Part shown: piece by piece, positions 1 to 62,907 of the stretch
Numbering within the stretch: the first letter of the stretch is position 1
Layout of the letters: every line of letters begins with the position of its first letter
NCBI GenBank assembly: GCA_017434855.1
Contig: JAFRUA010000019.1
Span: forward strand, 1 to 62,907
Length of the DNA: 62,907 nt
From: Clostridia bacterium
Lineage (GTDB): Bacteria > Bacillota > Clostridia > Oscillospirales > Acutalibacteraceae
Direction: 5' to 3'
Position numbers and translations under genes: made by a program
Notes under the pieces: generated by a model
The model's input: only the letters and a program-made list of their open reading frames with translations
Databases searched by the model: none
What the model was told of the DNA's origin: nothing

Positions 1-1377
1 ACTGTGCCCGAATACAACGGCACAACGCCAACCAAGGCGGAAGACGCACAGTACACCTACACGTTCTCCGGCTGGACGCCCGCAGTTGCGGCCATCACCG
101 GCGACACGACCTACACCGCGACCTTTACGACGAGTCCTTCCCCGGCGGCTTTAGTAATCGAAAAGATCAACGCCATCGGCGAAGTGGAACTGACCGACGC
201 ATGCAAAGCGAAGATCGACGAAGCCAAAACCGCTTATGACGCATTGACCGACGCGCAAAAGGCGCTTGTGACCAACGCCGCTGCTCTGACACAGGCGGAG
301 AACGATTACGCTGCCGCTCTTGATCAGGCCGCTGCCGACGCTGTGATTGCAAAAATCACCGCCATCGGCGAAGTGGAACTGACTGAGGAATGCTGGAATA
401 AGATTCTTGCAGCGTCCACTGCATATACCGATTTGACCGCAGATCAGGCAGCGCTTGTGACAAACGTGGACGTTTTGACCGCTGCATCCGATCTGTATAA
501 TAACATGACTATGTTCGAGAATTTCAAGAGCGACACAAAAACCGACCTCGATTCCCTTGCACTTCCGGACGACAGCGCAGCCGCAACGAAGATTATTACC
601 GACGCGAAAGCTGCCATCGACGCGCTGACCTATGACAAGACCAAGAGCCTTGACGATAACAAGGCAGCTGTGACCACTGCCGCGAATATTTCCGAAGCAC
701 TCGCCACGCAGAGAGCTGCCGACGCCGCCGCTGCTGCCAAAGAGCAGGCAACGACGATGCTGAACAACACGCTGCAGGTCGCTGAAAATCTGGTCGGCAT
801 CCTGAACGACGTGGGCTACACCGAGCTTGCCGATACGCTGAGCGACGCTGTGAACGCTGCGAAGGACGCACTGAACAGCGCTGACGCAACCGTCGATACA
901 CTGACTGCCGCGCGTGACGCACTGCAGGCTGCCGTGACCAAAGCGTACAACGACAAGAACGCTGCGGACGAAGCTGCTGCTGCCCTCGCTGACGCGAAAG
1001 CACAGCTGACCGAAGCTGTTGACACCGCAAAGGCATTCTATGACACGATCAAGGATAACGAGAAGTACGCAACCATCGCCGACGAGCTTGACACTGCGAT
1101 TCAGCAGGGCGAAGCGATGCTCAACAGCGACGACGCGAACGAGATCCTTGCCAAAGCAGAGCAGGTGCTCGCCGTGTTGGCTTCCGTGCAGGAGCAGAAG
1201 GACACCATCGACGCAGAACCGTCCACCCCGGACGAACCGTCTACCCCGGACGAACCGGCCGACGAAGCAGGCGACTGCCCGCTGTGCGGCAAGACGCACG
1301 ACTCCAAGTGGGTGCGCATCGTGCACTACGTCTTTTACGTGATCGTGAGCGCGTTCGACGCCATTTTCAAGAAGTAA
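1..1377 (+). CDS. Repeat-rich surface protein, C-terminal part (5' end outside window)
   Basis: The frame is open from base 1, so the protein begins before the window; 458 codons are visible. It opens with the end of an InlB/Listeria-Bacteroides type repeat ([20 protein letters not shown]). Two related helical repeats of about 65 residues follow (residues about 50-170), each starting [13 protein letters not shown] and containing YxxLTxxQxALVTN, a repeat I associate with clostridial exported proteins. A long Ala/Asp-rich helical, FIVAR-like region comes next, then a [12 protein letters not shown] linker. The last 35 residues hold a CPLCGKTH knuckle and a hydrophobic/basic helix ending FDAIFKK. 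No LPXTG motif is present. It is probably a cell-surface or secreted structural/adhesive protein; ligand unknown. A clear terminator follows. Confidence 0.75.
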
Positions 1378-1396
1378 ATTCCAACTGAAAACCCAC

Positions 1397-1434
1397 CATC
1401 CCCGCCGGGCGTTTGCTTCGGCGGGGATGTTTTT
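1397..1434 (+). terminator. Intrinsic terminator after the surface protein gene
   Basis: A perfect 10-bp stem (CATCCCCGCC / GGCGGGGATG) with a 13-base loop is followed by five T residues, 20 bases past the stop codon. Confidence 0.85.
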
Positions 1435-1469
1435 CGTGTGGCCTGCGCCGCTGCGGCGGGGTCTGCCAC

Positions 1470-1498
1470 TTGCATTCTATGACGCAATCCTGTATAAT
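1470..1498 (+). promoter_or_regulatory. SigA-type promoter of addBA
   Basis: TTGCAT at 1470-1475, a 17-bp spacer and TATAAT at 1493-1498. It lies 33 bp before the addB start, which has its own AAGGAGGTG ribosome site at 1518-1526. Confidence 0.75.
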
Positions 1499-1530
1499 GG
1501 ATGCGATCAATTCAACGAAGGAGGTGCGCC

Positions 1531-4500
1531 ATGCTGCGCTTCATCATCGGCGAAAAGGGGAGCGGAAAGACGGCGTTTGTGCACCGGCTGCTGGCGCGGG
1601 CGGTGCGTGACGAGGGGCGGCAGGCCGTGCTGCTGGTGCCGCGGCAGTTCACATTTGAAAGCGACAAGGGCATTCTGGACGCCATGGGGCCGAAGGACGC
1701 CTGCGAGGTGGAGGTGCTGTCGTTCTCGCGATTGGCGGACGTGGTGTTCAAAACGCTGGGCGGCCCGGCGCGGCCCATCCTCGGCGACGGCGCGAACGCG
1801 GCGCTCATGGCGCTGGCGCTGTCGTCGCTGCAGGAACAACTGCGTGTGTTTTCCCGCCAGACGGGGAGCATCGGCTTTGTCAAAAAGTTGCTGCGGCAGG
1901 CGGAGATGTTCAAACAGAACATGATCAGCGTGGAGATGCTGCGCGATGCGGCGGCCGCGCTCCCGAACGGGTACCTGAAACAAAAGCTGGAAGAGACAGC
2001 ACTGATCCTTCAGACGCATGAAGCACTCGTGGAGCGGCGGTTCTTTGACGGCGGCGACGTGCTGACGGCCGTCGGTAAGCGGCTGCAGGGCAGCGACTTT
2101 TTCCGTGAAAAGGTGGTCGTGATCGACGGGTTTTCCGCGTTCACAAAGCAGGAGCTTGCCATTCTGGAAGCAATGCTCAAGACCGCGAAGGACGTCATCG
2201 TGACGCTGTGCAGCGACGATGTTCTCGACCGCAGCGTGCTGTCACCCTTTGCGGTGCCCAACCGCACGGCGCGGCAGCTCATTGCCCTGGCGCGCAAAAA
2301 CGACGTGGAGGTTGCCGATGTGCGAAAGCTGACGCCGCAGACAGGCGGCACCGAGCCGCACGCGACCGCCGCGCTGACCCGCCTGGCGGCCGGGCTGTTT
2401 GACCCGCAGGCCGCCCCATATGACGGTGACTGCACGGCGCTGACACTGCAGTTTGCGCCGTCTGTGCGCGAGGAGTGCGACGCCGCGGCGCAGAGCATCC
2501 GCCGGCTGCTGCGGACCGGGCGGTACCGCTGCCGCGACATTGCCGTGACGTTCCGCGCGGCGCAGCCGTATGCCCGCATGATGCGCGCCAGCCTGAAAAA
2601 ATGCGGCGTGCCGATTTTTGAGGACCGCCGTGCCTCGGTACAGAACGAGCCGCTGATGATCCTTGTGCGCAGCCTGCTTTCCGTTTGCGCCGAGGGCGTT
2701 TCGACCGAGCAGCTCATGCGGTACCTCAAAACGGGGCTGTCCGGCATGGACTGGGGCGACATTGCCGCGCTGGAAAACTATGCCATTTTGTGGGACCTGA
2801 CCGGGAAACAGTGGGCCGAACCGTGGACCGCGAATCCGGCGGGCTTCGGCGTCGAATTTGATGACGCCCTGCATGTGCAGCTGGATGCGCTGAATGCGCT
2901 GCGCGCGTCACTGATGGCGCCGCTGCTGACCTTCCGCAGCGCGATGAAGGATGCGTCCGCAAAGGAACAGATGGGTCTGGTCTATCGCTTTTTGACCGAA
3001 AACGGCGTGGATGCGGCGCTGAAGGCCTATGCGCTGAAGCTGGAGAGTGCGGGCGAGATCGCCCTGGCGCTGGAGCAGGAGCAGATCTGGGACCTGCTGA
3101 TGGAAACGCTCAACGAGATCGCCGTTGCGCTGGAGGATGCTGTCGTATCGCCGCAGCTTTTGCTTTCGGTTTTTGATCTGATCCTGGCGAATCGCACGCT
3201 CGGCAAGCTGCCCGACGGTTATGACGAGGTGGACGTCTGCGACGCGGCGCGCATCGGCACGCTGTCGCCAAAGGTCGTTTTTGTTTTGGGAATGAACGCG
3301 GGCGTCTTTCCGCCGGCGCCGGCAGAGGACGGGCTGTTTTCGGCAATGGAGGCCGAAGCGCTGCAGGCGGTTCTGGAGGATGTGCGCGAGGACGAACAGC
3401 AGCAGGCGGCCAAAGAGCGTTTTCTGGTGTATCAGGCGCTGTGCGCCGCGCGGGAGCGGCTGGTCGTCTCCTGGTCGCTGACGGCGCCGTCGGGTGAAAA
3501 GACCGGCCCGTCTGAGGTGATCGCCACCTTGCGGCGGCTGTTTCCGGGGGCGAAGCCGGTCGCTGCGGCGCAGGCCGACGCCTCGCTGCTTTGCGAGGGA
3601 ACGCAGAATGCGTTTGAATACATGGCACGCAACTGGCACAGCGGCGACGGGCAGGTTGCGGCGCTCAAGCAATATTTTGCGCTGCAGCCGGAATACCGCG
3701 AACGGCTGGCCGCGCTGGAACGTGCCGTGCAGAAAAAAGACTTTCGATTTGCGGACCCGGCCAGAGCCAAAGCGCTGTTCGGCCGGCGGGTGACGCTGTC
3801 TCCGACGCAGTTGGAAACCTTTGAGCTGTGCCCGTTCCGCTATTTCTGCCGCTACGGTATGCGGGCAAAGCCGCGGCAGATCGCAAGGCTGGACCCCGCC
3901 AACGGCGGAAAAGTTGTGCATTATGTGCTGGAGCAGCTGCTGAAGCGCCACAGTGCCGACACCTTTGCCGCGCTGCCGCTGGCACAGGCGTCGCAGGAGA
4001 TCGAAGACCTGCTGCGTATTTATATGGAGACATATATGGGCGGTACGGACGGCAAGAGCCGGCGGTTTTGCTATCTGTTTGACCGGCTGAAAAAAACGCT
4101 GACGGCGATCGTGGAGCGGCTGCTGACGGAGTTCCGGGGCAGCGACTTTGTGCCGTGGGGCTTTGAGGTCAAAATCGGTCACGGCGGCGAGATCGCACCC
4201 TATACCGTTCCGCTGCAGGACGGCTTTGTGGAGCTGTGCGGCGTGGTGGATCGCATTGATAAAATGGACGCCGGCGACGCGCGGTATCTGCGTGTGGTGG
4301 ACTACAAGACCGGCCCAAAATCATTCTCGCTTTCAGATGTGCTGGGCGGGCTGGGCATGCAGATGCTGCTGTATCTGGTCGGCATCTGCCGCAGCGACAA
4401 CAAAAAGTATCGCGGCGCGATCCCGGCTGGGGTGCTGTATCTTCCGGCACGGTTTGAGCCGTATGACGCCGACCGGGCGGATGATGAGGAAACGCTGCGG

Positions 4501-4884
4501 CAAAAACGGCTGGCCGGCGGAAAAATGGACGGCATGCTTTTGGATGACGCCGTGGCGCTGCAGGGCATGGACACGCGGCAAAGCGGGCTGTTCCTGCCGG
4601 TCAAGGCCGGCAACGCCAAGGGCGTCAAAGGGGATTTCATCACGCTTTCACAACTGGGCAAGCTGGCGAAGCGGATGGATAAGATCATGGCGGACATGGG
4701 GGCGGCCCTGCATGCCGGGGCGGTCGCCGCGCGGCCCGTGGTTGGCACGGGGCACGGCGACACCTGCGACTGGTGCGATTTTGCGTCGGTCTGCCGGCAT
4801 GAAAGGGACGGTGCGGTCCGCTATCTTGAAAAACGCAGTCATGCGGACTGCCTTTCGATTCTGGACGGGGGTGAAGCGCAATGA
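1531..4884 (+). CDS. addB: ATP-dependent helicase/deoxyribonuclease subunit B (AddB)
   Basis: This is the B subunit of the AddAB enzyme, which processes double-strand DNA ends up to Chi for RecA loading. It is 1117 residues, the usual AddB size. The N-terminus has a Walker A loop (GEKGSGKT, residues about 7-14). The C-terminal third carries the RecB-type nuclease: a first cysteine in CPFRYFCRYGM, the catalytic VVDYKTG, and the terminal CDWCDFASVC cluster that with the first cysteine holds the AddB 4Fe-4S cluster. I chose ATG 1531 because AAGGAGGTG precedes it by 4 bases; the in-frame ATG at 1501 lies upstream of that site and overlaps the promoter start region. The stop overlaps addA by 4 bases (ATGA), which implies translational coupling. 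Confidence 0.96.
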   Translation: MLRFIIGEKGSGKTAFVHRLLARAVRDEGRQAVLLVPRQFTFESDKGILDAMGPKDACEVEVLSFSRLADVVFKTLGGPARPILGDGANAALMALALSSLQEQLRVFSRQTGSIGFVKKLLRQAEMFKQNMISVEMLRDAAAALPNGYLKQKLEETALILQTHEALVERRFFDGGDVLTAVGKRLQGSDFFREKVVVIDGFSAFTKQELAILEAMLKTAKDVIVTLCSDDVLDRSVLSPFAVPNRTARQLIALARKNDVEVADVRKLTPQTGGTEPHATAALTRLAAGLFDPQAAPYDGDCTALTLQFAPSVREECDAAAQSIRRLLRTGRYRCRDIAVTFRAAQPYARMMRASLKKCGVPIFEDRRASVQNEPLMILVRSLLSVCAEGVSTEQLMRYLKTGLSGMDWGDIAALENYAILWDLTGKQWAEPWTANPAGFGVEFDDALHVQLDALNALRASLMAPLLTFRSAMKDASAKEQMGLVYRFLTENGVDAALKAYALKLESAGEIALALEQEQIWDLLMETLNEIAVALEDAVVSPQLLLSVFDLILANRTLGKLPDGYDEVDVCDAARIGTLSPKVVFVLGMNAGVFPPAPAEDGLFSAMEAEALQAVLEDVREDEQQQAAKERFLVYQALCAARERLVVSWSLTAPSGEKTGPSEVIATLRRLFPGAKPVAAAQADASLLCEGTQNAFEYMARNWHSGDGQVAALKQYFALQPEYRERLAALERAVQKKDFRFADPARAKALFGRRVTLSPTQLETFELCPFRYFCRYGMRAKPRQIARLDPANGGKVVHYVLEQLLKRHSADTFAALPLAQASQEIEDLLRIYMETYMGGTDGKSRRFCYLFDRLKKTLTAIVERLLTEFRGSDFVPWGFEVKIGHGGEIAPYTVPLQDGFVELCGVVDRIDKMDAGDARYLRVVDYKTGPKSFSLSDVLGGLGMQMLLYLVGICRSDNKKYRGAIPAGVLYLPARFEPYDADRADDEETLRQKRLAGGKMDGMLLDDAVALQGMDTRQSGLFLPVKAGNAKGVKGDFITLSQLGKLAKRMDKIMADMGAALHAGAVAARPVVGTGHGDTCDWCDFASVCRHERDGAVRYLEKRSHADCLSILDGGEAQ

Positions 4885-7800
4885 GCCGCAATTGGACAAA
4901 GCAGCAGCTGCAGGCGATCGAAACGCGCGGCGGCGACCTTCTGGTTTCGGCTGCCGCCGGCTCCGGCAAAACGGCGGTTCTGGTGGAGCGTGTGATCCGG
5001 CGGATCACAGACCCCGTTTCGCCCACCCGGGCGGACCGGCTGCTGATCGTGACCTTTACGCGGGCGGCGGCGCAGGAGGTCCGCCAGCGTATCTTTGAAG
5101 CGCTGGACGCGAAACTGCGCAGCGACCCCGGCAACGAAGCGCTGATGCGGCAAAAGGCGCTGCTGCCCTTTGCAAAGATCTGCACGATCGACGCATTCTG
5201 CAATTCTTTGGTGCGCGAGCATTTTTCACTGCTGTCACTGTCGCCCGATTTTAAAAACGCCGATGACGGCGAACTGCAGCTGCTCAGCGAGCAGGCGATG
5301 CAGCAGACGCTGGAAGCGCTGTATGCCGAAGGGAACGCCGATTTTCTGAATCTGGTGGAGCTGCTGTTCCGGGGCCGCGACGACGGCTATCTGGCCGAAA
5401 TGATCCTGACGCTGCACCGCCATGCGGTGTCGTACCCCTTTCCCGCGCAGTGGCTGGATACGCTTGCGGCGGCTTATGCCGACGACGCCCCCACGGCGCA
5501 CACGGTCTTTGGTGAGGTGCTGATGCACGAGGCGGCTGCGGCTGCGGATTATGCCGGGCGGCTGCTGCTGACGATGCAAAAGGCGGCGGTGGATGACGAT
5601 GTGCTGCAAGGTGTGTTTGCTGCTGCGCTGGCAGAGGATGAAGCGCAGCTTGCAACATTGCAGGCCGCGCTGGACGATGAGGACTGGGACGCTGCCAAAG
5701 CCGCCGCCGAAGGGTACGCGCCGGCCCGGCTTGGCCGCAGGCCGAAGGGCAATGAAGACGACACGATGTTCAATGCTCTGAAGTCGATGCGGGAAGAGTT
5801 CAAAGATGTGGTCCGCAAAAAGATCGCGCCGCTGTTTTGCTGCAGCGAAGCGCAGGACAAAGACGACCGGGCCTATCTGGCGCCGATGGCCGCGCAGCTT
5901 GTGGGGGCCGTGAAGCGCTATGCCGCCGCGTTTTCCGCGCTGAAAAAAGAAAAGAACCTGGCCGATTTCAATGACGTGGCCCATGCCGCGCTTTCGCTTC
6001 TGGTGACGCCGGACGAGTCCGGCCGGCCGCAGCGGACCACCCTTGCCGGAACGCTGGCGCAGCGCTTTGACGAGATCCTGATCGACGAATATCAGGACAC
6101 CAACAAAACGCAGGATATGCTGTTCTCTTCCATCGCGCGCGACAATCTGTTCCGTGTGGGTGACGTGAAGCAAAGCATCTATCGTTTTCGCCAGGCCATG
6201 CCGGAAATTTTTATCGATCTGAAGGACCGCGCCGCGCTTTATGATCCGGCGCAGCCGCGCTTCCCGGCAAAGATTTTGCTCAAAAACAACTTCCGCTCCC
6301 GCGCAAGCGTGACCGGGGCGGTGAACTATGTCTTCTCTCAGGTGATGAGCCGTCAGGCCGGCGAGGTGGATTACTCCGAAGAGGAGCAGCTGATTCCCGC
6401 CGCACAGTACCCCGCGCACGCAGACGACTGCTGCGAGCTGCACCTGCTGGACCTGGAGGAACTGGACCGTGAAGTGGACAGCAGCGACGAATTCCAGGCG
6501 AATTATGCCGCGTCGCTGATCGCCTCCATGCTGGAACGCGGCGTGACCGTCAAAGACGGCGAGACCGAGCGCCCGGCCACGCCAAAGGATTTTTGCATCC
6601 TTTTGCGTTCCATCAACGGCGGGCGCGGTCTGGTCTATGCCAACGCGCTCAAAAAGCAGAACATTGCCTGCTTTACCGAGGTGGCGTCTGACTTTTTTGC
6701 GGCGCACGAGGTCAGTATGCTGCTGAACCTGCTGCGCGTGATCGACAACCCGAAGCAGGACATCCCGCTGCTGTCGGTGCTGCTGTCGGTGCTGTTCGGC
6801 TTTTCGGTGGACGATCTGGCCGACCTGCGCACGGCGGACCGCGACAGCGACCTTTACGGCTGCCTGACTGCGGGCGCTGCGGCCGGAAATGAAAAGGCCG
6901 CCCGTTTTCTGGACCGGATCGCCGCGTGGCGGACGCTCGGCGTGTGCATGAGCGTGAGCGATTTTCTGTCCATGATCTATGATGAAACGGGCGTTGTCAG
7001 CGTCATCAGCGCCATGCGTGACGCCGCGGTCAGGCGTCAGAATCTGATGCTGCTGCTCGATTATGCCGAAACCTATGAAGCTGCCGGCTATGTCGGCCTG
7101 TCCGGCTTCATCCGGTTCATCGATCGGCTGGAACGCGCCGACAAGGACCTGGCGGGCGCGGCCAGCGTGTCGCCGGACGCCGATGTGGTGCGCGTGATGT
7201 CCATTCACAAATCCAAGGGGCTGGAATTCCCGTTCTGCATCGTTGCCAACTGTGCCGGGCGGTTCAACCAGAGCGACCGGGTCAAAAACGTGGTGGTCAG
7301 TCCGCAGCTGGGCATGGGTATCCTGCGCCGCGACGTCGCGACGTTGGCGCAGTTGGAGACTGTGCCGCACCGTGCGGCCGCCGTCGCCGCGAAACGAGAG
7401 ACCGTCAGCGAAGAGATGCGCGTGCTGTATGTTGCCATGACCCGCGCCAAAGAAAAGCTGATTTTGATTTCCGCCTGCAAAAATGTGGGCAAGACCCTTG
7501 ACAAATACCGTGCCCGGCTGAACCAGGACGCGCAAAAAATGCTGCCCTTTGCGGCGGCCGCGGCCACCAGCTATGCCGACTGGCTGCTGCCCAGCCTGCT
7601 GCGGCATCCGCAGGCCGAATCGCTGCGCGACGCGGCGGGGTACGACAACAGCATCGTGCTGCCGGCGGCGTTTGCGCTGCGGGTGGTCGTGCGGCGCTGG
7701 ACCGCCGGCGAAACCGAAACAGCGTCTTCGGCGGCTGCCGCTGCGCCGGACCCGGCGTTTTTGCGGACGCTGGAAACGCAGTTGTCATGGCGCTATCCGT

Positions 7801-8438
7801 TTGAGCCGCTGACCAAGCTGGTCAGCAAACGTGCCGCGTCTGAGGTGGACCGTGACTTTATCGACCGCGACTACTTCGCATCAAGCCGCCCGGCCTTTTT
7901 GAATGAATACGCCCTGACGGCGGCGCAGCGCGGCACCGCGACCCACGCCTTTATGCAGTACGCCGATTATGCCCGCGCCGGTGCGGATGTGGAGATGGAG
8001 ATCGACCGCCTGGCTTCAAAGGGCATCCTGACCGCCGACGAGGCCGCCGGGATCAACCGCCGTGCGGTGCGCCGCTTCTTTGAAAGCGACCTTGCCCGCC
8101 GCATGATGCAAAGCCCGCTGCTGCTGCGTGAAAAGAAATTCACCATCGAGGTGCCGGTGACGGACCTGTATGACGGGCTGGACGCTTTCCCGGAGGAAAA
8201 GGTGATGATCCAGGGCATTGCCGACTGCGCCTTTCTGGAAAACGGAAAGCTGGTCGTTGTGGACTATAAGACCGACCGGCTGGAAACCGACGCGCAGTTC
8301 CGTGAAAAGTATGCGTCGCAGGTGGGCGTCTATCGCCGGGCGCTGGCGGAATGCACCGGCTATGAGGTGGGCGAAACGCTGCTGTATTCCTTCCATCTGA
8401 ACCGGGCGATCAAGGTTGACAATTCCGAAAAATTATGA
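4881..8438 (+). CDS. addA: ATP-dependent helicase/nuclease subunit A (AddA)
   Basis: UvrD-type superfamily 1A helicase plus RecB-family nuclease, 1185 residues, partner of AddB in end resection. Visible motifs are the Q-motif WTKQQLQAIE, Walker A SAAAGSGKTAVLVERV (about residue 25), Walker B with IDEYQDTN, VGDVKQSIYRFRQA (motif III), the late helicase motif VMSIHKSKGLEFPFC, and VLYVAMTRAKEKL (motif VI). The C-terminal nuclease has VVVDYKTDR, with GTATHAFMQ upstream. The start overlaps the addB stop. The 3' end contains the promoter of the next gene. Confidence 0.97.
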   Translation: MSRNWTKQQLQAIETRGGDLLVSAAAGSGKTAVLVERVIRRITDPVSPTRADRLLIVTFTRAAAQEVRQRIFEALDAKLRSDPGNEALMRQKALLPFAKICTIDAFCNSLVREHFSLLSLSPDFKNADDGELQLLSEQAMQQTLEALYAEGNADFLNLVELLFRGRDDGYLAEMILTLHRHAVSYPFPAQWLDTLAAAYADDAPTAHTVFGEVLMHEAAAAADYAGRLLLTMQKAAVDDDVLQGVFAAALAEDEAQLATLQAALDDEDWDAAKAAAEGYAPARLGRRPKGNEDDTMFNALKSMREEFKDVVRKKIAPLFCCSEAQDKDDRAYLAPMAAQLVGAVKRYAAAFSALKKEKNLADFNDVAHAALSLLVTPDESGRPQRTTLAGTLAQRFDEILIDEYQDTNKTQDMLFSSIARDNLFRVGDVKQSIYRFRQAMPEIFIDLKDRAALYDPAQPRFPAKILLKNNFRSRASVTGAVNYVFSQVMSRQAGEVDYSEEEQLIPAAQYPAHADDCCELHLLDLEELDREVDSSDEFQANYAASLIASMLERGVTVKDGETERPATPKDFCILLRSINGGRGLVYANALKKQNIACFTEVASDFFAAHEVSMLLNLLRVIDNPKQDIPLLSVLLSVLFGFSVDDLADLRTADRDSDLYGCLTAGAAAGNEKAARFLDRIAAWRTLGVCMSVSDFLSMIYDETGVVSVISAMRDAAVRRQNLMLLLDYAETYEAAGYVGLSGFIRFIDRLERADKDLAGAASVSPDADVVRVMSIHKSKGLEFPFCIVANCAGRFNQSDRVKNVVVSPQLGMGILRRDVATLAQLETVPHRAAAVAAKRETVSEEMRVLYVAMTRAKEKLILISACKNVGKTLDKYRARLNQDAQKMLPFAAAAATSYADWLLPSLLRHPQAESLRDAAGYDNSIVLPAAFALRVVVRRWTAGETETASSAAAAAPDPAFLRTLETQLSWRYPFEPLTKLVSKRAASEVDRDFIDRDYFASSRPAFLNEYALTAAQRGTATHAFMQYADYARAGADVEMEIDRLASKGILTADEAAGINRRAVRRFFESDLARRMMQSPLLLREKKFTIEVPVTDLYDGLDAFPEEKVMIQGIADCAFLENGKLVVVDYKTDRLETDAQFREKYASQVGVYRRALAECTGYEVGETLLYSFHLNRAIKVDNSEKL

Positions 8439-8444
8439 TATCAT
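8416..8444 (+). promoter_or_regulatory. Promoter of the first acyltransferase gene
   Basis: TTGACA (8416-8421), 17-bp spacer, TATCAT (8439-8444). The -35 box lies inside the last codons of addA. It gives a leader of about 75 bases before the 8527 start. Confidence 0.65.
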
Positions 8445-8526
8445 TTGAGCGTATTCCAACGCTTGAAATATATGGAAAAAACATAAGCTGCGCCGATCTT
8501 TTTCGGTACGGAAAGGAACAATCTGT

Positions 8527-9639
8527 ATGGACAACGCGATACGCAAAACCGGTTCCCGCCGCAACGGGACCATCGACCTGATGCGCTTCGTCTTTTGCAT
8601 GGAAGTGATTCTCTATCACATTGCAAAGCGGGTGCCGCTGCCCACGCACGGGCACTTCAACTTTTTCCTGAACGGAAAGATCGGTGTGGAGTTTTTCTTC
8701 CTTGTTTCCGGTTTCTTGATGGCGGCAAGCGCCAGCCGCGCCGCAAAGCAGTCGATCGCCGGCGGGACCGGCCAATTCATGCTGCGCAAGGTCGCGGCGA
8801 TTTTTCCGAGCCATTGCATCGTGTTTGTGCTCGCTTTGGGCAGTCTGCTCTTTTATCTGGCGCACGACGCGGCGGGTGCGCTGAAAATCATCTGGAACTC
8901 CCTGCCGAGCTTTTTCTTCATTCAAAAAACGGGCGTGCCCGTGCATCGCGTCATTCGCCCGGAATGGTACATTGAGGCGATGCTTTGGATGATGCTGATC
9001 ATCTATCCGCTGATTCTGCGCTTTCGCGAGCGCTTCACAAGGATTGCCTGCCCGGTGCTGTGCGTGTTTCTGGTCGGCTATATGACCTATGTCTCCACGC
9101 ATCTTGGCGGAACGGAGCGCTATCTTTTTGGGAACACGATCCCGAAGGTTTATGTCCGCGCGTTTGCAGAGCTTTGCGGCGGCGCCTTTTGCTTTGAAGC
9201 GGCGCAATTGCTGAAGCGCCTGCATCTGAAAAAGAGCGACATTGTTGTGCTGACGCTGCTGGAACTGGGGTGCTATCTGCTGACGCTGGTCTATACCGTC
9301 AGTGATCTCAAAGACGCTTACGAAGTCTATTTCTTCTATATCCTTGCGGTTGCGATCACGCTTTCGTTCAGTGGCGTGACGCTGACGGCGCGGCTTTTCA
9401 GCCACGGGGTGTTCGCCTTCCTCGGCAGGTTCAGTCTGCCGCTGTATCTTGCGCAAAGCATGTTCTTTGCGCCGCTGCGTTATTCCGCGCGGCTGCAGGC
9501 ACTGTCGCCGTGGGGGCGCGTTGCCGTCAGTCTTGCGTTGACGTTCGGCTTCGGCATTCTGGCTTATGCGCTTTCGCGTCCGCTTGACAAACATCTGCGC
9601 GCTGCCGTCAATCGCCGGTTCGGCCGCGCGGTGCTGTGA
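8527..9639 (+). CDS. Acyltransferase 3 family membrane protein
   Basis: A 370-residue polytopic membrane protein with about ten hydrophobic segments. The N-terminus has the acyltransferase-3 hallmarks IDLMRFVFCMEVILYH, with the histidine at the end of the first helix, and GVEFFFLVSGFLM. The family O-acetylates cell-envelope polysaccharides, peptidoglycan or antibiotics; the acceptor cannot be read from the sequence. It has its own promoter and is followed after 30 bases by a second, divergent member of the same family, so the pair may modify one envelope polymer. Start chosen at ATG 8527 after GGAAAGGAAC. Confidence 0.85.
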   Translation: MDNAIRKTGSRRNGTIDLMRFVFCMEVILYHIAKRVPLPTHGHFNFFLNGKIGVEFFFLVSGFLMAASASRAAKQSIAGGTGQFMLRKVAAIFPSHCIVFVLALGSLLFYLAHDAAGALKIIWNSLPSFFFIQKTGVPVHRVIRPEWYIEAMLWMMLIIYPLILRFRERFTRIACPVLCVFLVGYMTYVSTHLGGTERYLFGNTIPKVYVRAFAELCGGAFCFEAAQLLKRLHLKKSDIVVLTLLELGCYLLTLVYTVSDLKDAYEVYFFYILAVAITLSFSGVTLTARLFSHGVFAFLGRFSLPLYLAQSMFFAPLRYSARLQALSPWGRVAVSLALTFGFGILAYALSRPLDKHLRAAVNRRFGRAVL

Positions 9640-9669
9640 CGGCGCATCCTTCCATCAAAAACAGGGGGG

Positions 9670-10833
9670 ATGAATTTGAAACGGGAAATGGGACTGAAAA
9701 AGGAACGGGACTCCGGCATCGAAGTGATGCGCATTCTGGCGGCGCTGTGCGTCATCGGCGTGCATTCGCAGTCGCACGGGGGCTTTATGGCGAGTGCCCG
9801 TGCCTACGGCGGCGCGGTCCATACCGAAGCGCTGCTGATCTATTTTTCGGTGCGCGTGGCGGTGAACGCCTTCGTCATCATCAGCGGCTACTTCATGGTG
9901 ACCGGCGCGTTCGATTTGAAAAAATCGTTCAAACGTGCCGGGAATATCTACACGCGGCTGCTGTTTTATTCGTTGGTGATCACGGCAGTGTTCCTGCTGC
10001 TGGGGTCCGATTTCTGGCTGGTGGACGGGAAGATCCTGCCGCCGAAGCGCGCGCTGCTTCTGGCCTTTTTCCCGCTGTCTTCCCAGGCGCTGTATTTTCT
10101 GACGGACTATCTGCTGCTGTGTCTGCTCGCGCCGTTCGCGAACCTTGCGGTCCAGAAGCTGACGAAACGGCAGTACTTGCTGCTGCTGGTCGTGCTGACG
10201 CTCTGGATGAGCGTCTGGCTGACGCTGGCGCAGGTCTGGCCGTTCTCGATCGTCTTCGACGATTTCGGGTACGGAGTCCTCTACGGCGGCAAGAATGTGT
10301 TCCATTTCGTTTATATCTATCTGCTCGGCGGCTACGTGCGCCTGCACGTCAAAAAGCGCCGCAGGCCGAACCCGGACTATCTTCTCCTCGCGGCGGCGAC
10401 CGTCTTTGGAAACTATCTGCTGCATGTCTATCTTCCGGCGAAGACGCACTACACCGACATCTCCGGCCACTACGCGAACCCGATCATCGTCGCCGAGGCC
10501 GTGCTGTTGCTGCTGTTTTTCAAGGACCTGCACTTCAAAAGCCGCGCGGTCAACCGGCTGGCGTCCACCACCCTGGGCGTCTATGCCATTCAGGAATTCC
10601 GCTATATGAAAACCTATCTCTGGAAGATCGTGGACTATCGCAGTCTTGTCGGGCCGAGCCTGGTCAGGAACCTTTTGGTGTTTGTCGGCGGTGTGATTGC
10701 GATCTATCTGGCGCTGTCGGCGATCGACCTGCTGCGCGAAGGATTGTTCCGCGGGGCGGGGTTTCTGTTCGGCAAACTGTTTGCAAAGAAAAAAATTCCG
10801 CCGCCGGGTGAAAAAAATCAGGAAACGCCTTGA
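9670..10833 (+). CDS. Acyltransferase 3 family membrane protein (second)
   Basis: A 387-residue polytopic protein. Family signatures near the N-terminus are GIEVMRILAALCVIGVHSQS, with the conserved His, and AVNAFVIISGYFMV. The C-terminal half has further membrane helices and a basic tail rich in Lys and Pro. It probably transfers an acyl group (acetyl or succinyl) to an extracytoplasmic sugar. It is only 30 bases after the previous acyltransferase and is likely co-transcribed. The AGGGGGG just before ATG 9670 supports the start. The two paralogues are only distantly similar, so they probably have different acceptors. Confidence 0.83.
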   Translation: MNLKREMGLKKERDSGIEVMRILAALCVIGVHSQSHGGFMASARAYGGAVHTEALLIYFSVRVAVNAFVIISGYFMVTGAFDLKKSFKRAGNIYTRLLFYSLVITAVFLLLGSDFWLVDGKILPPKRALLLAFFPLSSQALYFLTDYLLLCLLAPFANLAVQKLTKRQYLLLLVVLTLWMSVWLTLAQVWPFSIVFDDFGYGVLYGGKNVFHFVYIYLLGGYVRLHVKKRRRPNPDYLLLAAATVFGNYLLHVYLPAKTHYTDISGHYANPIIVAEAVLLLLFFKDLHFKSRAVNRLASTTLGVYAIQEFRYMKTYLWKIVDYRSLVGPSLVRNLLVFVGGVIAIYLALSAIDLLREGLFRGAGFLFGKLFAKKKIPPPGEKNQETP

Positions 10834-10858
10834 TTTTTCAAAAAAACTATGATACAAT
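10830..10858 (+). promoter_or_regulatory. Promoter of rpmE
   Basis: TTGATT (10830-10835), 17-bp spacer, TACAAT (10853-10858). The -35 overlaps the stop codon of the preceding acyltransferase gene. A leader of about 70 bases precedes rpmE. Confidence 0.65.
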
Positions 10859-10935
10859 ACCGTTTGCTGTGACGATGTGACGGGCTTGCCGTCGCATTTC
10901 CAAGAATACTTGTAAGAATGATGAGGTGAACCGAA

Positions 10936-11145
10936 ATGAAAGAGGGACTCCATCCGAAGTATGAACAGACGACAGTCAGATGCGCCTGCGGCGCCGTGAT
11001 CGAGACCGGCTCCACCAAAAAGGACATGCGCGTCGATATCTGCTCCAACTGCCATCCGTACTTCACGGGCAAACAAAAGCTGGTTGACACCGGCGGCCGC
11101 GTTGACAGATTCAATCGCCGTTTCAATCTGGCCAAGAAAAAGTAA
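10936..11145 (+). CDS. rpmE: 50S ribosomal protein L31, zinc-binding type
   Basis: A 69-residue L31 of the large ribosomal subunit. It starts [19 protein letters not shown] and contains [12 protein letters not shown], so it is the Cys-containing (C+) zinc form rather than the zinc-independent YtiA form. The C-terminus, [14 protein letters not shown], is typical. It is monocistronic, with its own promoter and a terminator at 11158-11187. Start fixed by the conserved N-terminus and GATGAGGTG upstream. Confidence 0.97.
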
Positions 11146-11157
11146 ATGGAAAAATAC

Positions 11158-11187
11158 AGACGGGGCTGATTGCGCCGTCTTATTTTT
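11158..11187 (+). terminator. Terminator of rpmE
   Basis: AGACGG (11158-11163) pairs with CCGTCT (11175-11180); a T-rich tract (TATTTTTT) follows. Short stem but well placed, 12 bases after the stop. Confidence 0.65.
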
Positions 11188-11188
11188 T

Positions 11189-11212
11189 AGATGTTAGATG
11201 TTAGATGTTAGA
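11189..11212. repeat. Three tandem copies of a 7-bp unit (AGATGTT)
   Basis: AGATGTT occurs three times in a row plus AGA, between the rpmE terminator and the ribosome site of the next gene. The last copies lie just upstream of GGGAGGG, so copy number would change leader length but not the coding frame starting at 11229. Confidence 0.8.
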
Positions 11213-11228
11213 CGGGAGGGATCGGCGT

Positions 11229-11849
11229 ATGACGGAGTATCGAACGGTTGGGCGCGAGGCGGCGGATGAATTCACGGTCAAAAAGTCGCGCTTTATCGGG
11301 TACGCCAAACCTGTGACGACGTTGCAGGAGGCGACCGATTTCATTGCGCAGATCAAGTCGAAGCACTGGGACGCGACCCACAACGTCTATGCCTATTGCT
11401 TGCGCGAGGGCCAGCTCAGCCGCTACAGCGACGACGGCGAGCCCCAGGGTACGGCCGGCATGCCGGCACTGGACGTCCTGAAAAAAGAGGGCGTGACCGA
11501 CTGTGTGGTGGTCTGCACCCGGTATTTCGGCGGGATCATGCTGGGCGCGGGCGGTCTGGTGCGCGCCTATTCCCACACGGCAAAGATCGCGCTGGATGCG
11601 GCGGGCATCGTCACCATGTCGCTTTGCACGGTTGCCGAGGTGGTGTGCGACTATCCCTTTTACGGCAGACTGATGCCGCTGCTGGCGCAGCACGGCGCCG
11701 TGACAGAGGATACGGCGTTTGCCGATGTGGTGCGCGTGACGTTCCATATCCCGGCCGACCGGTATGACCGCCTTGCCGCGGATGTGACCGACCGCAGCAA
11801 CGGGCGTGTCGGCTGCACCGTTCTGGAGGAACGCTTCGGGCAAGTTTAA
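11229..11849 (+). CDS. YigZ/IMPACT family protein
   Basis: A 206-residue member of the YigZ family (UPF0029 domain plus a C-terminal ferredoxin-like domain). The N-terminal domain shows the signature FTVKKSRFIGYA, SDDGEPQGTAGMPAL and VVVCTRYFGGIMLGAGGLVRA. The family is near-universal; eukaryotic IMPACT regulates Gcn2, but the bacterial role is not settled. The ATG at 11229 is preferred over an in-frame ATG at 11205 because GGGAGGG lies between them and the conserved family start (TEYRTVG) matches. Single gene followed by a strong terminator. Confidence 0.93.
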   Translation: MTEYRTVGREAADEFTVKKSRFIGYAKPVTTLQEATDFIAQIKSKHWDATHNVYAYCLREGQLSRYSDDGEPQGTAGMPALDVLKKEGVTDCVVVCTRYFGGIMLGAGGLVRAYSHTAKIALDAAGIVTMSLCTVAEVVCDYPFYGRLMPLLAQHGAVTEDTAFADVVRVTFHIPADRYDRLAADVTDRSNGRVGCTVLEERFGQV

Positions 11850-11865
11850 TACAAAAATGAAACAG

Positions 11866-11901
11866 GTGCGGCTTTTCCGGCGGGGAGAGCCGCGCTTTTT
11901 T
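11866..11901 (+). terminator. Terminator of the YigZ gene
   Basis: An 8-bp stem (11866-11873 with 11888-11895, one G-T pair) is followed by six T residues. Confidence 0.8.
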
Positions 11902-11909
11902 GACAAAAT

Positions 11910-11938
11910 TTGCATTTTCAGAAAAGATGTGCTATAAT
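11910..11938 (+). promoter_or_regulatory. Promoter of the secreted peptidase-like gene
   Basis: TTGCAT (11910-11915), 17-bp spacer, TATAAT (11933-11938). The leader to the ATG at 12044 is about 100 bases. Confidence 0.65.
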
Positions 11939-12043
11939 AAAAAGCACGTGAAAAAAACACGGGAACTGAATACGATATTATCTTGTGAAAAAACCATTAA
12001 ACGCTGAAAAATCAGACCGCCGACAGAAAGGAGATTCGACTCA

Positions 12044-13942
12044 ATGAAACGGAAATGGAGCATACTGTTGTTGTGTATCGTGCTGCTCACTCTGACTGTG
12101 CAGCCTGCGTTTGCGGCAAATCATTCCGCCCCCGCGATCCTGTATCAGTTGATGGTAAAATTTCCCCATCTTGCCTATTGGAACCACGTCGGTTCCCCGT
12201 ATAACAACCCGGACGGTGTGACCGACCAGCCCTGCCCCACGCACTCCGGCTGCAGTTGGGTGCCCGGCGCGTGCACCTGCAACAGCTTTTGCAACGCCAT
12301 CCAGTGCATGGGCTTTGCCTATAAAGCGGCATACGACATCGTTGGCTCAGACCCGCGCGGCTGGGACAAAAGCACGGTGCTTGACGCTTCAAAGCTGCGC
12401 GTCGGCGATGTGATCCGCTATCGCGGCAACCGCCATTCGCTGTGCGTCACCGGCGTCAAGGGCAACGTCATTTCGTTTGTGGACGCCAACTGGCTGCCGA
12501 TGTGCCAGATCCGCTGGGCGGCGATGGACCTGGCGGATATGCCCAGCTTCACCTATGTGCTGCACAGCCCGGACAATAATCTGAAAAATACCAACATCGA
12601 TTTTTATCTGGACGCATTTGGCGACGGAACAACGCCGACCCTTCCCGCGGCGGACCCGACCAAAGAGGTCTGGGTCACAAACGGCAACCTGAACCTGCGC
12701 GCCGTCCCCGGCCTTTCGGGCGACAAGGTTTCGCTGGTTCCCCAGGGGACGCGCATCACCGTGACCGATAAAAAACTGAAAGACGATTATCTGTGGGGCA
12801 AAACAAGCTATGGAAACACCGCGGGGTGGATCGCGCTGGATTATTGCCTGTATCGCTCCGGAACGCCCTATGCGCCGACGTTTGTTGATTTCAGCCATGT
12901 GCATCCGCTGAATGAAAGCTTTCAGTTGAAATGGAAGGCGGTTGCCGGTGCGGACAGCTATACCCTTACGGTGCTGGATGAGGACGACAAGGTGGTCAAG
13001 ACCGTCAAGACCACCCAAACCAGCTGCAGCTGCAAGCTGACCAAAACCGGGACCTACAGCGCATCGGTTGCGTCGGCCAGTACCCACGCCACCACCTGGG
13101 TGCTGGATTCGACCCTGCATGAGTTTGCGGTCCGCAAGCGCAGTGACATCGACGTGCAGTCGCTGGCCTTGAAACCGGCGTCGCTGGAGCTTTGCACAAG
13201 CGAAACGGCAACGCTGACCCTTGGCGTAACGCCGTATTGCGCCAACCTGTCGCTGGCTGTCAAAAGCAGCAACCCGGCCATCGCCACGATCTCAAACAAT
13301 GTGGTCACGGCCAACGGGCTGGGGCTGGCCACCATCACCTATACGGACCGGAACACCGGCGTCAGCGCGGCCTGCAAGGTCAGCGTTGTGCCCACCGCGC
13401 CGCAGAATCTGCGCCAGAACCGCGCCGGGTCAACCGACCGTGCCGTGGCGCTGAAGTGGAGCAAGGTGGCCGGCGCCCAGGGCTATTTTGTCTATCGCCA
13501 AAAGGCAGACGGCGCGTTCGCCTATATCGCGACGACCAATAAAAACGCCTATCTTGACACCGGGCGCACCGCCGGGCAGCGCTATGTCTACAAGGTCAAG
13601 GCCTATATCATGAGCGGAACGACCAAACTGATCAGCACCCCCAGCGCGGCGGCGGCCGGCATTGCGCTGCCGGCAGCGGTGACCGACCTTTCGGCGTCCG
13701 CGTCAGGCAACAGGATCACCGTGAAATGGGGCAAAAGCGCGACCGCAGACTTTTATATCGTTTTTCGCCACACGGCCGGCACAAACGGCTTTCAGCGCGT
13801 GACCACCGTGACCGGGACCAAATACAGCGAAACGCTGCAAAGCGGCACACGGGCGGCGTATAAGATCCGTGCCGTCAAAACGGTGGGCGGCGTCAATTAT
13901 ATCTCGCCCTATTCTAACAGCGTGGTTGTCACCGCCGGCTGA
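12044..13942 (+). CDS. Secreted CHAP/NlpC-like peptidase with SH3, Ig-like and FN3 domains
   Basis: A 632-residue exported protein. The signal peptide is residues 1-24 (ends QPAFA). Residues about 30-180 form a papain-like amidase domain with candidate catalytic Cys in CNSFCNAIQCMGFA, His in GNRHSLCVTGV and Asp/Asn in SFVDANW. Residues about 205-270 are a bacterial SH3 domain (NLNLRAVPG to GNTAGWIALDY). An FN3-like module, a BIG2 Ig-like domain (SSNPAIATIS) and two FN3 modules follow. The architecture suggests a wall-associated peptidoglycan hydrolase or amidase. No sortase motif is visible. Start supported by AAAGGAGA and the signal peptide. Confidence 0.8.
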   Translation: MKRKWSILLLCIVLLTLTVQPAFAANHSAPAILYQLMVKFPHLAYWNHVGSPYNNPDGVTDQPCPTHSGCSWVPGACTCNSFCNAIQCMGFAYKAAYDIVGSDPRGWDKSTVLDASKLRVGDVIRYRGNRHSLCVTGVKGNVISFVDANWLPMCQIRWAAMDLADMPSFTYVLHSPDNNLKNTNIDFYLDAFGDGTTPTLPAADPTKEVWVTNGNLNLRAVPGLSGDKVSLVPQGTRITVTDKKLKDDYLWGKTSYGNTAGWIALDYCLYRSGTPYAPTFVDFSHVHPLNESFQLKWKAVAGADSYTLTVLDEDDKVVKTVKTTQTSCSCKLTKTGTYSASVASASTHATTWVLDSTLHEFAVRKRSDIDVQSLALKPASLELCTSETATLTLGVTPYCANLSLAVKSSNPAIATISNNVVTANGLGLATITYTDRNTGVSAACKVSVVPTAPQNLRQNRAGSTDRAVALKWSKVAGAQGYFVYRQKADGAFAYIATTNKNAYLDTGRTAGQRYVYKVKAYIMSGTTKLISTPSAAAAGIALPAAVTDLSASASGNRITVKWGKSATADFYIVFRHTAGTNGFQRVTTVTGTKYSETLQSGTRAAYKIRAVKTVGGVNYISPYSNSVVVTAG

Positions 13943-13972
13943 TTCCCGCCGGCATGAGAGGAGGTCATGGCC

Positions 13973-15856
13973 ATGGCAGACAATCCAAAGCTGAAGCAGC
14001 TGCGTGAAAAGGCCATGCGTCTGCCGCTGACGAGCGGCGTCTATCTCATGAAAAACAAAAGCGGCAAGATCATCTATATCGGAAAAGCCAAGGCACTGAA
14101 AAACCGTGTCAGCCAGTATTTCGGGTCGCAGAACACCCACCCGCCGAAGGTGCGGCGGATGGTGGAAAACGTGGATGATTTTGACTATATCCTCACCGAC
14201 AGCGAATTTGAAGCGCTGGTGCTGGAATGCAGTCTGATCAAACAAAACATGCCGAAATACAACATTCTGCTGAAGGATGACAAGGGCTACAGCTATATCA
14301 AAATCACGCCGAACCCGTGGGGAAATCTGTATGCCTGCTTTCGTCAGGACGACCCGACCGCCAGCTATCTCGGTCCTTACACCGGGAATTATTCCGTGAC
14401 ACAGGCGGTTGCGCAGGCCAAGGAGATCTTTAAATTGCCGACCTGCGGCAAGGTGTTTCCGCGGGACATCAAAAATGCGCGCCCGTGCCTGAATTACTTT
14501 TTGTCGCGCTGCAGCGCCCCCTGCGCCGGCAAGATCAGTCAGGCGGCATATGAAGAAAGCCTGGCGGCGGCCGTGCGCTTTATCAAAGGCGACAGCCGCG
14601 CCGAGGTGAAGGCCATGGAGGAAGAGATGACTGCGGCGGCCGAGGCGCTGGATTTTGAGCGCGCCGCGCGGCTGCGTGATCGCATCCGTGCCGTTGCACG
14701 CATTTCAAACCGGCAAAAGGTGGTCACGTCGCAAAACAAACAGCAGGATGTGTTTGCCTTCAGCCGCCAAAACGATAAGGCCTGCCTTGCGGTGCTGAAC
14801 TTTCAGAACGGTCTGTTGTGTGGGACCGAAACCTTCATTTTTGACCCGACCGGCGATCTGCCGCAGCTGCGGCAGGACCTGCTGCTGTCATACTATGCCA
14901 TGCGGCGCGAGATTCCGCCGAAGATTTTGCTGGACGGCGACGCGGCAGACAGTGCGCTGCTGACCCGGTTCTTTGAAGAAAAGCGCGGCAAAAAGGTGGA
15001 GCTGGTCGTGCCGCAAAAAGGGGAGGGGTACCGCCTGGTGCAGATGTGCCGCAGCAACGCATCGCAAAAGCTGGGCGATTACTTCGGCCGGACCGGGCCC
15101 CAGACGGCGGTCCTTGACGAACTGGCCAGACTGCTGCAATTGCCGAAGATTCCCGTCTATATCGAGGCGTATGATATTTCGCATACGGCCGGCGCCGACA
15201 ATGTGGCCGGTATGGTCGTGTTTCAAAACGCGCGCCCGCTCAAGCGCGCCTATCGCAAATTCGCAATCCAATCCTTTGAAGGGCAGGACGACTACGGTTC
15301 CATGCGCGAGGTGCTCAGCCGCCGGCTCAACCGTTATGTGGAAGAGGCCGGCAGCGGCGAGGGCTTCGGCAGGCTGCCGGACCTGATCCTGCTGGACGGC
15401 GGGCAGGGCCAGGTGAACGCAGTCAAGCCGGTGATCGACGCCTTAGGGCTGGACATTCCGGTGTTCGGTATGGTCAAGGACAGCAAACACCGCACCCGCG
15501 CCATCGCGTCCGGCGGGCAGGAGATCGAGATCAGGGACGGGCGCAGCGTGTTTACGCTGGTCTCCACCATTCAGGAGGAGGTTCACCGCTTTTCCATCAC
15601 TTATCACAAAAGCAGGCACGCCAAAGCGGCGCTGACCACCCGGCTGACAGAGATCCCCGGCATCGGCGAAAAAAAGGCCGCTTCGTTGCTCAAAACCTTT
15701 AAAACATTGAAAAAAATTCGGGCCGCAACCGAAGCGGAGCTTTGCGCGGCGCCCGGCATCGGGCCGAAAGACGCCGCCGCCATTCACACATTTTTCCTGA
15801 CCCAGGCATCCCCGGCGCCCGACGGGCCGGACCACCAGACAACGGAGGAGCAATAA
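13973..15856 (+). CDS. uvrC: Excinuclease ABC subunit C
   Basis: UvrC, 627 residues, makes both incisions around lesions in nucleotide excision repair after loading by UvrA/UvrB. Visible parts are the N-terminal GIY-YIG nuclease (LPLTSGVYLMKNKSGKIIYI), the UvrB-interacting helix pair (about residues 200-235, with EALDFERAARLRDRI), the RNase H-like nuclease (YIEAYDISHT, LDGGQGQVNA), and two C-terminal HhH motifs (IPGIGEKKAASLL, APGIGPKDAAAIH). ATG 13973 is 8 bases after AGGAGGT; the ATG at 13967 is only 2 bases from it. The stop overlaps the next start by one base (TAATG). Confidence 0.96.
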   Translation: MADNPKLKQLREKAMRLPLTSGVYLMKNKSGKIIYIGKAKALKNRVSQYFGSQNTHPPKVRRMVENVDDFDYILTDSEFEALVLECSLIKQNMPKYNILLKDDKGYSYIKITPNPWGNLYACFRQDDPTASYLGPYTGNYSVTQAVAQAKEIFKLPTCGKVFPRDIKNARPCLNYFLSRCSAPCAGKISQAAYEESLAAAVRFIKGDSRAEVKAMEEEMTAAAEALDFERAARLRDRIRAVARISNRQKVVTSQNKQQDVFAFSRQNDKACLAVLNFQNGLLCGTETFIFDPTGDLPQLRQDLLLSYYAMRREIPPKILLDGDAADSALLTRFFEEKRGKKVELVVPQKGEGYRLVQMCRSNASQKLGDYFGRTGPQTAVLDELARLLQLPKIPVYIEAYDISHTAGADNVAGMVVFQNARPLKRAYRKFAIQSFEGQDDYGSMREVLSRRLNRYVEEAGSGEGFGRLPDLILLDGGQGQVNAVKPVIDALGLDIPVFGMVKDSKHRTRAIASGGQEIEIRDGRSVFTLVSTIQEEVHRFSITYHKSRHAKAALTTRLTEIPGIGEKKAASLLKTFKTLKKIRAATEAELCAAPGIGPKDAAAIHTFFLTQASPAPDGPDHQTTEEQ

Positions 15857-16332
15857 TGAAACTGAATTTAAGAGATTGTCGCCGAAACAAAAACATGACC
15901 CAGCAGCAGGTGTCTGATCTGTTGGGCGTGGACCGGACCACCTATACGCTTTATGAAAACGGAAAGGTGCAGCCCACGGTCGAAAAGATGAAACAGATCG
16001 CCAAAATTTTTGATATTTCCTTATCGGATCTGTTGGACCCGCTGGAAGACGACCCCACTGTGCTTCCGTATATTCCGCCCGTTCAGATGCTTGCCAGTCC
16101 GTCCCGGGATCAGGCGGATTCTCTTTTGGATGACAGTACGTTCCTGTTCCGGTTCCGGCTTTTGACCGATGCGGCCAAGCGGGAAGTCCTTGCTTATATG
16201 GAGACAAAGCCGCTGCGTGAAGATGCGCTTGCGTGTCAACCGGTCCCGGAAGCGCAAGGGTCGGAGCGCCTGCCGGCAAAGGACGCGCCGGACGGCAGCG
16301 GGGCAGAAGAGCAGGACGCGGATTTGTTTTGA
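15856..16332 (+). CDS. XRE-family transcriptional regulator
   Basis: A 158-residue protein with an N-terminal Cro/C1-type helix-turn-helix (residues about 1-60: LRDCRRNKNMTQQQVSDLLG, then TYTLYENGKVQPTVEKMKQI). The C-terminal half is acidic and of unknown function. It overlaps the uvrC stop by one base, so it is translated from the uvrC message, perhaps incidentally. Targets are unknown. Confidence 0.85.
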   Translation: MKLNLRDCRRNKNMTQQQVSDLLGVDRTTYTLYENGKVQPTVEKMKQIAKIFDISLSDLLDPLEDDPTVLPYIPPVQMLASPSRDQADSLLDDSTFLFRFRLLTDAAKREVLAYMETKPLREDALACQPVPEAQGSERLPAKDAPDGSGAEEQDADLF

Positions 16333-16339
16333 AAATCGG

Positions 16340-16368
16340 TTGACAAAACAATAATAAAGGATTATAAT
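16340..16368 (+). promoter_or_regulatory. Strong promoter of small exported protein gene
   Basis: Consensus TTGACA (16340-16345), 17-bp spacer, TATAAT (16363-16368), only 8 bases after the preceding stop codon. High expression is expected. Confidence 0.85.
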
Positions 16369-16400
16369 AAAGCTACCAAATATTTAAGGAGGTCATTCGT

Positions 16401-16754
16401 ATGAAAAAACTGATTGCTCTGCTTCTTGCGCTTTTGATGGCGTTTTCTGTTGTGACGGTTGCGCTTGCCGCGGATGAAGAAACCCCGGCCGATCCCGCAA
16501 CAACGTCGGAAGAACCCGCAGCGGAAGAAGAAAACGCAGAAGACGAAGGCGGCTTCGACATCATGAACATCCAGCTTTGGCAGGCAAAGTTCGGCCTCAA
16601 GGTCGGCAAGATCCTGCTCAAGCTCGTCAAGGCTGTTGTGAAGGTTCTGGTTGCGCTTCGTATCATCGATGAGAAAGAGATTGCGCAGACGATCATCAAT
16701 CTCTTCGGTCTGGAAGGTGCTGAAACAGCTCCGGCAGAACCCGCAGTGGAATAA
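16401..16754 (+). CDS. Small exported protein with amphipathic helical tail
   Basis: 117 residues of unknown function. A signal peptide (residues 1-24, ends VALAA) is followed by a Pro/Glu/Ala linker. The C-terminal half is hydrophobic and basic helix (KFGLKVGKILLKLVKAVVKV), then a helix with NLFGLEGAE. The helix resembles membrane-active or membrane-binding peptides and the C-terminal tails of other exported proteins in this window. Its consensus promoter and AAGGAGG site suggest an abundant product. It could be a cell-surface helper or a bacteriocin-like peptide; the sequence does not decide. Terminator at 16780-16802. Confidence 0.7.
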   Translation: MKKLIALLLALLMAFSVVTVALAADEETPADPATTSEEPAAEEENAEDEGGFDIMNIQLWQAKFGLKVGKILLKLVKAVVKVLVALRIIDEKEIAQTIINLFGLEGAETAPAEPAVE

Positions 16755-16779
16755 GAAATCTCAGGACATGCACCGGGCG

Positions 16780-16802
16780 GGCAACCGTCCGGTTGTCTTT
16801 TT
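16780..16802 (+). terminator. Terminator after the small exported protein gene
   Basis: GGCAACC pairs with GGTTGTC (one G-T pair) around a GTCC loop, followed by five T residues. Confidence 0.65.
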
Positions 16803-16871
16803 CGCCAAATTATTTAAAAGATTTTTGGTTGCTTTGCCCCGTTGGTTTTATCTTCGATTTTTGAAACGCCC

Positions 16872-16900
16872 TTGACAATTGAAAAAATATAATTTATAAT
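16872..16900 (+). promoter_or_regulatory. Strong promoter of the Cys-rich exported protein gene
   Basis: Consensus TTGACA (16872-16877), 17-bp spacer, TATAAT (16895-16900). Confidence 0.85.
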
Positions 16901-16940
16901 AAAGATACAAAAATAGCAACTTAAAGGAGGCTGTTTCTTC

Positions 16941-17408
16941 ATGAAAAAAATTCTTGCTATTGCAGTCGCACTGATCCTTCTGTCAACCTCTTTGGTATTT
17001 GTTTTCTCTGCGCTTGGTGCGGACGGCGATCCGGAAAAACCGACCATCTGCAACGCCTGCGGTCAAAAGCATGAGTATTCCGAAAAGAACGGAAAGTGCC
17101 ATTGCTGCCCGGAATGCGCCTACTTGGATTCAACCTATCTGCTGGACTGCGCCAAGGATACGAACGGGCATTTCAAGGGCAGCTATTGCTGCGACAAATG
17201 TACCGGCATCTGGCCGTGCCACTGTGACTGCGGCTGTGAGTTCTGCGGCGAAAGAAGCGAAGAGGCCACCACAACGCCGACCGCCATTGTTCCGGAACCG
17301 GCACAGCGCAACATCCTCAGCATTTTCCGCAATGTCATGAGCAAGATCACCGAAGTTTTTGACAAGCTGTTTGACGCGCTGTTCATCGTCTTCCAGATCA
17401 AGAAGTAA
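16941..17408 (+). CDS. Cysteine-rich exported protein with helical C-terminal tail
   Basis: 155 residues of unknown function. The signal peptide spans about residues 1-29. The central 75 residues carry 15 cysteines, several in CxxC pairs (CNACGQKHE, CHCCPEC, CCDKC, CDCGCEFCGE), compatible with zinc binding or dense disulfides outside the cell. A Thr/Pro linker leads to a C-terminal amphipathic helix (FRNVMSKITEVFDKLFDALF) that ends in two lysines. The CNACGQKH knuckle resembles CPLCGKTH near the end of the first gene in the window. Strong promoter, AAAGGAGG site and strong terminator make it a monocistronic, probably well-expressed gene. Confidence 0.72.
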   Translation: MKKILAIAVALILLSTSLVFVFSALGADGDPEKPTICNACGQKHEYSEKNGKCHCCPECAYLDSTYLLDCAKDTNGHFKGSYCCDKCTGIWPCHCDCGCEFCGERSEEATTTPTAIVPEPAQRNILSIFRNVMSKITEVFDKLFDALFIVFQIKK

Positions 17409-17429
17409 CAATCAAAATCAAAAAAACAG

Positions 17430-17472
17430 TCGAGGGAGACACTCCGCAAGGATGGTGTTTCCCTCGATTTTT
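17430..17472 (+). terminator. Strong intrinsic terminator
   Basis: A 13-bp stem (17430-17442 with 17455-17467, one G-T pair) followed by five T residues. Confidence 0.9.
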
Positions 17473-17492
17473 GCAATCGGTCGGAATGGCCG

Positions 17493-17521
17493 TTGAAAAG
17501 TCTGACGATATGTGGTATACT
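17493..17521 (+). promoter_or_regulatory. Possible basal promoter of the two-component operon
   Basis: TTGAAA (17493-17498), 17-bp spacer, TATACT (17516-17521). It would give constitutive low expression upstream of the regulated promoter at 17548-17579. Confidence 0.55.
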
Positions 17522-17547
17522 GATAAACAGTAACAATCTGTGCGTTC

Positions 17548-17579
17548 TTCAATCTTCTTTCAATGTTTGTCCATACAAT
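17548..17579 (+). promoter_or_regulatory. Response-regulator operator and -10 box (site A)
   Basis: Half-sites TTCAATC (17548-17554) and TTCAATG (17559-17565) start 11 bp apart, followed after 8 bp by TACAAT (17574-17579). No good -35 box is present. Spacing is identical to sites at 22196 and 23783, as expected for an OmpR/PhoB-type activator binding one face of DNA. Here it would autoregulate the operon. Confidence 0.7.
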
Positions 17580-17603
17580 CGCATCTGAACGGAGGAATGC
17601 TGC

Positions 17604-18284
17604 ATGAAAGTTTTGCTTGCGGAAGACGAAAAACGAATGAACCGGGCGCTGTGCGAGCTGCTGCGTCAGGAAGGCTACGACGTGGATGCGTTTGAAAACG
17701 GCGAAGATGCGCTGCTTGCGATCGAGAGCGGCATCTATGATCTGATCGTGCTTGACGTGATGATGCCCGGCATGAACGGCTATGCCGTGGCAAAGCATGT
17801 ACGCAAAGCAGGCATCCGCACGCCGATCCTGATGCTGACCGCCAAGGGCGAGCTGGACGACAAGGTGGAAGGGCTCGACAGCGGCGCGGACGATTACCTG
17901 ACCAAGCCCTTTATGACGCGCGAGCTGCTTGCCCGGCTGCGGGCGCTTTCACGGCGCGGCCTTCCCGCCGACGACAACGGCCTTTCCTTTGCCGACCTGA
18001 CGCTCGACACAAAGGGCGCCGTGCTGAAATGCACAAACGGCAAAAGCGTGCGGCTTGGCGAGAAGGAGCTGCATATTCTGGAATACCTGATTTCCAATCA
18101 GGGGCAGGTGCTCACGCGCGAGCAGATCGCCCTCAAAATCTGGGGTTATGAAAGCGACGCCGAGTATAACAATGTGGAAGTGTATATGTCCTTTGCCCGC
18201 AAAAAGCTGGCGTTTGTGGAATCAAAGTGCGAGATCAAGGCGCTGCGCGGCATCGGTTACGAATTGAGGTGCCGGGATGTTTAA
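17604..18284 (+). CDS. OmpR-family response regulator (first)
   Basis: 226 residues. An N-terminal receiver domain has the acidic pair ED (MKVLLAEDEKR), the phospho-acceptor Asp in LIVLDVMMPGMNG, Thr in ILMLTAKGE and Lys in DDYLTKPFM. The C-terminal winged helix (about residues 130-226) shows VRLGEKELHILEYLI and NVEVYMSFARKKL. It is the partner of the sensor kinase it overlaps by 8 bases (ATGTTTAA). It likely recognises the TTCAATC direct repeats found before this gene and before two downstream exported-protein genes, although the second regulator is an alternative. Confidence 0.95.
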   Translation: MKVLLAEDEKRMNRALCELLRQEGYDVDAFENGEDALLAIESGIYDLIVLDVMMPGMNGYAVAKHVRKAGIRTPILMLTAKGELDDKVEGLDSGADDYLTKPFMTRELLARLRALSRRGLPADDNGLSFADLTLDTKGAVLKCTNGKSVRLGEKELHILEYLISNQGQVLTREQIALKIWGYESDAEYNNVEVYMSFARKKLAFVESKCEIKALRGIGYELRCRDV

Positions 18285-19593
18285 ACGGACAAAAAGGAGC
18301 ATTGTTTTTGCTGTTGTCGGGTCGCTGCTGGCGCTGATGGCGGTGGCGCTGACCACGATTTTTGTTTCCAACCATCTGGCGCTGCAGCGTGAAAACAAAG
18401 AGATCCTTCAGACTTATGTTGAACGATATACACTGGACGACAAGCCGGATACACCGGAAGAAACCGGCTTGCCGAATTGGGAGCCGAACACCCCGCCCGG
18501 TGAAGGAACGGTTCCGCCGATACCGCCGGAGGACGACAGGTTCCGAAAGAACGAGCCTGCGTTCCGGTTGTCCACCTTCTATTCCGTTGCCTATGCGCAG
18601 GACGGCACCGTATTGGAGGTTCGCAACGGCAACGAGAATCTGCAAAGCGAGGAATCTCTGCTGGAGCTTGCCGCGACGGCTTTGCAAAAGGACAAGCGCA
18701 GCGGCACGGTCGGCAGCATGAGCTATCTGGTGGAGGAGAAAGACGGCTATACCCTTGTTGCCATGCTGGACGGAACGATCAGCAACAAGAACCAGCTCAT
18801 GCTGGTGCGGCTCATGCTGATCATCGGTTCTGCCACGCTGGCCGCGCTGGTGGTGATCTCGATTTTCATTGCCCGGCGCATCGTCCGTCCGCTGGAAGAA
18901 AACGACAAGCGGCAAAAGCGCTTTGTCTCTGACGCCGGACACGAGCTCAAAACGCCGATCGCCGTCATCTCTGCCAACAGCGAACTGCTGCGGCGGCAAA
19001 GCGGAGGCAGCGAGTGGCTGGATAATATCGATTATGAAAATGAGCGGATGTCCGATCTTGTGAAACAGTTGCTGATCCTTTCTCATGCGGAAAACGGCGA
19101 CCTGCCGAAGGAACCGTTGGACCTTTCACAGCTTGTCAGCGGTGAGGTGCTGCCGTTTGAAAGCCTTGCGTTTGAAAACGGCAAACAGATCGAAGCTGCG
19201 ATTGAAGAAAACCTGGCGGTGGAAGGAAACGCGAATCAACTGCGGCAGCTCGTTTCCATCCTGCTCGACAATGCCCTGTCACACGGCAGCGGCGAAGAAA
19301 TCGCGCTGTCGCTCCGGCGAGAGAAGCATTCGGCGGTCCTGCAGGTTTCCAATACCGCACCGGAGATGACAGCGGCAGAAACGGCGCGTTTGTTTGACCG
19401 GTTTTACCGTACCGATGAAGCGCGCAATGAAGCGGGCGCGCACTACGGCCTGGGCCTTTCCATCGCCAAGGCAGTCACAGAAGCGCACGGCGGCACGATC
19501 CGCGCAGCATACAAAGACGGCAAGGCAATCTTTACCGTAACGCTGCCGATGAATGAAAAAATAATGGCAAGCCGATCGAGGACAGAGCGATGA
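18277..19593 (+). CDS. Sensor histidine kinase (first)
   Basis: 438 residues. Two membrane helices (about residues 8-30 and 175-200) bracket an extracellular sensor of about 140 residues with a Pro/Glu-rich stretch. A DHp domain with the phosphorylated His in DAGHELKTPIAVIS follows. The catalytic ATPase domain has the N-box SILLDNALSHG, a G-box with GLGLSIAKAV, and ends in ALPMNE-like beta strands (TVTLPMNEK). It phosphorylates the preceding regulator. The gene overlaps the regulator by 8 bases and the (p)ppGpp synthetase gene by 4. The extracellular ligand is unknown. Confidence 0.95.
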   Translation: MFKRTKRSIVFAVVGSLLALMAVALTTIFVSNHLALQRENKEILQTYVERYTLDDKPDTPEETGLPNWEPNTPPGEGTVPPIPPEDDRFRKNEPAFRLSTFYSVAYAQDGTVLEVRNGNENLQSEESLLELAATALQKDKRSGTVGSMSYLVEEKDGYTLVAMLDGTISNKNQLMLVRLMLIIGSATLAALVVISIFIARRIVRPLEENDKRQKRFVSDAGHELKTPIAVISANSELLRRQSGGSEWLDNIDYENERMSDLVKQLLILSHAENGDLPKEPLDLSQLVSGEVLPFESLAFENGKQIEAAIEENLAVEGNANQLRQLVSILLDNALSHGSGEEIALSLRREKHSAVLQVSNTAPEMTAAETARLFDRFYRTDEARNEAGAHYGLGLSIAKAVTEAHGGTIRAAYKDGKAIFTVTLPMNEKIMASRSRTER

Positions 19594-20198
19594 GCATTTA
19601 TGAAAACTACTATGACACCATGAACAGCGTGATGCACACGCTCGTTCGGGCGGTGGAAGAAAACAGTCGCCGCCACGAATCGGCCTGCGGCGCAAAGCTG
19701 TTTGAGCATCTCCGCTTTCGCATCAAAGACGAGGCGAGCATGCGCGAAAAGCTTGCCCGTAACGGCAAGCAGGCCAACGCCTATCACGCCCTTCGCGCCG
19801 TGACGGATTCCATCGGGCTGCGCATCGTTTGCCTGTTCATTGACGACGTGTATGAAAACGCTGCCCTGCTCAGAAATCTCCCGGGCTGTACGGTTGTCAA
19901 AGAAAAGGACTATATCCAAAACGCAAAGCCGAACGGGTACCGGAGCTACCACATGATTCTGGACGTGGAAACCGATGCGCCGGATGTTGACGGCAACACG
20001 CCGGGACACTATTTTGTTGAGGTTCAGCTCCGCACCATCGCCATGGATACCTGGGCGGCGCTTGAGCATGAGATGAAGTATAAGAAAACGATTGCCAATC
20101 CGGAACTGATCGTCAGCGAGCTTCGGCGGTGCGCCAACGAGCTTGCCGCGTGCGACGTGTCGATGCAGACGCTTCGGAACATCATCCGCGATTCATAA
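19590..20198 (+). CDS. Small alarmone synthetase, RelA/SpoT domain
   Basis: 202 residues, the size of RelQ/RelP-type small (p)ppGpp synthetases, without HD hydrolase, TGS or ACT domains. Synthetase signatures are DSIGLRIVCLF, AKPNGYRSYHMIL and VEVQLRTIAMDTWAALEHEM, including the catalytic Glu of the ExQxRT motif and the Tyr of GYRSYH. It would make pppGpp or ppGpp from GTP or GDP and ATP. The start overlaps the kinase stop (ATGA), and the second regulator follows 11 bases later. This places alarmone production inside a two-component operon, which suggests an envelope-stress or growth-control link. Confidence 0.9.
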   Translation: MSIYENYYDTMNSVMHTLVRAVEENSRRHESACGAKLFEHLRFRIKDEASMREKLARNGKQANAYHALRAVTDSIGLRIVCLFIDDVYENAALLRNLPGCTVVKEKDYIQNAKPNGYRSYHMILDVETDAPDVDGNTPGHYFVEVQLRTIAMDTWAALEHEMKYKKTIANPELIVSELRRCANELAACDVSMQTLRNIIRDS

Positions 20199-20209
20199 AG
20201 GAGAACGAA

Positions 20210-20884
20210 ATGAAAGTACTGCTTGCCGAAGATGAAAACGATTTGAGAGAAGTGGTTGCCGCTTATCTGGAATTACAGGGGTATTATGTTGTCTCCGTTG
20301 CAAACGGCGCCGAGGCGGTAAAAGAACTTGACCGGGACGCCTATGACGCGGTCGTGATGGATATTATGATGCCCGTCATGGACGGCGTCACCGCCATGCG
20401 CAAGATCCGGGCATCCGGCCATACGACGCCGGCGATCTTTCTGACCGCGAAATCGGAAGTTGCGGATCGCGTGGAGGGTCTTGACGCCGGCGCGGACGAT
20501 TATCTGACCAAGCCGTTTGCCATGGAGGAGCTCAGTGCCAGACTGCGTGCGCTGTACCGCAGAAAGCGGGACTACAAGACGCGGCTGTTCTCCTTCGGGA
20601 ATCTGGAGCTGGACACGGAAGCGTCGGAGCTGCGTGCGCACAACACCATTGCGCTCGCCCTGAAGGAGGCGCGTCTTTTGAGCTGCCTGCTCTCAACTGC
20701 CGGGCAAGAATGGCCGGCTGACACGCTTCTTTCGGAGGTCTGGCCCGGGGAAGACGTTTCTTCCGATCTCGTGCAAATGTATATTTCTTTTCTCAACGCA
20801 AAGCTGGCGTCGGTTCGCGCCAACGCCGTGATTGAAAAAAGCGCCGCAAACGGTTACCGGATTCTGGAGGTTTCAGATGTTTAA
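20210..20884 (+). CDS. OmpR-family response regulator (second)
   Basis: 224 residues. Receiver motifs are MKVLLAEDENDL, phospho-Asp in AVVMDIMMPVMDG, Thr in IFLTAKSE and Lys in DDYLTKPFA. A winged-helix DNA-binding domain occupies the C-terminal 100 residues (LALKEARLLSCLL, VQMYISFLNAKL). It is similar to the first regulator, and with the paired kinase looks like an intra-operon duplication of a whole two-component system that has diverged. ATG 20210 is set by AAAGGAG. It overlaps the second kinase by 8 bases, the same ATGTTTAA junction as in the first pair. Confidence 0.94.
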   Translation: MKVLLAEDENDLREVVAAYLELQGYYVVSVANGAEAVKELDRDAYDAVVMDIMMPVMDGVTAMRKIRASGHTTPAIFLTAKSEVADRVEGLDAGADDYLTKPFAMEELSARLRALYRRKRDYKTRLFSFGNLELDTEASELRAHNTIALALKEARLLSCLLSTAGQEWPADTLLSEVWPGEDVSSDLVQMYISFLNAKLASVRANAVIEKSAANGYRILEVSDV

Positions 20885-22109
20885 AAAACTGCGAAGAAGG
20901 TTTTTATGGGGTTCTGCGCTTGTGCTGCTTTTGGTGATTGTTCTTGTCACCGGCGGCGTCTATTGGATCACATCCGGCGTCATCAAACAGCAAACCGGCG
21001 TATTGATGGAAATGATTCTCGAAAACGACGGCGATTTGCCCGAGCGTTTTGAGATCGATCCGAGTCAGCGGCGGTTTCTCGCTCTGAACGGCGAATCCTT
21101 ATATGAAACGCGGTTCGTTTCGGCAAGGACCACCGAAAGCGGAACCAAACTGATCGCCGCACACATTGCGGTTCTTTCAAAAGACAATGCGATCGCGCTT
21201 GCAGAAACCGCGCTGAACCGCAAAGGAAGCAGGGGACAAATCCGGTTTTCCGACAACAGAATTTTCCATTATGCAAAGGAAACAGACGACGACGGATCGA
21301 CCACGGTCGTTGTGCTCGACAGTACAAGCCGCTACGAGATGCAGCGCCTGACCATGATGTTTACAGGCGGTCTCTGGTTTATCGTGCTGGTGCTGTATGT
21401 CTTTGTGATGCGCCGCTATTCCAAAAAGCTGATCAAGCCCTTTGTGGAAAACGATGAAAAGCAAAAGCGGTTCATCACCAACGCGAGCCATGAACTGAAA
21501 ACGCCGCTTGCCGTCATTTCGGCAAACACCGAAATGGCAGAGGCCATGAGCGGGAAGACCAAATGGACAGACAGCACCCGCAGACAAATCGCACGGCTGC
21601 AGACGCTGATCGAAGATCTGGTGGTGCTGACCCGGCTGGACGAGATGAAGGACGCCCGTTTGTCCGACGTTGATTTTTCCGCAATCGCATCCGAAACGGC
21701 GGAATCGTTCCGGAGCGTTGCCGAAAGCTCCGGCCGCAGGTATTCGGCGGAGATCGCAGATAACATCCACGTCAAAAGCGACAGGCGCAGCCTGCAGCAT
21801 GTGGTTTCCATCCTGATTGACAACGCGGTCAAATACTGTGACGCGCAAGGAGAAATCTCCGTTGTGCTGGAGCCACGTTCGCGCGGGAAGCGGGCAAGAT
21901 TCACCGTTTCCAACACGTATGAAAACGGCAAAAACGTTGATACCTCCCGCTTCTTTGAACGGTTCTATCGCCAGGATGAATCTCATAATTCCGAAACCGC
22001 GGGCTTCGGCATCGGGTTATCCATGGCGAAGGAAACCGCTGAGCGGATGAAAGGAAAGCTCAAGGTCGGTTATTCCGGGGACACAATCAGCTTTACGCTT
22101 GAACTATAA
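20877..22109 (+). CDS. Sensor histidine kinase (second)
   Basis: 410 residues. Membrane helices lie near residues 10-32 and 155-178, with an extracellular domain of about 120 residues between them. The DHp box is FITNASHELKTPLAVIS and the N-box VSILIDNAVKYC; the G-box is FGIGLSMAKET. It is the partner of the second regulator. The start within the regulator's last codons (ATGTTTAA) is preferred over an upstream in-frame ATG at 20832 because the membrane helix and basic start (MFKKLRRR) begin there. A terminator at 22128-22163 ends the five-gene operon. Confidence 0.94.
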   Translation: MFKKLRRRFLWGSALVLLLVIVLVTGGVYWITSGVIKQQTGVLMEMILENDGDLPERFEIDPSQRRFLALNGESLYETRFVSARTTESGTKLIAAHIAVLSKDNAIALAETALNRKGSRGQIRFSDNRIFHYAKETDDDGSTTVVVLDSTSRYEMQRLTMMFTGGLWFIVLVLYVFVMRRYSKKLIKPFVENDEKQKRFITNASHELKTPLAVISANTEMAEAMSGKTKWTDSTRRQIARLQTLIEDLVVLTRLDEMKDARLSDVDFSAIASETAESFRSVAESSGRRYSAEIADNIHVKSDRRSLQHVVSILIDNAVKYCDAQGEISVVLEPRSRGKRARFTVSNTYENGKNVDTSRFFERFYRQDESHNSETAGFGIGLSMAKETAERMKGKLKVGYSGDTISFTLEL

Positions 22110-22127
22110 ATGACAATGCAAATCGAA

Positions 22128-22163
22128 AAGCCGTTCGAGACTGTCGGACGGCTTCTTTTTTTT
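22128..22163 (+). terminator. Terminator of the two-component operon
   Basis: An 11-bp stem (AAGCCGTTCGA with TCGGACGGCTT, one G-T pair) followed by C and eight T residues. Confidence 0.9.
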
Positions 22164-22195
22164 CGGTTTGAAAAAGATTGAAAAACTTACTGATC

Positions 22196-22227
22196 TTCAA
22201 TCTGTTTTCAATCTTCGCGGGGATAAT
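22196..22227 (+). promoter_or_regulatory. Response-regulator operator and -10 box (site B)
   Basis: TTCAATC at 22196-22202 and again at 22207-22213 (11 bp apart), 8 bp, then GATAAT (22222-22227). No -35 box is recognisable, so an activator is expected. A reverse-oriented half-site (GATTGAA, 22176-22182) lies just upstream. Confidence 0.72.
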
Positions 22228-22284
22228 AGGGGTCAGAAAGCGGGAAACACCGCGATCCAATCTCATCAAAAGGAGTGTATCATC

Positions 22285-23763
22285 ATGAAAAAAATAATTG
22301 TCATCCTGCTTGCAGTCGCCATGATCCTTCTGAGCTTTGCGGCCTGCAGCAAAACAGAAACAACCGATCAAACCACAACCCAACAAACAGACGCACAGAC
22401 AAACGCAACCGAAGATCGGCCGGCCCCGCCGGACGGCGCACCGAGCAAAGACCCTCCGGGTGAACCGCCGGAAGGTGCGCCGGGTGGGACCCCACCCGAG
22501 GGCGCGCCCAGTGGTAACCCGCCAAGCGGCGGCCCGGGCAGCAGCGCCGACGTGACCTATGACGGCGCGACAGAACTCACCACCGCGACAACCGAAACCG
22601 GAAAGACCTATACATCTTCCGAAGCGGATCAAAGCGCGCTGCTGATTGCAACGAACGAGACCGTCACGATCGAAGATGCAACCGTGACCAAAACGGGCGA
22701 TTCCGACGGCGGTGACAACTGCAACTTCTACGGCCAGAACGCCGCCGTTCTGGTCAAAGACGGAACCACAACGACCATCACCGGCGGCACGATCACCTCT
22801 GACGCGGATGGCGCCAACGGTGTATTCTGCTACGGCGGCAACGGCGGACAGAACGGCAAAGACGGTGACGGCACGACGCTGATCATTCAGGAAACGACCA
22901 TCACCACAACCGGTGACGGCGCCGGCGGCATCATGACGACGGGCGGCGGGATCACCGAGGCGAAGAACCTGACGGTCACCACCAGCGGGCGGTCCTCCGC
23001 GCCAATTCGCACCGATCGCGGCGGCGGCACGGTGACCGTGGACGGCGGCACTTATACTTCCAACGGACTCGGCTCCCCGGCGATTTATTCCACGGCGGAG
23101 ATCACCTTGTCAAATGCAACGCTGGTTTCCAACCTGTCAGAAGGCGTGTGCATCGAGGGTCTCAATTCCGTCACGCTGAACGACTGCGATCTGACCGCCA
23201 GCAACACCGAGCGCAACAGCAACGCGCAATTTCTCGATTCGATCATGCTCTATCAGTCCATGTCCGGCGACGCAGCCAGCGGTACCGCAACCTTCACGAT
23301 GAACGGCGGCAGCCTGACCGGCAACAGCGGCCATGTGTTCCATGTGACCAACACCAGCGCCGTCATCACGCTTTCCGGCGTAGAAATCACAAACACCGAC
23401 AGCGAAAACGTCCTGCTTTCGGTCTGCGACGACGGCTGGAGCGGCGGCAGCAACACGGCGACCCTCAACGCCTCCGGGCAGACATTGGAGGGCACGATCC
23501 TCGTCGGCAGCAATTCCACCCTGACGCTGAACCTCTCTGGCGGCTCCACCTTCAAAGGCTCCGTGAACGGCTCCATCACAAATTCAAAGGGCGACACCGT
23601 TTCCACCGAGGTCGGCACCGTGAACGTGACACTGGATGACACCAGCACCTGGACGCTCACCGGCGACACCTATATCACAAGCTTTTCCGGCAACACAGCG
23701 AACGTCAACTCCAACGGTTATACGCTCTATGTGAACGGCACTGCGCTGACCGGAACAAAATAA
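22285..23763 (+). CDS. Exported lipoprotein with Pro/Gly spacer and beta-helix repeats
   Basis: 492 residues. A lipoprotein signal peptide ends at the lipobox Cys in LLSFAACSK. A Thr/Gln-rich stretch and a Pro/Gly-rich spacer (about residues 45-85) follow, like a wall-spanning stalk. The remainder is repetitive beta structure with many Thr, Asn and Gly (TITGGTITSD, TVDGGTYTSNG), typical of right-handed beta-helix surface proteins. No catalytic motif was recognised; an adhesive or glycan-binding role is likely. ATG 22285 has AAAGGAG upstream and begins the signal peptide; an in-frame ATG at 22168 lies upstream of the promoter. Site B implies control by the adjacent two-component operon. Confidence 0.8.
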   Translation: MKKIIVILLAVAMILLSFAACSKTETTDQTTTQQTDAQTNATEDRPAPPDGAPSKDPPGEPPEGAPGGTPPEGAPSGNPPSGGPGSSADVTYDGATELTTATTETGKTYTSSEADQSALLIATNETVTIEDATVTKTGDSDGGDNCNFYGQNAAVLVKDGTTTTITGGTITSDADGANGVFCYGGNGGQNGKDGDGTTLIIQETTITTTGDGAGGIMTTGGGITEAKNLTVTTSGRSSAPIRTDRGGGTVTVDGGTYTSNGLGSPAIYSTAEITLSNATLVSNLSEGVCIEGLNSVTLNDCDLTASNTERNSNAQFLDSIMLYQSMSGDAASGTATFTMNGGSLTGNSGHVFHVTNTSAVITLSGVEITNTDSENVLLSVCDDGWSGGSNTATLNASGQTLEGTILVGSNSTLTLNLSGGSTFKGSVNGSITNSKGDTVSTEVGTVNVTLDDTSTWTLTGDTYITSFSGNTANVNSNGYTLYVNGTALTGTK

Positions 23764-23782
23764 AAAGAAAAATTTAGAATTC

Positions 23783-23814
23783 TTCAATCTTGTTTCAATC
23801 TTCACGGAGATAAT
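23783..23814 (+). promoter_or_regulatory. Response-regulator operator and -10 box (site C)
   Basis: TTCAATC at 23783-23789 and 23794-23800 (11 bp apart), 8 bp, then GATAAT (23809-23814). About 30 bp around it closely matches site B. Confidence 0.72.
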
Positions 23815-23878
23815 GGGAAACAGAAAACAGGAAAACCCGCAATCGAGTGACACATCAAATACAAAGGAGGCAACAACT

Positions 23879-25444
23879 ATGAAACACGCATCTGTATCAA
23901 CCAAGCTTTTATCCGTTGCACTCGGACTGGTCCTGCTCTTTGCACTGATGATCCCGTCCGTTGCGGCAACAGAAGATGACACCGCCAATGCCACCCGCTT
24001 TGTCTTTTCCGACAGCGGCATCGCCGTGACCGAAGGCGCCTACAACGGCTACAAGGTCAAGAACACGGCACTCTCCATCACAACCGCAGGCACCTATATT
24101 GTTTCCGGTTCCTGCACGAACGGCAGCATCGTGGTCAAAAAGAACGTCACCGGCGTCACGCTCATCCTTGACGGTCTGACGCTTTCGGCCTCGGCCACCG
24201 CGCCGATCACCTGCAGCAAGGGCAGCGGCGTCACGATCCTTGCCGCGGCGGGCAGCGTGAATAACCTTGCCGATGACAAGTACAACAACGACGACGTCTA
24301 TACCGATACCACAACCTATCCCGACATTGAAAACGCCGTTATCAAATGCAAGGACGGCTCCAGCGTCACCATCGGCGGCACGGGTACGATCAACGTCAAT
24401 GCCTACGGCAAAAACGGCGTCAAGGGCGGCGCGGACCTCTATGAAGAGGACGAAAACGGCAACGCCACGACGACCCTGCTTTCCACCGCTTCGCTGACAA
24501 TCAAAGACGTGACGCTCAACGTCAGCATCAAGCACAGCTACAAGGACCCCGAGGACGCGAAGTCCTATGACGGCGATGCGATCAAGTCGGAAAAAGAGCT
24601 GAACATCCTTTCCGGCAGTATCACGGTGTCGGCAAATGACGACGGCATCAAGAGCGACCATGTGCTCAACATCGGCGCCCAAGGCACGGCCGGCCCGACG
24701 ATCACGGTCACAAAAGCGGCCGAGGGAATCGAAGGCGCAGTGGTCAACGTCTACAGCGGCAGCGTCAGCGTGACCGCCACCGACGACGGCATCAACGCCG
24801 CCAACGGCGATATTGCAGAACGCAGCGCAGACTTCAGCTACAACCAGTACGGCGGCTGCGTCTATATCAACGTGACGAACGGCGACGGCATCGATTCCAA
24901 CGGCAGCGCCACGCTTGCGGGCGGCACGCTGGAGGTCTATGCGCCCGCCCAGGGCGACGGCGACCCGATCGACACCGAATACGGCTGCACGTTCAGCGGC
25001 GCAACGGTGCTTGCGGTCGGCCATGCCATGATGCCGCAGAGCTACAGCGGCACCTATGTTGCCTTCGGCGGCAGCAGCGGCCCGGGCTTCGGCGGCTTTG
25101 GCGGTACTCAGACAAATCTTGTCACGGCCGACAGCACGATCAAGATCACCGACGCAAGCGGCAGCACGGTCTATACGGCACAGTCGGCGGCGCCGCGGAA
25201 CGCCAGCTATGTGGTGTTTGCAGGTCCTTCGCTCACTTCCGGCAGCAGCTACAAGCTGAACGGCAGCACAAGCGCGACGGCCCAGACCGCTTCCGGCGGT
25301 CAGATGGGCCCCGGCGGCCAGCCGGGTCAGCCCGGCGGTTTCCCCGGCGGCAACGATTTCGGCGGCAGCGGCCTCTTTGACAGAATCAGAGATTTCTTCC
25401 AGCGCATCCTTGCGTTCTTCCGCAGCCTGTTCGGCATCGGATAA
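23879..25444 (+). CDS. Exported carbohydrate-binding beta-helix protein (Cthe_2159-like)
   Basis: 521 residues with a signal peptide (residues 1-31, ending SVAA). The body resembles the calcium-dependent polysaccharide-binding family of Clostridium thermocellum Cthe_2159: repeated IxxGSxTVxAxDDGIxS/N motifs such as SITVSANDDGIKSDHVLNI, SVSVTATDDGINAANGD and NVTNGDGIDSNGS. The Asp pairs probably bind Ca2+. A Gly/Pro/Gln-rich linker leads to a C-terminal amphipathic tail (FDRIRDFFQRILAFFRSLFG). It probably binds plant or wall polysaccharide at the cell surface. Site C suggests it is co-regulated with the preceding lipoprotein gene. Start supported by AAAGGAGG. Confidence 0.82.
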   Translation: MKHASVSTKLLSVALGLVLLFALMIPSVAATEDDTANATRFVFSDSGIAVTEGAYNGYKVKNTALSITTAGTYIVSGSCTNGSIVVKKNVTGVTLILDGLTLSASATAPITCSKGSGVTILAAAGSVNNLADDKYNNDDVYTDTTTYPDIENAVIKCKDGSSVTIGGTGTINVNAYGKNGVKGGADLYEEDENGNATTTLLSTASLTIKDVTLNVSIKHSYKDPEDAKSYDGDAIKSEKELNILSGSITVSANDDGIKSDHVLNIGAQGTAGPTITVTKAAEGIEGAVVNVYSGSVSVTATDDGINAANGDIAERSADFSYNQYGGCVYINVTNGDGIDSNGSATLAGGTLEVYAPAQGDGDPIDTEYGCTFSGATVLAVGHAMMPQSYSGTYVAFGGSSGPGFGGFGGTQTNLVTADSTIKITDASGSTVYTAQSAAPRNASYVVFAGPSLTSGSSYKLNGSTSATAQTASGGQMGPGGQPGQPGGFPGGNDFGGSGLFDRIRDFFQRILAFFRSLFGIG

Positions 25445-25484
25445 CACAGACCGTTCTCCGCTCCTTTCCTTTGTGGAGCGGCGC

Positions 25485-25527
25485 CAAAAACAACGCACCC
25501 GCGGCGCTTGTCTCCACGGGTGCGTTG
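25485..25527 (-). terminator. Terminator of the ABC exporter operon, shared hairpin
   Basis: A perfect 11-bp stem CAACGCACCCG (25491-25501) / CGGGTGCGTTG (25517-25527). On the minus strand it is followed by five T residues (A-run 25486-25490). It also lies downstream of the convergent plus-strand gene. Confidence 0.8.
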
Positions 25528-25543
25528 ATGCTTTTGGATGGGG

Positions 25544-26338
25544 TTATTCCACGTTCACGCCTTTGCAGAACAGGCGCCGCCCGATGACGAACAGCAGGCT
25601 GTTGACCACGGCATAGGTGCCGGCGATGATGGCAAAGTTCAGGTTGAGCGGACCGAAGGGCCGGATGGATGTGAACCCGTCGCTGTTGTAATAGAATTCG
25701 TGGATCGACGGGATGAAGCGGATCGCCGCAAAGGTGACCAGCAGCGGGATCGCCGACAGCGTGACATACAGCACGGCGGCAAGCAGCACGCTGCGCCATG
25801 TTTTGCCCCTGACCGCCCGCTGGCCGAGCACAAAGCCGAGCATTGCCGTCAGCAGCATGAACGCCAGTTCCATTGCGACCACCAGCGCGCCGAGCAGAAC
25901 AAAGAGCCGGACGTCCGAGCGCCGCAGCAGGTCAAAGACCTTGTTCCAGCCGTCGTGCGGAACCGACGCGATCAGCAGGCAAAGCGCCGCCACGATGCCG
26001 GTACCGAGCAAAGAGATCAGCCCGGCAAGGAACTTTTCCGTATACACCGTGCCGCGCGCCACCGGCAGCGTGTGGGTCAGATACGACGCATCCTTGTAGC
26101 ATGTCTGATGAAAGCGCGCCATGCTGCGCACAAACGCGGTGATGAAGAGCGCCGCGACCGCAGAGATCAGCACGTTCACGGCGATGCGGTCCAGAATAGT
26201 CCAGATCGTCTGACTGCGGGTGTTGACCATGTGGTTGGTAAACTGTTCCAGCCCCAAAGCGACCAGCGGCGCAATGGCATAGAACATCAGGAATTTGTCG
26301 ATCCAGATCAAATCGTATTTCAGCAGTTTTTTCAGCAT
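25544..26338 (-). CDS. ABC transporter permease
   Basis: 264 residues with about six membrane helices, of the ABC-2 / YtrC-type permease kind used with a single short ATPase. It starts MLKKLLKYDLIWIDKFLMFY, and a charged loop (FVRSMARFHQTCYKDASYLT) resembles permeases that handle lipids or envelope-active peptides. The start overlaps the ATPase gene end by 7 bases. The substrate is not evident. Confidence 0.82.
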   Translation of the reverse strand: MLKKLLKYDLIWIDKFLMFYAIAPLVALGLEQFTNHMVNTRSQTIWTILDRIAVNVLISAVAALFITAFVRSMARFHQTCYKDASYLTHTLPVARGTVYTEKFLAGLISLLGTGIVAALCLLIASVPHDGWNKVFDLLRRSDVRLFVLLGALVVAMELAFMLLTAMLGFVLGQRAVRGKTWRSVLLAAVLYVTLSAIPLLVTFAAIRFIPSIHEFYYNSDGFTSIRPFGPLNLNFAIIAGTYAVVNSLLFVIGRRLFCKGVNVE

Positions 26339-27027
26339 TTGAATCTCCTCCGGAACAGGTCGTCCACCGAACAGCCCTCCCGCGCACGCAGCACGTCCGC
26401 CGCTTCGGCTTCAATGATTTTTCCCTTGTGCAGCAGGATGACGTCGTCAAGGATGCGTTCGATGTCCGCAATCAGGTGGGTCGAAAGCAATACGCTCGCG
26501 TTTTCTGCAAAGTTTTGCAGAATCGTGTCAAGGATATAATCCCGCGTGGCGGGGTCCACGCCGCCCATCGGTTCGTCAAGGATATACAGATCGGCGTTGC
26601 GGCTCATCACCAGGATGAGCTGCAGCTTTTCCTGCATGCCCTTGGACATGGCCGCGATGCGCGACTGCGGCGACAGATCCAGGTCCTGCAGCAGCGTGCG
26701 CGCTTTCTCTTCGTCAAAGTTGTCATAAAATGCGGTGAAAAACTTCAGGACCTTTTCCACGGTCATGCTCTTGTCCAGATAGGTGCGCTCCGGCAGATAG
26801 GCGATGCGCCGCTTGGAATCGACGCCGATGGGTCGGCCGTCAAACAAAATCTCGCCGTTTGTCGGCGTCAGCAGATCGTTGATCAGCTTGATCAGCGTGG
26901 TTTTGCCGGCGCCGTTTTGCCCCAGCAGGCCGATGATATGGCCGCGCGGCAATGTGAAGCTGACGTCGTCCAGCACCGTGTGGTCGCCAAAGGCTTTTGA
27001 AAGGTGTTTGCATTCCAATAGATTCAT
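26332..27027 (-). CDS. ABC transporter ATP-binding protein
   Basis: 231 residues. Walker A is GQNGAGKTT (about residue 38); the signature helix is MSKGMQEKLQL, a variant of LSGGQ seen in short YtrB/EcsA-like ATPases; Walker B is DLYILDEPMGGVD, and the H-loop is STH. It powers the overlapping permease. It is the middle gene of a GntR-ATPase-permease operon, the layout of Bacillus ytr-type envelope-stress exporters. Confidence 0.93.
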   Translation of the reverse strand: MNLLECKHLSKAFGDHTVLDDVSFTLPRGHIIGLLGQNGAGKTTLIKLINDLLTPTNGEILFDGRPIGVDSKRRIAYLPERTYLDKSMTVEKVLKFFTAFYDNFDEEKARTLLQDLDLSPQSRIAAMSKGMQEKLQLILVMSRNADLYILDEPMGGVDPATRDYILDTILQNFAENASVLLSTHLIADIERILDDVILLHKGKIIEAEAADVLRAREGCSVDDLFRRRFKC

Positions 27028-27075
27028 GTGTCATTGACCTCCTTGCAGCCGTGGTGTCTGCGCCGTGCGGCGCGT

Positions 27076-27447
27076 TCATTCACGGCGATCCGTGGTTGCC
27101 GTTGTCAAGTATGCCGCAGCGTCGGCAGGGGACAGGCCCAGGCTTTGCATTTCGTCCAGATAACGCTTTGCCTGCGCTTCGGCCAGCGCGTGTCGCGCCG
27201 CTTCAATGGCCCGGCTGTCGTTTGTCACGAATTTTCCGTTTGTCCGCTCCGTAAAGATGAGGCCTGCGCTTTCGAGCTCTGAAAGCGCCTTTTGCATCGT
27301 GTTCGGGTTCACCTTGGCCTGCAGTGCCAGGTCGCGGACCGACGAAAGGCGATCGCCGGGCAAAAACTGCCCCGCAACGATTTGCTTGCGCAGTGCGTCT
27401 GCCAGCTGCAACCAGATCGGCCGTTCGTTGTCAAACTGAAAGTCCAT
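27076..27447 (-). CDS. GntR/YtrA-family repressor
   Basis: 123 residues. The N-terminal winged helix is typical of the short YtrA subfamily: PIWLQLADALRKQIVAG, LPGDRLSSVRDLA, KVNPNTMQKALSELE, GLIFTERTNGKFV. The C-terminal 45 residues form a helical dimerisation segment. It is the first gene of the operon with the ABC exporter, so it probably represses its own transcription until an envelope-active inducer is present. Its start lies after AAGGAGACGG on the minus strand. Confidence 0.92.
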   Translation of the reverse strand: MDFQFDNERPIWLQLADALRKQIVAGQFLPGDRLSSVRDLALQAKVNPNTMQKALSELESAGLIFTERTNGKFVTNDSRAIEAARHALAEAQAKRYLDEMQSLGLSPADAAAYLTTATTDRRE

Positions 27448-27484
27448 GCGCCGTCTCCTTTCACTGTGTTACTTGACTAATACA

Positions 27485-27513
27485 ATGATACATCAGCTTT
27501 TCGGTTTTGTCAA
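27485..27513 (-). promoter_or_regulatory. Promoter of the GntR-ABC operon
   Basis: On the minus strand TTGACA (27513-27508), 17-bp spacer, TATCAT (27490-27485). The leader to the ATG is about 30 bases and probably contains the repressor site. Confidence 0.75.
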
Positions 27514-27702
27514 TAGCTTTTGCAAAAAATTTTTTTGATTTGCGAAAAGGGGCTTCGCCGGTACGCGGGGAACACGACCCCGGCGGTGAGGCAACCCCCG
27601 CCGCTGCAGTGTGGTCGATGACCGTATGCGTTGAAACATGAGCTTTCGGATCTTGCTTTTTGATTTCGGGCTTGCTATTAAGAAAGTCGAAAAGGAGAGG
27701 AT

Positions 27703-28095
27703 ATGCGAATGCCTTCGCTGCCCGAGGATGATGACTATTATGATTTAAAAATGGCCATTTGTGAAGCGCTGTCAACGGGCGAAAGGTATACTGCGTCTGA
27801 ATTGCATCTGGAGATATTAGATATAGATCCAAGTTTTGACGAGATTCCAACACAAGTATTTAATACTGCACTTAGACAGTTAGTTAAGAAAAAACTTGTA
27901 AATCGGACTGAATTTGACCGCACGGCTTATTTTTCACTGATAGGTGAAAGCGAGTGGCGCATCGAAGTGGCCTGCCCCGCCTGCGGCGAAGACATCTGGT
28001 TTGAGTTTGACGACATCGACGAGGACAGCCATGTGAAGTGCCCCTGCTGCGTCAAAACACTGGAGTTTGAATTTGAAATCGAAGAGGATGAATAA
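27703..28095 (+). CDS. Small winged-helix-like protein with zinc ribbon
   Basis: 130 residues of unknown function. Residues about 15-85 look like a winged-helix module (MAICEALSTGERYTASELHL, then VFNTALRQLVKKKLVNRTE). Residues about 95-125 carry two Cys pairs (CPACGE and CPCC) that can bind zinc, and the protein ends in an acidic tail (FEFEIEEDE). It could be a DNA-binding regulator. Codon use before about 27960 is visibly richer in A+T than in neighbouring genes. AAAGGAGAGG precedes ATG 27703. The 255 bases upstream hold the minus-strand promoter and GC-rich sequence without another gene. Confidence 0.65.
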   Translation: MRMPSLPEDDDYYDLKMAICEALSTGERYTASELHLEILDIDPSFDEIPTQVFNTALRQLVKKKLVNRTEFDRTAYFSLIGESEWRIEVACPACGEDIWFEFDDIDEDSHVKCPCCVKTLEFEFEIEEDE

Positions 28096-28278
28096 AGGAT
28101 TCTGAAGCGGATAGATCGACGCTGAACTTGCCTGGAACGAATAATACACCTTCTTCTGCCGCTCCCTTTCCGCGGCGGGCTGCGGGTTGCCGATGGCAAC
28201 CTTAGCGCAGCAGCAAAAGCAGCGACCGAGGCGGCAGCGGAGAAGTGTTCTTCCCACAACGAACTCTTTTCCCGCGTA

Positions 28279-28319
28279 CAAAAACTGACCCATCCACACG
28301 GACGGGCCAGTTCTTTTTT
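28279..28319. terminator. Bidirectional terminator between convergent genes
   Basis: An imperfect stem AACTGACCC (28283-28291) / GGGCCAGTT (28304-28312) has T tracts on both strands (plus 28314-28319; minus from A-run 28280-28284). It separates the zinc-ribbon gene from the left arm of the fatty-acid cluster. The preceding 180 bases show no gene. Confidence 0.65.
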
Positions 28320-28330
28320 GATTCGGTTGG

Positions 28331-31144
28331 TTACTGTTCGCTCGGATAGTCGCCCTTGCCGGTGACCTTGCGCTTGATGATCTTGCCCATGCGCTTGAGG
28401 GCATAGGGACCGACCAGCTTCATCATTTCCTCGGCCGTGTGCATCTCGGAGCACGCAGGCAGGTCGCGCGTCAGATGGATGGCGTCGAATTCGCAGCGCG
28501 TGGTGCACAGGCCGCAGCCGATGCACATATTGAAATCCACCGTCGTGGCGCCGCAGCCCAGGCACCGGGCCGCTTCGGTCTTGATCTGCGCTTCGGTCAG
28601 CGGCAGACGCAGGTCATTGAAGCTCTTGCGCGGGTCGCCCTTTTTCAGGCCGGGCGTCTGGCGCGGGGCATTGTCATAGGATTCGACCTTGATGTCGTCC
28701 TTGTCCAGTTCGATGAACCGGCGCAGATCGCGGCCGATGGTCAGCGACTGGCCCGCATGCACAAAGCGGTTGAGCGAGACCATGCCCTCGCGGCCGTCCG
28801 CAATCGCGTCGATGGCGAAGCGCGCGCCGTGGAAGATGTCGCCGCCCACAAAGATGTCGGGTTCGGCTGTCTGCAGCGTGACCGGGTCGGCCTCGGCAGT
28901 GCCGTTACGGCGGACGACGACTTTGCTGCCCTTGAGCAGGCCGCCCCATTCGGCGCTTTGGCCGATCGCCATCAGCACGTTGCTGCACGGCACGGTGATC
29001 GTGTCGTTTTCGTCGTACTTCGGTGCAAAGCGGTGCTCGCTGTCAAAGACGCTGACGCACTTTTTGAAGACCACGCCGGTGACCTTGCCGTCCTTGACCA
29101 GAATCTCTTTCGGGCCCCAGCCGTTTTTGATTTCGATGTTTTCTTCCAGAATCTCGGCAACCTCATCCTTGGCCGCGGGCATCTCGTCCCGCTGCTCCAG
29201 GCAAAGCATGGTGACTTTGCCGTCGGTGCAGCGCAGGGCGGTGCGGGCGACGTCCGCCGCCACATTGCCGCCGCCGATGACCACCACGTCGCCGGTGAGC
29301 CGGTCGGATTTGCCGAGGTTGACGTTCTTCAGGAAGGCGACGCCGCTCTGTACGCCGTCGGCGTCCTCGCCCGGGACCCCCGCAAGGCGGCCGCCCTGCA
29401 GACCGATGGCGATGAAAAAGCCCTTGTAGCCCTGCGCGCGCAGGTCGTCGAGCGTGATATCTTTGCCGACTTCCACGCCGCATTTGATCTCGGCGCCCAT
29501 GGCTTCAATCAGGTCGATCTCCTTTTGCAGCACATCCTTTTCCAGCCGGAAGGCGGGAATGCCGTTCATCAGCATGCCGCCGGGGCGCGCTTCCTTTTCA
29601 AACACGGTGACGGGGTAGCCCTCGGTGCGCAGGTACCACGCGGCGGACAGACCCGCCGGGCCGGCGCCGATGACGGCGATCTTGTGATCGCTCCACTGAT
29701 TGCCTTCGCCGTTTTCGCTGATGACCTTGAAATCGTCGGGGTTTTCCAGCTCCCACTGCGCCAGGAACTTTTTGATTTCATCGATGGCAACGGGCTTGTC
29801 GATCGTGCCGCGGGTGCAGGCGTCTTCACAGCGGCGGTTGCAGACCGCGCCGCACACGGCAGGGAAGGGGTTATCCTGCCGGATGAGCTTGACCGCCTCG
29901 GCATAGCGGCCCTCGCCCGCCATTTTGACATAGCCCTGCACGGCGATGTGGGCGGGGCAGGCGGTCTTGCACGGTGACGTGCCGCTGTCATAGCAGTTGA
30001 TCTTGTTGTTGTCGCGATAGTTGTAGTCCCACTTGTCTTCGCCCCAGACGTGGTCGTCCGGCAGGTCGTGCACGGGGTACTTGACGGCGGTGCCGTCTTT
30101 TTTGCACAGCTTCTGGCCCAGCTTGGCCGCGCCGGCAGGGCAGACCTCGACGCATTTGCCGCAGGCGACGCACTTTTCTTTGTCCACATGGGCGCGGTAC
30201 GCCGACCGGCTCATGTTCGGGGTGTTGAAGAGCTGGCTGGTGCGCAGGCCGTAGCACGAACCGGCAGAGCAGTTGCAGATGCCGACGATGCGGTTCGGGC
30301 CGTCCAGGTTGGTGATCTGGTGCACATAGCCCTTGCGTTCGCCGCGCATGATGATCTCCATGGCCTCTTCCTTGGTGATGTATTCGGCGTCCTTGCCGCT
30401 TTCCACCAGAAATTCCGCAATGTCGTTGAGGCCGATGCACATTTTGCCCTCGATGTCGCCCACGCCTTCGCCGCGCACGCGCTGCGCCTTGCGGCAGGCG
30501 CAGACCATTTTGCACAGCTTGGTGGAATTGTTGATCCAGTGCGACAGATGCTCCACGCTGGCGCTTTCGATCTTGGGGTCGATGGCCTGCTCCACCGGGA
30601 TGACGTGCATGCCGATGCCTGCGCCGCCCGGCGGCACCAGCTTGGCGGCCAGCTCCAGCGGCTCCTGCGGGGCCAGATTAAACATGGTCGCGACCTCGGG
30701 GTTGGTGTCGCACAGCGTCGGATGTTCGACCATGTATTCGCCGGAGCCGACGACCCATTTCGGGATCCAGTACTGGATGTGCCCGTCGGGATTGTCGCGG
30801 TTCTGCTCCACAATACCGATCCACACCAGATGGTCAATGACCTTCTGGGCGTCTGCTTCGCTCATGTTGTTGCGCTGTGCCAGCTCGGCGGTGGTCAGAC
30901 CCACACGGCGCTGCTTGAACGAAAGCATGAATTTGACCTCGTCCTTGGTCAGCAGCCGATCCAGAATCCAGAAATCCATGTGGTTCTCTTTCATCTTGCC
31001 GGGCAGCTTGCGCGGGATGGAGTCTGTGATCAGAACAGCCAGCTTTTTGACCAGCTTTGCTTTTTCGGGATCGTCGCAATGATGCGCGTCCACGGGGTAA
31101 TCACGTTCATTGACGTGGATGTTCGGGTTGACTTCTTTAACCAT
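28331..31144 (-). CDS. Giant Fe-S/GltD-like NAD(P)H oxidoreductase (left-arm copy)
   Basis: 937 residues. Residues about 55-130 are winged-helix-like (TKDEVKFMLSFKQRRVGLTT). Residues about 210-310 hold Cys motifs VCACRKAQRVRGEG and ICNCSAGSCYGLR. A 4Fe-4S motif CVACGKCVEVCPAG lies near residues 325-338. From about residue 390 it resembles the small subunit of glutamate synthase and NfnB: CPAHIAVQGYVKMAGEGRY, VCGAVCNRRCEDAC, the FAD loop GAGPAGLSAAW (about 492) and the NAD(P) loop GGGNVAADVA (about 622). A C-terminal ferredoxin part has CLGCG and CIGCGLCTTRCEFDA. It probably shuttles electrons from NAD(P)H to a low-potential acceptor or substrate. Last gene of the left arm, 10 bases after the reductase gene. 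A paralogue lies at 39224-42004. Confidence 0.82.
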   Translation of the reverse strand: MVKEVNPNIHVNERDYPVDAHHCDDPEKAKLVKKLAVLITDSIPRKLPGKMKENHMDFWILDRLLTKDEVKFMLSFKQRRVGLTTAELAQRNNMSEADAQKVIDHLVWIGIVEQNRDNPDGHIQYWIPKWVVGSGEYMVEHPTLCDTNPEVATMFNLAPQEPLELAAKLVPPGGAGIGMHVIPVEQAIDPKIESASVEHLSHWINNSTKLCKMVCACRKAQRVRGEGVGDIEGKMCIGLNDIAEFLVESGKDAEYITKEEAMEIIMRGERKGYVHQITNLDGPNRIVGICNCSAGSCYGLRTSQLFNTPNMSRSAYRAHVDKEKCVACGKCVEVCPAGAAKLGQKLCKKDGTAVKYPVHDLPDDHVWGEDKWDYNYRDNNKINCYDSGTSPCKTACPAHIAVQGYVKMAGEGRYAEAVKLIRQDNPFPAVCGAVCNRRCEDACTRGTIDKPVAIDEIKKFLAQWELENPDDFKVISENGEGNQWSDHKIAVIGAGPAGLSAAWYLRTEGYPVTVFEKEARPGGMLMNGIPAFRLEKDVLQKEIDLIEAMGAEIKCGVEVGKDITLDDLRAQGYKGFFIAIGLQGGRLAGVPGEDADGVQSGVAFLKNVNLGKSDRLTGDVVVIGGGNVAADVARTALRCTDGKVTMLCLEQRDEMPAAKDEVAEILEENIEIKNGWGPKEILVKDGKVTGVVFKKCVSVFDSEHRFAPKYDENDTITVPCSNVLMAIGQSAEWGGLLKGSKVVVRRNGTAEADPVTLQTAEPDIFVGGDIFHGARFAIDAIADGREGMVSLNRFVHAGQSLTIGRDLRRFIELDKDDIKVESYDNAPRQTPGLKKGDPRKSFNDLRLPLTEAQIKTEAARCLGCGATTVDFNMCIGCGLCTTRCEFDAIHLTRDLPACSEMHTAEEMMKLVGPYALKRMGKIIKRKVTGKGDYPSEQ

Positions 31145-31154
31145 GCTGCACCTC

Positions 31155-32339
31155 TTATTCGATCGGGATCTTGATCGTCACGTCACTGGTGGGATAGGCG
31201 GCGCAGGCGTGCACATAACCGAAGTCCTTGTCGGCACTGCGGCGGCCGTCGTTTTCCGGGCAGACATAGACGCTGCCGGAAAGGACCTTGGTGCGGCAGA
31301 AACCGCATTCGCCGCTGCGGCAGGCCGTTTCGATGCGGATGCCGGCGCGTTCCAGCGCGACAACCAGACTTTCGGTCGCCTTGGCGGGGATGACGTCCTT
31401 CTGGATGCCGCGCATGACGGTGAGCGAAAACGTCTTGTCCTTAAGTTCCTGCGGGTACCCGGCAAAGGCGGTGATGTCTTTTGCCTGACCGAAAACTTCA
31501 AAGCGGATGCGGCGCGCCGGTGCGTCGAGCTTTTTCAGCTCTTCGCGCAGGAAGGTATACATCGCCTGCGGCCCGCAGATGAAATAGGTCGTGTCGGGCG
31601 CGGAATACTTTTTGATCAGGTCTGCGGTGAGAAAGCCGCGCTCGCCCTGCCAGTCCGGTTCGTCGCCGGACAGGACGTTGACGACGTGGACCTTGTCGCC
31701 CTGCAGCGCCTCCAGCTCGTCTTTCAGGATGATGTCGTTTGACGCAACGGAGCCATAGAGGATCGTCAGGTCAAAGTCCAGCGTGCCGTGGGCGATCTCT
31801 TTTGCCATGGAGGCAAACGGTGTGATGCCGACGCCGCCGGCAAGCGCCACCACATGCTTTGCGTCGCGCAGCGGCTCCCAATAGAACTGGCCGCAGCCCA
31901 TCATGGCCTTGAATGTGTCGCCGACCTTGACGTCGGTGTTGATGTAATCCGCGATGAAGCCGTCGCCCTTGGACCGGCGAACGGTGATTTCGGCAAAGCC
32001 CTTGCCCTCGCGCGCTTCAAACGGCGCGGAGCTGAGGGAATAGGGGCGTGAGATGATGCTGTCACCGATGACGAAATCCAGCACGATGAACTGACCGGCA
32101 TAAAAGTACGGCAGTTTTTGGCCGTCCACGCGCTCAAAGCGAACGGTTTTTGCCGTGGGGCTGGCGTCGCGGATGGCGGTGACGACCACGTCAAATTTGG
32201 CGGGGTGCCATTCCCTGACGACCTCGGCGATGGGGTCGGTCGTTTCCGGCACGGCGGACGCGGTCTCAAAGGCGTTCAGCCTCGCTTTGGTCACACGGGA
32301 CGCGCCCGTGACGTCTTTCAAAAATCCTTTGATCTTCAT
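31155..32339 (-). CDS. Ferredoxin reductase-type flavoprotein fused to a 2Fe-2S ferredoxin domain
   Basis: 394 residues. After about 45 N-terminal residues, an FNR-type FAD domain has SRPYSLSSAPFE, then an NAD(P) domain with GGVGITPFASMA and FICGPQAMY. The last 85 residues form a plant-type 2Fe-2S ferredoxin with CRSGECGFCRTKV and a fourth Cys in YVHACAAYP. This order is that of NADH:acceptor reductases such as HCP reductase. It overlaps the CrtI-like gene by 4 bases (ATGA) and is followed by the giant oxidoreductase. Pairing an FNR-like flavoprotein with a GltD-like one recalls the NfnAB transhydrogenase; whether bifurcation occurs is unknown. Confidence 0.87.
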   Translation of the reverse strand: MKIKGFLKDVTGASRVTKARLNAFETASAVPETTDPIAEVVREWHPAKFDVVVTAIRDASPTAKTVRFERVDGQKLPYFYAGQFIVLDFVIGDSIISRPYSLSSAPFEAREGKGFAEITVRRSKGDGFIADYINTDVKVGDTFKAMMGCGQFYWEPLRDAKHVVALAGGVGITPFASMAKEIAHGTLDFDLTILYGSVASNDIILKDELEALQGDKVHVVNVLSGDEPDWQGERGFLTADLIKKYSAPDTTYFICGPQAMYTFLREELKKLDAPARRIRFEVFGQAKDITAFAGYPQELKDKTFSLTVMRGIQKDVIPAKATESLVVALERAGIRIETACRSGECGFCRTKVLSGSVYVCPENDGRRSADKDFGYVHACAAYPTSDVTIKIPIE

Positions 32340-33871
32340 TTCGCTGCCGCCTCCTCTACTGCCATGGTGTCAAGCACATTCTTTGCCGCCTTGCGGCCGT
32401 TGGTCACGGCGGGGCCCATGCCGTCGCCGGAAATCGCGTGTGCGCCGGAAAACTCCAGATGTTTGATGAAGCTTTCGGCCTCGGCGGTCTGCAGGCGGGC
32501 GATGATGTGGTCCTCCATCGTGTGGGCATAGCCGTAGATGCAGCCGTTCCACGCGTTGGTATAGCGGTTGACGGTCATCGGCGTTTCAATGACGATCTCC
32601 AGAATATGATCGCGCAGGTTCACGCCGAGATAGCCGGACATATCGCTGATCATCTGTTCGGCCACCTGATGCTTGATCTTGTCATAATCCTCTGCCTTGA
32701 CGGTCTTCCACCCGTCCACGCGCGGCAGGGTGGTGATGGAATACGAGCAGGTGCCCGGCGGAGTGGCGGTGTCGTTGCCCAGGTTGTGGCAGATGCACGT
32801 CAGATAGCGATAGGGACCGAGGCCCGCGAGGTCCTTGTACAGCGCGTCGGTGTCCATCGTGTCACCGCGAAAAACGCTGTAGTCCTTGATGCCGAGCGCC
32901 TCGGCGGTGTCGTCCAGGATCATGATGACCGAAAACGCCGTCAGGCTCAGGCGGCGGCCGTTGACCATCTTGATCGCTTCCTTCGGCACCTCGGACGCCG
33001 GCTCGATCATGGCGGTGTAGACCTTGTTGGGATAGGACGAAGAGATGACGTAATCCGCGTGGATCTCGTCGCCGCGCGAAGTGCGCACGCCATAGGCCTT
33101 GCCGTTCTTGACCAGGATCTTATCGACGTGCTGACGGTATTCGATCTGTACGCCCATGGCCTCGGCGCGCTCCGCCATCTTTAGACTCATCTCATGGCTG
33201 AACTTGCGCGGGATGTAGGAGCCGTAGCCGATGTAGTCCGCCATCAGCACGGAATAGATCGTGAACGGCAGATCGGAAAAACCGGAGCCGACATAGATCC
33301 AGTACGGCGCCAGCAGGTCCTGCGCCTTTTTCGGCAGGTCAAAGCTGTCGATGACCTCCTGCGTGGTATAGCCGGCGGTCTTTACAAAGGCCTCGTGCTT
33401 GATGAGCATCTTGGCCTTGCTCATCGGGTGGATGGACAGCTCGTTGACAGAGTCGAACACGCTGTTGCACAGGTTCAGCAAGGCAAGCACCTTTTGATAC
33501 GTGCCGGGCACGGCGGCGTCCACCTCTTTGGCAAATGTCTCCAGCCCCGGATGCAGCGTGACCTCCAGCCCGGGCAGCGATGCGTGATACGCTTCGGGCA
33601 CCTTGAGCCATTCGATGTCGACGCCCATGTCGTCAAAGAATTTGCCGACCTTGAGACGGTTGTCCTTTTCACCGATGCTCATCATCTCATGCAGCGCCGC
33701 CTCGATCTCGATGCCGCCGCGCACAAAGCTGGACGCAATGCCGCCGGGCAGATTGTGGCGCTCCAGCACCAGCACGTCCTTGCCCTTGTCGGCCAGCATC
33801 AGGGCGGAGGACAGCCCCGCCAGTGCGCCGCCGATGACGATCACGTCATAATGATCTTTGTAAAATTTCAT
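32336..33871 (-). CDS. CrtI/RetSat-like FAD-dependent desaturase, isomerase or saturase
   Basis: 511 residues. The N-terminal dinucleotide fold is VIVIGGALAGLSSALMLADK, followed by the phytoene-desaturase motif LVLERHNLPGGIASSF. The C-terminus has the family FAD-contact region GAHAISGDGMGPAVTNGRKA. The family includes carotene desaturases and isomerases and retinol saturase, which all act on conjugated or isolated C=C bonds of lipids. Here it sits between a fatty acid isomerase homologue and an electron-transfer flavoprotein, so a fatty-acid C=C saturase or desaturase is plausible. I use ATG 33871 because the Rossmann fold starts there and GAGAGG lies upstream; ATG 33898 would add nine residues. 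Confidence 0.85.
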   Translation of the reverse strand: MKFYKDHYDVIVIGGALAGLSSALMLADKGKDVLVLERHNLPGGIASSFVRGGIEIEAALHEMMSIGEKDNRLKVGKFFDDMGVDIEWLKVPEAYHASLPGLEVTLHPGLETFAKEVDAAVPGTYQKVLALLNLCNSVFDSVNELSIHPMSKAKMLIKHEAFVKTAGYTTQEVIDSFDLPKKAQDLLAPYWIYVGSGFSDLPFTIYSVLMADYIGYGSYIPRKFSHEMSLKMAERAEAMGVQIEYRQHVDKILVKNGKAYGVRTSRGDEIHADYVISSSYPNKVYTAMIEPASEVPKEAIKMVNGRRLSLTAFSVIMILDDTAEALGIKDYSVFRGDTMDTDALYKDLAGLGPYRYLTCICHNLGNDTATPPGTCSYSITTLPRVDGWKTVKAEDYDKIKHQVAEQMISDMSGYLGVNLRDHILEIVIETPMTVNRYTNAWNGCIYGYAHTMEDHIIARLQTAEAESFIKHLEFSGAHAISGDGMGPAVTNGRKAAKNVLDTMAVEEAAAK

Positions 33872-33943
33872 AGGCTTTTTATTCCTCTCTCTGCTCAAAG
33901 CAGGAGGGACACTGCTGCCCCTCCTGACATTTGCTGTTTGATT

Positions 33944-35332
33944 TTAGAAGAAGCGCTCCACCAGCTCGCGGGAGTACTCTGCGGTCTCGTCCATATCGCC
34001 GAAGCTCATGATCTCACCGGCATAGTAGGTGTCATACTTGCCCTGCATTGCCTCGACCTTTTCATACCAGCCGGCGGCATAGTCCTCGGAGAAGACATGG
34101 GGGAAGTAATAGACGCTCCACTCGTTGACGACGTTGGACGCCGGGTTGCCCATGGTCTTGAGGTCGTCAAGCACCATCTTTTTGCAGGCCTCATAGTCCA
34201 CTTCTTCGCTGTTCTTATGCTTGCGCAGCGCATAGGTGGTGATGACCTGGTCCTTGGTGTCCTTCCAGCGGCGATAATACACCATCAGGTGACCGAGCTT
34301 TTCCGGAATCATGTTGTCGAAAACATAGTAGGAGATCTCCGGATGATCCTCCGGCTTGGTCTCGCAGGCAAGCACGTCATAGCGCTCATAGTCGATCTTG
34401 GAGAACAGTTCTTTTTCGTCCTCGCGGGCGTCAAAGTAATCCACCATGCCGATCTGGCCGTCGGCGCGCTCGTTCGGGATATACAGCGGCGCGGTGACGA
34501 TGATCTTGTCATACTCCTCCACTTCGCCGTTGACGGTGACAAAGACCTTGCCGTCCTTGCGCTCCACCTTGTCGATCTTGCTGTTCAGGCGGGCGGGGTT
34601 CTTCAGATGGTCGTTCAGGCTTTCCCAGATGAACTGGGTGCCGTTCTTCCAGGTCCACAGGTTGATCTTGACAAAGTTCATGCAGGTCTGGAAGTCGAGA
34701 TACTTCAGCACATAGGCCGCGGGAATCTCGTCAAAATAGCCGTAACCGAAGGAGGTGAAGGGGCCGATCCAGATGTCCTGGATCAGGTCGACGCCGTTGA
34801 GCTCGCAGAACTTGTTGAACGGCAAAGCCAGATCCTTCAGGTTCGGGTTGACGCCGCTGACGGGCTCGCGCTTCGCATTGCGCTGCGAAAAGCCCTCATA
34901 CCGGCCTTCGGACACGCCGCGGTGACCGTTGAGGTCATAGCCGCGATACTTGGTTTCCAGCAGCTCGCCCAGCTTTTTGACCTGGCTCTTCATCTTGAGC
35001 AGGCGCGGGATCTTGAGCGGGTTCTTTTTCGGCTCAAACGGCTCGATGACTTTGCCGCTGCCGTCTTTGTAGTTGCGGTTGAGCTGCGGGCCGTCGTGGG
35101 TGATGCCGCAGAATTCCTCCACGTCGTGCACGGCGTAGTAAGAGGGCACGCCCATGATGGCGCCCATCTCATAGCGGCGGCCGTTATAGGTCGGCGACCA
35201 GCATTTGCCGCCCACGCGGTCCAGACGCTCAAGAATCGTGTAGTTGGTGTACCCCTTCTGTTCCAGATACATCCCGGCAGAAAGACCCGCAGGGCCGCCG
35301 CCGACGATACAGATGCGAATGTCCTTGTCCAT
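33944..35332 (-). CDS. Polyunsaturated fatty acid isomerase homologue (PAI-like flavoprotein)
   Basis: 462 residues, FAD/NAD(P)-binding amine-oxidase fold. From memory it closely resembles Cutibacterium acnes PAI, which converts linoleic acid to 10-trans,12-cis CLA using FAD without net redox change. Shared features are GGGPAGLSAGMYLEQKGY, TILERLDRVGGKCWSP, GRRYEMGAIMGVPSY, FGYGYFDEIPAAYVLKYLDF, HLMVYYRRWKDT, AGWYEKVEAMQG and the C-terminal FYAGEIMSFG-type end (YYAGEIMSFGDMDE). It is about 40 residues longer than the 424-residue enzyme, with an insertion around residues 80-165. First gene of the left arm, with AGGAGG before the ATG. I infer action on an unsaturated fatty acid; exact substrate and product are not shown by sequence. 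Confidence 0.88.
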   Translation of the reverse strand: MDKDIRICIVGGGPAGLSAGMYLEQKGYTNYTILERLDRVGGKCWSPTYNGRRYEMGAIMGVPSYYAVHDVEEFCGITHDGPQLNRNYKDGSGKVIEPFEPKKNPLKIPRLLKMKSQVKKLGELLETKYRGYDLNGHRGVSEGRYEGFSQRNAKREPVSGVNPNLKDLALPFNKFCELNGVDLIQDIWIGPFTSFGYGYFDEIPAAYVLKYLDFQTCMNFVKINLWTWKNGTQFIWESLNDHLKNPARLNSKIDKVERKDGKVFVTVNGEVEEYDKIIVTAPLYIPNERADGQIGMVDYFDAREDEKELFSKIDYERYDVLACETKPEDHPEISYYVFDNMIPEKLGHLMVYYRRWKDTKDQVITTYALRKHKNSEEVDYEACKKMVLDDLKTMGNPASNVVNEWSVYYFPHVFSEDYAAGWYEKVEAMQGKYDTYYAGEIMSFGDMDETAEYSRELVERFF

Positions 35333-35403
35333 AGTAATTCCTCCTAAACAGTTTTGGAATCTCGTTTTTCATGTCATGCAAAATAGACATAACAATCATA
35401 CAT

Positions 35404-35432
35404 ATTATACAATGCGGATTTGAAAAAATCAA
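35404..35432 (-). promoter_or_regulatory. Promoter of the left arm of the fatty-acid cluster
   Basis: On the minus strand TTGATT (35432-35427), 17-bp spacer, TATAAT (35409-35404), about 70 bases upstream of the isomerase gene. Confidence 0.75.
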
Positions 35433-35435
35433 GCG

Positions 35436-35450
35436 AAATTGTTGCAATTT
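35436..35450. promoter_or_regulatory. Palindromic operator candidate in the divergent gap
   Basis: AAATTG-TTG-CAATTT is a perfect 6-bp inverted repeat with a 3-bp centre, adjoining the left-arm -35 box. Further AT-rich symmetric sequence (GAAATTTC at 35473-35480) follows toward the right arm. A MarR/TetR-like or fatty-acid-responsive regulator could bind here. I found no clear consensus promoter for the right arm in 35333-35558; TTGCTA at 35488 lacks a well-spaced -10. Confidence 0.5.
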
Positions 35451-35558
35451 ATTAAAGAAATATTAAATTTGAGAAATTTCGCCCGGATTGCTATTTTCTT
35501 TTTGTACGATTTGTGTTAAGATGAATCTGAACAATTCTGTGAACCGTGAGGTGAAATC

Positions 35559-36902
35559 ATGCGCTTTTCAAGCTTTGAAGAGATGCTGCGCCACTATGCG
35601 CAGTCCACGCCCGACGCCCCGGCCATCCGCTATGCCGCGGACGGCAAGGTGCAGGCCCTCAGCTTTGCGGCGTTTTATGACGCGGTGCGTTCCCGCGCGG
35701 CGGACCTGCGTGCGGCCGGAAAGACCAGCCTGGGCGTGCTGTGCGACGGGTCGCTTGATTGCGTGACCGAAATCTTTGCTGCGGTGCAGGCCGGCCTGCA
35801 GTTGGTCCTTTTAAATGAAAACGCCGGGCCGGAGCATCTTGCCCGCACAGACGTGGACGCCCTTTGGGGCGATGCCGCGCTGACGGAAGAACTGGCCGGC
35901 GCGCTGACAGCCGGCGTGACGGACGGCAAGGGCCGCATTCTCTTTTTTACGTCCGGGACCACGGCAAAGATGAAGGCCGTTGCCCTGACGGAGCAAAGCC
36001 TGTGCAGCAGCGCCTACAACGGCGGCGCCCTTTTGCCGCTGCAGCCGTGCGACGTGCTGCTGTGCATGCTGCCGCTGGACCATGTGTTTGGCTTTGTGTG
36101 CGGGCTGCTGTGGGGCCTGTCCTGCGGGGCATGCGTGGCGCTCGGGCGCGGCGCGCGGCATTATTTTGACGACTGCGCGTTCTTTCAGCCCACGGCGCTG
36201 TCTGCCGTGCCGCTGCTGATCGGTTTTTTGCTGCAAAAGAATCTGCTGAACCCCGAACTCAGACTGGTACTCATCGGCGCGGGCGACTGTTCGCAAAAGA
36301 TCACCACGGCGCTGCAGATGAAGGGTCTGCGTGTGTCGTTCGGCTACGGCCTGACCGAAACGTCGTCCGGCGTCGCGCTTTCGCTCGGCGACGACCCCTA
36401 TGCCATGACCGTTTGCCCGGATGACAAGGTCACCATCGCCGACGACGGCGAGATTTTGATCGAGGCGCCGACCTGCTGCATGACGGGGTATTATAAAGAT
36501 CAGCCGGCCACCGACGCCGTGCTCAAAAACGGCGTGCTGCACACCGGCGACCTGGGGCGCATCGACGCCCACGGTCTGCTGCATATCGAGGGCCGCAAAA
36601 AAGAGATCCTTGTGCTGGCAGACGGCACCAAGCTGTTTTTGCCGGAATATGAGTTTTCCATCTCTGCTGCGCTTTCCGGGCGCGACTTTGCCGTGGTGGA
36701 GGATCACGGCGTGCCTTTGCTGGTCGTTCACGGCGACGAAAGCGAGCGGGGAACCGTCACGGCGCAGCTGGAGCCGCTGATGAAGCATCTGCCGCTGGGG
36801 CGGCGGCTGCGCGCCATTCAATTTGTCTGCGACCCGCTGCCGCGCACGGCGACGGGCAAAATAAAACGTTGGGAGCTCCAACAGAAGGTGGTAACACAAT
36901 GA
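35559..36902 (+). CDS. Acyl-CoA/acyl-ACP synthetase (AMP-forming)
   Basis: 447 residues, a compact ANL-superfamily adenylating enzyme. Motifs in order are the P-loop-like FFTSGTTAKMKAVALT (about residue 130), GYGLTETSSG (about 265), HTGDLGRID (about 328), GRKKEIL (about 345), and the C-terminal catalytic Lys in TATGKIKRWE. It is shorter than typical fatty-acyl-CoA ligases (about 500-560), mainly in the N-terminal part. The stop overlaps an acyl carrier protein gene by 4 bases, so loading a fatty acid onto that carrier is the natural reading. First gene of the right arm. Confidence 0.9.
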   Translation: MRFSSFEEMLRHYAQSTPDAPAIRYAADGKVQALSFAAFYDAVRSRAADLRAAGKTSLGVLCDGSLDCVTEIFAAVQAGLQLVLLNENAGPEHLARTDVDALWGDAALTEELAGALTAGVTDGKGRILFFTSGTTAKMKAVALTEQSLCSSAYNGGALLPLQPCDVLLCMLPLDHVFGFVCGLLWGLSCGACVALGRGARHYFDDCAFFQPTALSAVPLLIGFLLQKNLLNPELRLVLIGAGDCSQKITTALQMKGLRVSFGYGLTETSSGVALSLGDDPYAMTVCPDDKVTIADDGEILIEAPTCCMTGYYKDQPATDAVLKNGVLHTGDLGRIDAHGLLHIEGRKKEILVLADGTKLFLPEYEFSISAALSGRDFAVVEDHGVPLLVVHGDESERGTVTAQLEPLMKHLPLGRRLRAIQFVCDPLPRTATGKIKRWELQQKVVTQ

Positions 36903-37144
36903 CAAGACAGGAGATTTTTGATCAGACCATCGAGATCGTGCATGAATGCGTGCCTGAGACCGAGGGTCAGGTTCTGGAAGAAAACACCGTGATCAACACC
37001 GACACAGCCATCGATTCCATGGGCTTCACCATGATCATCTGCCGCATCGAGGGAACATTTGATATCCGCATCCCGGATAAGCAGTGGGAAAAGCTCTATA
37101 CCGTCGGCGACGTGGTTTCGGCGATTGAAAAGCGCCTGAAATAA
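36899..37144 (+). CDS. Acyl carrier protein
   Basis: 81 residues. The phosphopantetheine site is Ser in AIDSMGFTMII, a DSM variant of the usual DSL. The acidic four-helix pattern fits (QEIFDQTIEIVHE, VGDVVSAIEKRLK). It is a dedicated carrier, distinct from the FASII AcpP expected elsewhere in the genome. ATGA overlap with the synthetase, and the thioesterase begins one base after its stop, so the three are tightly coupled. Confidence 0.9.
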   Translation: MTRQEIFDQTIEIVHECVPETEGQVLEENTVINTDTAIDSMGFTMIICRIEGTFDIRIPDKQWEKLYTVGDVVSAIEKRLK

Positions 37145-37145
37145 G

Positions 37146-37856
37146 ATGGAACCCTATCGCAAGCAATACAAAATTCTGTCCAGCGATACCGACCGGTACC
37201 GCCGGCTGCGGCTGAGCCGGCTGCTGACCTTTTTGCAGGAGGCGGCCATTGCCCACACCGAACAGCTTGGCGCGGGGCGGGCCAAAACGCTGGATCGCGG
37301 CCTGCTCTGGGTTCTGACGCTGCAGCAGGTGACGGTGACGCGCCTGCCGGCGTATGACGAGACCGTGACGCTGGAATCGCTGCCCGGCGAGATGATGCAC
37401 ACGTTCTTTCCGCGGTACTATCGCCTTCTGGATGACGGCGGCAATGTGCTGGTCAACGCCTCGGCGCTCTGGATGCTGATGGACTGCAAAACGCGCGCCA
37501 TGGCCTTCCCGGAGAAGGTCGGCGTCACGATCCACGGCGAAAAACCCGACTGGGCGATCGCGCTGCCGCGTGCGCCGAAGCTGCCGCAGGGCGGTGAAAC
37601 GCAGCCGTTCACGGTGCCTTACAGCTATGTGGACCTCAACGGCCACATGAACAACACGCGCTATCTGGACCTGGCGGAGGATCGGATGCCGGACGCGCTG
37701 CGCAGCCGGGCCGTGCGCGAGCTGCTGACGGAATATACCGGTGAAGCAAAGCTGGACGAAACCATCCGCCTGACCGCAGAAACGGACGAAACGACGTTTC
37801 TGCTTTCCGGGTCCGGCGAAAAGCGGCTGTTCCGCCTCGGGCTTTATTACAATTAA
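37146..37856 (+). CDS. Acyl-ACP thioesterase
   Basis: 236 residues with two hotdog-fold halves, as in FatA/FatB-type bacterial thioesterases. The second half has the hallmark YVDLNGHMNNTRYLDLAED, with the Asp/Asn/His region used in catalysis; the first half has LLTFLQEAAIAHTEQLG and LPAYDETVTLESLP. It would release a free fatty acid from the adjacent acyl carrier protein, closing a load-modify-release cycle with the upstream synthetase. Confidence 0.92.
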   Translation: MEPYRKQYKILSSDTDRYRRLRLSRLLTFLQEAAIAHTEQLGAGRAKTLDRGLLWVLTLQQVTVTRLPAYDETVTLESLPGEMMHTFFPRYYRLLDDGGNVLVNASALWMLMDCKTRAMAFPEKVGVTIHGEKPDWAIALPRAPKLPQGGETQPFTVPYSYVDLNGHMNNTRYLDLAEDRMPDALRSRAVRELLTEYTGEAKLDETIRLTAETDETTFLLSGSGEKRLFRLGLYYN

Positions 37857-37872
37857 AGGATAGGTGGGTCCC

Positions 37873-38544
37873 ATGGACTACAGAATCATTGAAACCAAAG
37901 CGCGTGTGCTTGCCGACAACGATGCGGCCGCCGCGCGCAACCGGCAGACCATGCGGCAAAGCGGCGCCGTTCTGGTCAACCTGATGGGGTCCCCGGGCGC
38001 CGGGAAGACCTCCACGCTGAAACAGCTCATTGCCCGCCTGGGGACCAAATACCGCATCGGTGTGATGGAGGCGGACGTCGATTCCGACGTGGACGCCAAA
38101 GCCATTGCCGCCACCGGGACGCGGGTCATCCAGCTGCACACAGCCGGCCTTTGCCACATGGATGCCGACATGACCGCCCGCGGTCTGGACGCGATGGGCG
38201 CCGACGGGCTGGACCTGATCTTTCTGGAAAATATCGGCAATCTGGTCTGCCCTGCGGAATTTGAGATCGGCGCCGACCTGCGGCTGATGCTCCTTTCCGT
38301 GCCGGAAGGGGACGACAAGCCGCTGAAATATCCGCTGATGTTTCAGGTCAGCGACGTGCTGCTCGTCAACAAGATCGACACGCTGCCGGTCTTTGATTTT
38401 GATTTTGACGCGCTGCGCAACCGCGTATTTGCGCTGAACCCGAAGATGACCGTCCTTCCCGTGTCTGCCAAAAGCGGTGAAGGTTTTGACGCCGTGGCGG
38501 ACCTGATCGCCGCGCTGCTGGACGAAAGGGGGGCGACGGCATGA
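37873..38544 (+). CDS. hypB: HypB-type nickel GTPase (first copy)
   Basis: 223 residues, SIMIBI-class GTPase. Walker A is GSPGAGKTS; EADVDSDVDAKAIAATG follows, then the metal-site Cys-His in HTAGLCHMDADM, and the HypB signatures FLENIGNLVCPAEFE, SVPEGDDKPLKYPLMF and the G4 motif NKID. HypB supplies GTP-dependent nickel insertion with HypA for [NiFe]-hydrogenase. The N-terminal His-rich or CCxxC nickel site of some HypBs is absent. No hydrogenase or HypCDEF is in the window. ATG 37873 follows AGGTGG; it overlaps the second hypB copy by 4 bases. Confidence 0.9.
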   Translation: MDYRIIETKARVLADNDAAAARNRQTMRQSGAVLVNLMGSPGAGKTSTLKQLIARLGTKYRIGVMEADVDSDVDAKAIAATGTRVIQLHTAGLCHMDADMTARGLDAMGADGLDLIFLENIGNLVCPAEFEIGADLRLMLLSVPEGDDKPLKYPLMFQVSDVLLVNKIDTLPVFDFDFDALRNRVFALNPKMTVLPVSAKSGEGFDAVADLIAALLDERGATA

Positions 38545-39200
38545 AGCGCATCACCCTGAACGCCACCGTGACCGCGTCCAACGAACGGGACGCCGACGCC
38601 CTGCGCGCGCGGACCAAAGCCATGGGCACGCTGCTGGTCAATGTGATGAGCAGCGCCGGCAGCGGCAAGACCACGCTGCTGTCCCGGATCATCAAAGATT
38701 TGGCGGGCCTTCGCATCGCCGTGATGGAGGCGGACATCGCCTCTGACGTGGATGCCGAACGGATCGAAGCGCTGGGCGCGGCGGCTGTGCAGGTCCATAC
38801 GAGCGGCATGTGCCACATGGACGCCGGCATGACGGCGGCGGCGTTTGACGCGCTGGGGGACGAACGGTTCGACCTCGCGTTTCTTGAAAATGTGGGGAAT
38901 CTCATCTGCCCGGCGGAGTACGACACCGGCGCGGGCAAAAAGCTGATGATCCTCTCTGTGTCAGAGGGCGACGACAAGCCGCTGAAATACCCGCTGATGT
39001 TCAAAGAGAGCGACGCGCTGGTGATCTCAAAGATCGACGCGCTGCCCTATTTTGACTTTGACCTGCCGCGCTGTATCTACTGCGCGAAAAAGCTGAACCC
39101 CGGCATCGCCGTGTTCCCTGTCAGCGCAAAGACGGGCGAGGGGATGGCCGCGCTGGAGCAATGGCTGCTGGATTGTGTCAACGACTGGAAAACGAACTGA
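38541..39200 (+). CDS. hypB: HypB-type nickel GTPase (second copy)
   Basis: 219 residues and clearly paralogous to the preceding gene: EADIASDVDAERIEALGA, SGMCHMDAGM, FLENVGNLICPAEYD and SVSEGDDKPLKYPLMFKESD. Its P-loop is SSAGSGKTT, with Ser in place of the first Gly, and the G4 motif is SKID instead of NKID, so nucleotide handling may differ. HypB works as a dimer, so the two copies may form a heterodimer. It lies between the first copy and a giant Fe-S oxidoreductase, with hypA after that. Confidence 0.88.
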   Translation: MKRITLNATVTASNERDADALRARTKAMGTLLVNVMSSAGSGKTTLLSRIIKDLAGLRIAVMEADIASDVDAERIEALGAAAVQVHTSGMCHMDAGMTAAAFDALGDERFDLAFLENVGNLICPAEYDTGAGKKLMILSVSEGDDKPLKYPLMFKESDALVISKIDALPYFDFDLPRCIYCAKKLNPGIAVFPVSAKTGEGMAALEQWLLDCVNDWKTN

Positions 39201-39223
39201 CGATATCAAAAGGAGATGCTGCA

Positions 39224-42004
39224 ATGAAACCGCAAAAAAATCGCATGGTCAATGAACGCGACTACGCGCAGGACCCGAATTACGTCGCACCCGACAAGGA
39301 GAAGGAAAAGCTCGTTCTCAAGCTCGGTTCATTGATCACAGACCGCTATCTGGTCAAGTATACCCACACCATGGGTACCGACGATCCGGAGTACTGGGCG
39401 CTTGACCAGATCCTCAACAAGGATGAGGTCAAGTTCCTGCTGAACTTCAAAAAGACCCGCGTGCCGTACGACATCCCGACGCTGGCCCAAATGAACAACA
39501 TGAGCGAGGAAGACACGCAAAAGATGATCGACCACCTGTGCTGGATCGGTCTGGTTGAAATGACCCGCGAGGGGCCGGACAAGAAAAAGCACTACAACCT
39601 GCCGATCTTTGTGCCGGGTTCTGCCGAGTTCATGATGATGAACGACGAGCTGACCGCGCAGCACCCGAACCTCGCGACCTTCTTCAACCTCATGACCCAG
39701 ATGCCGCTGGAGGGCATCACCCAAATGGTGCCGCCGGGCGGTTCCGGCGTGGGCATGCACGTCATCCCGGTCGAAAAGGCCATTGAGCATGAAAACAGCT
39801 CGGTGCCGGTGGAGCACATCTCTCACTGGCTGAGCAAATATGACAAATACTCTGTGGGCCAGTGCACCTGCCGCAAGCAGCAGACCATGCGCGGCGAGGG
39901 CAGCGGCGAGATCAACGGCGAGTTCTGCATGGGCGTGGGCGACATGGCCGAATACAGCGTGGACCGCGGCATGGGCCGCTACATCAGCTATGAAGAGGCG
40001 CTGGAGATTCTGGAACGCGCGGAGCGCCACGGCTTTGTGCACCAGATCACCAACATCGACGGCGAAGACAAAATCGTCGCCATCTGCAACTGCGCCCCCG
40101 GCGTGTGCAACGCGCTGCGGACCAGTCAGCTTTACAACACCCCGAACATGAGCCGTTCGGCGTACCGTGCCCATGTGGAAAAGGCAAAGTGCGTCGCCTG
40201 CGGCAAGTGCGTCGAGGTCTGCCCCGTCGGCGCGGCAAAGCTCGGTCAAAAGCTGTGTACAAAGCACGGCGAAATGAAGTATCCGCTCTCCGAGTTGCCC
40301 GATAAGAAAAAATGGGGCCCCGACAAGTGGAACCCGAACTATCGTGAGGACGCGAAGATCAACTGCTATGACACCGGCACCGCGCCGTGCAAAACCGCGT
40401 GTCCGGCCCACCTGGCCGTGCAGGGCTATGTCAAGATGGCGGCGGACGGCCGCTACCTTGACGCGCTGAAGCTCATCAAGCAGGATAACCCCTTCCCGGC
40501 CGTGTGCGGCGCCGTCTGCAACCGCCGGTGTGAGGACGCCTGCACGCGCGGCACCGTTGACCAGCCCATCGCGATCGACGAGATCAAAAAGTTCATCGCC
40601 GCCCAGGAGCTGCATGCCGACAAGCGCTTTGTCCCCGTCTGTGAAAAGGACGACGGCGGCATGTGGGGCCCGGATTACAAAATGGCGGTTATCGGCGGCG
40701 GCCCGGCGGGCCTGTCGTGCGCCTATTATCTGCGTACCCGCGGCTATGACGTGACCGTGTTTGAAAAGGAAGAGCGTCCCGGCGGCATGCTGGTCTACGG
40801 CATTCCGAATTTCCGGCTGGAAAAGGACGTCATCGACGCCGAGATCGACGTGCTGCGCCAGATGGGCGTGGAGTTCAGGTGCGGCGTTGAGGTCGGAAAA
40901 GACGTGACGGTCCAGTCCCTGCGCGACGCGGGCTACAAGGCATTTTATCTTGCCATCGGGATGCAGGGCGGCCGCAAGGCGGGCGTCCCCGGCGAGGACG
41001 CCGAAGGCGTGCAGTCCGGCGTGGACTTCCTGCGGAACATCAACGCCGATCCCAAGCTGAAGCTGAAGGGCGACGTGGTCGTCATCGGCGGCGGCAACGT
41101 CGCGGTGGATGTGGCCAGAAGCGCCGTCCGCGCCGCCAAGGGCAAGGTCACCATGCTTTGCCTGGAGGGTGCAAATGAAATGCCCGCCGCGGACGACGAG
41201 GTTGCCGAGGCAAAGGAAGAGGGCATCACCGTGATGAACGGCTGGGGCCCGAAGGAGATCATCGTCAGGGACGGCAAGGTTGCCGGCGTCATCTTTAAAA
41301 AGTGCGTCAGCGTCTTTGACAGCGAGCACCGCTTCAGCCCGAAATATGATGAAAACGAAACGATCACCGTTGACTGCGAAAACGTGCTGCAGGCCATCGG
41401 CCAGAGCGCCGTCTGGGGCGATCTGCTGAAAGGTACCAAGGTTGAGCTGCGGCCCAACGGCACCGTTGTTCACGACCCCGTCACCTTTGAAACGGCGGAG
41501 CCCGACATCTTTGTCGGCGGCGACATCGGCCACGGCGCACGCTTTGCCATCGACGCCATTGCGGACGGCAAGCTGGGCTGCGAAAGCATGCACCGCGCGG
41601 TCCATCCCGGCCAGTCGCAGACCGTTGCCCGCGACAAGCGCGAGTTCATCGAGCTGGACAAGGACGACATCATTCTGGAAAGCTTTGACAACGCCAAGCG
41701 CCAGGTGCCCGGCCACAAAAAGGGCAAGGCGACCGCGACCTTTGACGACCTGCGTCTGCCGCTGACGGAAGAACAGGTCAAGGTCGAAGCGGCCCGCTGC
41801 CTCGGCTGCGGCGCCACGGTGGTTGACCTCAACCGCTGCATCGGCTGCGGCCTGTGCACCACGCGGTGCGAGTTTGACGCGATCCATCTCAGCCGCGACC
41901 TGCCGGACTGCTCCAACATGGTCCGCTGCGAAGACAAGATGTTCAAGGTCGGCCCCTATGCGCTCAAGCGGATGGCAAAGATCGCCTTCGGGGGCAAGAA
42001 ATAA
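39224..42004 (+). CDS. Giant Fe-S/GltD-like NAD(P)H oxidoreductase (right-arm copy)
   Basis: 926 residues and the same domain order as the copy at 28331-31144: N-terminal winged-helix-like part (NKDEVKFLLNFKKTRVPYD), Cys motifs QCTCRKQQTMRGEG and ICNCAPGVCNALR, a 4Fe-4S motif CVACGKCVEVCPVG (about residue 323), the GltD-type region (CPAHLAVQGYVKMAADGRY, VCGAVCNRRCEDAC), FAD loop GGGPAGLSCAYYL (about 490), NAD(P) loop GGGNVAVDVA (about 620) and terminal CLGCG plus CIGCGLCTTRCEFDA. ATG 39224 has AAAGGAGATG upstream. It lies between hypB and hypA, so a metal-dependent role is possible, but no established nickel-binding motif is visible. Confidence 0.82.
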   Translation: MKPQKNRMVNERDYAQDPNYVAPDKEKEKLVLKLGSLITDRYLVKYTHTMGTDDPEYWALDQILNKDEVKFLLNFKKTRVPYDIPTLAQMNNMSEEDTQKMIDHLCWIGLVEMTREGPDKKKHYNLPIFVPGSAEFMMMNDELTAQHPNLATFFNLMTQMPLEGITQMVPPGGSGVGMHVIPVEKAIEHENSSVPVEHISHWLSKYDKYSVGQCTCRKQQTMRGEGSGEINGEFCMGVGDMAEYSVDRGMGRYISYEEALEILERAERHGFVHQITNIDGEDKIVAICNCAPGVCNALRTSQLYNTPNMSRSAYRAHVEKAKCVACGKCVEVCPVGAAKLGQKLCTKHGEMKYPLSELPDKKKWGPDKWNPNYREDAKINCYDTGTAPCKTACPAHLAVQGYVKMAADGRYLDALKLIKQDNPFPAVCGAVCNRRCEDACTRGTVDQPIAIDEIKKFIAAQELHADKRFVPVCEKDDGGMWGPDYKMAVIGGGPAGLSCAYYLRTRGYDVTVFEKEERPGGMLVYGIPNFRLEKDVIDAEIDVLRQMGVEFRCGVEVGKDVTVQSLRDAGYKAFYLAIGMQGGRKAGVPGEDAEGVQSGVDFLRNINADPKLKLKGDVVVIGGGNVAVDVARSAVRAAKGKVTMLCLEGANEMPAADDEVAEAKEEGITVMNGWGPKEIIVRDGKVAGVIFKKCVSVFDSEHRFSPKYDENETITVDCENVLQAIGQSAVWGDLLKGTKVELRPNGTVVHDPVTFETAEPDIFVGGDIGHGARFAIDAIADGKLGCESMHRAVHPGQSQTVARDKREFIELDKDDIILESFDNAKRQVPGHKKGKATATFDDLRLPLTEEQVKVEAARCLGCGATVVDLNRCIGCGLCTTRCEFDAIHLSRDLPDCSNMVRCEDKMFKVGPYALKRMAKIAFGGKK

Positions 42005-42007
42005 GCC

Positions 42008-42352
42008 ATGCACGAAATGGGAATCGTGCTGCACCTGGCAAAAACGCTGGACGAAACGGCGGCCGAGGAGCAGCTGACGAAGATCGGCAAGGTCGTGCTG
42101 CAGGTGGGCGAGGTGTCCGGCATCATGACGGACCTGTTTGTGGACTGCTGGAACTACTTCAAGGGCCGCCATGACGTGCTCAAAGACAGCGAGCTGGTGC
42201 TGGAGACCATCCCCGCCGTGACCTATTGCGACAACTGCAAGGGGACCTATGAAACGGTCAAGTACGGCAAGGAGTGCCCCTACTGCCACTCCGGTGAAAC
42301 GTGGCTGCTGAAAGGCAGCGAGTGCATCATCAAAGAGATCGAGGCGGAATGA
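42008..42352 (+). CDS. hypA: HypA-type nickel metallochaperone
   Basis: 114 residues, the normal HypA size. The N-terminus MHEMGIV contains the Met-His-Glu nickel ligands, and the zinc site is CDNC followed by CPYCHS. HypA passes nickel to the target enzyme with HypB. It begins 3 bases after the oxidoreductase stop, so hypB-hypB-oxidoreductase-hypA is one transcript. The HypC/D/E/F proteins needed for the [NiFe] active-site ligands are absent here, which suggests either service to a hydrogenase elsewhere or a different nickel enzyme. Confidence 0.93.
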   Translation: MHEMGIVLHLAKTLDETAAEEQLTKIGKVVLQVGEVSGIMTDLFVDCWNYFKGRHDVLKDSELVLETIPAVTYCDNCKGTYETVKYGKECPYCHSGETWLLKGSECIIKEIEAE

Positions 42353-42375
42353 CGCATCCAACCAATGACATAACG

Positions 42376-42401
42376 GCCCCGGAGGGTGATCCTTCCGGGG
42401 C
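42376..42401 (+). terminator. Hairpin after hypA
   Basis: An 11-bp GC-rich stem (GCCCCGGAGGG / CCTTCCGGGGC, one G-T pair, TGAT loop), 23 bases past the hypA stop. The T tract is weak (TGTAGATTT), but position and stability suggest termination of the right arm. Confidence 0.65.
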
Positions 42402-42411
42402 TGTAGATTTA

Positions 42412-42457
42412 GGGCAACACCGCACAATCCGTACGCCCGAATTGTGCGGTGCTGCCT
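42412..42457. repeat. Large palindromic hairpin element
   Basis: An 11-bp perfect core stem (CACCGCACAAT / ATTGTGCGGTG) is extended by four or five further pairs (GGGCA with TGCCT) past one mismatch, with a 12-base loop. It sits directly after the hypA hairpin in a 209-base gap with no gene. It may be a second, convergent terminator or a dispersed palindromic repeat. Confidence 0.7.
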
Positions 42458-42561
42458 TAAGGACCAAGTAACCGATGATTCACTCTGTGTGTAAAAATTT
42501 GCCGTCAAGATTTGCACATCTGCGTGAATCCGTGGTTGCCCAAAGGGCATTCGAATGGGAT

Positions 42562-42972
42562 TCAAATCAATACGCCGTTTGTATGATCCACCTCGTGCTG
42601 GATGATCTGCGCCGTCTGCCCGCGGAACGTCCGGCGCTGCGGCTTCCACGCCGCGTCGCGGAAGGTCACCTCAATCTCTTCATACCGCACGGTTTTGCGT
42701 GTGCCCGTCAGCGACAGACAGCCCTCTTCGGCGTCATACGGCCCGCGCTTTGCCTCGATCTTCGGGTTATACATCAGCAGCTTCACCGGTCCCAAGCTGA
42801 CGGCGATGATGCATTTGCTCACGCCGATCATGTTGGCCGCCATGCCGACGCAGTGGGCCTCATGCGCTTTGAGCGTGTCGAGCAGGTCCCGCCCGACGGC
42901 GAGGTCCTCGATCTCTGCCGGGGCGGACGGTTTCTGCAGCAGGAACACATTTTTGCAAATGGGTCTGACCAT
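42562..42972 (-). CDS. Peptide deformylase-like protein (motif 1 variant)
   Basis: 136 residues, shorter than standard Def. Motif 2 is EGCLS (metal Cys) and motif 3 is QHEVDH (two metal His and catalytic Glu), both intact. Motif 1, normally GxGxAAxQ, reads GMAANMIG, so the Gln that contacts the formyl group is replaced by Met. I recall this short form as a second deformylase in Clostridia. It could deformylate a restricted set of N-termini, or hydrolyse another amide. Last gene of a minus-strand operon with the SDR and tocopherol-cyclase-like genes. Confidence 0.85.
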   Translation of the reverse strand: MVRPICKNVFLLQKPSAPAEIEDLAVGRDLLDTLKAHEAHCVGMAANMIGVSKCIIAVSLGPVKLLMYNPKIEAKRGPYDAEEGCLSLTGTRKTVRYEEIEVTFRDAAWKPQRRTFRGQTAQIIQHEVDHTNGVLI

Positions 42973-43032
42973 GACGTCACCTCATACAGTGCGCCGCGAT
43001 GTACTTTTCCGTACACCGCGGCGGCGTTGGTT

Positions 43033-43854
43033 TTATTTCTTCAATGCTGCGGCGACCGCGTTGTCGCCCATCGCCTTCAGCTTTTGCTTAAAGCGCTCCA
43101 GCTTCGCGTTTTCCAGCGCCCAATAGACGGTGCGCACCGGCGGGCAGACGCCCATCAGGACCTTGGAGAGACCAAACAGCGGGCTGGGAGAGACAAACTT
43201 TTTGCCGCTCTCGATGCCGGCGACCATCTTGCGGGCCACAACGTCGGGCTGCTGCACCGGGAAGGGCTTTTCAAATTCCACGGGGTTCGCCACGCGGAAG
43301 AAGTTGGTGTTGGTCGCGACCGGATACAGGCAGGTGATCTGCAGGTTCTTCGGCGCCTCGATGCGGATCGCCTGCTGAAAGCCCTGCAGGCCGAACTTGC
43401 TGGCGCTGTAGACCGCGTAGCCCGGCATGGCCATTTGACCGATGGCGCTGACCGTGAAGGCCAGGATGCCGTCGCGGCCGTCCAGATGGTGCAGGTACTT
43501 GGAATAGGTATACATCGGCGAGAAGGTGTTCGTTTCAAACATGGCGCGCACACGGTCCCAATCCTCATAGTTGTACTCTTCATAGTACGGGAAGCCCGCG
43601 TTGGCATAGAAGATGTCGATTTTTTCGCCGCCGAAGACCTCGTTTGCCTTTTCAAACACGGCGTCCACGCCTGCGGCGGAGCTGATGTCCATGTTGAAGG
43701 GGATCACGTTGTCGGCATAGGTCTTCAAAAGCTGCTCCGCGTGACGGGACACGGCAAGGATGGTGTTGGTTCCGTCCTTGGCAAGCAGGCGAAGCACCTC
43801 AAAGCCGATGCCGCTGGACGCGCCGGTCAAAACGATGTTTTTGCACTGGATCAT
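43033..43854 (-). CDS. Short-chain dehydrogenase/reductase
   Basis: 273 residues, classical SDR fold. The cofactor loop is TGASSGIG, the structural NAG motif is FYANAG, and the catalytic residues are Ser in FTVSAIGQM and Tyr/Lys in YAVYSASK. The C-terminal 40 residues are basic and helical. The sequence around VSRHAEQL gives an Arg after the second strand, which favours NADP. A ketone/alcohol or enone-type lipid reaction would suit the neighbourhood. It lies 40 bases after the tocopherol-cyclase-like gene and 60 before the deformylase-like gene. Confidence 0.9.
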   Translation of the reverse strand: MIQCKNIVLTGASSGIGFEVLRLLAKDGTNTILAVSRHAEQLLKTYADNVIPFNMDISSAAGVDAVFEKANEVFGGEKIDIFYANAGFPYYEEYNYEDWDRVRAMFETNTFSPMYTYSKYLHHLDGRDGILAFTVSAIGQMAMPGYAVYSASKFGLQGFQQAIRIEAPKNLQITCLYPVATNTNFFRVANPVEFEKPFPVQQPDVVARKMVAGIESGKKFVSPSPLFGLSKVLMGVCPPVRTVYWALENAKLERFKQKLKAMGDNAVAAALKK

Positions 43855-43894
43855 GATAGAATCATCCTTTCGATATCTGTTGATTTTATTTTGT

Positions 43895-45031
43895 TTATCT
43901 GTCGTATTCGCCGAACTCGCAGCCGATGCCCTCGGCCTTGATCTCGTCCACCAGAACGAACTTCAGCCCCACGCGCTTATACAGTTTGAGCACGCCGGTG
44001 CCGGTGCCGCCGTTCCACAGGCGGTTGTGGCGCTTGGTGCCGTTCGGCGCCTCATAGTTGATGTTGAGCATCTCGTCCTTTTTGCAGGTGATGACGGTGT
44101 CCAGCTTTGCGGTCAGCGTTGTCTGCACCACGTGCCAGTGGATCTCATCCGCAGTCTCTTCGCAGTCGAACTTTGTGCGCGACCCGGTCCAGAACTTGGA
44201 AAAGTTGAATTCATAGTCCTGCCCTTCATAGAAGAAGGTGCCCAGCAGCTTGCGGTTGAGGGCAAGGCAATAGATCTTCGGCCGGCCGCCGCCGATCTCG
44301 AACACGCTGTTTTCCAGCTTTTTGCCGGTCTTGAGGCTGGTCAGGTTGTTGGATGACAGCCAGACCCACGGGCTGGTGAAATCGCCGCCCCAGTTCTTGT
44401 CGGAATAGCCGTTGCAGGTTTCGGGCCGGACGATGTACTTTTCACCGTTGAGGATGATCTCGCCCGCAAACGCCGTCTTGATGCCCTCGGCGTGCCAGAA
44501 CATTTCAAAGGCGTTGATCCTGCGGAAGAACCGGCTGGCGCCGTAGCCGACGTGGAACGCGATCTGTTTGTCGATCGTCAGGTCCCACTGCATGGTGCCC
44601 GCGTCGCACATCCATTCCGGGTGCGCGGCGGCCTCTTCGGGCGTGATGCTCACGCTGCCGCAGGTGCGCTTTTCGTCACAGTAGCAGTCTGCCGCCTTGA
44701 CAGAAAACGGCGGGTCGGCGTGGATGTCAACATTCTTGAGTGAAAAGAAGCGGTGCAGCTGGCCGTGCTCTTTGCCCCAGAAGCCGACGTTGACCATCAG
44801 ATAAGACGGCCGCTTGCCGGAATCCTGTGCCAGCTTGTCGTTCCAGACGATGACCGGCTCGTTTTCGGCATAGTCCGGGTTGCAGGTGAAAAACTCGACA
44901 TAGAACGGCTTTTTCTCCCCGGTCTTTTCGTTTTCCGCGGTGAGTGAATGCCACCACCAGTCATAGCCCTTTTTGGCCAGCGGACCGCGCAGCATCCATT
45001 CGTCTCTTGAAATTGCGCTGATGTTTGCCAT
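43895..45031 (-). CDS. Tocopherol-cyclase-like lipid-binding protein
   Basis: 378 residues. The pattern GYSDKNWGGDFTSPWVWLSS matches the AEKNWG...W.W signature I recall from plant tocopherol cyclase VTE1 and its bacterial relatives, and the N-terminus (GYDWWWHSLTAEN) also fits the lipocalin-like beta-barrel halves. An anaerobe of this kind would not make tocopherol, so an activity on another lipid, or plain lipid binding, is more likely. There is no signal peptide with the ATG at 45031, chosen for AAGGAGC and the compact start. First gene of the operon with the SDR and deformylase-like genes. Confidence 0.72.
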   Translation of the reverse strand: MANISAISRDEWMLRGPLAKKGYDWWWHSLTAENEKTGEKKPFYVEFFTCNPDYAENEPVIVWNDKLAQDSGKRPSYLMVNVGFWGKEHGQLHRFFSLKNVDIHADPPFSVKAADCYCDEKRTCGSVSITPEEAAAHPEWMCDAGTMQWDLTIDKQIAFHVGYGASRFFRRINAFEMFWHAEGIKTAFAGEIILNGEKYIVRPETCNGYSDKNWGGDFTSPWVWLSSNNLTSLKTGKKLENSVFEIGGGRPKIYCLALNRKLLGTFFYEGQDYEFNFSKFWTGSRTKFDCEETADEIHWHVVQTTLTAKLDTVITCKKDEMLNINYEAPNGTKRHNRLWNGGTGTGVLKLYKRVGLKFVLVDEIKAEGIGCEFGEYDR

Positions 45032-45098
45032 GGTACTTGCTCCTTCGTATTTTGATGTGGCAAAAGTTCCGTTCTCCTCGTGGAACTTCAACATATTT

Positions 45099-45127
45099 AT
45101 CATACCATGTGCAAGGTTTTCTGTCAA
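45099..45127 (-). promoter_or_regulatory. Promoter of the tocopherol-cyclase-like operon
   Basis: Minus strand TTGACA (45127-45122), 17-bp spacer, TATGAT (45104-45099), about 65 bases before the ATG at 45031. Confidence 0.8.
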
Positions 45128-45146
45128 TCTTTTTTCTGAAAACAAA

Positions 45147-45184
45147 TCAAAAGGGGCTGTTGCGAGTTTGCGGCAGCCCCTTTT
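45147..45184. terminator. Terminator after the LRR surface protein gene
   Basis: AAGGGGCTG (45151-45159) pairs with CAGCCCCTT (45174-45182). On the minus strand it is followed by TTTTGATT, and it lies 13 bases past the LRR gene stop. Confidence 0.8.
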
Positions 45185-45196
45185 CTGCATATCAGC

Positions 45197-47026
45197 TTAT
45201 CGGAATTTCAGCTTTGACACGATGTTCAGCAAGCTGTCCAGCAGACGCACGATCCATTTGATCGCCCTGTGGATGAAACCGATGACGCCTTCGTTTTCAT
45301 CCTTGATTTCAACGGGCGTGTCGCTGATCTCTTCGTGGGCGCTGTCTTTTGCCACCAGGCGAAAGTCGGTGATGCTGCCGTCGACGATCCCGCGCACCAG
45401 GTCGTTGAAGCTGATCGGCTCTGCGGCGCTTGTCTGCGCACGCAGCTCGGCGTCGGCCAGGCGGTTGTCTTCGATGCGCGCATAGTTGCCGTCGCTGTCC
45501 GTTCCGTACATCGGCAGGGCGTCAAAGGTGAAATCGCTGCATTTGAGCACATCGATCGGGTCAAAGCGCAGGCAAAACGCCGTCATGGTGTCCAGGAACT
45601 GATAGCCGTCCCAGGTCACGCTGCCGTTCAAAGACAGGGCGCCGTCCGCATATGTATAGGGTACGACGCGGTATCGGCCGGCGTCCAAGCTCCCGGTCAG
45701 CGCCGCGTCTGCGGGCACAAAGACCTGAACCGCCGCGTCAGCGTCCGCCGCTTCGTCGTCCAGCGCCGCGTCGCCAAAGAACAGCAGGGTATCCAGCGCC
45801 GGGCAATCCGTGAACGCGCCGGCAGAAAGCGCCGTGCCGCCGGTGTCAAAGATCACATAGCTCAGCGCCGGAAAACCGGTGAACGCGCCCGCACCGACCG
45901 AGGCGACGCCGCCTTCCACAAACAGGGCGGTCACGGTGTCTTTGTGCTCGTCCCAGAACTGAAATCCGCCTTCACGCGCGGCGGGAATGCTGCCCGTGCC
46001 GGCGATGGTCAAAAGGTCGTTGTCATAGGTCACGGTCAGCGTCGCATACGGCGCGGCGTCAAAATCATAGTGGAACGCGGCGACGTCGAACGCATCCACG
46101 CGGCTGCCGTAATAGGACCCGGTCCGCACATTCAGCGCCGCCCAGTCCTCGGCGGACCCGCCGTAATAGACGTGTGCAAGGTTCGGACAGTTGCCGCAGA
46201 TGGCCCGGCCGACCGTTTGCAGCGACCGCGGCAGCACGATGCGCTCCAGCGCCGCGTCGCTTTCAAAGGCGTAGCTTTCGATTTTGGTGACGCCCTCCGG
46301 GATGATGATCTCTTTGAGCGCATAACATTCCGTAAAGGCGCTGCCCTCGATCGATTGCAGCGTGGAGGGCAGAGACACAGACTCCAGACTGACGCAATAG
46401 GCAAAGTCGTTTTGCCCGATGGCGGTGATGCCCTCCGGCAAGGCGATGTGCTTCAGACTTCGCATTTCATAAAACGCCTGTGGACCGAAATCGGCCAGGC
46501 CGTCCGGCAGGGTCAGCGCCTGCAAAAAGATCACGCCCTCAAAGGCGGTTCCTTCCAGGTGTGTCACACTGTCCGGAACCGTATAGCTTGTCAGCGCCAG
46601 GCAGCAGGGCGCCTTGACCAATGTGGTCCTGTCTTTGTTAAAGAGCACGCCAAAATCGTCGCTGCTGTAATTCGGGTTGTCGGCGTCCGCCTCGATGGCG
46701 GCCACGTCGGCATAAGAAAACGCGTCGCTATGGATGGCGGTGACGGTTTTCGGGATCCGTACCACCTGCACCGTGTCGACCCCAAGCTCATAGGTCGGGT
46801 CTTTGAACGCCTGGCTGCCAAGGGCGGTCACGGGCACACCGCCCAGCGTTTCCGGCACGTCGATCTCGGTCTGACCGGAGCAATCGACCCGGTTGATGGT
46901 TGCCGCGCCGCCGCTGACCGTATAGGTAAAGATGCCCTCGGTTTCGGCTGCAGCCGCAAATGCGCACAGCGTCAGCAGACTGAGCACGAGCACCACCAGC
47001 AGCAGCGTCTGTTTTTTGCTTCGCAT
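45197..47026 (-). CDS. BspA-type leucine-rich repeat surface protein with amphipathic tail
   Basis: 609 residues. A signal peptide (about residues 1-27) precedes BspA/TpLRR repeats of about 23 residues (LRR_5), visible as ITAIGQNDFAYCVSLESVSL, LQSIEGSAFTECYALKEIII and VTKIESYAFESDAALERIVL. A second LRR block (ASVGAGAFTGFPALSYVIF) and a beta-rich region follow. The C-terminus is a basic amphipathic helix (GFIHRAIKWIVRLLDSLLNI, then VSKLKFR). Such proteins bind host or matrix components; anchoring here has no sortase motif. Divergent from the LytTR regulator, with a LytTR-type site between them, so it is a likely regulatory target. Confidence 0.87.
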   Translation of the reverse strand: MRSKKQTLLLVVLVLSLLTLCAFAAAAETEGIFTYTVSGGAATINRVDCSGQTEIDVPETLGGVPVTALGSQAFKDPTYELGVDTVQVVRIPKTVTAIHSDAFSYADVAAIEADADNPNYSSDDFGVLFNKDRTTLVKAPCCLALTSYTVPDSVTHLEGTAFEGVIFLQALTLPDGLADFGPQAFYEMRSLKHIALPEGITAIGQNDFAYCVSLESVSLPSTLQSIEGSAFTECYALKEIIIPEGVTKIESYAFESDAALERIVLPRSLQTVGRAICGNCPNLAHVYYGGSAEDWAALNVRTGSYYGSRVDAFDVAAFHYDFDAAPYATLTVTYDNDLLTIAGTGSIPAAREGGFQFWDEHKDTVTALFVEGGVASVGAGAFTGFPALSYVIFDTGGTALSAGAFTDCPALDTLLFFGDAALDDEAADADAAVQVFVPADAALTGSLDAGRYRVVPYTYADGALSLNGSVTWDGYQFLDTMTAFCLRFDPIDVLKCSDFTFDALPMYGTDSDGNYARIEDNRLADAELRAQTSAAEPISFNDLVRGIVDGSITDFRLVAKDSAHEEISDTPVEIKDENEGVIGFIHRAIKWIVRLLDSLLNIVSKLKFR

Positions 47027-47056
47027 AACAAGCCCTCCTTGTTTTTACTACCCATA

Positions 47057-47085
47057 AGCATAACACAGAAAAAGGTGAAAAGCAA
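47057..47085 (-). promoter_or_regulatory. Promoter of the LRR surface protein gene
   Basis: Minus strand TTGCTT (47085-47080), 17-bp spacer, TATGCT (47062-47057). The non-consensus boxes fit an activator-dependent promoter. Confidence 0.6.
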
Positions 47086-47088
47086 GTC

Positions 47089-47115
47089 TTTAATATTCGA
47101 TTAAAGAATATTAAA
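47089..47115. promoter_or_regulatory. Perfect AT-rich inverted repeat in the divergent gap
   Basis: TTTAATATTC (47089-47098) and GAATATTAAA (47106-47115) are exact reverse complements with a 7-base centre. It lies between the LRR promoter and the LytTR site; a second regulator could bind here. Confidence 0.6.
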
Positions 47116-47116
47116 T

Positions 47117-47146
47117 ACCGTTCATCCCGAAAAACCGACCGTTCAT
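47117..47146. promoter_or_regulatory. Tandem LytTR-type binding site
   Basis: ACCGTTCAT occurs at 47117-47125 and 47138-47146, 12 bases between copies. Both match the LytTR consensus (W-M-M-GTT-N-R-K in direct repeat with 12-13 bp spacing). Centred about 80 bp from the LRR promoter start and about 95 bp from the regulator's own, which has TATAAT at 47216-47221 but no -35 box. Confidence 0.75.
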
Positions 47147-47288
47147 CCGAAAATGATTGTAAAATAAAGTCAAAAAAGATATGATTATGGGGTATCGGAA
47201 AATGTTTTTTTGTGGTATAATGATCTTGCCGTCGGGTCTGCCGGGTCGCCGGCAACGCGCATGACGGTGCGCAAGGAGAGAATCAAGT

Positions 47289-47990
47289 ATGAGAATCGCG
47301 ATTTGTGAAGACGATAAAACCGAGGCCCGGCTGCTTGCGGATCTGGTTCAGAAGCAGATGGTCCATCTCGGCGTGACTTCAAGAACCGACGTTTATTTTT
47401 CGGCAAAGGATCTGCTTGACGTGTCAACGCGCTATGATCTTTTGCTGCTGGACTGCAGGCTGGGCGACGGCACCGGGATCGACCTGGCCCGCACGCTGCG
47501 CGATGGGGGCTGTGACGCCGCGATCATTTTTGTCACGGCCTATGACGATTATGTCTATGAGGGCTATGAGGTCAACGCGTTTCGCTATCTGCTCAAGCCG
47601 GTCGACGCCATCGTGCTGAACCGCACCCTGTCAGATTTTGTGACATATTATGAGCGTGAAAAGTATCTGGATTTCATCAGCGGCAAGCGCATGATCCGCC
47701 TGAACCTGAACGAGATCATGTATATCGAATCGAGCGAAAAGCACTCCATCGTGCGCCATGTCGGCGGCATTTATGAAACGTCGGTGACGATCGCAGAGCT
47801 GCAGGCGCGCATCAATTCCTATGCCTTTTTCCGCACGCACCGGCGCTTCATCGTCAACATGCACTATATTATGGAGATCGACAAGAACATCATCCGCCTG
47901 ACCAATGATGAAAAGATCGAGATCAGCCGCCGCAATCTTGTGAATTTCAACAAATGCTATATGAACTATTTGAAATATTCAATGTCCTGA
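47289..47990 (+). CDS. LytTR-family response regulator
   Basis: 233 residues. The receiver domain has MRIAICEDDKTE, phospho-Asp in LLLLDCRLGDGTG, Thr in FVTAYDDYVYEGY and the FRYLLKP motif. The C-terminal LytTR domain (about residues 135-233) has the characteristic IMYIESSEKHSIV, FRTHRRFIVNMHYI and ISRRNLVNFNKCY. It is AgrA/VirR-like and partner of the next gene's kinase. Upstream sequence contains a textbook LytTR direct repeat shared with the LRR surface gene. AAGGAGAG precedes the ATG. Confidence 0.95.
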   Translation: MRIAICEDDKTEARLLADLVQKQMVHLGVTSRTDVYFSAKDLLDVSTRYDLLLLDCRLGDGTGIDLARTLRDGGCDAAIIFVTAYDDYVYEGYEVNAFRYLLKPVDAIVLNRTLSDFVTYYEREKYLDFISGKRMIRLNLNEIMYIESSEKHSIVRHVGGIYETSVTIAELQARINSYAFFRTHRRFIVNMHYIMEIDKNIIRLTNDEKIEISRRNLVNFNKCYMNYLKYSMS

Positions 47991-48025
47991 CCGTTTCAGG
48001 TCGGGCAGGGAAGAGGGGAATCGTG

Positions 48026-49294
48026 ATGACAGCAGGAACCGCAGCGCTGTGCGTGCTCGAAAACTGGGCCGCCGTGTTCGGGCTGCTGTCTTTTTTGCAT
48101 TGTATCTTTCGGTATGCGCTGCGCCTGACCGCGCCGCGGCTGGCGATTGCCGCGCTGGTGCTGATGCTGCCGGCGGCGGGCGGGCTGCTGGTGCCGGCAC
48201 TGACCGCGGAGTATGACGGCGTGCTGGACTTTGCCGGGAATGCGCTTTGCTTTGCGGCGGCGTGCCTTTTGGTGCAGCGGCCAAAACCGTTGTCCGTTCT
48301 GTGGAAGACGCTGGTCTACACCTTTACGGTGGAGGTCTTTTGGGGCCTCATCGCGTTTTATACCACCCGCGCGCTGTGGCTGGAATATACGGTCTGCACG
48401 GTGCTGTATCTGGCTGCGGGCGCGGCGCTGCTAATGGTTTCTTTCCGCAGCGAAACGCACGCGCTGCACCGCTTTGTCGATGCAGTGCCGAAGTGGGTGT
48501 ACGCTGTTTTGCTGCTGTTTGAGGTCATGTGTTACTACAAGGCGTACGGGGAAGAAACCGGCCGCTTTGACGTTTTGTTTTTGATTTCGTCTGCGGCGCT
48601 GATCGTGTCGTTCGTATTTCTGCTGTTTCGGGTGCTGCGCCTTTCTCAGGAAGAGAATCGCATTCTGCAGCAGATGACCGTGCAAAAGGAATTCGCCGAG
48701 CAGTCCATTACCGACGACGCCGAGCTGCGGCGCTTTCGTCACGATTACAAAAACCACATGCTGGTGGTGCGCGCGCTGCTGGAGGACGGCCGATTTGATG
48801 AGGCGCGGCAGTATCTCGACGCGATGCAGGGCACCGTCCACGCCGCCATGTACAAGATCAAGACCGGCAATTTTGTTGCCGACGCGCTGCTGAACCACAA
48901 GGCGCAGACGGCCGCGGATGAAAACATCACGCTCAAATTCAGCGGCGCCATTCCCGCCGACGGCATCCGTGACGACGACCTGTGCACCGTGCTGTCAAAC
49001 CTGATCGACAATGCGATCGAGGCGTGCCGCAAGGCCGGCGGGGCGCAGGTGGTGTTTGCCGAGGTGCGTACCGTGCATGAAACCTTTCTGCTCAGCATCT
49101 CCAACCCGACCGACGGCGACGCGTCGGCGGCAAGTGCCGGCCGTACCACAAAAGCCGACCGGCGCAACCACGGCTTCGGCCTGAAAAATGTGGAGCGCGC
49201 CGTGAAAAAGTATAACGGCCAACTGGAAACGACCGCGAAGGACGGCACCTTTGTGGCCGACGTGATGCTGCATCTGCAAACAACCGCTGTCTGA
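48026..49294 (+). CDS. AgrC-like membrane sensor kinase (GHKL type)
   Basis: 422 residues. About six N-terminal membrane helices (residues 5-205) are followed by a coiled coil (QEENRILQQMTVQKEFAEQS) and a DHp-like box LRRFRHDYKNHMLVVRALLE with the phospho-His. The ATPase domain has the N-box LSNLIDNAIEACRK and a G-box with NHGFGLKNVE. This layout matches quorum-sensing kinases that detect peptides, but no AgrB/AgrD-like genes are adjacent. ATG 48026 (after GAAGAGGGG) is preferred over an in-frame ATG at 47954 that would overlap the regulator. Confidence 0.88.
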   Translation: MTAGTAALCVLENWAAVFGLLSFLHCIFRYALRLTAPRLAIAALVLMLPAAGGLLVPALTAEYDGVLDFAGNALCFAAACLLVQRPKPLSVLWKTLVYTFTVEVFWGLIAFYTTRALWLEYTVCTVLYLAAGAALLMVSFRSETHALHRFVDAVPKWVYAVLLLFEVMCYYKAYGEETGRFDVLFLISSAALIVSFVFLLFRVLRLSQEENRILQQMTVQKEFAEQSITDDAELRRFRHDYKNHMLVVRALLEDGRFDEARQYLDAMQGTVHAAMYKIKTGNFVADALLNHKAQTAADENITLKFSGAIPADGIRDDDLCTVLSNLIDNAIEACRKAGGAQVVFAEVRTVHETFLLSISNPTDGDASAASAGRTTKADRRNHGFGLKNVERAVKKYNGQLETTAKDGTFVADVMLHLQTTAV

Positions 49295-49307
49295 AAGGAG
49301 CGTTTTT

Positions 49308-49952
49308 ATGAAAACCATTTTGTTCCAGGGCGATTCCATCACCGATTGCGGCCGGGACCGCGGCAATGACGCCAATCTCGGCAACGGCTATCCGCGCCTG
49401 ATCGAAGCGTCGCTCGGCTTTGACATGCCGGGGCAATACCGCTTTGTCAACCGGGCCGTCAGCGGCGACCGGGTGCCGGACGTCTATGCGCGCATTGTGC
49501 GCGACGTGCTTTCCGTGCGGCCGGACGTGCTGAGTCTGCTTGTCGGCGTCAACGATATCTGGCACGGGCTGGACGGCTGCAGCGGCACGGGCACGGCGCG
49601 GTTTGAAAAGGTCTATGACCTGTTTCTGGACGAAGTGACCGCAGAGCTGCCCGGTGTGAAGCTTTTGCTGCTGGAGCCGTTTTTGCTGCCGGGGACCGCG
49701 ACAAACAACCGTGACGGCCAGCCGGACCGCTTCAGCGTGTTTGATTCCGGCGTCAAGGAACTCGCGGCCATTGTGCGTTCGCTTGCCGACCGGTACGGCG
49801 CGGTGTTTGTGCCGCTGCAGGGCGTGTTTGACGCGGCGGCGCTGCGGGCCGAACCGTCCTATTGGCTGGCGGACGGGGTGCACCCCACGGCCAAGGGCCA
49901 CGCGCTGATCTGCCGCGAATGGCTGAAAGCGTTTGCGACGCCGGATGTGTGA
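49308..49952 (+). CDS. SGNH/GDSL hydrolase
   Basis: 214 residues, cytoplasmic (no signal peptide). Block I is LFQGDSITDCGR with the nucleophile Ser, block II has the Gly in NRAVSGDRVPD, block III is VGVNDIWHG with the oxyanion Asn, and block V is LADGVHPTAKGH with the Asp-His pair. It is an esterase or acetyl-esterase of the rhamnogalacturonan acetylesterase-like type, likely deacetylating imported oligosaccharides. It follows the LytTR kinase by 13 bases and so may share its regulation. Confidence 0.93.
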   Translation: MKTILFQGDSITDCGRDRGNDANLGNGYPRLIEASLGFDMPGQYRFVNRAVSGDRVPDVYARIVRDVLSVRPDVLSLLVGVNDIWHGLDGCSGTGTARFEKVYDLFLDEVTAELPGVKLLLLEPFLLPGTATNNRDGQPDRFSVFDSGVKELAAIVRSLADRYGAVFVPLQGVFDAAALRAEPSYWLADGVHPTAKGHALICREWLKAFATPDV

Positions 49953-49972
49953 CGGCGTACAGCAAAAATCAA

Positions 49973-50005
49973 CAGCACCCTGTTCATCGCGGGGTGCTGC
50001 GTTTG
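49973..50005 (+). terminator. Terminator, copy 1 of a repeated hairpin
   Basis: CAGCACCC (49973-49980) / GGGTGCTG (49992-49999), then CGTTTGTT. Nearly the same hairpin, with the same flanks, occurs at 51590. Confidence 0.75.
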
Positions 50006-50017
50006 TTATATGGTTTT

Positions 50018-50188
50018 TCAGTGTGCTTCCGGCTGCCGGGCATTCGCCTGCTGCTTTGCAACATAGTCTTTCAGGACCTTGTTGATATACTGTGAAAAAG
50101 AGCGGTCGTCCTGCTCCGCCAACACCCGAATGTGTGCCACAAGGTCTTCGTCCAGTGTGATACTGACTTTTTCTTTGAGCGGTTTCAT
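50018..50188 (-). CDS. Ribbon-helix-helix (CopG/Arc-like) small DNA-binding protein
   Basis: 56 residues: MKPLKEKVSITLDEDLVAHI, then RVLAEQDDRSFSQYINKVLK, then DYVAKQQANARQPEAH. The beta strand KVSITL, the two helices and the RSFSQYINKVL turn are those of Arc/MetJ/CopG repressors and antitoxins. AAAAGGAGTG precedes the ATG. No toxin gene is beside it, so a stand-alone repressor is likelier than an antitoxin. It is divergent from the lipoprotein gene at 50307, whose promoter has an AGTAGTAT palindrome typical of this class of operator. Confidence 0.85.
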   Translation of the reverse strand: MKPLKEKVSITLDEDLVAHIRVLAEQDDRSFSQYINKVLKDYVAKQQANARQPEAH

Positions 50189-50236
50189 GTGTATCACTCC
50201 TTTTTTGAGTAGAGTAGCACATTTCAGGAAATAGTA

Positions 50237-50271
50237 TTGACAATTCGGATAAAGTAGTATAAGATACTACT
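50237..50271 (+). promoter_or_regulatory. Lipoprotein promoter overlapped by a perfect palindromic operator
   Basis: TTGACA (50237-50242), 17 bp, TAAGAT (50260-50265). The palindrome AGTAGTAT-AAG-ATACTACT (50253-50271) covers the -10 box, so a bound protein would block RNA polymerase. The divergent ribbon-helix-helix protein is the obvious candidate. Confidence 0.72.
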
Positions 50272-50306
50272 ATGCAAAGCATGTTGAAAAATCAGGAGGT
50301 TTGTTT

Positions 50307-51557
50307 ATGAAATCTTTGCAACTCAAAAAAGCCGTCAGTCTGTTGCTCGTTCTGGTGCTGTGCCTGGCGTTTGCCGCCTGCAAAAAGTCCGAGCCGTCCG
50401 AACCGGCCGACGCGGCAACCGCCGCGGATGCTGCCGCAAACGAAGTCGAAGCGACGGAACCGACCGAACCGACAGAACCGCAAGGTACAGAGCGCGTTGC
50501 CACGGATGAAATGGAGGTCAATTCATTGACGACCGAACCCGTCTCAACAGATCCGGACAACATCAATGACGGCAGCGTGCCGACCGATGACGACAAGTAC
50601 CGCGCCGACCTGAACCAACTGGCGCTGGTGGAATCTCGCAACAGTGTGTTTGCGGTGCAGGCGACGATTGCGCAGTTTGACGAAAAAGTGAAGGTAACAG
50701 TGCAGAACAACAGCGCTGCGCCGATCAGCAATGTCAGTGTTGCGTTCGTCGGCCTGACTGACAAGGGAACCATTGTGGACTGTGCCAGGAACCCGGGCTA
50801 TTCAATGACGATCGATACCAGCAATCGTCCGACACAGTATTATAAAGGCTTTGTTTTTGAGGATACGATTGCGGCTGGTGATTACAAAGAGGCATTCTTC
50901 AGGTCTTCGGAAGAATCGATCGACCGGTTTTCTATCATCGTCCTGTCGTATGATACGGACGGAAAAACGAAAAAGAATCCGAATGAGGACGACTGGATGT
51001 ATGCGGTCTTTTACAGTGACAGCCGTCACCTCGGTGCTGAGGAAAAGCTGCAGCCGGAAGGAAGCGCTTTGGTGGTCCGTGACGTGAAAGGATTGAAGGC
51101 AGCCGCCGAAACGGATTTTGCATTGGATCTGGAAAAACCAGTGATCTATTACAATTATAATGGAATTGATTTGATGGGCGGAAACCGCGATGCGCTGATG
51201 CTGACCTTGAAAAACAACAGCAGTGATCAGATCACATCTTTCAAGCTTTATCATGTCGGCTTGCGGTCGGATCAAAGCCGTGTGAAGCTTTGGAACGAAT
51301 GGGTTTCCAAATCGACGGTGTCGTTCGATAAGGAAATTGTGGACGGCGTCGGTGTTTTGACCTGTACATCGGAAAGCGACATTTTGTGTGGGGATACGGT
51401 CTCTTTGTCGTTTGACTGCAATTGCGAACAATTCAAGGATTACTCCGTCATCGTCGCATCCTATACGACCGCCGACGGGACCGAGGTCAAGAACCCCGCC
51501 GCCGAGCAGTGGCTTTCCGCTGCCACCAACGGTGAAATCACGCGCGAATCAAACTGA
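50307..51557 (+). CDS. Exported lipoprotein of unknown function
   Basis: 416 residues. A lipoprotein signal peptide ends at Cys in CLAFAACKK. A Glu/Pro/Thr/Ala-rich linker (about residues 30-75) leads to two beta-rich domains with similar layout: VTVQNNSAAPISNVSVAFVG followed later by LTLKNNSSDQITSFKLYHVG. The repeats look like Ig-like folds (DUF5780-type, a guess). No enzyme motif is seen. ATG 50307 lies 6 bases after AGGAGGT. The gene stands alone between two nearly identical terminator hairpins and is probably repressed by the divergent small regulator. Confidence 0.75.
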   Translation: MKSLQLKKAVSLLLVLVLCLAFAACKKSEPSEPADAATAADAAANEVEATEPTEPTEPQGTERVATDEMEVNSLTTEPVSTDPDNINDGSVPTDDDKYRADLNQLALVESRNSVFAVQATIAQFDEKVKVTVQNNSAAPISNVSVAFVGLTDKGTIVDCARNPGYSMTIDTSNRPTQYYKGFVFEDTIAAGDYKEAFFRSSEESIDRFSIIVLSYDTDGKTKKNPNEDDWMYAVFYSDSRHLGAEEKLQPEGSALVVRDVKGLKAAAETDFALDLEKPVIYYNYNGIDLMGGNRDALMLTLKNNSSDQITSFKLYHVGLRSDQSRVKLWNEWVSKSTVSFDKEIVDGVGVLTCTSESDILCGDTVSLSFDCNCEQFKDYSVIVASYTTADGTEVKNPAAEQWLSAATNGEITRESN

Positions 51558-51589
51558 CGCATCGACGAAGAAACGTTCAATAAAATGAA

Positions 51590-51624
51590 CAGCACCCTGC
51601 CTGACGCGGGGTGCTGCGTTTGTT
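51590..51624 (+). terminator. Terminator, copy 2 of a repeated hairpin
   Basis: CAGCACCC (51590-51597) / GGGTGCTG (51609-51616), then CGTTTGTTTT. Loop and flanks match the copy at 49973. Confidence 0.78.
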
Positions 51625-51637
51625 TTCTTCGGACCCA

Positions 51638-51666
51638 TTTACAAAATGCAAAAACCGGTATATAAT
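51638..51666 (+). promoter_or_regulatory. Promoter of the SLC1-type transporter gene
   Basis: TTTACA (51638-51643), 17-bp spacer, TATAAT (51661-51666), 27 bp before the ATG. Confidence 0.75.
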
Positions 51667-51693
51667 AAATCGAAATGATAAATAAGGGGTCGA

Positions 51694-53328
51694 ATGCACA
51701 TGCGTCCGAGATCACAAATCGAATCCTTCACCCTCTCTGCGGCGGGCATCGACGCGTGCGCCGCGTGGATGGATGCCGTACTGCCCGGCGCCGGGCCGGA
51801 TCGCAAAAGCTGCCTGCGTGTGCGCCTGCTGGCAGAGGAGCTTTTGCTGCGGATGCAGGAGCATCTGGGGGAGCAGACGCCGGTCACTGCGGCGCTGGAC
51901 GCGCGGGTCGGGCGTGCGGTGCTGCGCCTGGAAATGGAAGGGCCGGCATTCAACCCGCTGAGTGAAACGGCCGAAGCGCTCGGCGAGTGGAACAGCTCGC
52001 TGCTGACGGCCATCGGTCTGCGCCCGCGCTACAGCTTTGCCGGCGGAAAAAACACGCTGCGTCTGTCGGTACCGCAAAAGCAAATGGCGCCCGTGATAAA
52101 GATGCTGCTGTGCTTTGCCATCGGGGTCGCGGCCGGGGTACTGGGCCTGTGGCTGCTGCCGCAGACGGTGCGCGAGGTCTATTGCGCCGCGGCGCTGCAG
52201 GGGGCGTTTGAGCTCTGGACCCGTGTGCTCAACGCGGCGTCGGCGCCCATCATCTTTCTGATGACGCTGACCACCATGCTCAACGCGGGCGCCATCACGC
52301 GCCAGGGCGGCAGCAGCGTGGGGGTTGTCGGCCGCTATCTGGTGTTTACGCTTTTGATGATTGTTGCCGCGCTGGTGGGCGTCTGGCCCGTTCTTTCGGG
52401 CGGGCAGGGCGGCACGGTGCTGGAGGATTCCTGGCAGCAGGCGCTGTCCGGCCTGGTCCCCGGCAACATTGTGGAGCCGTTTTTGGATTCCGATACGCCG
52501 CAGTTGCTGCTGCTGGCTTTTCCGTTGGGCGCGGCGCTGATCGCCGCCGGCGACCATGCCAAACTGCTGCGCCGCGGGGTACGCGAAATCAACATGGTCG
52601 GCACCCTGATCGCCGGTTGGCTCAGCAATCTGATCCCGTTTGTGGCGGGGCTGTTCCTGTGTCTGGAAATCTGGAACCGCCGCGTGCGCATCCTGCTTGA
52701 AATGTGGAAACCGCTGGCGCTGTCGTTCGGCGCTGCCGCGCTGCTGATGCTTCTGGCGGTTCTGTGGTTTGCGCTGCGGATGAAGGTGGGCGTGCTGCCG
52801 GTGCTGCAAAAACTCAGCGCGCCGTTTTTGACGGCGCTGCGCGGGGCGGCGCTGGATGAGACGATGGAAACCGCCGCCCGGACCTGCACCCGCCGGCTTG
52901 GTGTTGACAGCAATTACGCCGGCGTCAGTCTGCCGCAGGGCATGGTGCTGTATATGCCCGTCAGCGCGATCGGCACGCTGATCTTTACCATGTACCTGCT
53001 GAACGTTTTTCAGATCCGTCTGGGTCTGGCGTGGCAGATCCTCACCGTTTTGCTGGTGGAGGTGCTGTTTGTGGCGACGCCGCCGGTGCCGGGGGCAAAC
53101 CTGCTGGCGTTTTCCGCATTGTTTTCATGGATCGGCATTCCCAAAGAGGCGATCCTTGACGCCATGATTTTTGACATCATTTTCGGCTTTTTTGCATCGG
53201 CTGCAAATTTGACGCTGCTGCAGATGGAGATCACGCAGCAGGCCGGGCGGCTGGGGTTGCTGAACCCGGACATTCTGCGCCGTCCCGTGCAGCGTACAAA
53301 GGCAAAAGGAGGGGCCGGCCGTGCCTGA
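51694..53328 (+). CDS. Dicarboxylate/amino acid:cation symporter with N-terminal ATPase-like domain
   Basis: 544 residues. Residues about 130-530 form an SLC1/DAACS (GltP/DctA-type) transporter with about eight membrane helices and re-entrant loops. Family features are PIIFLMTLTTML (HP1 region), SNYAGVSLPQGMVLYMP and the HP2-like TPPVPGANLLAFSALFSWIG. The first 130 residues are extra and soluble, with RLLAEELLLRMQEHL recalling the N-box helix of histidine-kinase-like ATPases (RsbW type), though no complete ATP-binding motif set is present. It probably imports an acidic amino acid or dicarboxylate with Na+ or H+, perhaps gated by the added domain. Overlaps the next gene by 8 bases. Confidence 0.82.
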   Translation: MHMRPRSQIESFTLSAAGIDACAAWMDAVLPGAGPDRKSCLRVRLLAEELLLRMQEHLGEQTPVTAALDARVGRAVLRLEMEGPAFNPLSETAEALGEWNSSLLTAIGLRPRYSFAGGKNTLRLSVPQKQMAPVIKMLLCFAIGVAAGVLGLWLLPQTVREVYCAAALQGAFELWTRVLNAASAPIIFLMTLTTMLNAGAITRQGGSSVGVVGRYLVFTLLMIVAALVGVWPVLSGGQGGTVLEDSWQQALSGLVPGNIVEPFLDSDTPQLLLLAFPLGAALIAAGDHAKLLRRGVREINMVGTLIAGWLSNLIPFVAGLFLCLEIWNRRVRILLEMWKPLALSFGAAALLMLLAVLWFALRMKVGVLPVLQKLSAPFLTALRGAALDETMETAARTCTRRLGVDSNYAGVSLPQGMVLYMPVSAIGTLIFTMYLLNVFQIRLGLAWQILTVLLVEVLFVATPPVPGANLLAFSALFSWIGIPKEAILDAMIFDIIFGFFASAANLTLLQMEITQQAGRLGLLNPDILRRPVQRTKAKGGAGRA

Positions 53329-53920
53329 TTGGTTTGCAAAAAAATACCGCGTTGATACCGGCAAAGATAAGGCGGCATTCCGCGGCGCGAAGGACCGTTA
53401 TCGCGCCGGCGCAAAGGTGACGCTGACCTACGGCCTGATCGCGACTGATACCGAGTACACATTTTTGCTGGACGGGCAGCGCATCCTTCCCGATTATGAC
53501 GACCGGAAGGGATTCATTCTGCGCTTCACCATGCCGGCGCACAATGTACAGCTTTCCGTGCAGTCGCGCAACATAACGGTTTGCCAGCCGCCGGAGCACG
53601 AAACGCCGCAGCCGGCCGATACGCTGACCTTTCATTCCTTTGACGGCGGCGGACCGCGGTTCACCGTGACGGCGGCGGACCCCGCGCTGCTGTCGTGGAC
53701 CTGCAAACGCGCCTATGGCAAACCGTGCTTTCGGCGCGGGAACGGCGCCGGGTACGATGTGATCTACACCTTCAAAGGGAACGCCCCCGGAAAAACGCGG
53801 GTGACGGTGTCTGCCCGGTCGCCGATCGCAGAAAATTTCGAGGCAGTCTATGCCGCCGAAGTGGATGCCGACCTGCGCGTGTCGCTGACGCTGCTGAAAC
53901 GGACCGATATTCAGAAATAA
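53321..53920 (+). CDS. Two-domain beta-rich protein of unknown function
   Basis: 199 residues. The start is GTG 53321 after AAAGGAGGGG, inside the end of the transporter gene. Residues about 30-85 end in the InlB-like phrase ILRFTMPAHNVQLSV. Residues about 105-195 resemble an Ig-like or chagasin-type inhibitor fold (ALLSWTCKRAYG, VIYTFKGNAPGKTRVTVSAR), but the similarity is weak. No signal peptide is visible, so it is predicted to be cytoplasmic or to stay with the transporter. Its role is not known. Confidence 0.6.
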   Translation: MPDWFAKKYRVDTGKDKAAFRGAKDRYRAGAKVTLTYGLIATDTEYTFLLDGQRILPDYDDRKGFILRFTMPAHNVQLSVQSRNITVCQPPEHETPQPADTLTFHSFDGGGPRFTVTAADPALLSWTCKRAYGKPCFRRGNGAGYDVIYTFKGNAPGKTRVTVSARSPIAENFEAVYAAEVDADLRVSLTLLKRTDIQK

Positions 53921-53958
53921 AAGAGGGTATGGGCGCAGCCCATCCAAAGAAAGCAATA

Positions 53959-53994
53959 AAAGCAGGGCGCGGAGTTTTCTCTGCGTCCTGCTTT
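53959..53994. terminator. Hairpin between convergent genes
   Basis: A 15-bp stem (53959-53973 with 53980-53994, two G-T pairs) and a 6-base loop, flanked by T-rich or A-rich sequence on both sides. It separates the beta-rich protein gene from the PPC-domain gene. Confidence 0.7.
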
Positions 53995-54048
53995 CGATTG
54001 ATCTGTTTCTGTTTTTCTTTTTGCTCTTTGCGAAATGCAGCAGTCCCG

Positions 54049-54486
54049 CTAGTGCAGCTTCCAGAAGCCCATGCCTGTCTCCGGGTCAAAGGTGCGCCCG
54101 ATCGCCCCGCCCTGCACCGGGCGCAGCTCGATCTCTGCCGTATAGCGCACCGTGGTGCTTTTTAAGTGTCCGCCGGCCACGCGGTGCCCGCTGTCGTCCT
54201 TCCAGGTGAACAGCGCGTGGGTGTGAAAAAAGCGTTCGCCGCTGTCGTCGCTGATGACATTGCCGGTCAGCGAGACCAGCTCCAGCGCCCCGGTGATTCG
54301 CTCGGTCTCAAACGCGCCCTGCGCCGGCAAAAAGGTCTGCAGCGCGGCGTCGCTGCACCCGCCGATGCCGCAAAACACCGCGCTTTGAATGTGCTCCTTC
54401 TGACAGACGCCGCGCAGGGAAGCGACGATCTCATCGCCGCGGTCCATGCGGATGTAATAGGTGTCGCCGAATTTGTTATAGTCCAT
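54049..54486 (-). CDS. PPC-domain (DUF296) protein
   Basis: 145 residues forming a single PPC/PCC domain, named for plant AHL proteins and archaeal/bacterial conserved proteins. Features are RMDRGDEIVASLRGVC, VFCGIGGCSDAAL, LVSLTGNVI, FHTHALFTW and AGGHLKSTTV, where the His residues (HTHA, GGH) are the usual metal or ligand positions. Bacterial members form trimers of unknown function. AAAAGGAGAC precedes the ATG. It lies 48 bases after the phosphoesterase gene and is likely co-transcribed with it. Confidence 0.88.
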   Translation of the reverse strand: MDYNKFGDTYYIRMDRGDEIVASLRGVCQKEHIQSAVFCGIGGCSDAALQTFLPAQGAFETERITGALELVSLTGNVISDDSGERFFHTHALFTWKDDSGHRVAGGHLKSTTVRYTAEIELRPVQGGAIGRTFDPETGMGFWKLH

Positions 54487-54534
54487 AAGTCAGTCTCCTT
54501 TTCGGGTACGGGTCGACTGGTCGTGTCGGGGTCG

Positions 54535-55716
54535 TCAGAACCGGTAAATCATATTGGTCACAGCGTTCCAGAAGCGCAGAGAAACATCCGCGAACGCTTT
54601 CCAGACTTTGACAATGAAAAGCTCCGCGCGCGAAACGGCGCCCACCGAAATGAGCCGGGAGCCTTCTTTTTCCGCAAGGTCACAAGCCAGAAGGACTTTG
54701 CTTTCATACGCTCCGTCCTCGTGCAGGGTGATGACCCGCGGGCCCCAGTTGATCTTTCTTAAAAGGATATGCGGCTTCACGCTTGGGGTGTTGACGATAT
54801 CGACGCCGTCGATCTCTACGGTGAAACTGTTGTAATGATCGTGCCCGCAAAAGATTGCCCGCACATCCCCGTTTGCGCTCATGGCGTCGAGCTCGCCGTG
54901 ATTATAATAGCCCGGACAGGGATGCTCGAAAATATATCCGTCCCTGATGTTGGAAAGATTGGGGATCGGCGTCAAATCGTATGTCTTTCCGTCATACTCC
55001 ATCACGCCGATGTTGAAATTGTAGTTGGCGGCAGGAAAGAGCTTGTCATAGATTTCCTGCACGATGATATGCTGAAACACGATGGAAGGGACATACGCGC
55101 CGCCGTTTTCGGCTTTCAGCGCTTCCGCCTTTGCCTGATACCACGCAATCTGGTCGGCGTGAACCGAATCATAGCCCTTGCCCTCGACGGAGTCTCCGGA
55201 GTCAAAGAAATAGATATTATATGCCACGCGGCTGCCGTCATTGGAATCGACGGGGATGCTGCAGGTGCCGCAGCCAAAGAGGGCGGGATCCTCATCCACG
55301 CCGATGAAGTATTTGCCGCCGTATGCTTTATAGAAGGCAAACATTTCGTCAATTGTGTAATTGTGCATATAATCGTGATTGCCGAAGGTGATCACAAAAG
55401 GCATTTCGGCAGTCACAAAGATGTCGCAGATTTCTTTGATCGCTGCGGGCTGATCTTCCGGCGACGCTTCGGAAAGATCGCCGCCCAGCACCACAAGGTC
55501 GGGGTCAGTTTCCGCAAGGGATTCAAGCACCAGCTGCCTGTGAACGGCAGGCAGCGGATAGTCGCAGTGCCAGTCCGTAAGATGCAGAATGGTGAAGGTG
55601 CCGTTTTCATCGAATGACAGGCGCATGCCCGCGCTTTGTGCAGCGGCGGCCGGCTGTATGGCGGCAACCATCAGAAAAATCAGGAGCACGCAGACGGTCT
55701 TTTTCAAAGCTTTCAT
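54535..55716 (-). CDS. Secreted calcineurin-like metallophosphoesterase
   Basis: 393 residues. The signal peptide is about residues 1-26 (ends AAAAQ). The metal-binding motifs are LHLTDWHCD (DxH), VVLGGDLSE (GD), TFGNHDYMH (GNHD), the His in IVFQHIIVQE, and CGHDHYNS (GHxH). The domain resembles PhoD-like/Icc phosphodiesterases. The last 25 residues are an amphipathic helix (KVWKAFADVSLRFWNAVTNM) ending MIYRF. It probably hydrolyses extracellular phosphodiesters or nucleotides. ATG 55716 is set by GAGGTG and the signal peptide; a GTG/ATG start 6 codons upstream is less likely. Confidence 0.87.
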   Translation of the reverse strand: MKALKKTVCVLLIFLMVAAIQPAAAAQSAGMRLSFDENGTFTILHLTDWHCDYPLPAVHRQLVLESLAETDPDLVVLGGDLSEASPEDQPAAIKEICDIFVTAEMPFVITFGNHDYMHNYTIDEMFAFYKAYGGKYFIGVDEDPALFGCGTCSIPVDSNDGSRVAYNIYFFDSGDSVEGKGYDSVHADQIAWYQAKAEALKAENGGAYVPSIVFQHIIVQEIYDKLFPAANYNFNIGVMEYDGKTYDLTPIPNLSNIRDGYIFEHPCPGYYNHGELDAMSANGDVRAIFCGHDHYNSFTVEIDGVDIVNTPSVKPHILLRKINWGPRVITLHEDGAYESKVLLACDLAEKEGSRLISVGAVSRAELFIVKVWKAFADVSLRFWNAVTNMIYRF

Positions 55717-55897
55717 TTCAAACACCTCGTCCAATTCAGAGTTACACCTACCATGATAGCAATAAAATATGAATAATTCTACCTGAAACGTCAGGGTGTC
55801 GCAATTTCTGCAGTGCGAACCGCGCGGTCAATCCGTTCCCCGTTGATCCGTCTGATTATTCTTTCCGTTGTTTTTCTACATACGGCCGGAACGGCTG

Positions 55898-56098
55898 CTA
55901 TTTGTCTCCCAGAATCATATCCAGCATCGCGGCCTCCTCGACCCACGACGGGTCATAATCTTCTCCCTGCAGCGTGCTGCCGCAGCGCGGGCACCGGGCG
56001 TCGTTTTTTGAGATCTCCTGCCCGCAGGCCGAGCATTCGTATGTGTCGGCGGAAAACAGATGGGTATGGCGGATGCGGTGCGCCTGTGTGCCGAACAT
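55898..56098 (-). CDS. Small zinc-ribbon protein
   Basis: 66 residues with two Cys pairs (CSACGQE and CPRCGST), a one-domain zinc ribbon. The C-terminus is acidic. The family and role are unknown; such proteins often bind nucleic acids or act as assembly factors. ATG 56098 follows GAGGTG by 6 bases; the GTG at 56107 overlaps that site and is rejected. The 181 bases upstream of the phosphoesterase gene start and the 238 bases downstream to the radical SAM gene contain no other gene. Confidence 0.7.
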   Translation of the reverse strand: MFGTQAHRIRHTHLFSADTYECSACGQEISKNDARCPRCGSTLQGEDYDPSWVEEAAMLDMILGDK

Positions 56099-56257
56099 GC
56101 CTGTCACCTCGCTTTGCGTTTTTTCGCTTCCATTATATCACCGCGGTCCCGCAATTGCAAGCGAAAGGGCCCTGCAAACGCCGGCTTTTTGGAGTTTGCG
56201 GAAAATATAATTTTCTGAAAAAGAATCTCACCGCGCGGCAAATCTCATGCGCCGCGA

Positions 56258-56286
56258 TTGACAAACCGCCGCATCTGTGCTATAAT
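56258..56286 (+). promoter_or_regulatory. Consensus promoter of the radical SAM-peptide unit
   Basis: TTGACA (56258-56263), 17-bp spacer, TATAAT (56281-56286), about 45 bases before the radical SAM ATG at 56337. Confidence 0.85.
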
Positions 56287-56336
56287 ACTTTCAGAGAAAT
56301 ATCCGCACGGCTGCAGCAGGAAAGGGGGCGGTTCCG

Positions 56337-57923
56337 ATGCAGGAGCCTTACAAGCTGTACACTTTGCTGATCGAGATCACCCAAAAGTGCAACGCCGCCT
56401 GCGATCAGTGCGGCAGCCGGTGCGACATCCACAGCGAAGAACGGCTGACCAAGGACCAGATCCTGTCCGCGCTGCTGGACATCAAGGGCCACCTCGGCAC
56501 CGACGTGATGCTCAACATCACCGGCGGCGAACCGCTGCTGCGGCACGATCTGTTTGAGATCATGACCGAGGCGACCGCCATGGGCTTTGACTGGGGCATG
56601 GTGACCAACGGCTCGCTGATCACCGACGACGTGATCGAAAAAATGAAACAAAGCGGGATGAAGACCGTCACCGTCAGTGTGGACGGTCTGCAGCAGACGC
56701 ATGATTCCCTGCGCCACCTGCCCGGCTGCTGGAACAAGATCATGGCCGCGCTCAAAAAGCTGAAGCAGGCCGACTTTCTGGATCACCTGCAGGTGACCTT
56801 CACGGCCAACCGCCGCAACGTCTATGAGTTTGAGGACCTGTACCGCATCCTGCATCCCATCGGCCTCGATTCCATCCGCGTCAGCTTCATGGACCCCATC
56901 GGCCGTGCGCTGGACAACACCGACCTGCTTTTGACGCGCGAAGAGATGCTGTACTTCACCGGCCTGGTCAACCGTATCAACCGCCGGCCGCGCCACACCA
57001 AAATTCTTTGGGGCTGCCCGCATTTTCTCGGCGATCTGCTTGACAACCGGCGCTTTTATTGCTTTGCCGGCATCCACACGGCCTCCATCCTGTTCAACGG
57101 CGACATCTTTGTCTGCCCCAATGTGGAGCACCGCAGGGAATTCATTCAGGGCAATATCCTGACCGACAGCTTCAGCAAGGTCTGGACCGAGGGCTTTGCC
57201 GTGTTCCGCAGCCGGGCGCTGCCCGAAAAGTGCCGCGACTGCAAATACAACACCCGCTGCAAAGGCGATTCCCTGCACACGATGGACTTTGACGCCGGCA
57301 CGCCGCGCTTCTGCTTTCGCGACGATCTGGAAGCGCCCGGCGCCGACCGGTATAAGAACGCGTTGTTTGCCCGGTACCCCGACCTGTCGTTTTATGAGAT
57401 CTCCGGCGCCGACGCCGACGCGCGCGAGGTTCTGATCGAGCCGGACGCCTATCTGTCGATCAAGCAGTACTTTCATCTGGGCCGCCGGCACCCGCAGTCG
57501 ATGTTTGAGCAGCAGATGGCCCTGGTCGGGTTCACAGACGGCAAGCTGCGCGTGGTGCGCTATGTGATCCCCTGCGACGGGGCGCTGCGCGCCGAAGACA
57601 ACGCGATCTTCAGCCCCCGCATCCTGCGCACCGTGAAGCAGGAGCTTGCCATTATCAACGAAAACTATGCGCAAAGCGATGACCGCGGCCTGTGCGGCAG
57701 CGCGTGCAGCGGCAGCGCCCCGATGAAGTTTCTGGGCTTCATCCACAGTCACCCCACCCAGCCGGAGCTGCAATACAGCACGGGCGACGACGCCATCCAC
57801 CTGCGGATGCTGCGGCGATTCGGCGACTATGTGGGCGTGCTTGTCCACCCGGAAAGCGGCGCGATGGGCGCCTATGCCGGCGAGAATCTGCGCCAGGCAA
57901 AGCTGATCGTTCCGGACCTTTGA
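56337..57923 (+). CDS. Radical SAM-SPASM enzyme fused to a JAMM/MPN peptidase-like domain
   Basis: 528 residues. Residues 1-210 are a radical SAM domain with the 4Fe-4S motif C18-x3-C22-x2-C25 (CNAACDQC) and NITGGEPLLR. Residues about 225-330 are a SPASM domain with Cys at 227, 242, 260, 299, 302, 308 and 326 (GDIFVCPN, CRDCKYNTRC), which binds auxiliary clusters in RiPP maturases. From about residue 375 the protein has a JAMM-like fold: Glu391 in FEQQMALVGF, H470-x-H472 in FIHSHPTQ, Ser481 and Asp484 (HxH-x8-S-x2-D, one residue longer than the AMSH/RadC spacing). It lies 51 bases before two small paralogous peptide genes. I infer modification plus leader cleavage by one polypeptide. Confidence 0.88.
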   Translation: MQEPYKLYTLLIEITQKCNAACDQCGSRCDIHSEERLTKDQILSALLDIKGHLGTDVMLNITGGEPLLRHDLFEIMTEATAMGFDWGMVTNGSLITDDVIEKMKQSGMKTVTVSVDGLQQTHDSLRHLPGCWNKIMAALKKLKQADFLDHLQVTFTANRRNVYEFEDLYRILHPIGLDSIRVSFMDPIGRALDNTDLLLTREEMLYFTGLVNRINRRPRHTKILWGCPHFLGDLLDNRRFYCFAGIHTASILFNGDIFVCPNVEHRREFIQGNILTDSFSKVWTEGFAVFRSRALPEKCRDCKYNTRCKGDSLHTMDFDAGTPRFCFRDDLEAPGADRYKNALFARYPDLSFYEISGADADAREVLIEPDAYLSIKQYFHLGRRHPQSMFEQQMALVGFTDGKLRVVRYVIPCDGALRAEDNAIFSPRILRTVKQELAIINENYAQSDDRGLCGSACSGSAPMKFLGFIHSHPTQPELQYSTGDDAIHLRMLRRFGDYVGVLVHPESGAMGAYAGENLRQAKLIVPDL

Positions 57924-57974
57924 TCCGGTATCCATAGAACTGATTCCAATCCATCACAAAGGAGGTCCACTGTT

Positions 57975-58190
57975 ATGCGTTCGTTTTTCGCACTTCTTCT
58001 GTCCCGGCTGAAAAAGCTCTTTGCGTTCATCCTTCGCAAGAACGAGCCCACGCCGGCCGACGGCGATCCCGGCGACGATTTCTTCATCGATCGGCCGATC
58101 AATGACGACGATGTGTACGTTTGCTATTACGGCTGTCCCAACAGCAAAAAAGCGCAGAAGCTGCAGCTGAGCAGAAAGCTTTATCGCTGA
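57975..58190 (+). CDS. Candidate RiPP precursor peptide 1
   Basis: 71 residues. The N-terminal half is a basic amphipathic helix (LLSRLKKLFAFILRK), then a Pro/Asp/Gly-rich hinge. The C-terminal third, DRPINDDDVYVCYYGCPNS then QKLQLSRKLYR, is nearly identical to the next gene's product. Two Cys and adjacent Tyr residues are possible crosslink sites. There is no N-terminal signal peptide cleavage site, and no similarity I recognise to known RiPP families. AAAGGAGG precedes ATG 57975. It directly follows the radical SAM gene. Confidence 0.68.
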   Translation: MRSFFALLLSRLKKLFAFILRKNEPTPADGDPGDDFFIDRPINDDDVYVCYYGCPNSKKAQKLQLSRKLYR

Positions 58191-58209
58191 CCGAAGGGGG
58201 TTGTTTGTC

Positions 58210-58401
58210 ATGCGTACCGCGATTCTGCGGTTTTTGTCCCGGCTGAAACGGCTGCTCTATACCGTCCTTCACAAGCGGCCCGCCGACGACCCGGATTTTG
58301 ACCGGCCGATCAACGGCGACGACGTCTTTGTGGATTATTACGGCTGCCCCAACAGCAACCGTACGCAGAAGCTTCAGCTTGGCAGAAACCGTTACAGATG
58401 A
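58210..58401 (+). CDS. Candidate RiPP precursor peptide 2
   Basis: 63 residues and a paralogue of the preceding peptide. Shared segments are LSRLK in the N-terminal helix and DRPIN-x-DDV-x-V-x-YYGCPNS, x3, QKLQL-x-R-x2-YR at the C-terminus. It has one Cys where peptide 1 has two (DYYGC instead of CYYGC), and a shorter hinge. Conservation concentrates in the C-terminal part, as for a core peptide, and less in the middle. ATG 58210 is preferred to TTG 58201; AAGGGGG lies upstream. A terminator follows 8 bases after the stop. Confidence 0.67.
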   Translation: MRTAILRFLSRLKRLLYTVLHKRPADDPDFDRPINGDDVFVDYYGCPNSNRTQKLQLGRNRYR

Positions 58402-58408
58402 ACAGCAG

Positions 58409-58441
58409 ACCGCCGTATCATGGGTGTGGTGCGGCGGTTTT
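58409..58441 (+). terminator. Terminator of the radical SAM-peptide unit
   Basis: ACCGCCG (58409-58415) / CGGCGGT (58432-58438) followed by TTT, 8 bases after the second peptide's stop. It separates the unit from the glycerophosphodiesterase gene. Confidence 0.7.
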
Positions 58442-58478
58442 GGCTGTGTCAAAAAGCGTATTCACGGGAGGACTTTTG

Positions 58479-59321
58479 ATGAACTTAAACAACACACGGC
58501 AGCCGATGCGTTTTGCGCACACGGGCGTCACGCAATATGCGCCCGAAAACACGCTGGAGGCTTATCAAAAAGCCGCTGCGCTGGGCTGCGAGGGGATCGA
58601 ACTGGACATCAACATCAGCGGCGACGGCGAGATCATCTGTATCCATAACAAGGATTTGGGCCACATGACCTTTGGTCAAAACACCGGCGTGCTCAAAGAG
58701 ATGACCGCCGCGCAGATCAAACAGGTTGACATTCCCTTTCGCGGCGCGTTTTTGCCGCCGCAGCCCCCGGTCCCATGGACCGAGCATTCGGGCGGGCTGC
58801 GCGTTCCCGCGGCGGCGGACGATCCGGAGCGCCGCGTGACGCACCTGATCACCTTTTCGGAATTTGACGCGTGGCTGTCCACGGTTCCTTATGACCTGAC
58901 CGTGGAGGTCGAATTCAAAGACGTCGGCCTGTGCCCCCGCATGGACGAGATCCTTGCCGCGTCCAAAAATGCGGGGCGCTATATTTTCTTTTCCGGCGAT
59001 TGGGACGTGCTGGAAGAGATGCAGGCGCACTACCGGGCCAAGGGCAAGCCCGCGGGGCTGCGCCTGGGTGCAAACATCCGCTTCATCAATGAACAGACGA
59101 TGGACTTTGTCCGCCGGTCCGACCTGTATGAGGTCGGGCTCAACAACGAGGCGTTCACCAAAGCGGACGTCGATCTGCTGGCGTCGCTCGGCGTCAGGGT
59201 TTTTTCCAACCTCGGCGACTATCGGGAATGGTGGGCCAGACTTGCGCCGCTGGGCGTCACCGGCTTTAAAACGAATTATCCCGAGGCGTACACCGCCTGG
59301 CTGCAAAGTCAGAAAAGCTGA
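58479..59321 (+). CDS. Glycerophosphodiester phosphodiesterase family protein
   Basis: 280 residues, GDPD TIM-barrel. The N-terminal signature is RFAHTGVTQYAPENTLEAYQ, where the usual HRG is HTG (Arg to Thr), followed by GIELDINISGDGEIICIHN with the Glu/Asp metal ligands and His. The C-terminus has VFSNLGDYREWW and GVTGFKTNYPEAY. The Arg replacement removes a residue that binds phosphate in GDPDs, so activity could be altered. It normally releases glycerol-3-phosphate from glycerophosphodiesters. ATG 58479 follows GGGAGGAC. Confidence 0.88.
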   Translation: MNLNNTRQPMRFAHTGVTQYAPENTLEAYQKAAALGCEGIELDINISGDGEIICIHNKDLGHMTFGQNTGVLKEMTAAQIKQVDIPFRGAFLPPQPPVPWTEHSGGLRVPAAADDPERRVTHLITFSEFDAWLSTVPYDLTVEVEFKDVGLCPRMDEILAASKNAGRYIFFSGDWDVLEEMQAHYRAKGKPAGLRLGANIRFINEQTMDFVRRSDLYEVGLNNEAFTKADVDLLASLGVRVFSNLGDYREWWARLAPLGVTGFKTNYPEAYTAWLQSQKS

Positions 59322-59335
59322 GTGTGCGTCGGCTG

Positions 59336-59359
59336 CCGCAGCGCAAAGCTGCGGTTTTT
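59336..59359 (+). terminator. Terminator of the glycerophosphodiesterase-like gene
   Basis: A perfect 7-bp stem CCGCAGC / GCTGCGG with a 5-base loop, then five T residues. Confidence 0.85.
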
Positions 59360-59437
59360 CTTTTGGGCTGCACCGGCAAGTTTCACAAAAGGAAAGGGCT
59401 GTTTGTGATTTTTATATGAATCTTTGATAAAAACCCT

Positions 59438-59466
59438 TGTATTTTTTGGCTGGATTCTTTATAATG
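59438..59466 (+). promoter_or_regulatory. Promoter of the phosphoesterase-transporter-kinase operon
   Basis: TTGTAT (59438-59443), 17-bp spacer, TATAAT (59461-59466), 40 bases before the ATG. Confidence 0.78.
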
Positions 59467-59505
59467 AAAACGGTATTTTCATACAGACAGAGGAGGGAGA
59501 GCCCC

Positions 59506-60858
59506 ATGCAGCCATTGAAATTTTATCTGGTGACCGATACCCACTACTTCAAAAACAGCCTTGGCGCATACGGTGAGGCGTATGAGGATTTCATGGACGG
59601 CGAGCAAAAATGCTTCGGCGAAACCCAGGCCATCAACGAGGCGCTGTTTGCCGAACTGACCAGCGCAAAGGACGCCGATATCGTGCTCATCGCCGGCGAC
59701 CTGTCGTTCAACGGCGAAAAAGAGAGCAACGCCGCGTTTTCCGAACTGCTGCACGCGTTCAAAGAAAAAAGCGGTAAGAAGATCTATGTCGTCACCGCAG
59801 GTCACGATTTCAACGACCATCCGTTCGCGTTCAACGACAGCGGACGCATCGAACCCGAGGGGACGAAATTCTCCGAACTGCTCAGCTTTTACGGCGACTT
59901 CGGCTATAACGACGCCATTGCGTTCAATGAAGAACACCTGTCTTATGTGGCGGACCTGAGCGACGACGTGCGCCTTTTGGTCATCTGCAACGACACGGCC
60001 GACGCAAAGCATATCACCTATGACGACGCCTTCCTCGGCTGGATGGCAGCGCAGGCGCAAAAAGCCAAGGCCGACGGCAAAATGATGATCGCCATGGAGC
60101 ACTATCCCGTGCTGCCCGGTCAGCCGTTGCTGGCGCTCATCGGCGACGCGCGGCAAAGCGAGGCGCAAAAGCTGATCAACACCCTGGCCGACAACGGCGT
60201 GCACCTGATCTTCACCGGCCACATGCACAACCAGAGCATCAACATGGTCACAACGGCCAAGGGCAACCGCTTTTATGACGTCTGCACCGGCAGCGCGATC
60301 GGCTGCCCGGCGTATTATCGCCTGGTCACGGTGCAGGACGAAACCACGGTCAAGATCGAAAGCATCCCCGTGCCGGACTTTGACTGGGACAAAAAGGGGC
60401 AGACCGGAGAAGCATACCTGCGGGCGCAGTTTGAGCGGATGATTCGCACGCTGATCGACCGGATGCAGACGGACCCCGAACGGTTCATGAAAAAGGTCAG
60501 CATCAAGCCCACGCCGCTGCTGCAAAAGGTGTTCCCGGTCGTTGGGCGCAAACTGTCAAAGATGACGGTCGGCGGCTTTGCCCGGCTGTTGCTGGTCAGA
60601 GCGGACCCGCAGATCAGGAAAGAATCCTTTGTGGAATTTGCCGTGTCGTTTGTGCGCAGCGTGTTTGAGGGCAATCAGCCCTATGTGGAGGGCACGCCCG
60701 GCGGCAACACGCTGCTGAGGGTGTTTCAGCGTCTGCGGCCCTTCATCAAAACGCTCAAGGGGTCGCAGGGCGAAACGCTGGATTTCTACGAGACCATGAA
60801 GCACACCGTCGGCAATTACGGGACGGATGATTACAACGCCGTGCTGAAGCTGTCATAA
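59506..60858 (+). CDS. Cytoplasmic calcineurin-like metallophosphoesterase
   Basis: 450 residues. Metal-site motifs are LVTDTHYF (DxH), LIAGDLSFNG (GD), VTAGHDFND (the GNHD position reads AGHD), AMEHYPVLPG with a conserved His, and FTGHMHNQS (GHxH). The last 140 residues are a separate helical domain. The Asn-to-Gly change in GNHD may alter catalysis, since that Asn bridges metal. No signal peptide. ATG 59506 follows GAGGAGGGAG. First gene of an operon with a sugar transporter and a PfkB kinase, which suggests hydrolysis of an imported phosphorylated compound. Confidence 0.87.
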   Translation: MQPLKFYLVTDTHYFKNSLGAYGEAYEDFMDGEQKCFGETQAINEALFAELTSAKDADIVLIAGDLSFNGEKESNAAFSELLHAFKEKSGKKIYVVTAGHDFNDHPFAFNDSGRIEPEGTKFSELLSFYGDFGYNDAIAFNEEHLSYVADLSDDVRLLVICNDTADAKHITYDDAFLGWMAAQAQKAKADGKMMIAMEHYPVLPGQPLLALIGDARQSEAQKLINTLADNGVHLIFTGHMHNQSINMVTTAKGNRFYDVCTGSAIGCPAYYRLVTVQDETTVKIESIPVPDFDWDKKGQTGEAYLRAQFERMIRTLIDRMQTDPERFMKKVSIKPTPLLQKVFPVVGRKLSKMTVGGFARLLLVRADPQIRKESFVEFAVSFVRSVFEGNQPYVEGTPGGNTLLRVFQRLRPFIKTLKGSQGETLDFYETMKHTVGNYGTDDYNAVLKLS

Positions 60859-60878
60859 ATCAGGAAGGAGATGGAACC

Positions 60879-62468
60879 ATGAAAAACAAAACCGCAGACC
60901 CTGCAATCAAGGTGCCGGCCAACGCGCTGCCGCCCGAGCAGGGCAAAAACGTCACCACCTTTGAATACATCTGCCTGAGCCTTGCGCGCATCGGCGGCAT
61001 GTTCGGCACCACCCTGACCGGAACCCTGGCCACGGCCTTTTTGCACGAGCTGTATTACGGGCCGGTCGGCGTGGATTCGGATGAGATCGCAAAGATTCTG
61101 GCGGTCCAGACCACGCTGACCACGGTGGTCGGCATCATCATCGGTCTGATCTCCGGCATCATCGTTCAAAAATGGAAGAGCCGCTGGGGCCGTTACCGCC
61201 AGTGGTACATCATCTGCCTGGTGCCGATCTTCACACTGACCGTGCTGTATTTCTATGTTCCGTCGGGCTGGACCGTGCAGCAGATGACCATGTTCCGCTA
61301 CGGCGTTGCGCTTTGTCAGACGATCTTCAACGCGTTCAACAACTTCGGCCAGAATGTGGCGCAGGTCATTTCGCCCAACCCGAAAGAAAAGAAAACCGTC
61401 GCCACCATCTGGCAGCTCTCCTATTACATCGGCTACGGCGGCGCCTATCTGGGCACCTTCGTCTACGGCCTGTTCAGCGACGACAAAAACGCGATGTATA
61501 TGACCCTGGCCATCGTTGCCGCCATCGTCACCGCGTTCGGCAACCTGATGTGCGGCCTGTTCTGCAAGGAGCGCATCGAACTGCCGAAAAAAGAAAAGGT
61601 CAAGATCTCCAAAGAGCTGTTCCTGCTCTTCAAATACAGGAACTACCGCGCGTATCAATACATCCAGTGGGCGACCGTGCTTGCCGCGCTCGGCAAGTTT
61701 TCCACGCTGCTGGCCGCCATCACGGTCGGTTCGTCAAAGAACCTGCTGCTGACGATCCCCACGGCCGCGGGCACCGTGGTCGGCAACCTGTTTACCGCAA
61801 AGATCTCCAAAAAGTATGAGCCGACCAAGCTGCTGAAATTCTGCGGTCCCTATTCCATGATCTCGGCGGGCGTGCTGTTCGCGATCTGCTTTGCCGAGGC
61901 AAAGCTGGGGCTGATCTTCTTCAGCGGGTGGAACAGCATCTTCTTCTATTTCTTCTATTTCCTGTTCGGCGTCGGCATCGGCGTGCAGGAGCTTTCGACC
62001 TCCCACTTCAACGTCGAATACTTCGACTATCTGGAATGGCAGACCGGCGACCGCATGGAGGCGATCCAGGGCATCGTGCCCGGCTGGATCCAGACCGGCC
62101 TGAACTATCTCAAGGAGCTTGCGATCCCGTTCCTGATCGCGTGGGTCGGCTATGAATCCTCTGAAGACAAGAACCTTGTCAAAACGATGCAGGCGAAAGA
62201 CAACTATATGGAGACCTGCCTGTGGCTGCTTGCCTTCCTGCTGTTCGGCTATGCGCTCAGCAGCCTGATCCGCTCGATCATCCTCAAAACGATGTATGAC
62301 GTGGAGGGTGAAAAGAAAGCGCAGATGTATGCCGAGCTTGAGGTCATGCGCGCCAACCGCCGTGCCGAAAACGCGGCGCTCGCCGTCGGTGCAGCGGGTG
62401 AGACCGTTGCCGTGCCGGGGGACGAGAGCGAAACCGCCGTTCTGCAGAACGACGACACAGACGAATAA
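60879..62468 (+). CDS. GPH-type (MFS_2) sugar:cation symporter
   Basis: 529 residues with about twelve membrane helices. Family features are the loop after the second helix (GRYRQWYII, preceded by KWKSRWGRY), the QLSYYIGYGGAYLG segment and MYDVEGEKKAQMYAEL at the C-terminus. GPH transporters import glycosides, pentosides and hexuronides with Na+ or H+. A soluble Glu/Ala-rich tail of about 40 residues follows the last helix. It begins 20 bases after the phosphoesterase gene and the kinase starts 13 bases after its stop. Confidence 0.9.
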   Translation: MKNKTADPAIKVPANALPPEQGKNVTTFEYICLSLARIGGMFGTTLTGTLATAFLHELYYGPVGVDSDEIAKILAVQTTLTTVVGIIIGLISGIIVQKWKSRWGRYRQWYIICLVPIFTLTVLYFYVPSGWTVQQMTMFRYGVALCQTIFNAFNNFGQNVAQVISPNPKEKKTVATIWQLSYYIGYGGAYLGTFVYGLFSDDKNAMYMTLAIVAAIVTAFGNLMCGLFCKERIELPKKEKVKISKELFLLFKYRNYRAYQYIQWATVLAALGKFSTLLAAITVGSSKNLLLTIPTAAGTVVGNLFTAKISKKYEPTKLLKFCGPYSMISAGVLFAICFAEAKLGLIFFSGWNSIFFYFFYFLFGVGIGVQELSTSHFNVEYFDYLEWQTGDRMEAIQGIVPGWIQTGLNYLKELAIPFLIAWVGYESSEDKNLVKTMQAKDNYMETCLWLLAFLLFGYALSSLIRSIILKTMYDVEGEKKAQMYAELEVMRANRRAENAALAVGAAGETVAVPGDESETAVLQNDDTDE

Positions 62469-62481
62469 AGGGGGACCCGTT

Positions 62482-62907
62482 ATGCCGCATTATGAGGCCG
62501 TCATCATCGGCCACATCACCGAAGACGTCAACATCGACCACACCGGGCACACCGACCGCATCTGCGGCGGCGCGGTGCTGTATTCCAGCGCGTCCGCCTT
62601 TGCCCTGGGGCACAGGGTTGCGGCCGTGACCAGGCTGGCCGACGCCGACCGGGCGCGCCTGGAACAGTTCACGCTGCCGAAAGAGGACGTGTTTGTCGTA
62701 CCGTGTGAACGGTCCACCGTCATCCGCAATCAATATTTCACGGCGGATAAGGAGCGCCGCAGCTGCATCTGCCTGTCGCGCGGCACGCCCTTTGCCCCGG
62801 ACGATCTGCCCGCAGACGTCACGGGCGACATCTATCAGTTCGCGGGGCTGATCGTCGGCGACTATCCCGACGAGATGCTGGTGCAGTGCGCCCAAAAGGG
62901 TGCGATC
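62482..62907 (+). CDS. PfkB-family carbohydrate kinase, N-terminal part (cut by window end)
   Basis: 142 codons to the window edge. The start MPHYEAVIIGHITEDVNIDH and the substrate-binding CGGAVLYSSASAFALGHRV match the ribokinase/PfkB N-terminal fold. The catalytic C-terminal DTxGAGD motif lies outside the window. It would phosphorylate the sugar or nucleoside imported by the upstream transporter. AAAGGGGGAC precedes the ATG. Confidence 0.82.
   Translation, partial: MPHYEAVIIGHITEDVNIDHTGHTDRICGGAVLYSSASAFALGHRVAAVTRLADADRARLEQFTLPKEDVFVVPCERSTVIRNQYFTADKERRSCICLSRGTPFAPDDLPADVTGDIYQFAGLIVGDYPDEMLVQCAQKGAI

Follow-up and report, generated by a model that had tools for sequence, protein, structure and literature searches.

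An eleven-gene cluster at positions 28331-42352 of the window (the whole stretch of 62,907 nucleotides analyzed here, from an uncultured ruminant-gut bacterium) is predicted to encode a biohydrogenation system for polyunsaturated fatty acids (PUFA), in which a PUFA would be isomerized to a conjugated diene, reduced by a giant nickel/Fe-S oxidoreductase and released; we give this reading a probability of about two in three. The genes form two divergent operons, with 4-nt overlaps at CrtI/FNR, ligase/ACP and HypB1/HypB2 and short gaps elsewhere. Analysis of ORFs and Pfam/NCBIfam domains recovered all genes named in the original prediction at their coordinates, together with the two operons and the overlaps. 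However, that list had left out three nickel-chaperone genes lying inside the same interval (HypB1, HypB2 and HypA), and their presence changes the reading of the giants. The features are as follows:

28331..31144, minus strand: giant1, IsrA-like Fe-S/FAD oxidoreductase, 937 aa, six-Cys site C215-x-C217, C236, C290-x-C292, C297 (Pfam/NCBIfam and Cys alignment)
31155..32339, minus strand: FNR-ferredoxin fusion, 394 aa, with FAD, NAD and C-terminal 2Fe-2S domains (Pfam and NCBIfam)
32336..33871, minus strand: CrtI/carotenoid-isomerase-like FAD protein, 511 aa from the chosen ATG (Pfam, NCBIfam, PDB match)
33944..35332, minus strand: PAI homologue (polyunsaturated fatty acid double-bond isomerase family), 462 aa (alignment to PDB 2b9w)
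35333..35558, no strand: divergent intergenic region, 226 bp, promoter-like sites on both strands (consensus matches only)
35559..36902, plus strand: AMP-forming acyl ligase, 447 aa (Pfam and NCBIfam)
36899..37144, plus strand: acyl carrier protein (ACP), 81 aa, DS motif (Ser40) (NCBIfam)
37146..37856, plus strand: acyl-ACP thioesterase (PF01643/PF20791), 236 aa (Pfam)
37864..38544, plus strand: HypB1, nickel-chaperone GTPase, CHX31C motif, GTG start (Pfam/NCBIfam and motif)
38541..39200, plus strand: HypB2, nickel-chaperone GTPase, CHX31C motif (motif)
39224..42004, plus strand: giant2, 926 aa, another IsrA-like Fe-S/FAD oxidoreductase with the six-Cys site of giant1, to which it is 65% identical (Pfam and alignment)
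42008..42352, plus strand: HypA nickel chaperone, MHE start, two CxxC (Pfam and motif)

Promoter-like consensus sites are concentrated between the operons, with five in 35250-35620 (0.7 expected), four of which fall inside the 35333..35558 gap. A short-chain dehydrogenase gene (43033-43854) lies just outside the cluster.

The PAI homologue aligns over nearly its whole length with C. acnes PAI (PDB 2b9w), with 232 of 416 aligned residues identical (56%). Among PDB proteins, 2b9w scores 477 bits and the next one 44 bits. Equivalents of R88, F168 and F193 are retained, and R88 and F193 are presumably active-site residues; across the window protein and 12 PAI-family members, the active-site R is found in all 13 and the F in 12. 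The C. acnes enzyme acts on free fatty acid, and PAI makes trans-10,cis-12 CLA. C. acnes itself goes no further than this product (PMC7339423), whereas the window isomerase adjoins reductase genes.

Both giants (about 930 residues each) contain a GltD-like FAD/NAD domain, Fer4_20 and further 4Fe-4S sites, as judged by Pfam and NCBIfam. Their layout is that of IsrA and clade 9, namely about 900 aa with an unassigned N-terminal region of about 270 aa, extra 4Fe-4S sites, PF14691 and PF07992, and both carry the cluster V cysteines published for IsrA, six in number and including a pair of CxC motifs spaced by about 74 residues. When 40 giants were compared, three Cys of this site were present in all of them and the other three in 39, one having a gap; the site is also kept in all 11 giants of a further set. 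IsrA of Acetobacterium wieringae is a putative isoprene reductase on the basis of proteomics and RT-PCR, and the isr operon is isoprene-induced and contains hypA/hypB (PMC10134865). In the window, hypA and hypB also adjoin the giants, and DUF5692 and TetR, listed as IsrA neighbors (PMC10134865), occur in loci of relatives. In Acetobacterium woodii, the IsrA homologue has an oleate hydratase gene nearby (PMC10134865). Since the architecture, the six-cysteine site and the Hyp neighbors match those published for IsrA, the giants are read as IsrA-like, a putative kinship to IsrA (VUZ27132.1) that was judged by published features. The two systems agree in protein length (about 900-940 aa), domain order, the Cys6 site with its two CxC and the adjoining HypA/HypB. 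In contrast to the isr operon, the window cluster joins the giants to PAI, CrtI, FNR-ferredoxin and ligase/ACP/thioesterase, has two giants, and differs in its chaperones (two HypB plus one HypA, against two HypA plus one HypB); neither a separate 4Fe-4S ferredoxin gene nor a second hypA, both traits of the isr operon, is present among its genes. Isoprene, the putative substrate of IsrA, is a conjugated diene, and conjugated dienes are what PAI makes.

The isoprene link of IsrA would also suit a substrate other than a fatty acid, such as a terpenoid, sterol or plant secondary product, as would the carotenoid substrates of the CrtI family, and PAI-family members in the wider sample, at 19-33% identity, are too far away for their substrate to be fixed. 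We consider such a polyene highly improbable for this cluster, given the 56% identity to PAI, the three retained residues, and the ACP and acyl-ACP thioesterase, which indicate acyl chains.

The nickel chaperones bear on the biohydrogenation reading through the giants. Full-length HypA was detected in 14 of 59 genomes (the window's and 58 relatives), of which 12 have a giant and two a NiFe hydrogenase; HypA tracks the giant. No NiFe hydrogenase match was obtained in G000 (97.9% complete) or in any of the 12 genomes with both HypA and giant, the only two hydrogenase-bearing genomes of the 59 being without a giant, and a role of HypA/HypB in hydrogenase maturation was therefore rejected. Counting against tight linkage, HypA or HypB lies inside the flanks in just 19 of the 34 loci having at least 9 kb on each side. 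The core of the original idea, that an unsaturated fatty acid is isomerized and then reduced, is supported by synteny, but not its choice of the CrtI-like protein as reductase: a giant served by HypA/HypB is the better-supported candidate for the predicted diene reductase.

PAI and its neighbors, whose co-occurrence in other genomes was the point on which the original prediction depended, do occur together elsewhere, and because the gene set recurs, the cluster is not a chance arrangement. Among the best 80 of 325 PAI relatives, a set that leans towards the window's kin, 79 share their genome with a giant or large giant pieces, either within the PAI locus itself (59 of 80) or elsewhere in the genome (20 of 80); the remaining locus, the rest of whose genome was outside the search, has a giant fragment at the contig edge. 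Titles name a ruminant for 31 of these 80; the closest relatives are from ruminant guts, not from a generic gut as first proposed. To offset the leaning, even samples of the class (390 genomes) and the phylum (397 genomes) were drawn, which share some genomes (such as G048 and G084) but no PAI carriers. Together they yielded 13 PAI-family genes or remnants, 11 of which have a giant no more than 4 kb away. A giant was found in 32 class genomes, a possible undercount since only two giant candidates were scored per genome, and these 32 include all five that have a PAI-family match (p = 2.7e-6, ignoring kinship between genomes). Two of the five carriers (G266 and G306) were themselves part of the search model, G266 having first been met via its giant, and the three others (G099, G324 and G351) also have a giant, the match in G099 being a C-terminal remnant. 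In the phylum sample, seven of eight PAI-family genes are near a giant and HypA; in G490, no giant was found within 9 kb of the PAI-family gene. PAI tracks the giant. The reverse does not hold: at E 1e-30, a PAI-family match is lacking in 27 of the 32 class genomes that carry a giant, so giants also serve other functions.

The same loci were used to weigh a different division of labor, in which the CrtI-like protein and FNR-ferredoxin act as a retinol-saturase-like reductase of conjugated dienes (or monoenes) and the giants supply electrons or serve another substrate. CrtI is indeed the tightest PAI neighbor: of 76 loci with enough sequence, 75 have it on the PAI strand no more than 1 kb downstream, and FNR is found in 70 of 71. 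CrtI, at about 57 kDa, is also nearer in size to the Butyrivibrio CLA reductase, which is about 60 kDa and unlike a giant. However, none of the 79 PAI genomes tested was without a giant or large giant pieces, whereas CrtI/FNR are absent from the PAI flanks in L123 and from ten loci that pair a PAI-family protein with a giant (L166, L173, L174, L183-L186 and L188-L190). Minimal operons consisting of PAI family and giant without CrtI, FNR, ligase, ACP or thioesterase are frequent in the class and phylum samples. Conversely, G001 keeps CrtI-FNR-giant1-HypA with PAI absent, and G099 has a similar module beside its PAI remnant. The 'RetSat-like' label given earlier to the CrtI protein reflects a distant resemblance only: its best NCBIfam models are carotenoid isomerase/CrtI families scoring far below cut-offs, and its best PDB match is gamma-carotene desaturase at 54 bits. 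We regard a CrtI-based diene reductase as unlikely.

Pfam confirmed the FNR-ferredoxin fusion, the AMP ligase and the acyl-ACP thioesterase. For the ACP, acyl-carrier models of NCBIfam match at 53 bits (cut-off, 70 bits), with no Pfam match at E 0.001. Of the 34 loci whose flanks extend 9 kb or more each way, 33 contain the ligase, 33 the ACP and 33 the thioesterase; this, like the short-chain dehydrogenase gene just beyond the cluster, might mean that the cluster alters endogenous acyl-ACP chains, giving trans or conjugated membrane lipids, and not dietary fatty acids. This is very unlikely in our view, because no ketosynthase, dehydratase or ketoreductase match was obtained among the cluster proteins, the acyl module is missing from the minimal operons, C. 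acnes PAI uses the free acid, and many loci come from ruminant guts, which are rich in dietary PUFA.

In the PUFA biohydrogenation that we favor, PAI would shift a double bond in a methylene-interrupted PUFA (e.g., linoleate) and so produce a conjugated diene, a reaction known for the C. acnes enzyme. HypA/HypB would charge the giants with nickel at the six-cysteine site, and the giants would then take electrons from NAD(P)H through FAD and 4Fe-4S clusters and use them to reduce the diene to a monoene. Ligase, ACP and thioesterase may attach the chain to a soluble carrier and later free it. CrtI with FNR-ferredoxin, commonly present but not essential, may form a second redox pair that could serve a further reduction or a cis-trans step. 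The purpose might be detoxification, an electron sink or both.

Kepler and Tove (1967), Hughes (1982) and Fukuda (2007) reportedly described the linoleate isomerase and CLA reductase of Butyrivibrio fibrisolvens. Compared by description only, that system resembles the proposed chemistry (isomerization, then reduction of the conjugated diene) but follows the trans-11 pathway. Lactobacillus plantarum CLA-HY/DH/DC/ER also saturates PUFA through conjugated intermediates, but by a hydratase route with different enzymes; its hydratase, dehydrogenase, decarboxylase-type isomerase and enone reductase have no counterpart among the eleven cluster genes. PMC10019597 cites this pathway and reports PAI homologues in rumen MAGs, and a Butyrivibrio CLA reductase sequence is in print (Fukuda 2007, as cited in PMC4478896), so the earlier statement that such genes are not known needs qualifying. 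In one survey, Butyrivibrio genomes yielded no linoleate isomerase gene (PMC6249431), and in another study the reductase was out of reach of a genome search because no database contained it (PMC4478896). Our literature search found no paper tying the PAI homologues of rumen MAGs to IsrA-like reductases.

Rumen biohydrogenation sets the amounts of unsaturated, trans and conjugated fat reaching milk and meat, and the side-by-side isomerase and nickel-chaperoned reductase would be a strong candidate, from gene content, for its long-missing genes. Because the gene set is compact, conserved and present in many ruminant MAGs, the question can be put to the test. More tentatively, PAI-family isomerase and nickel-dependent IsrA-like reductase could represent a widespread unrecognized anaerobic PUFA biohydrogenation in Firmicutes, whose ruminant-gut version (with CrtI, FNR-ferredoxin and the acyl-ACP loading module) could be the genetic basis of a rumen pathway, plausibly trans-10. 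The trans-10 pathway is tied to milk-fat depression, and its bacteria have not been unambiguously identified (PMC7339423). If our reading is true, the IsrA family would also gain a natural substrate, and a nickel enzyme for alkene reduction would be indicated.

Carriage of PAI on viral contigs and of close PAI relatives on plasmids was also considered and rejected: 44 pattern matches on viral contigs included no relatives, and three plasmid records reach just 25-28% identity. A larger conserved neighborhood was likewise rejected, as only one family among ORFs of at least 90 aa beyond the cluster genes recurs in at least five of the 80 PAI loci, an ABC-transporter ATPase found in 10 of them.

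The segment 28331-42352 of the window holds eleven genes in two divergent operons, separated by a 226-bp gap with promoter-like sites on both strands (consensus matches only). The genes named here by the original prediction were correct, and three nickel-chaperone genes (HypB1, HypB2 and HypA) had been omitted.

Genes of the cluster (coordinates, strand, product)
28331-31144, minus, giant1 (Fe-S/FAD oxidoreductase), last of the minus operon
31155-32339, minus, FNR-ferredoxin fusion (FNR), after CrtI
32336-33871, minus, CrtI-like flavoprotein (CrtI), after PAI
33944-35332, minus, homologue of polyunsaturated fatty acid isomerase (PAI), first gene from the divergent region
35559-36902, plus, AMP ligase, first of the plus operon
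36899-37144, plus, ACP
37146-37856, plus, acyl-ACP thioesterase (TE)
37864-38544, plus, HypB1
38541-39200, plus, HypB2
39224-42004, plus, giant2 (Fe-S/FAD oxidoreductase)
42008-42352, plus, HypA, last of the plus operon

The top solved relative of the window PAI is the Cutibacterium acnes enzyme (PDB 2b9w; 477 bits, runner-up 44); the alignment has 232 identities over 416 residues and shows the counterparts of R88, F168 and F193 conserved. R88 and F193 are active-site residues. The giants (giant1, 937 aa; giant2, 926 aa counted from its ATG) share 65% identity. Both contain a GltD-like FAD/NAD domain, Fer4_20 and additional 4Fe-4S sites according to NCBIfam and Pfam, and their first ~290 residues have no match in these collections except the edges of ferredoxin models.

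These domains are also found in the 901-aa protein IsrA, a putative isoprene reductase from Acetobacterium wieringae, with which the giants were compared by its published features. Kronen et al. 2023 (PMC10134865) describe six clustered cysteines in the unassigned N-terminus of IsrA, with CxC motifs at 180/182 and 254/256; they propose that this cluster, where a predicted tunnel ends, may be a nickel site. Giant1 has C215-x-C217, C236, C290-x-C292 and C297, and giant2 has C215-x-C217, C236, C289-x-C291 and C296 (numbered with one residue preceding the ATG). Across 40 aligned giants, three of the six positions are Cys in 40/40 and the other three in 39/40 (one gap), and the site is kept in 11/11 of a second set. 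The same authors (PMC10134865) report hypA (0.73), hypB (0.56), DUF5692 (0.4) and TetR (0.21) as neighbors of 988 IsrA homologues and an oleate hydratase gene near those of A. woodii and A. fimetarium, and propose other conjugated hydrocarbons as substrates; words beginning linole-, rumen or Butyrivibrio do not occur in its main text. By Pfam, DUF5692 lies beside giants or PAI in loci L162, L163, L166, L183 and L187 (L166 and L183 being the minimal operons checked), and TetR adjoins FNR in L154.

The original prediction had suggested looking in gut genomes for PAI homologues next to the giant oxidoreductase, and such pairs do recur. A contig scan gave 325 stretches that code for relatives of PAI, of which the best 80 (84-93% identity) were analyzed; all counts in this paragraph refer to these 80. 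Their titles name a ruminant host or organ (31), carry a RUG (rumen uncultured genome) label (34), or are silent (15). Downstream of PAI and on its strand, CrtI begins within 1 kb in 75 of the 76 loci with room and FNR within 2.7 kb in 70/71; a divergent ligase gene is no more than 1 kb away in 66/74. A giant (a piece of >120 aa at >40% identity) is inside the locus in 59/80. For 20 of the remaining 21, a genome-wide search (23 genomes, including three with a giant in the locus) detected a giant or large pieces elsewhere in all 20, at 46-87% identity and often cut by contig ends; L076, covered at its locus only, has a short giant1 piece at the contig edge. Thus, 0 of 79 PAI genomes tested were without a giant or large giant pieces. 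Where the flanks measure 9 kb or more on each side (34 loci), CrtI, FNR, ligase, ACP and TE were each present in 33, any giant in 28, HypA in 18, HypB in 13 and any Hyp gene in 19. Among other ORFs, an ABC ATPase family alone reached five loci (10/80). CrtI falls into two subtypes (~72-95% and 56-60% identity to the window CrtI) and FNR varies along with them, the clusters being otherwise similar. Taxonomic labels include Oscillospiraceae/Ruminococcaceae, Lachnospiraceae and two Sphaerochaetaceae (Spirochaetota) MAGs, L062 and L092, in which the cluster (PAI 89% and 86%) may reflect gene transfer or mis-binning.

Among 58 relatives of the window genome, full-length PAI was found in four, all of the same genus, and CrtI (>90% identity) and giant1 (at least 89%) occur in the same five. 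G004, G019 and G028 have the complete eleven-gene cluster in identical order; in G022, giant1 is on a separate contig, and the search of the locus revealed no HypB gene. The fifth genome, G001, has HypA, CrtI, FNR and giant1 (L040, 4801-10904, the reductase half alone) and lacks PAI, ligase, ACP and TE. At locus L168 of G099, from the class sample described below, PAI is reduced to its C-terminal 94 residues and the thioesterase to 77 residues (14458-14967), ligase and ACP were not found, and CrtI-FNR-giant-HypA-HypB is retained with a TetR-like gene in between that resembles that of L154. G099 and G001 are natural losses of PAI together with ligase and ACP. Further genus members have a giant of ~54-60% identity and Hyp genes without PAI, and CrtI paralogues (32-36% identity), common in the genus, form a separate group.

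Beyond these relatives, 32 of 390 other class genomes, drawn evenly, contain a giant at E 1e-180, none with at least 70% identity. A single PAI query (E 1e-40) matched one of the 390 (G306, 59%), and model A5 (E 1e-30), which has G266 and G306 among its rows, matched five (G099 as a remnant, G266, G306, G324 and G351), all among the 32 (Fisher 2.7e-6). In G266, G324, G351 and G099, no more than 4 kb separates the giant from the PAI gene or remnant; in G306, FNR-CrtI-PAI and ligase-ACP-TE share a contig, and giant-HypA-HypB is at the end of a second one. In 397 other phylum genomes, model A6 (E 1e-30) yielded eight PAI-family genes in six genomes: seven have a giant within 4 kb and HypA nearby (HypB at 3/7), and the eighth (G490) adjoins DUF5692 with no giant within 9 kb. 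Altogether, 11 of 13 PAI genes or remnants in the two samples are close to a giant.

A minimal operon of a regulator-like gene, a PAI-family gene, giant and HypA occurs in L166, L173, L174 and L183-L186 (HypB at 5/7), where the same search found no CrtI, FNR, ligase, ACP or TE; in L188-L190, the giant is oriented divergently from regulator and PAI. The PAI-family proteins of all these loci share 19-33% identity with the window PAI, and for the two compared with the PDB, 2b9w was the clear top match (L166, 214 bits vs 34; L173, 146 vs 35). R88 is conserved in 13/13 and F193 in 12/13 of a family set including L154 and the window. The regulator is an HTH_28/HTH_32 protein by Pfam in L173, L183 and L189, and is assigned elsewhere by likeness of its first residues; at ~330-370 aa, it directly adjoins the PAI-family gene (L183, 10068-11189; L173, 10893-11972; L189, 8119-9114) and is likely a dedicated regulator.

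A tree of 42 giants places most of those linked to PAI in two well-supported, mutually separate groups. One comprises the minimal-operon giants, with 12 rows of which 10 are PAI-linked, one has a PAI remnant and one has no PAI; the other comprises the ruminant giant1 sequences (7/7 PAI-linked). Where a PAI locus has a second giant (giant2 of the window, L056, L064), that giant lies elsewhere, among unlinked giants. PAI linkage requires 5 label changes versus 14.3 in shuffles. Given two separate groups, the pairing was either gained repeatedly or retained while other lineages lost it. The gene set is real, conserved and patchily distributed.

The Hyp genes go with the giant. HypA matched at E 0.001 in 17 of 59 genomes (the window genome and 58 relatives), above the cut-off in 15 and at full length in 14. 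Twelve of these 14 are exactly the giant-bearing genomes, and the other two (G037, G048) are the sole NiFe-hydrogenase genomes (Fisher p 8e-11, 12/0/2/45, uncorrected for kinship); G041 has a partial match above the cut-off, and the remaining matches are weak. Nickel chaperones are in keeping with a putative nickel site.

The core of the system is likely isomerization followed by reduction, because PAI and giant occur without CrtI/FNR and ligase/ACP/TE and none of the 79 PAI genomes tested was without a giant or large giant pieces; the linkage is shown, the chemistry inferred. Conjugated dienes are the products of PAI-type enzymes, and the IsrA family has been linked to their reduction. Here, PAI would make a conjugated diene that the giant would then reduce to a monoene, perhaps followed by further reduction to stearate; the acyl chain would be loaded on ACP and released by the thioesterase, and CrtI-FNR may perform an additional reduction or a cis-trans step. 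Since G001 and G099 keep CrtI-FNR-giant-Hyp without PAI, ligase and ACP, the reductase half may be functional by itself, perhaps with conjugated linoleic acid (CLA) produced by neighbors as its substrate.

As far as the open-licence literature without preprints was searched, a fatty acid isomerase coupled, as predicted here from sequence, with a diene-reductase family served by nickel chaperones is not in print: no paper was found that joins isoprene reductase with CLA or combines biohydrogenation, linoleic acid, HypA and oxidoreductase. The following points come from excerpts of the cited papers. Among 228 rumen MAGs, Zhang et al. 2023 (PMC10019597) reported PAI homologues (at least 40% identity), without gene context, in seven, and a linoleate isomerase gene was not found in Butyrivibrio (INBov1 genome paper, PMC6249431). 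Databases have no entry for the CLA oxidoreductase despite a sequence reported by Fukuda 2007, and the NADH:CLA stoichiometry of 1:1 in Butyrivibrio speaks against electron bifurcation there (PMC4478896). C. acnes was the sole one of 28 rumen strains to form trans-10 intermediates, and it halted at CLA (PMC7339423).

Three further observations were made. In L034, L036 and L037 (window's genus), giants without PAI have in their vicinity a gene for an alpha/beta hydrolase that weakly matches LCAT (acyltransferase/lipase; 20-24 bits, cut-off 21). Unannotated genes for HypB, an IsrA-like giant (57% to giant2) and HypA are present on a 267-kb plasmid labeled Subdoligranulum variabile (OY725877.1; L172, 6199-10013). 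Within the window, a gene at 43895-45190 (minus, 1.5 kb from the cluster), whose family was not in at least 5 of the best 80 of 325 PAI loci, has a weak tocopherol-cyclase match (25.3 bits vs cut-off 26.6), which is curious because alpha-tocopherolquinol is reportedly an electron donor for Butyrivibrio biohydrogenation.
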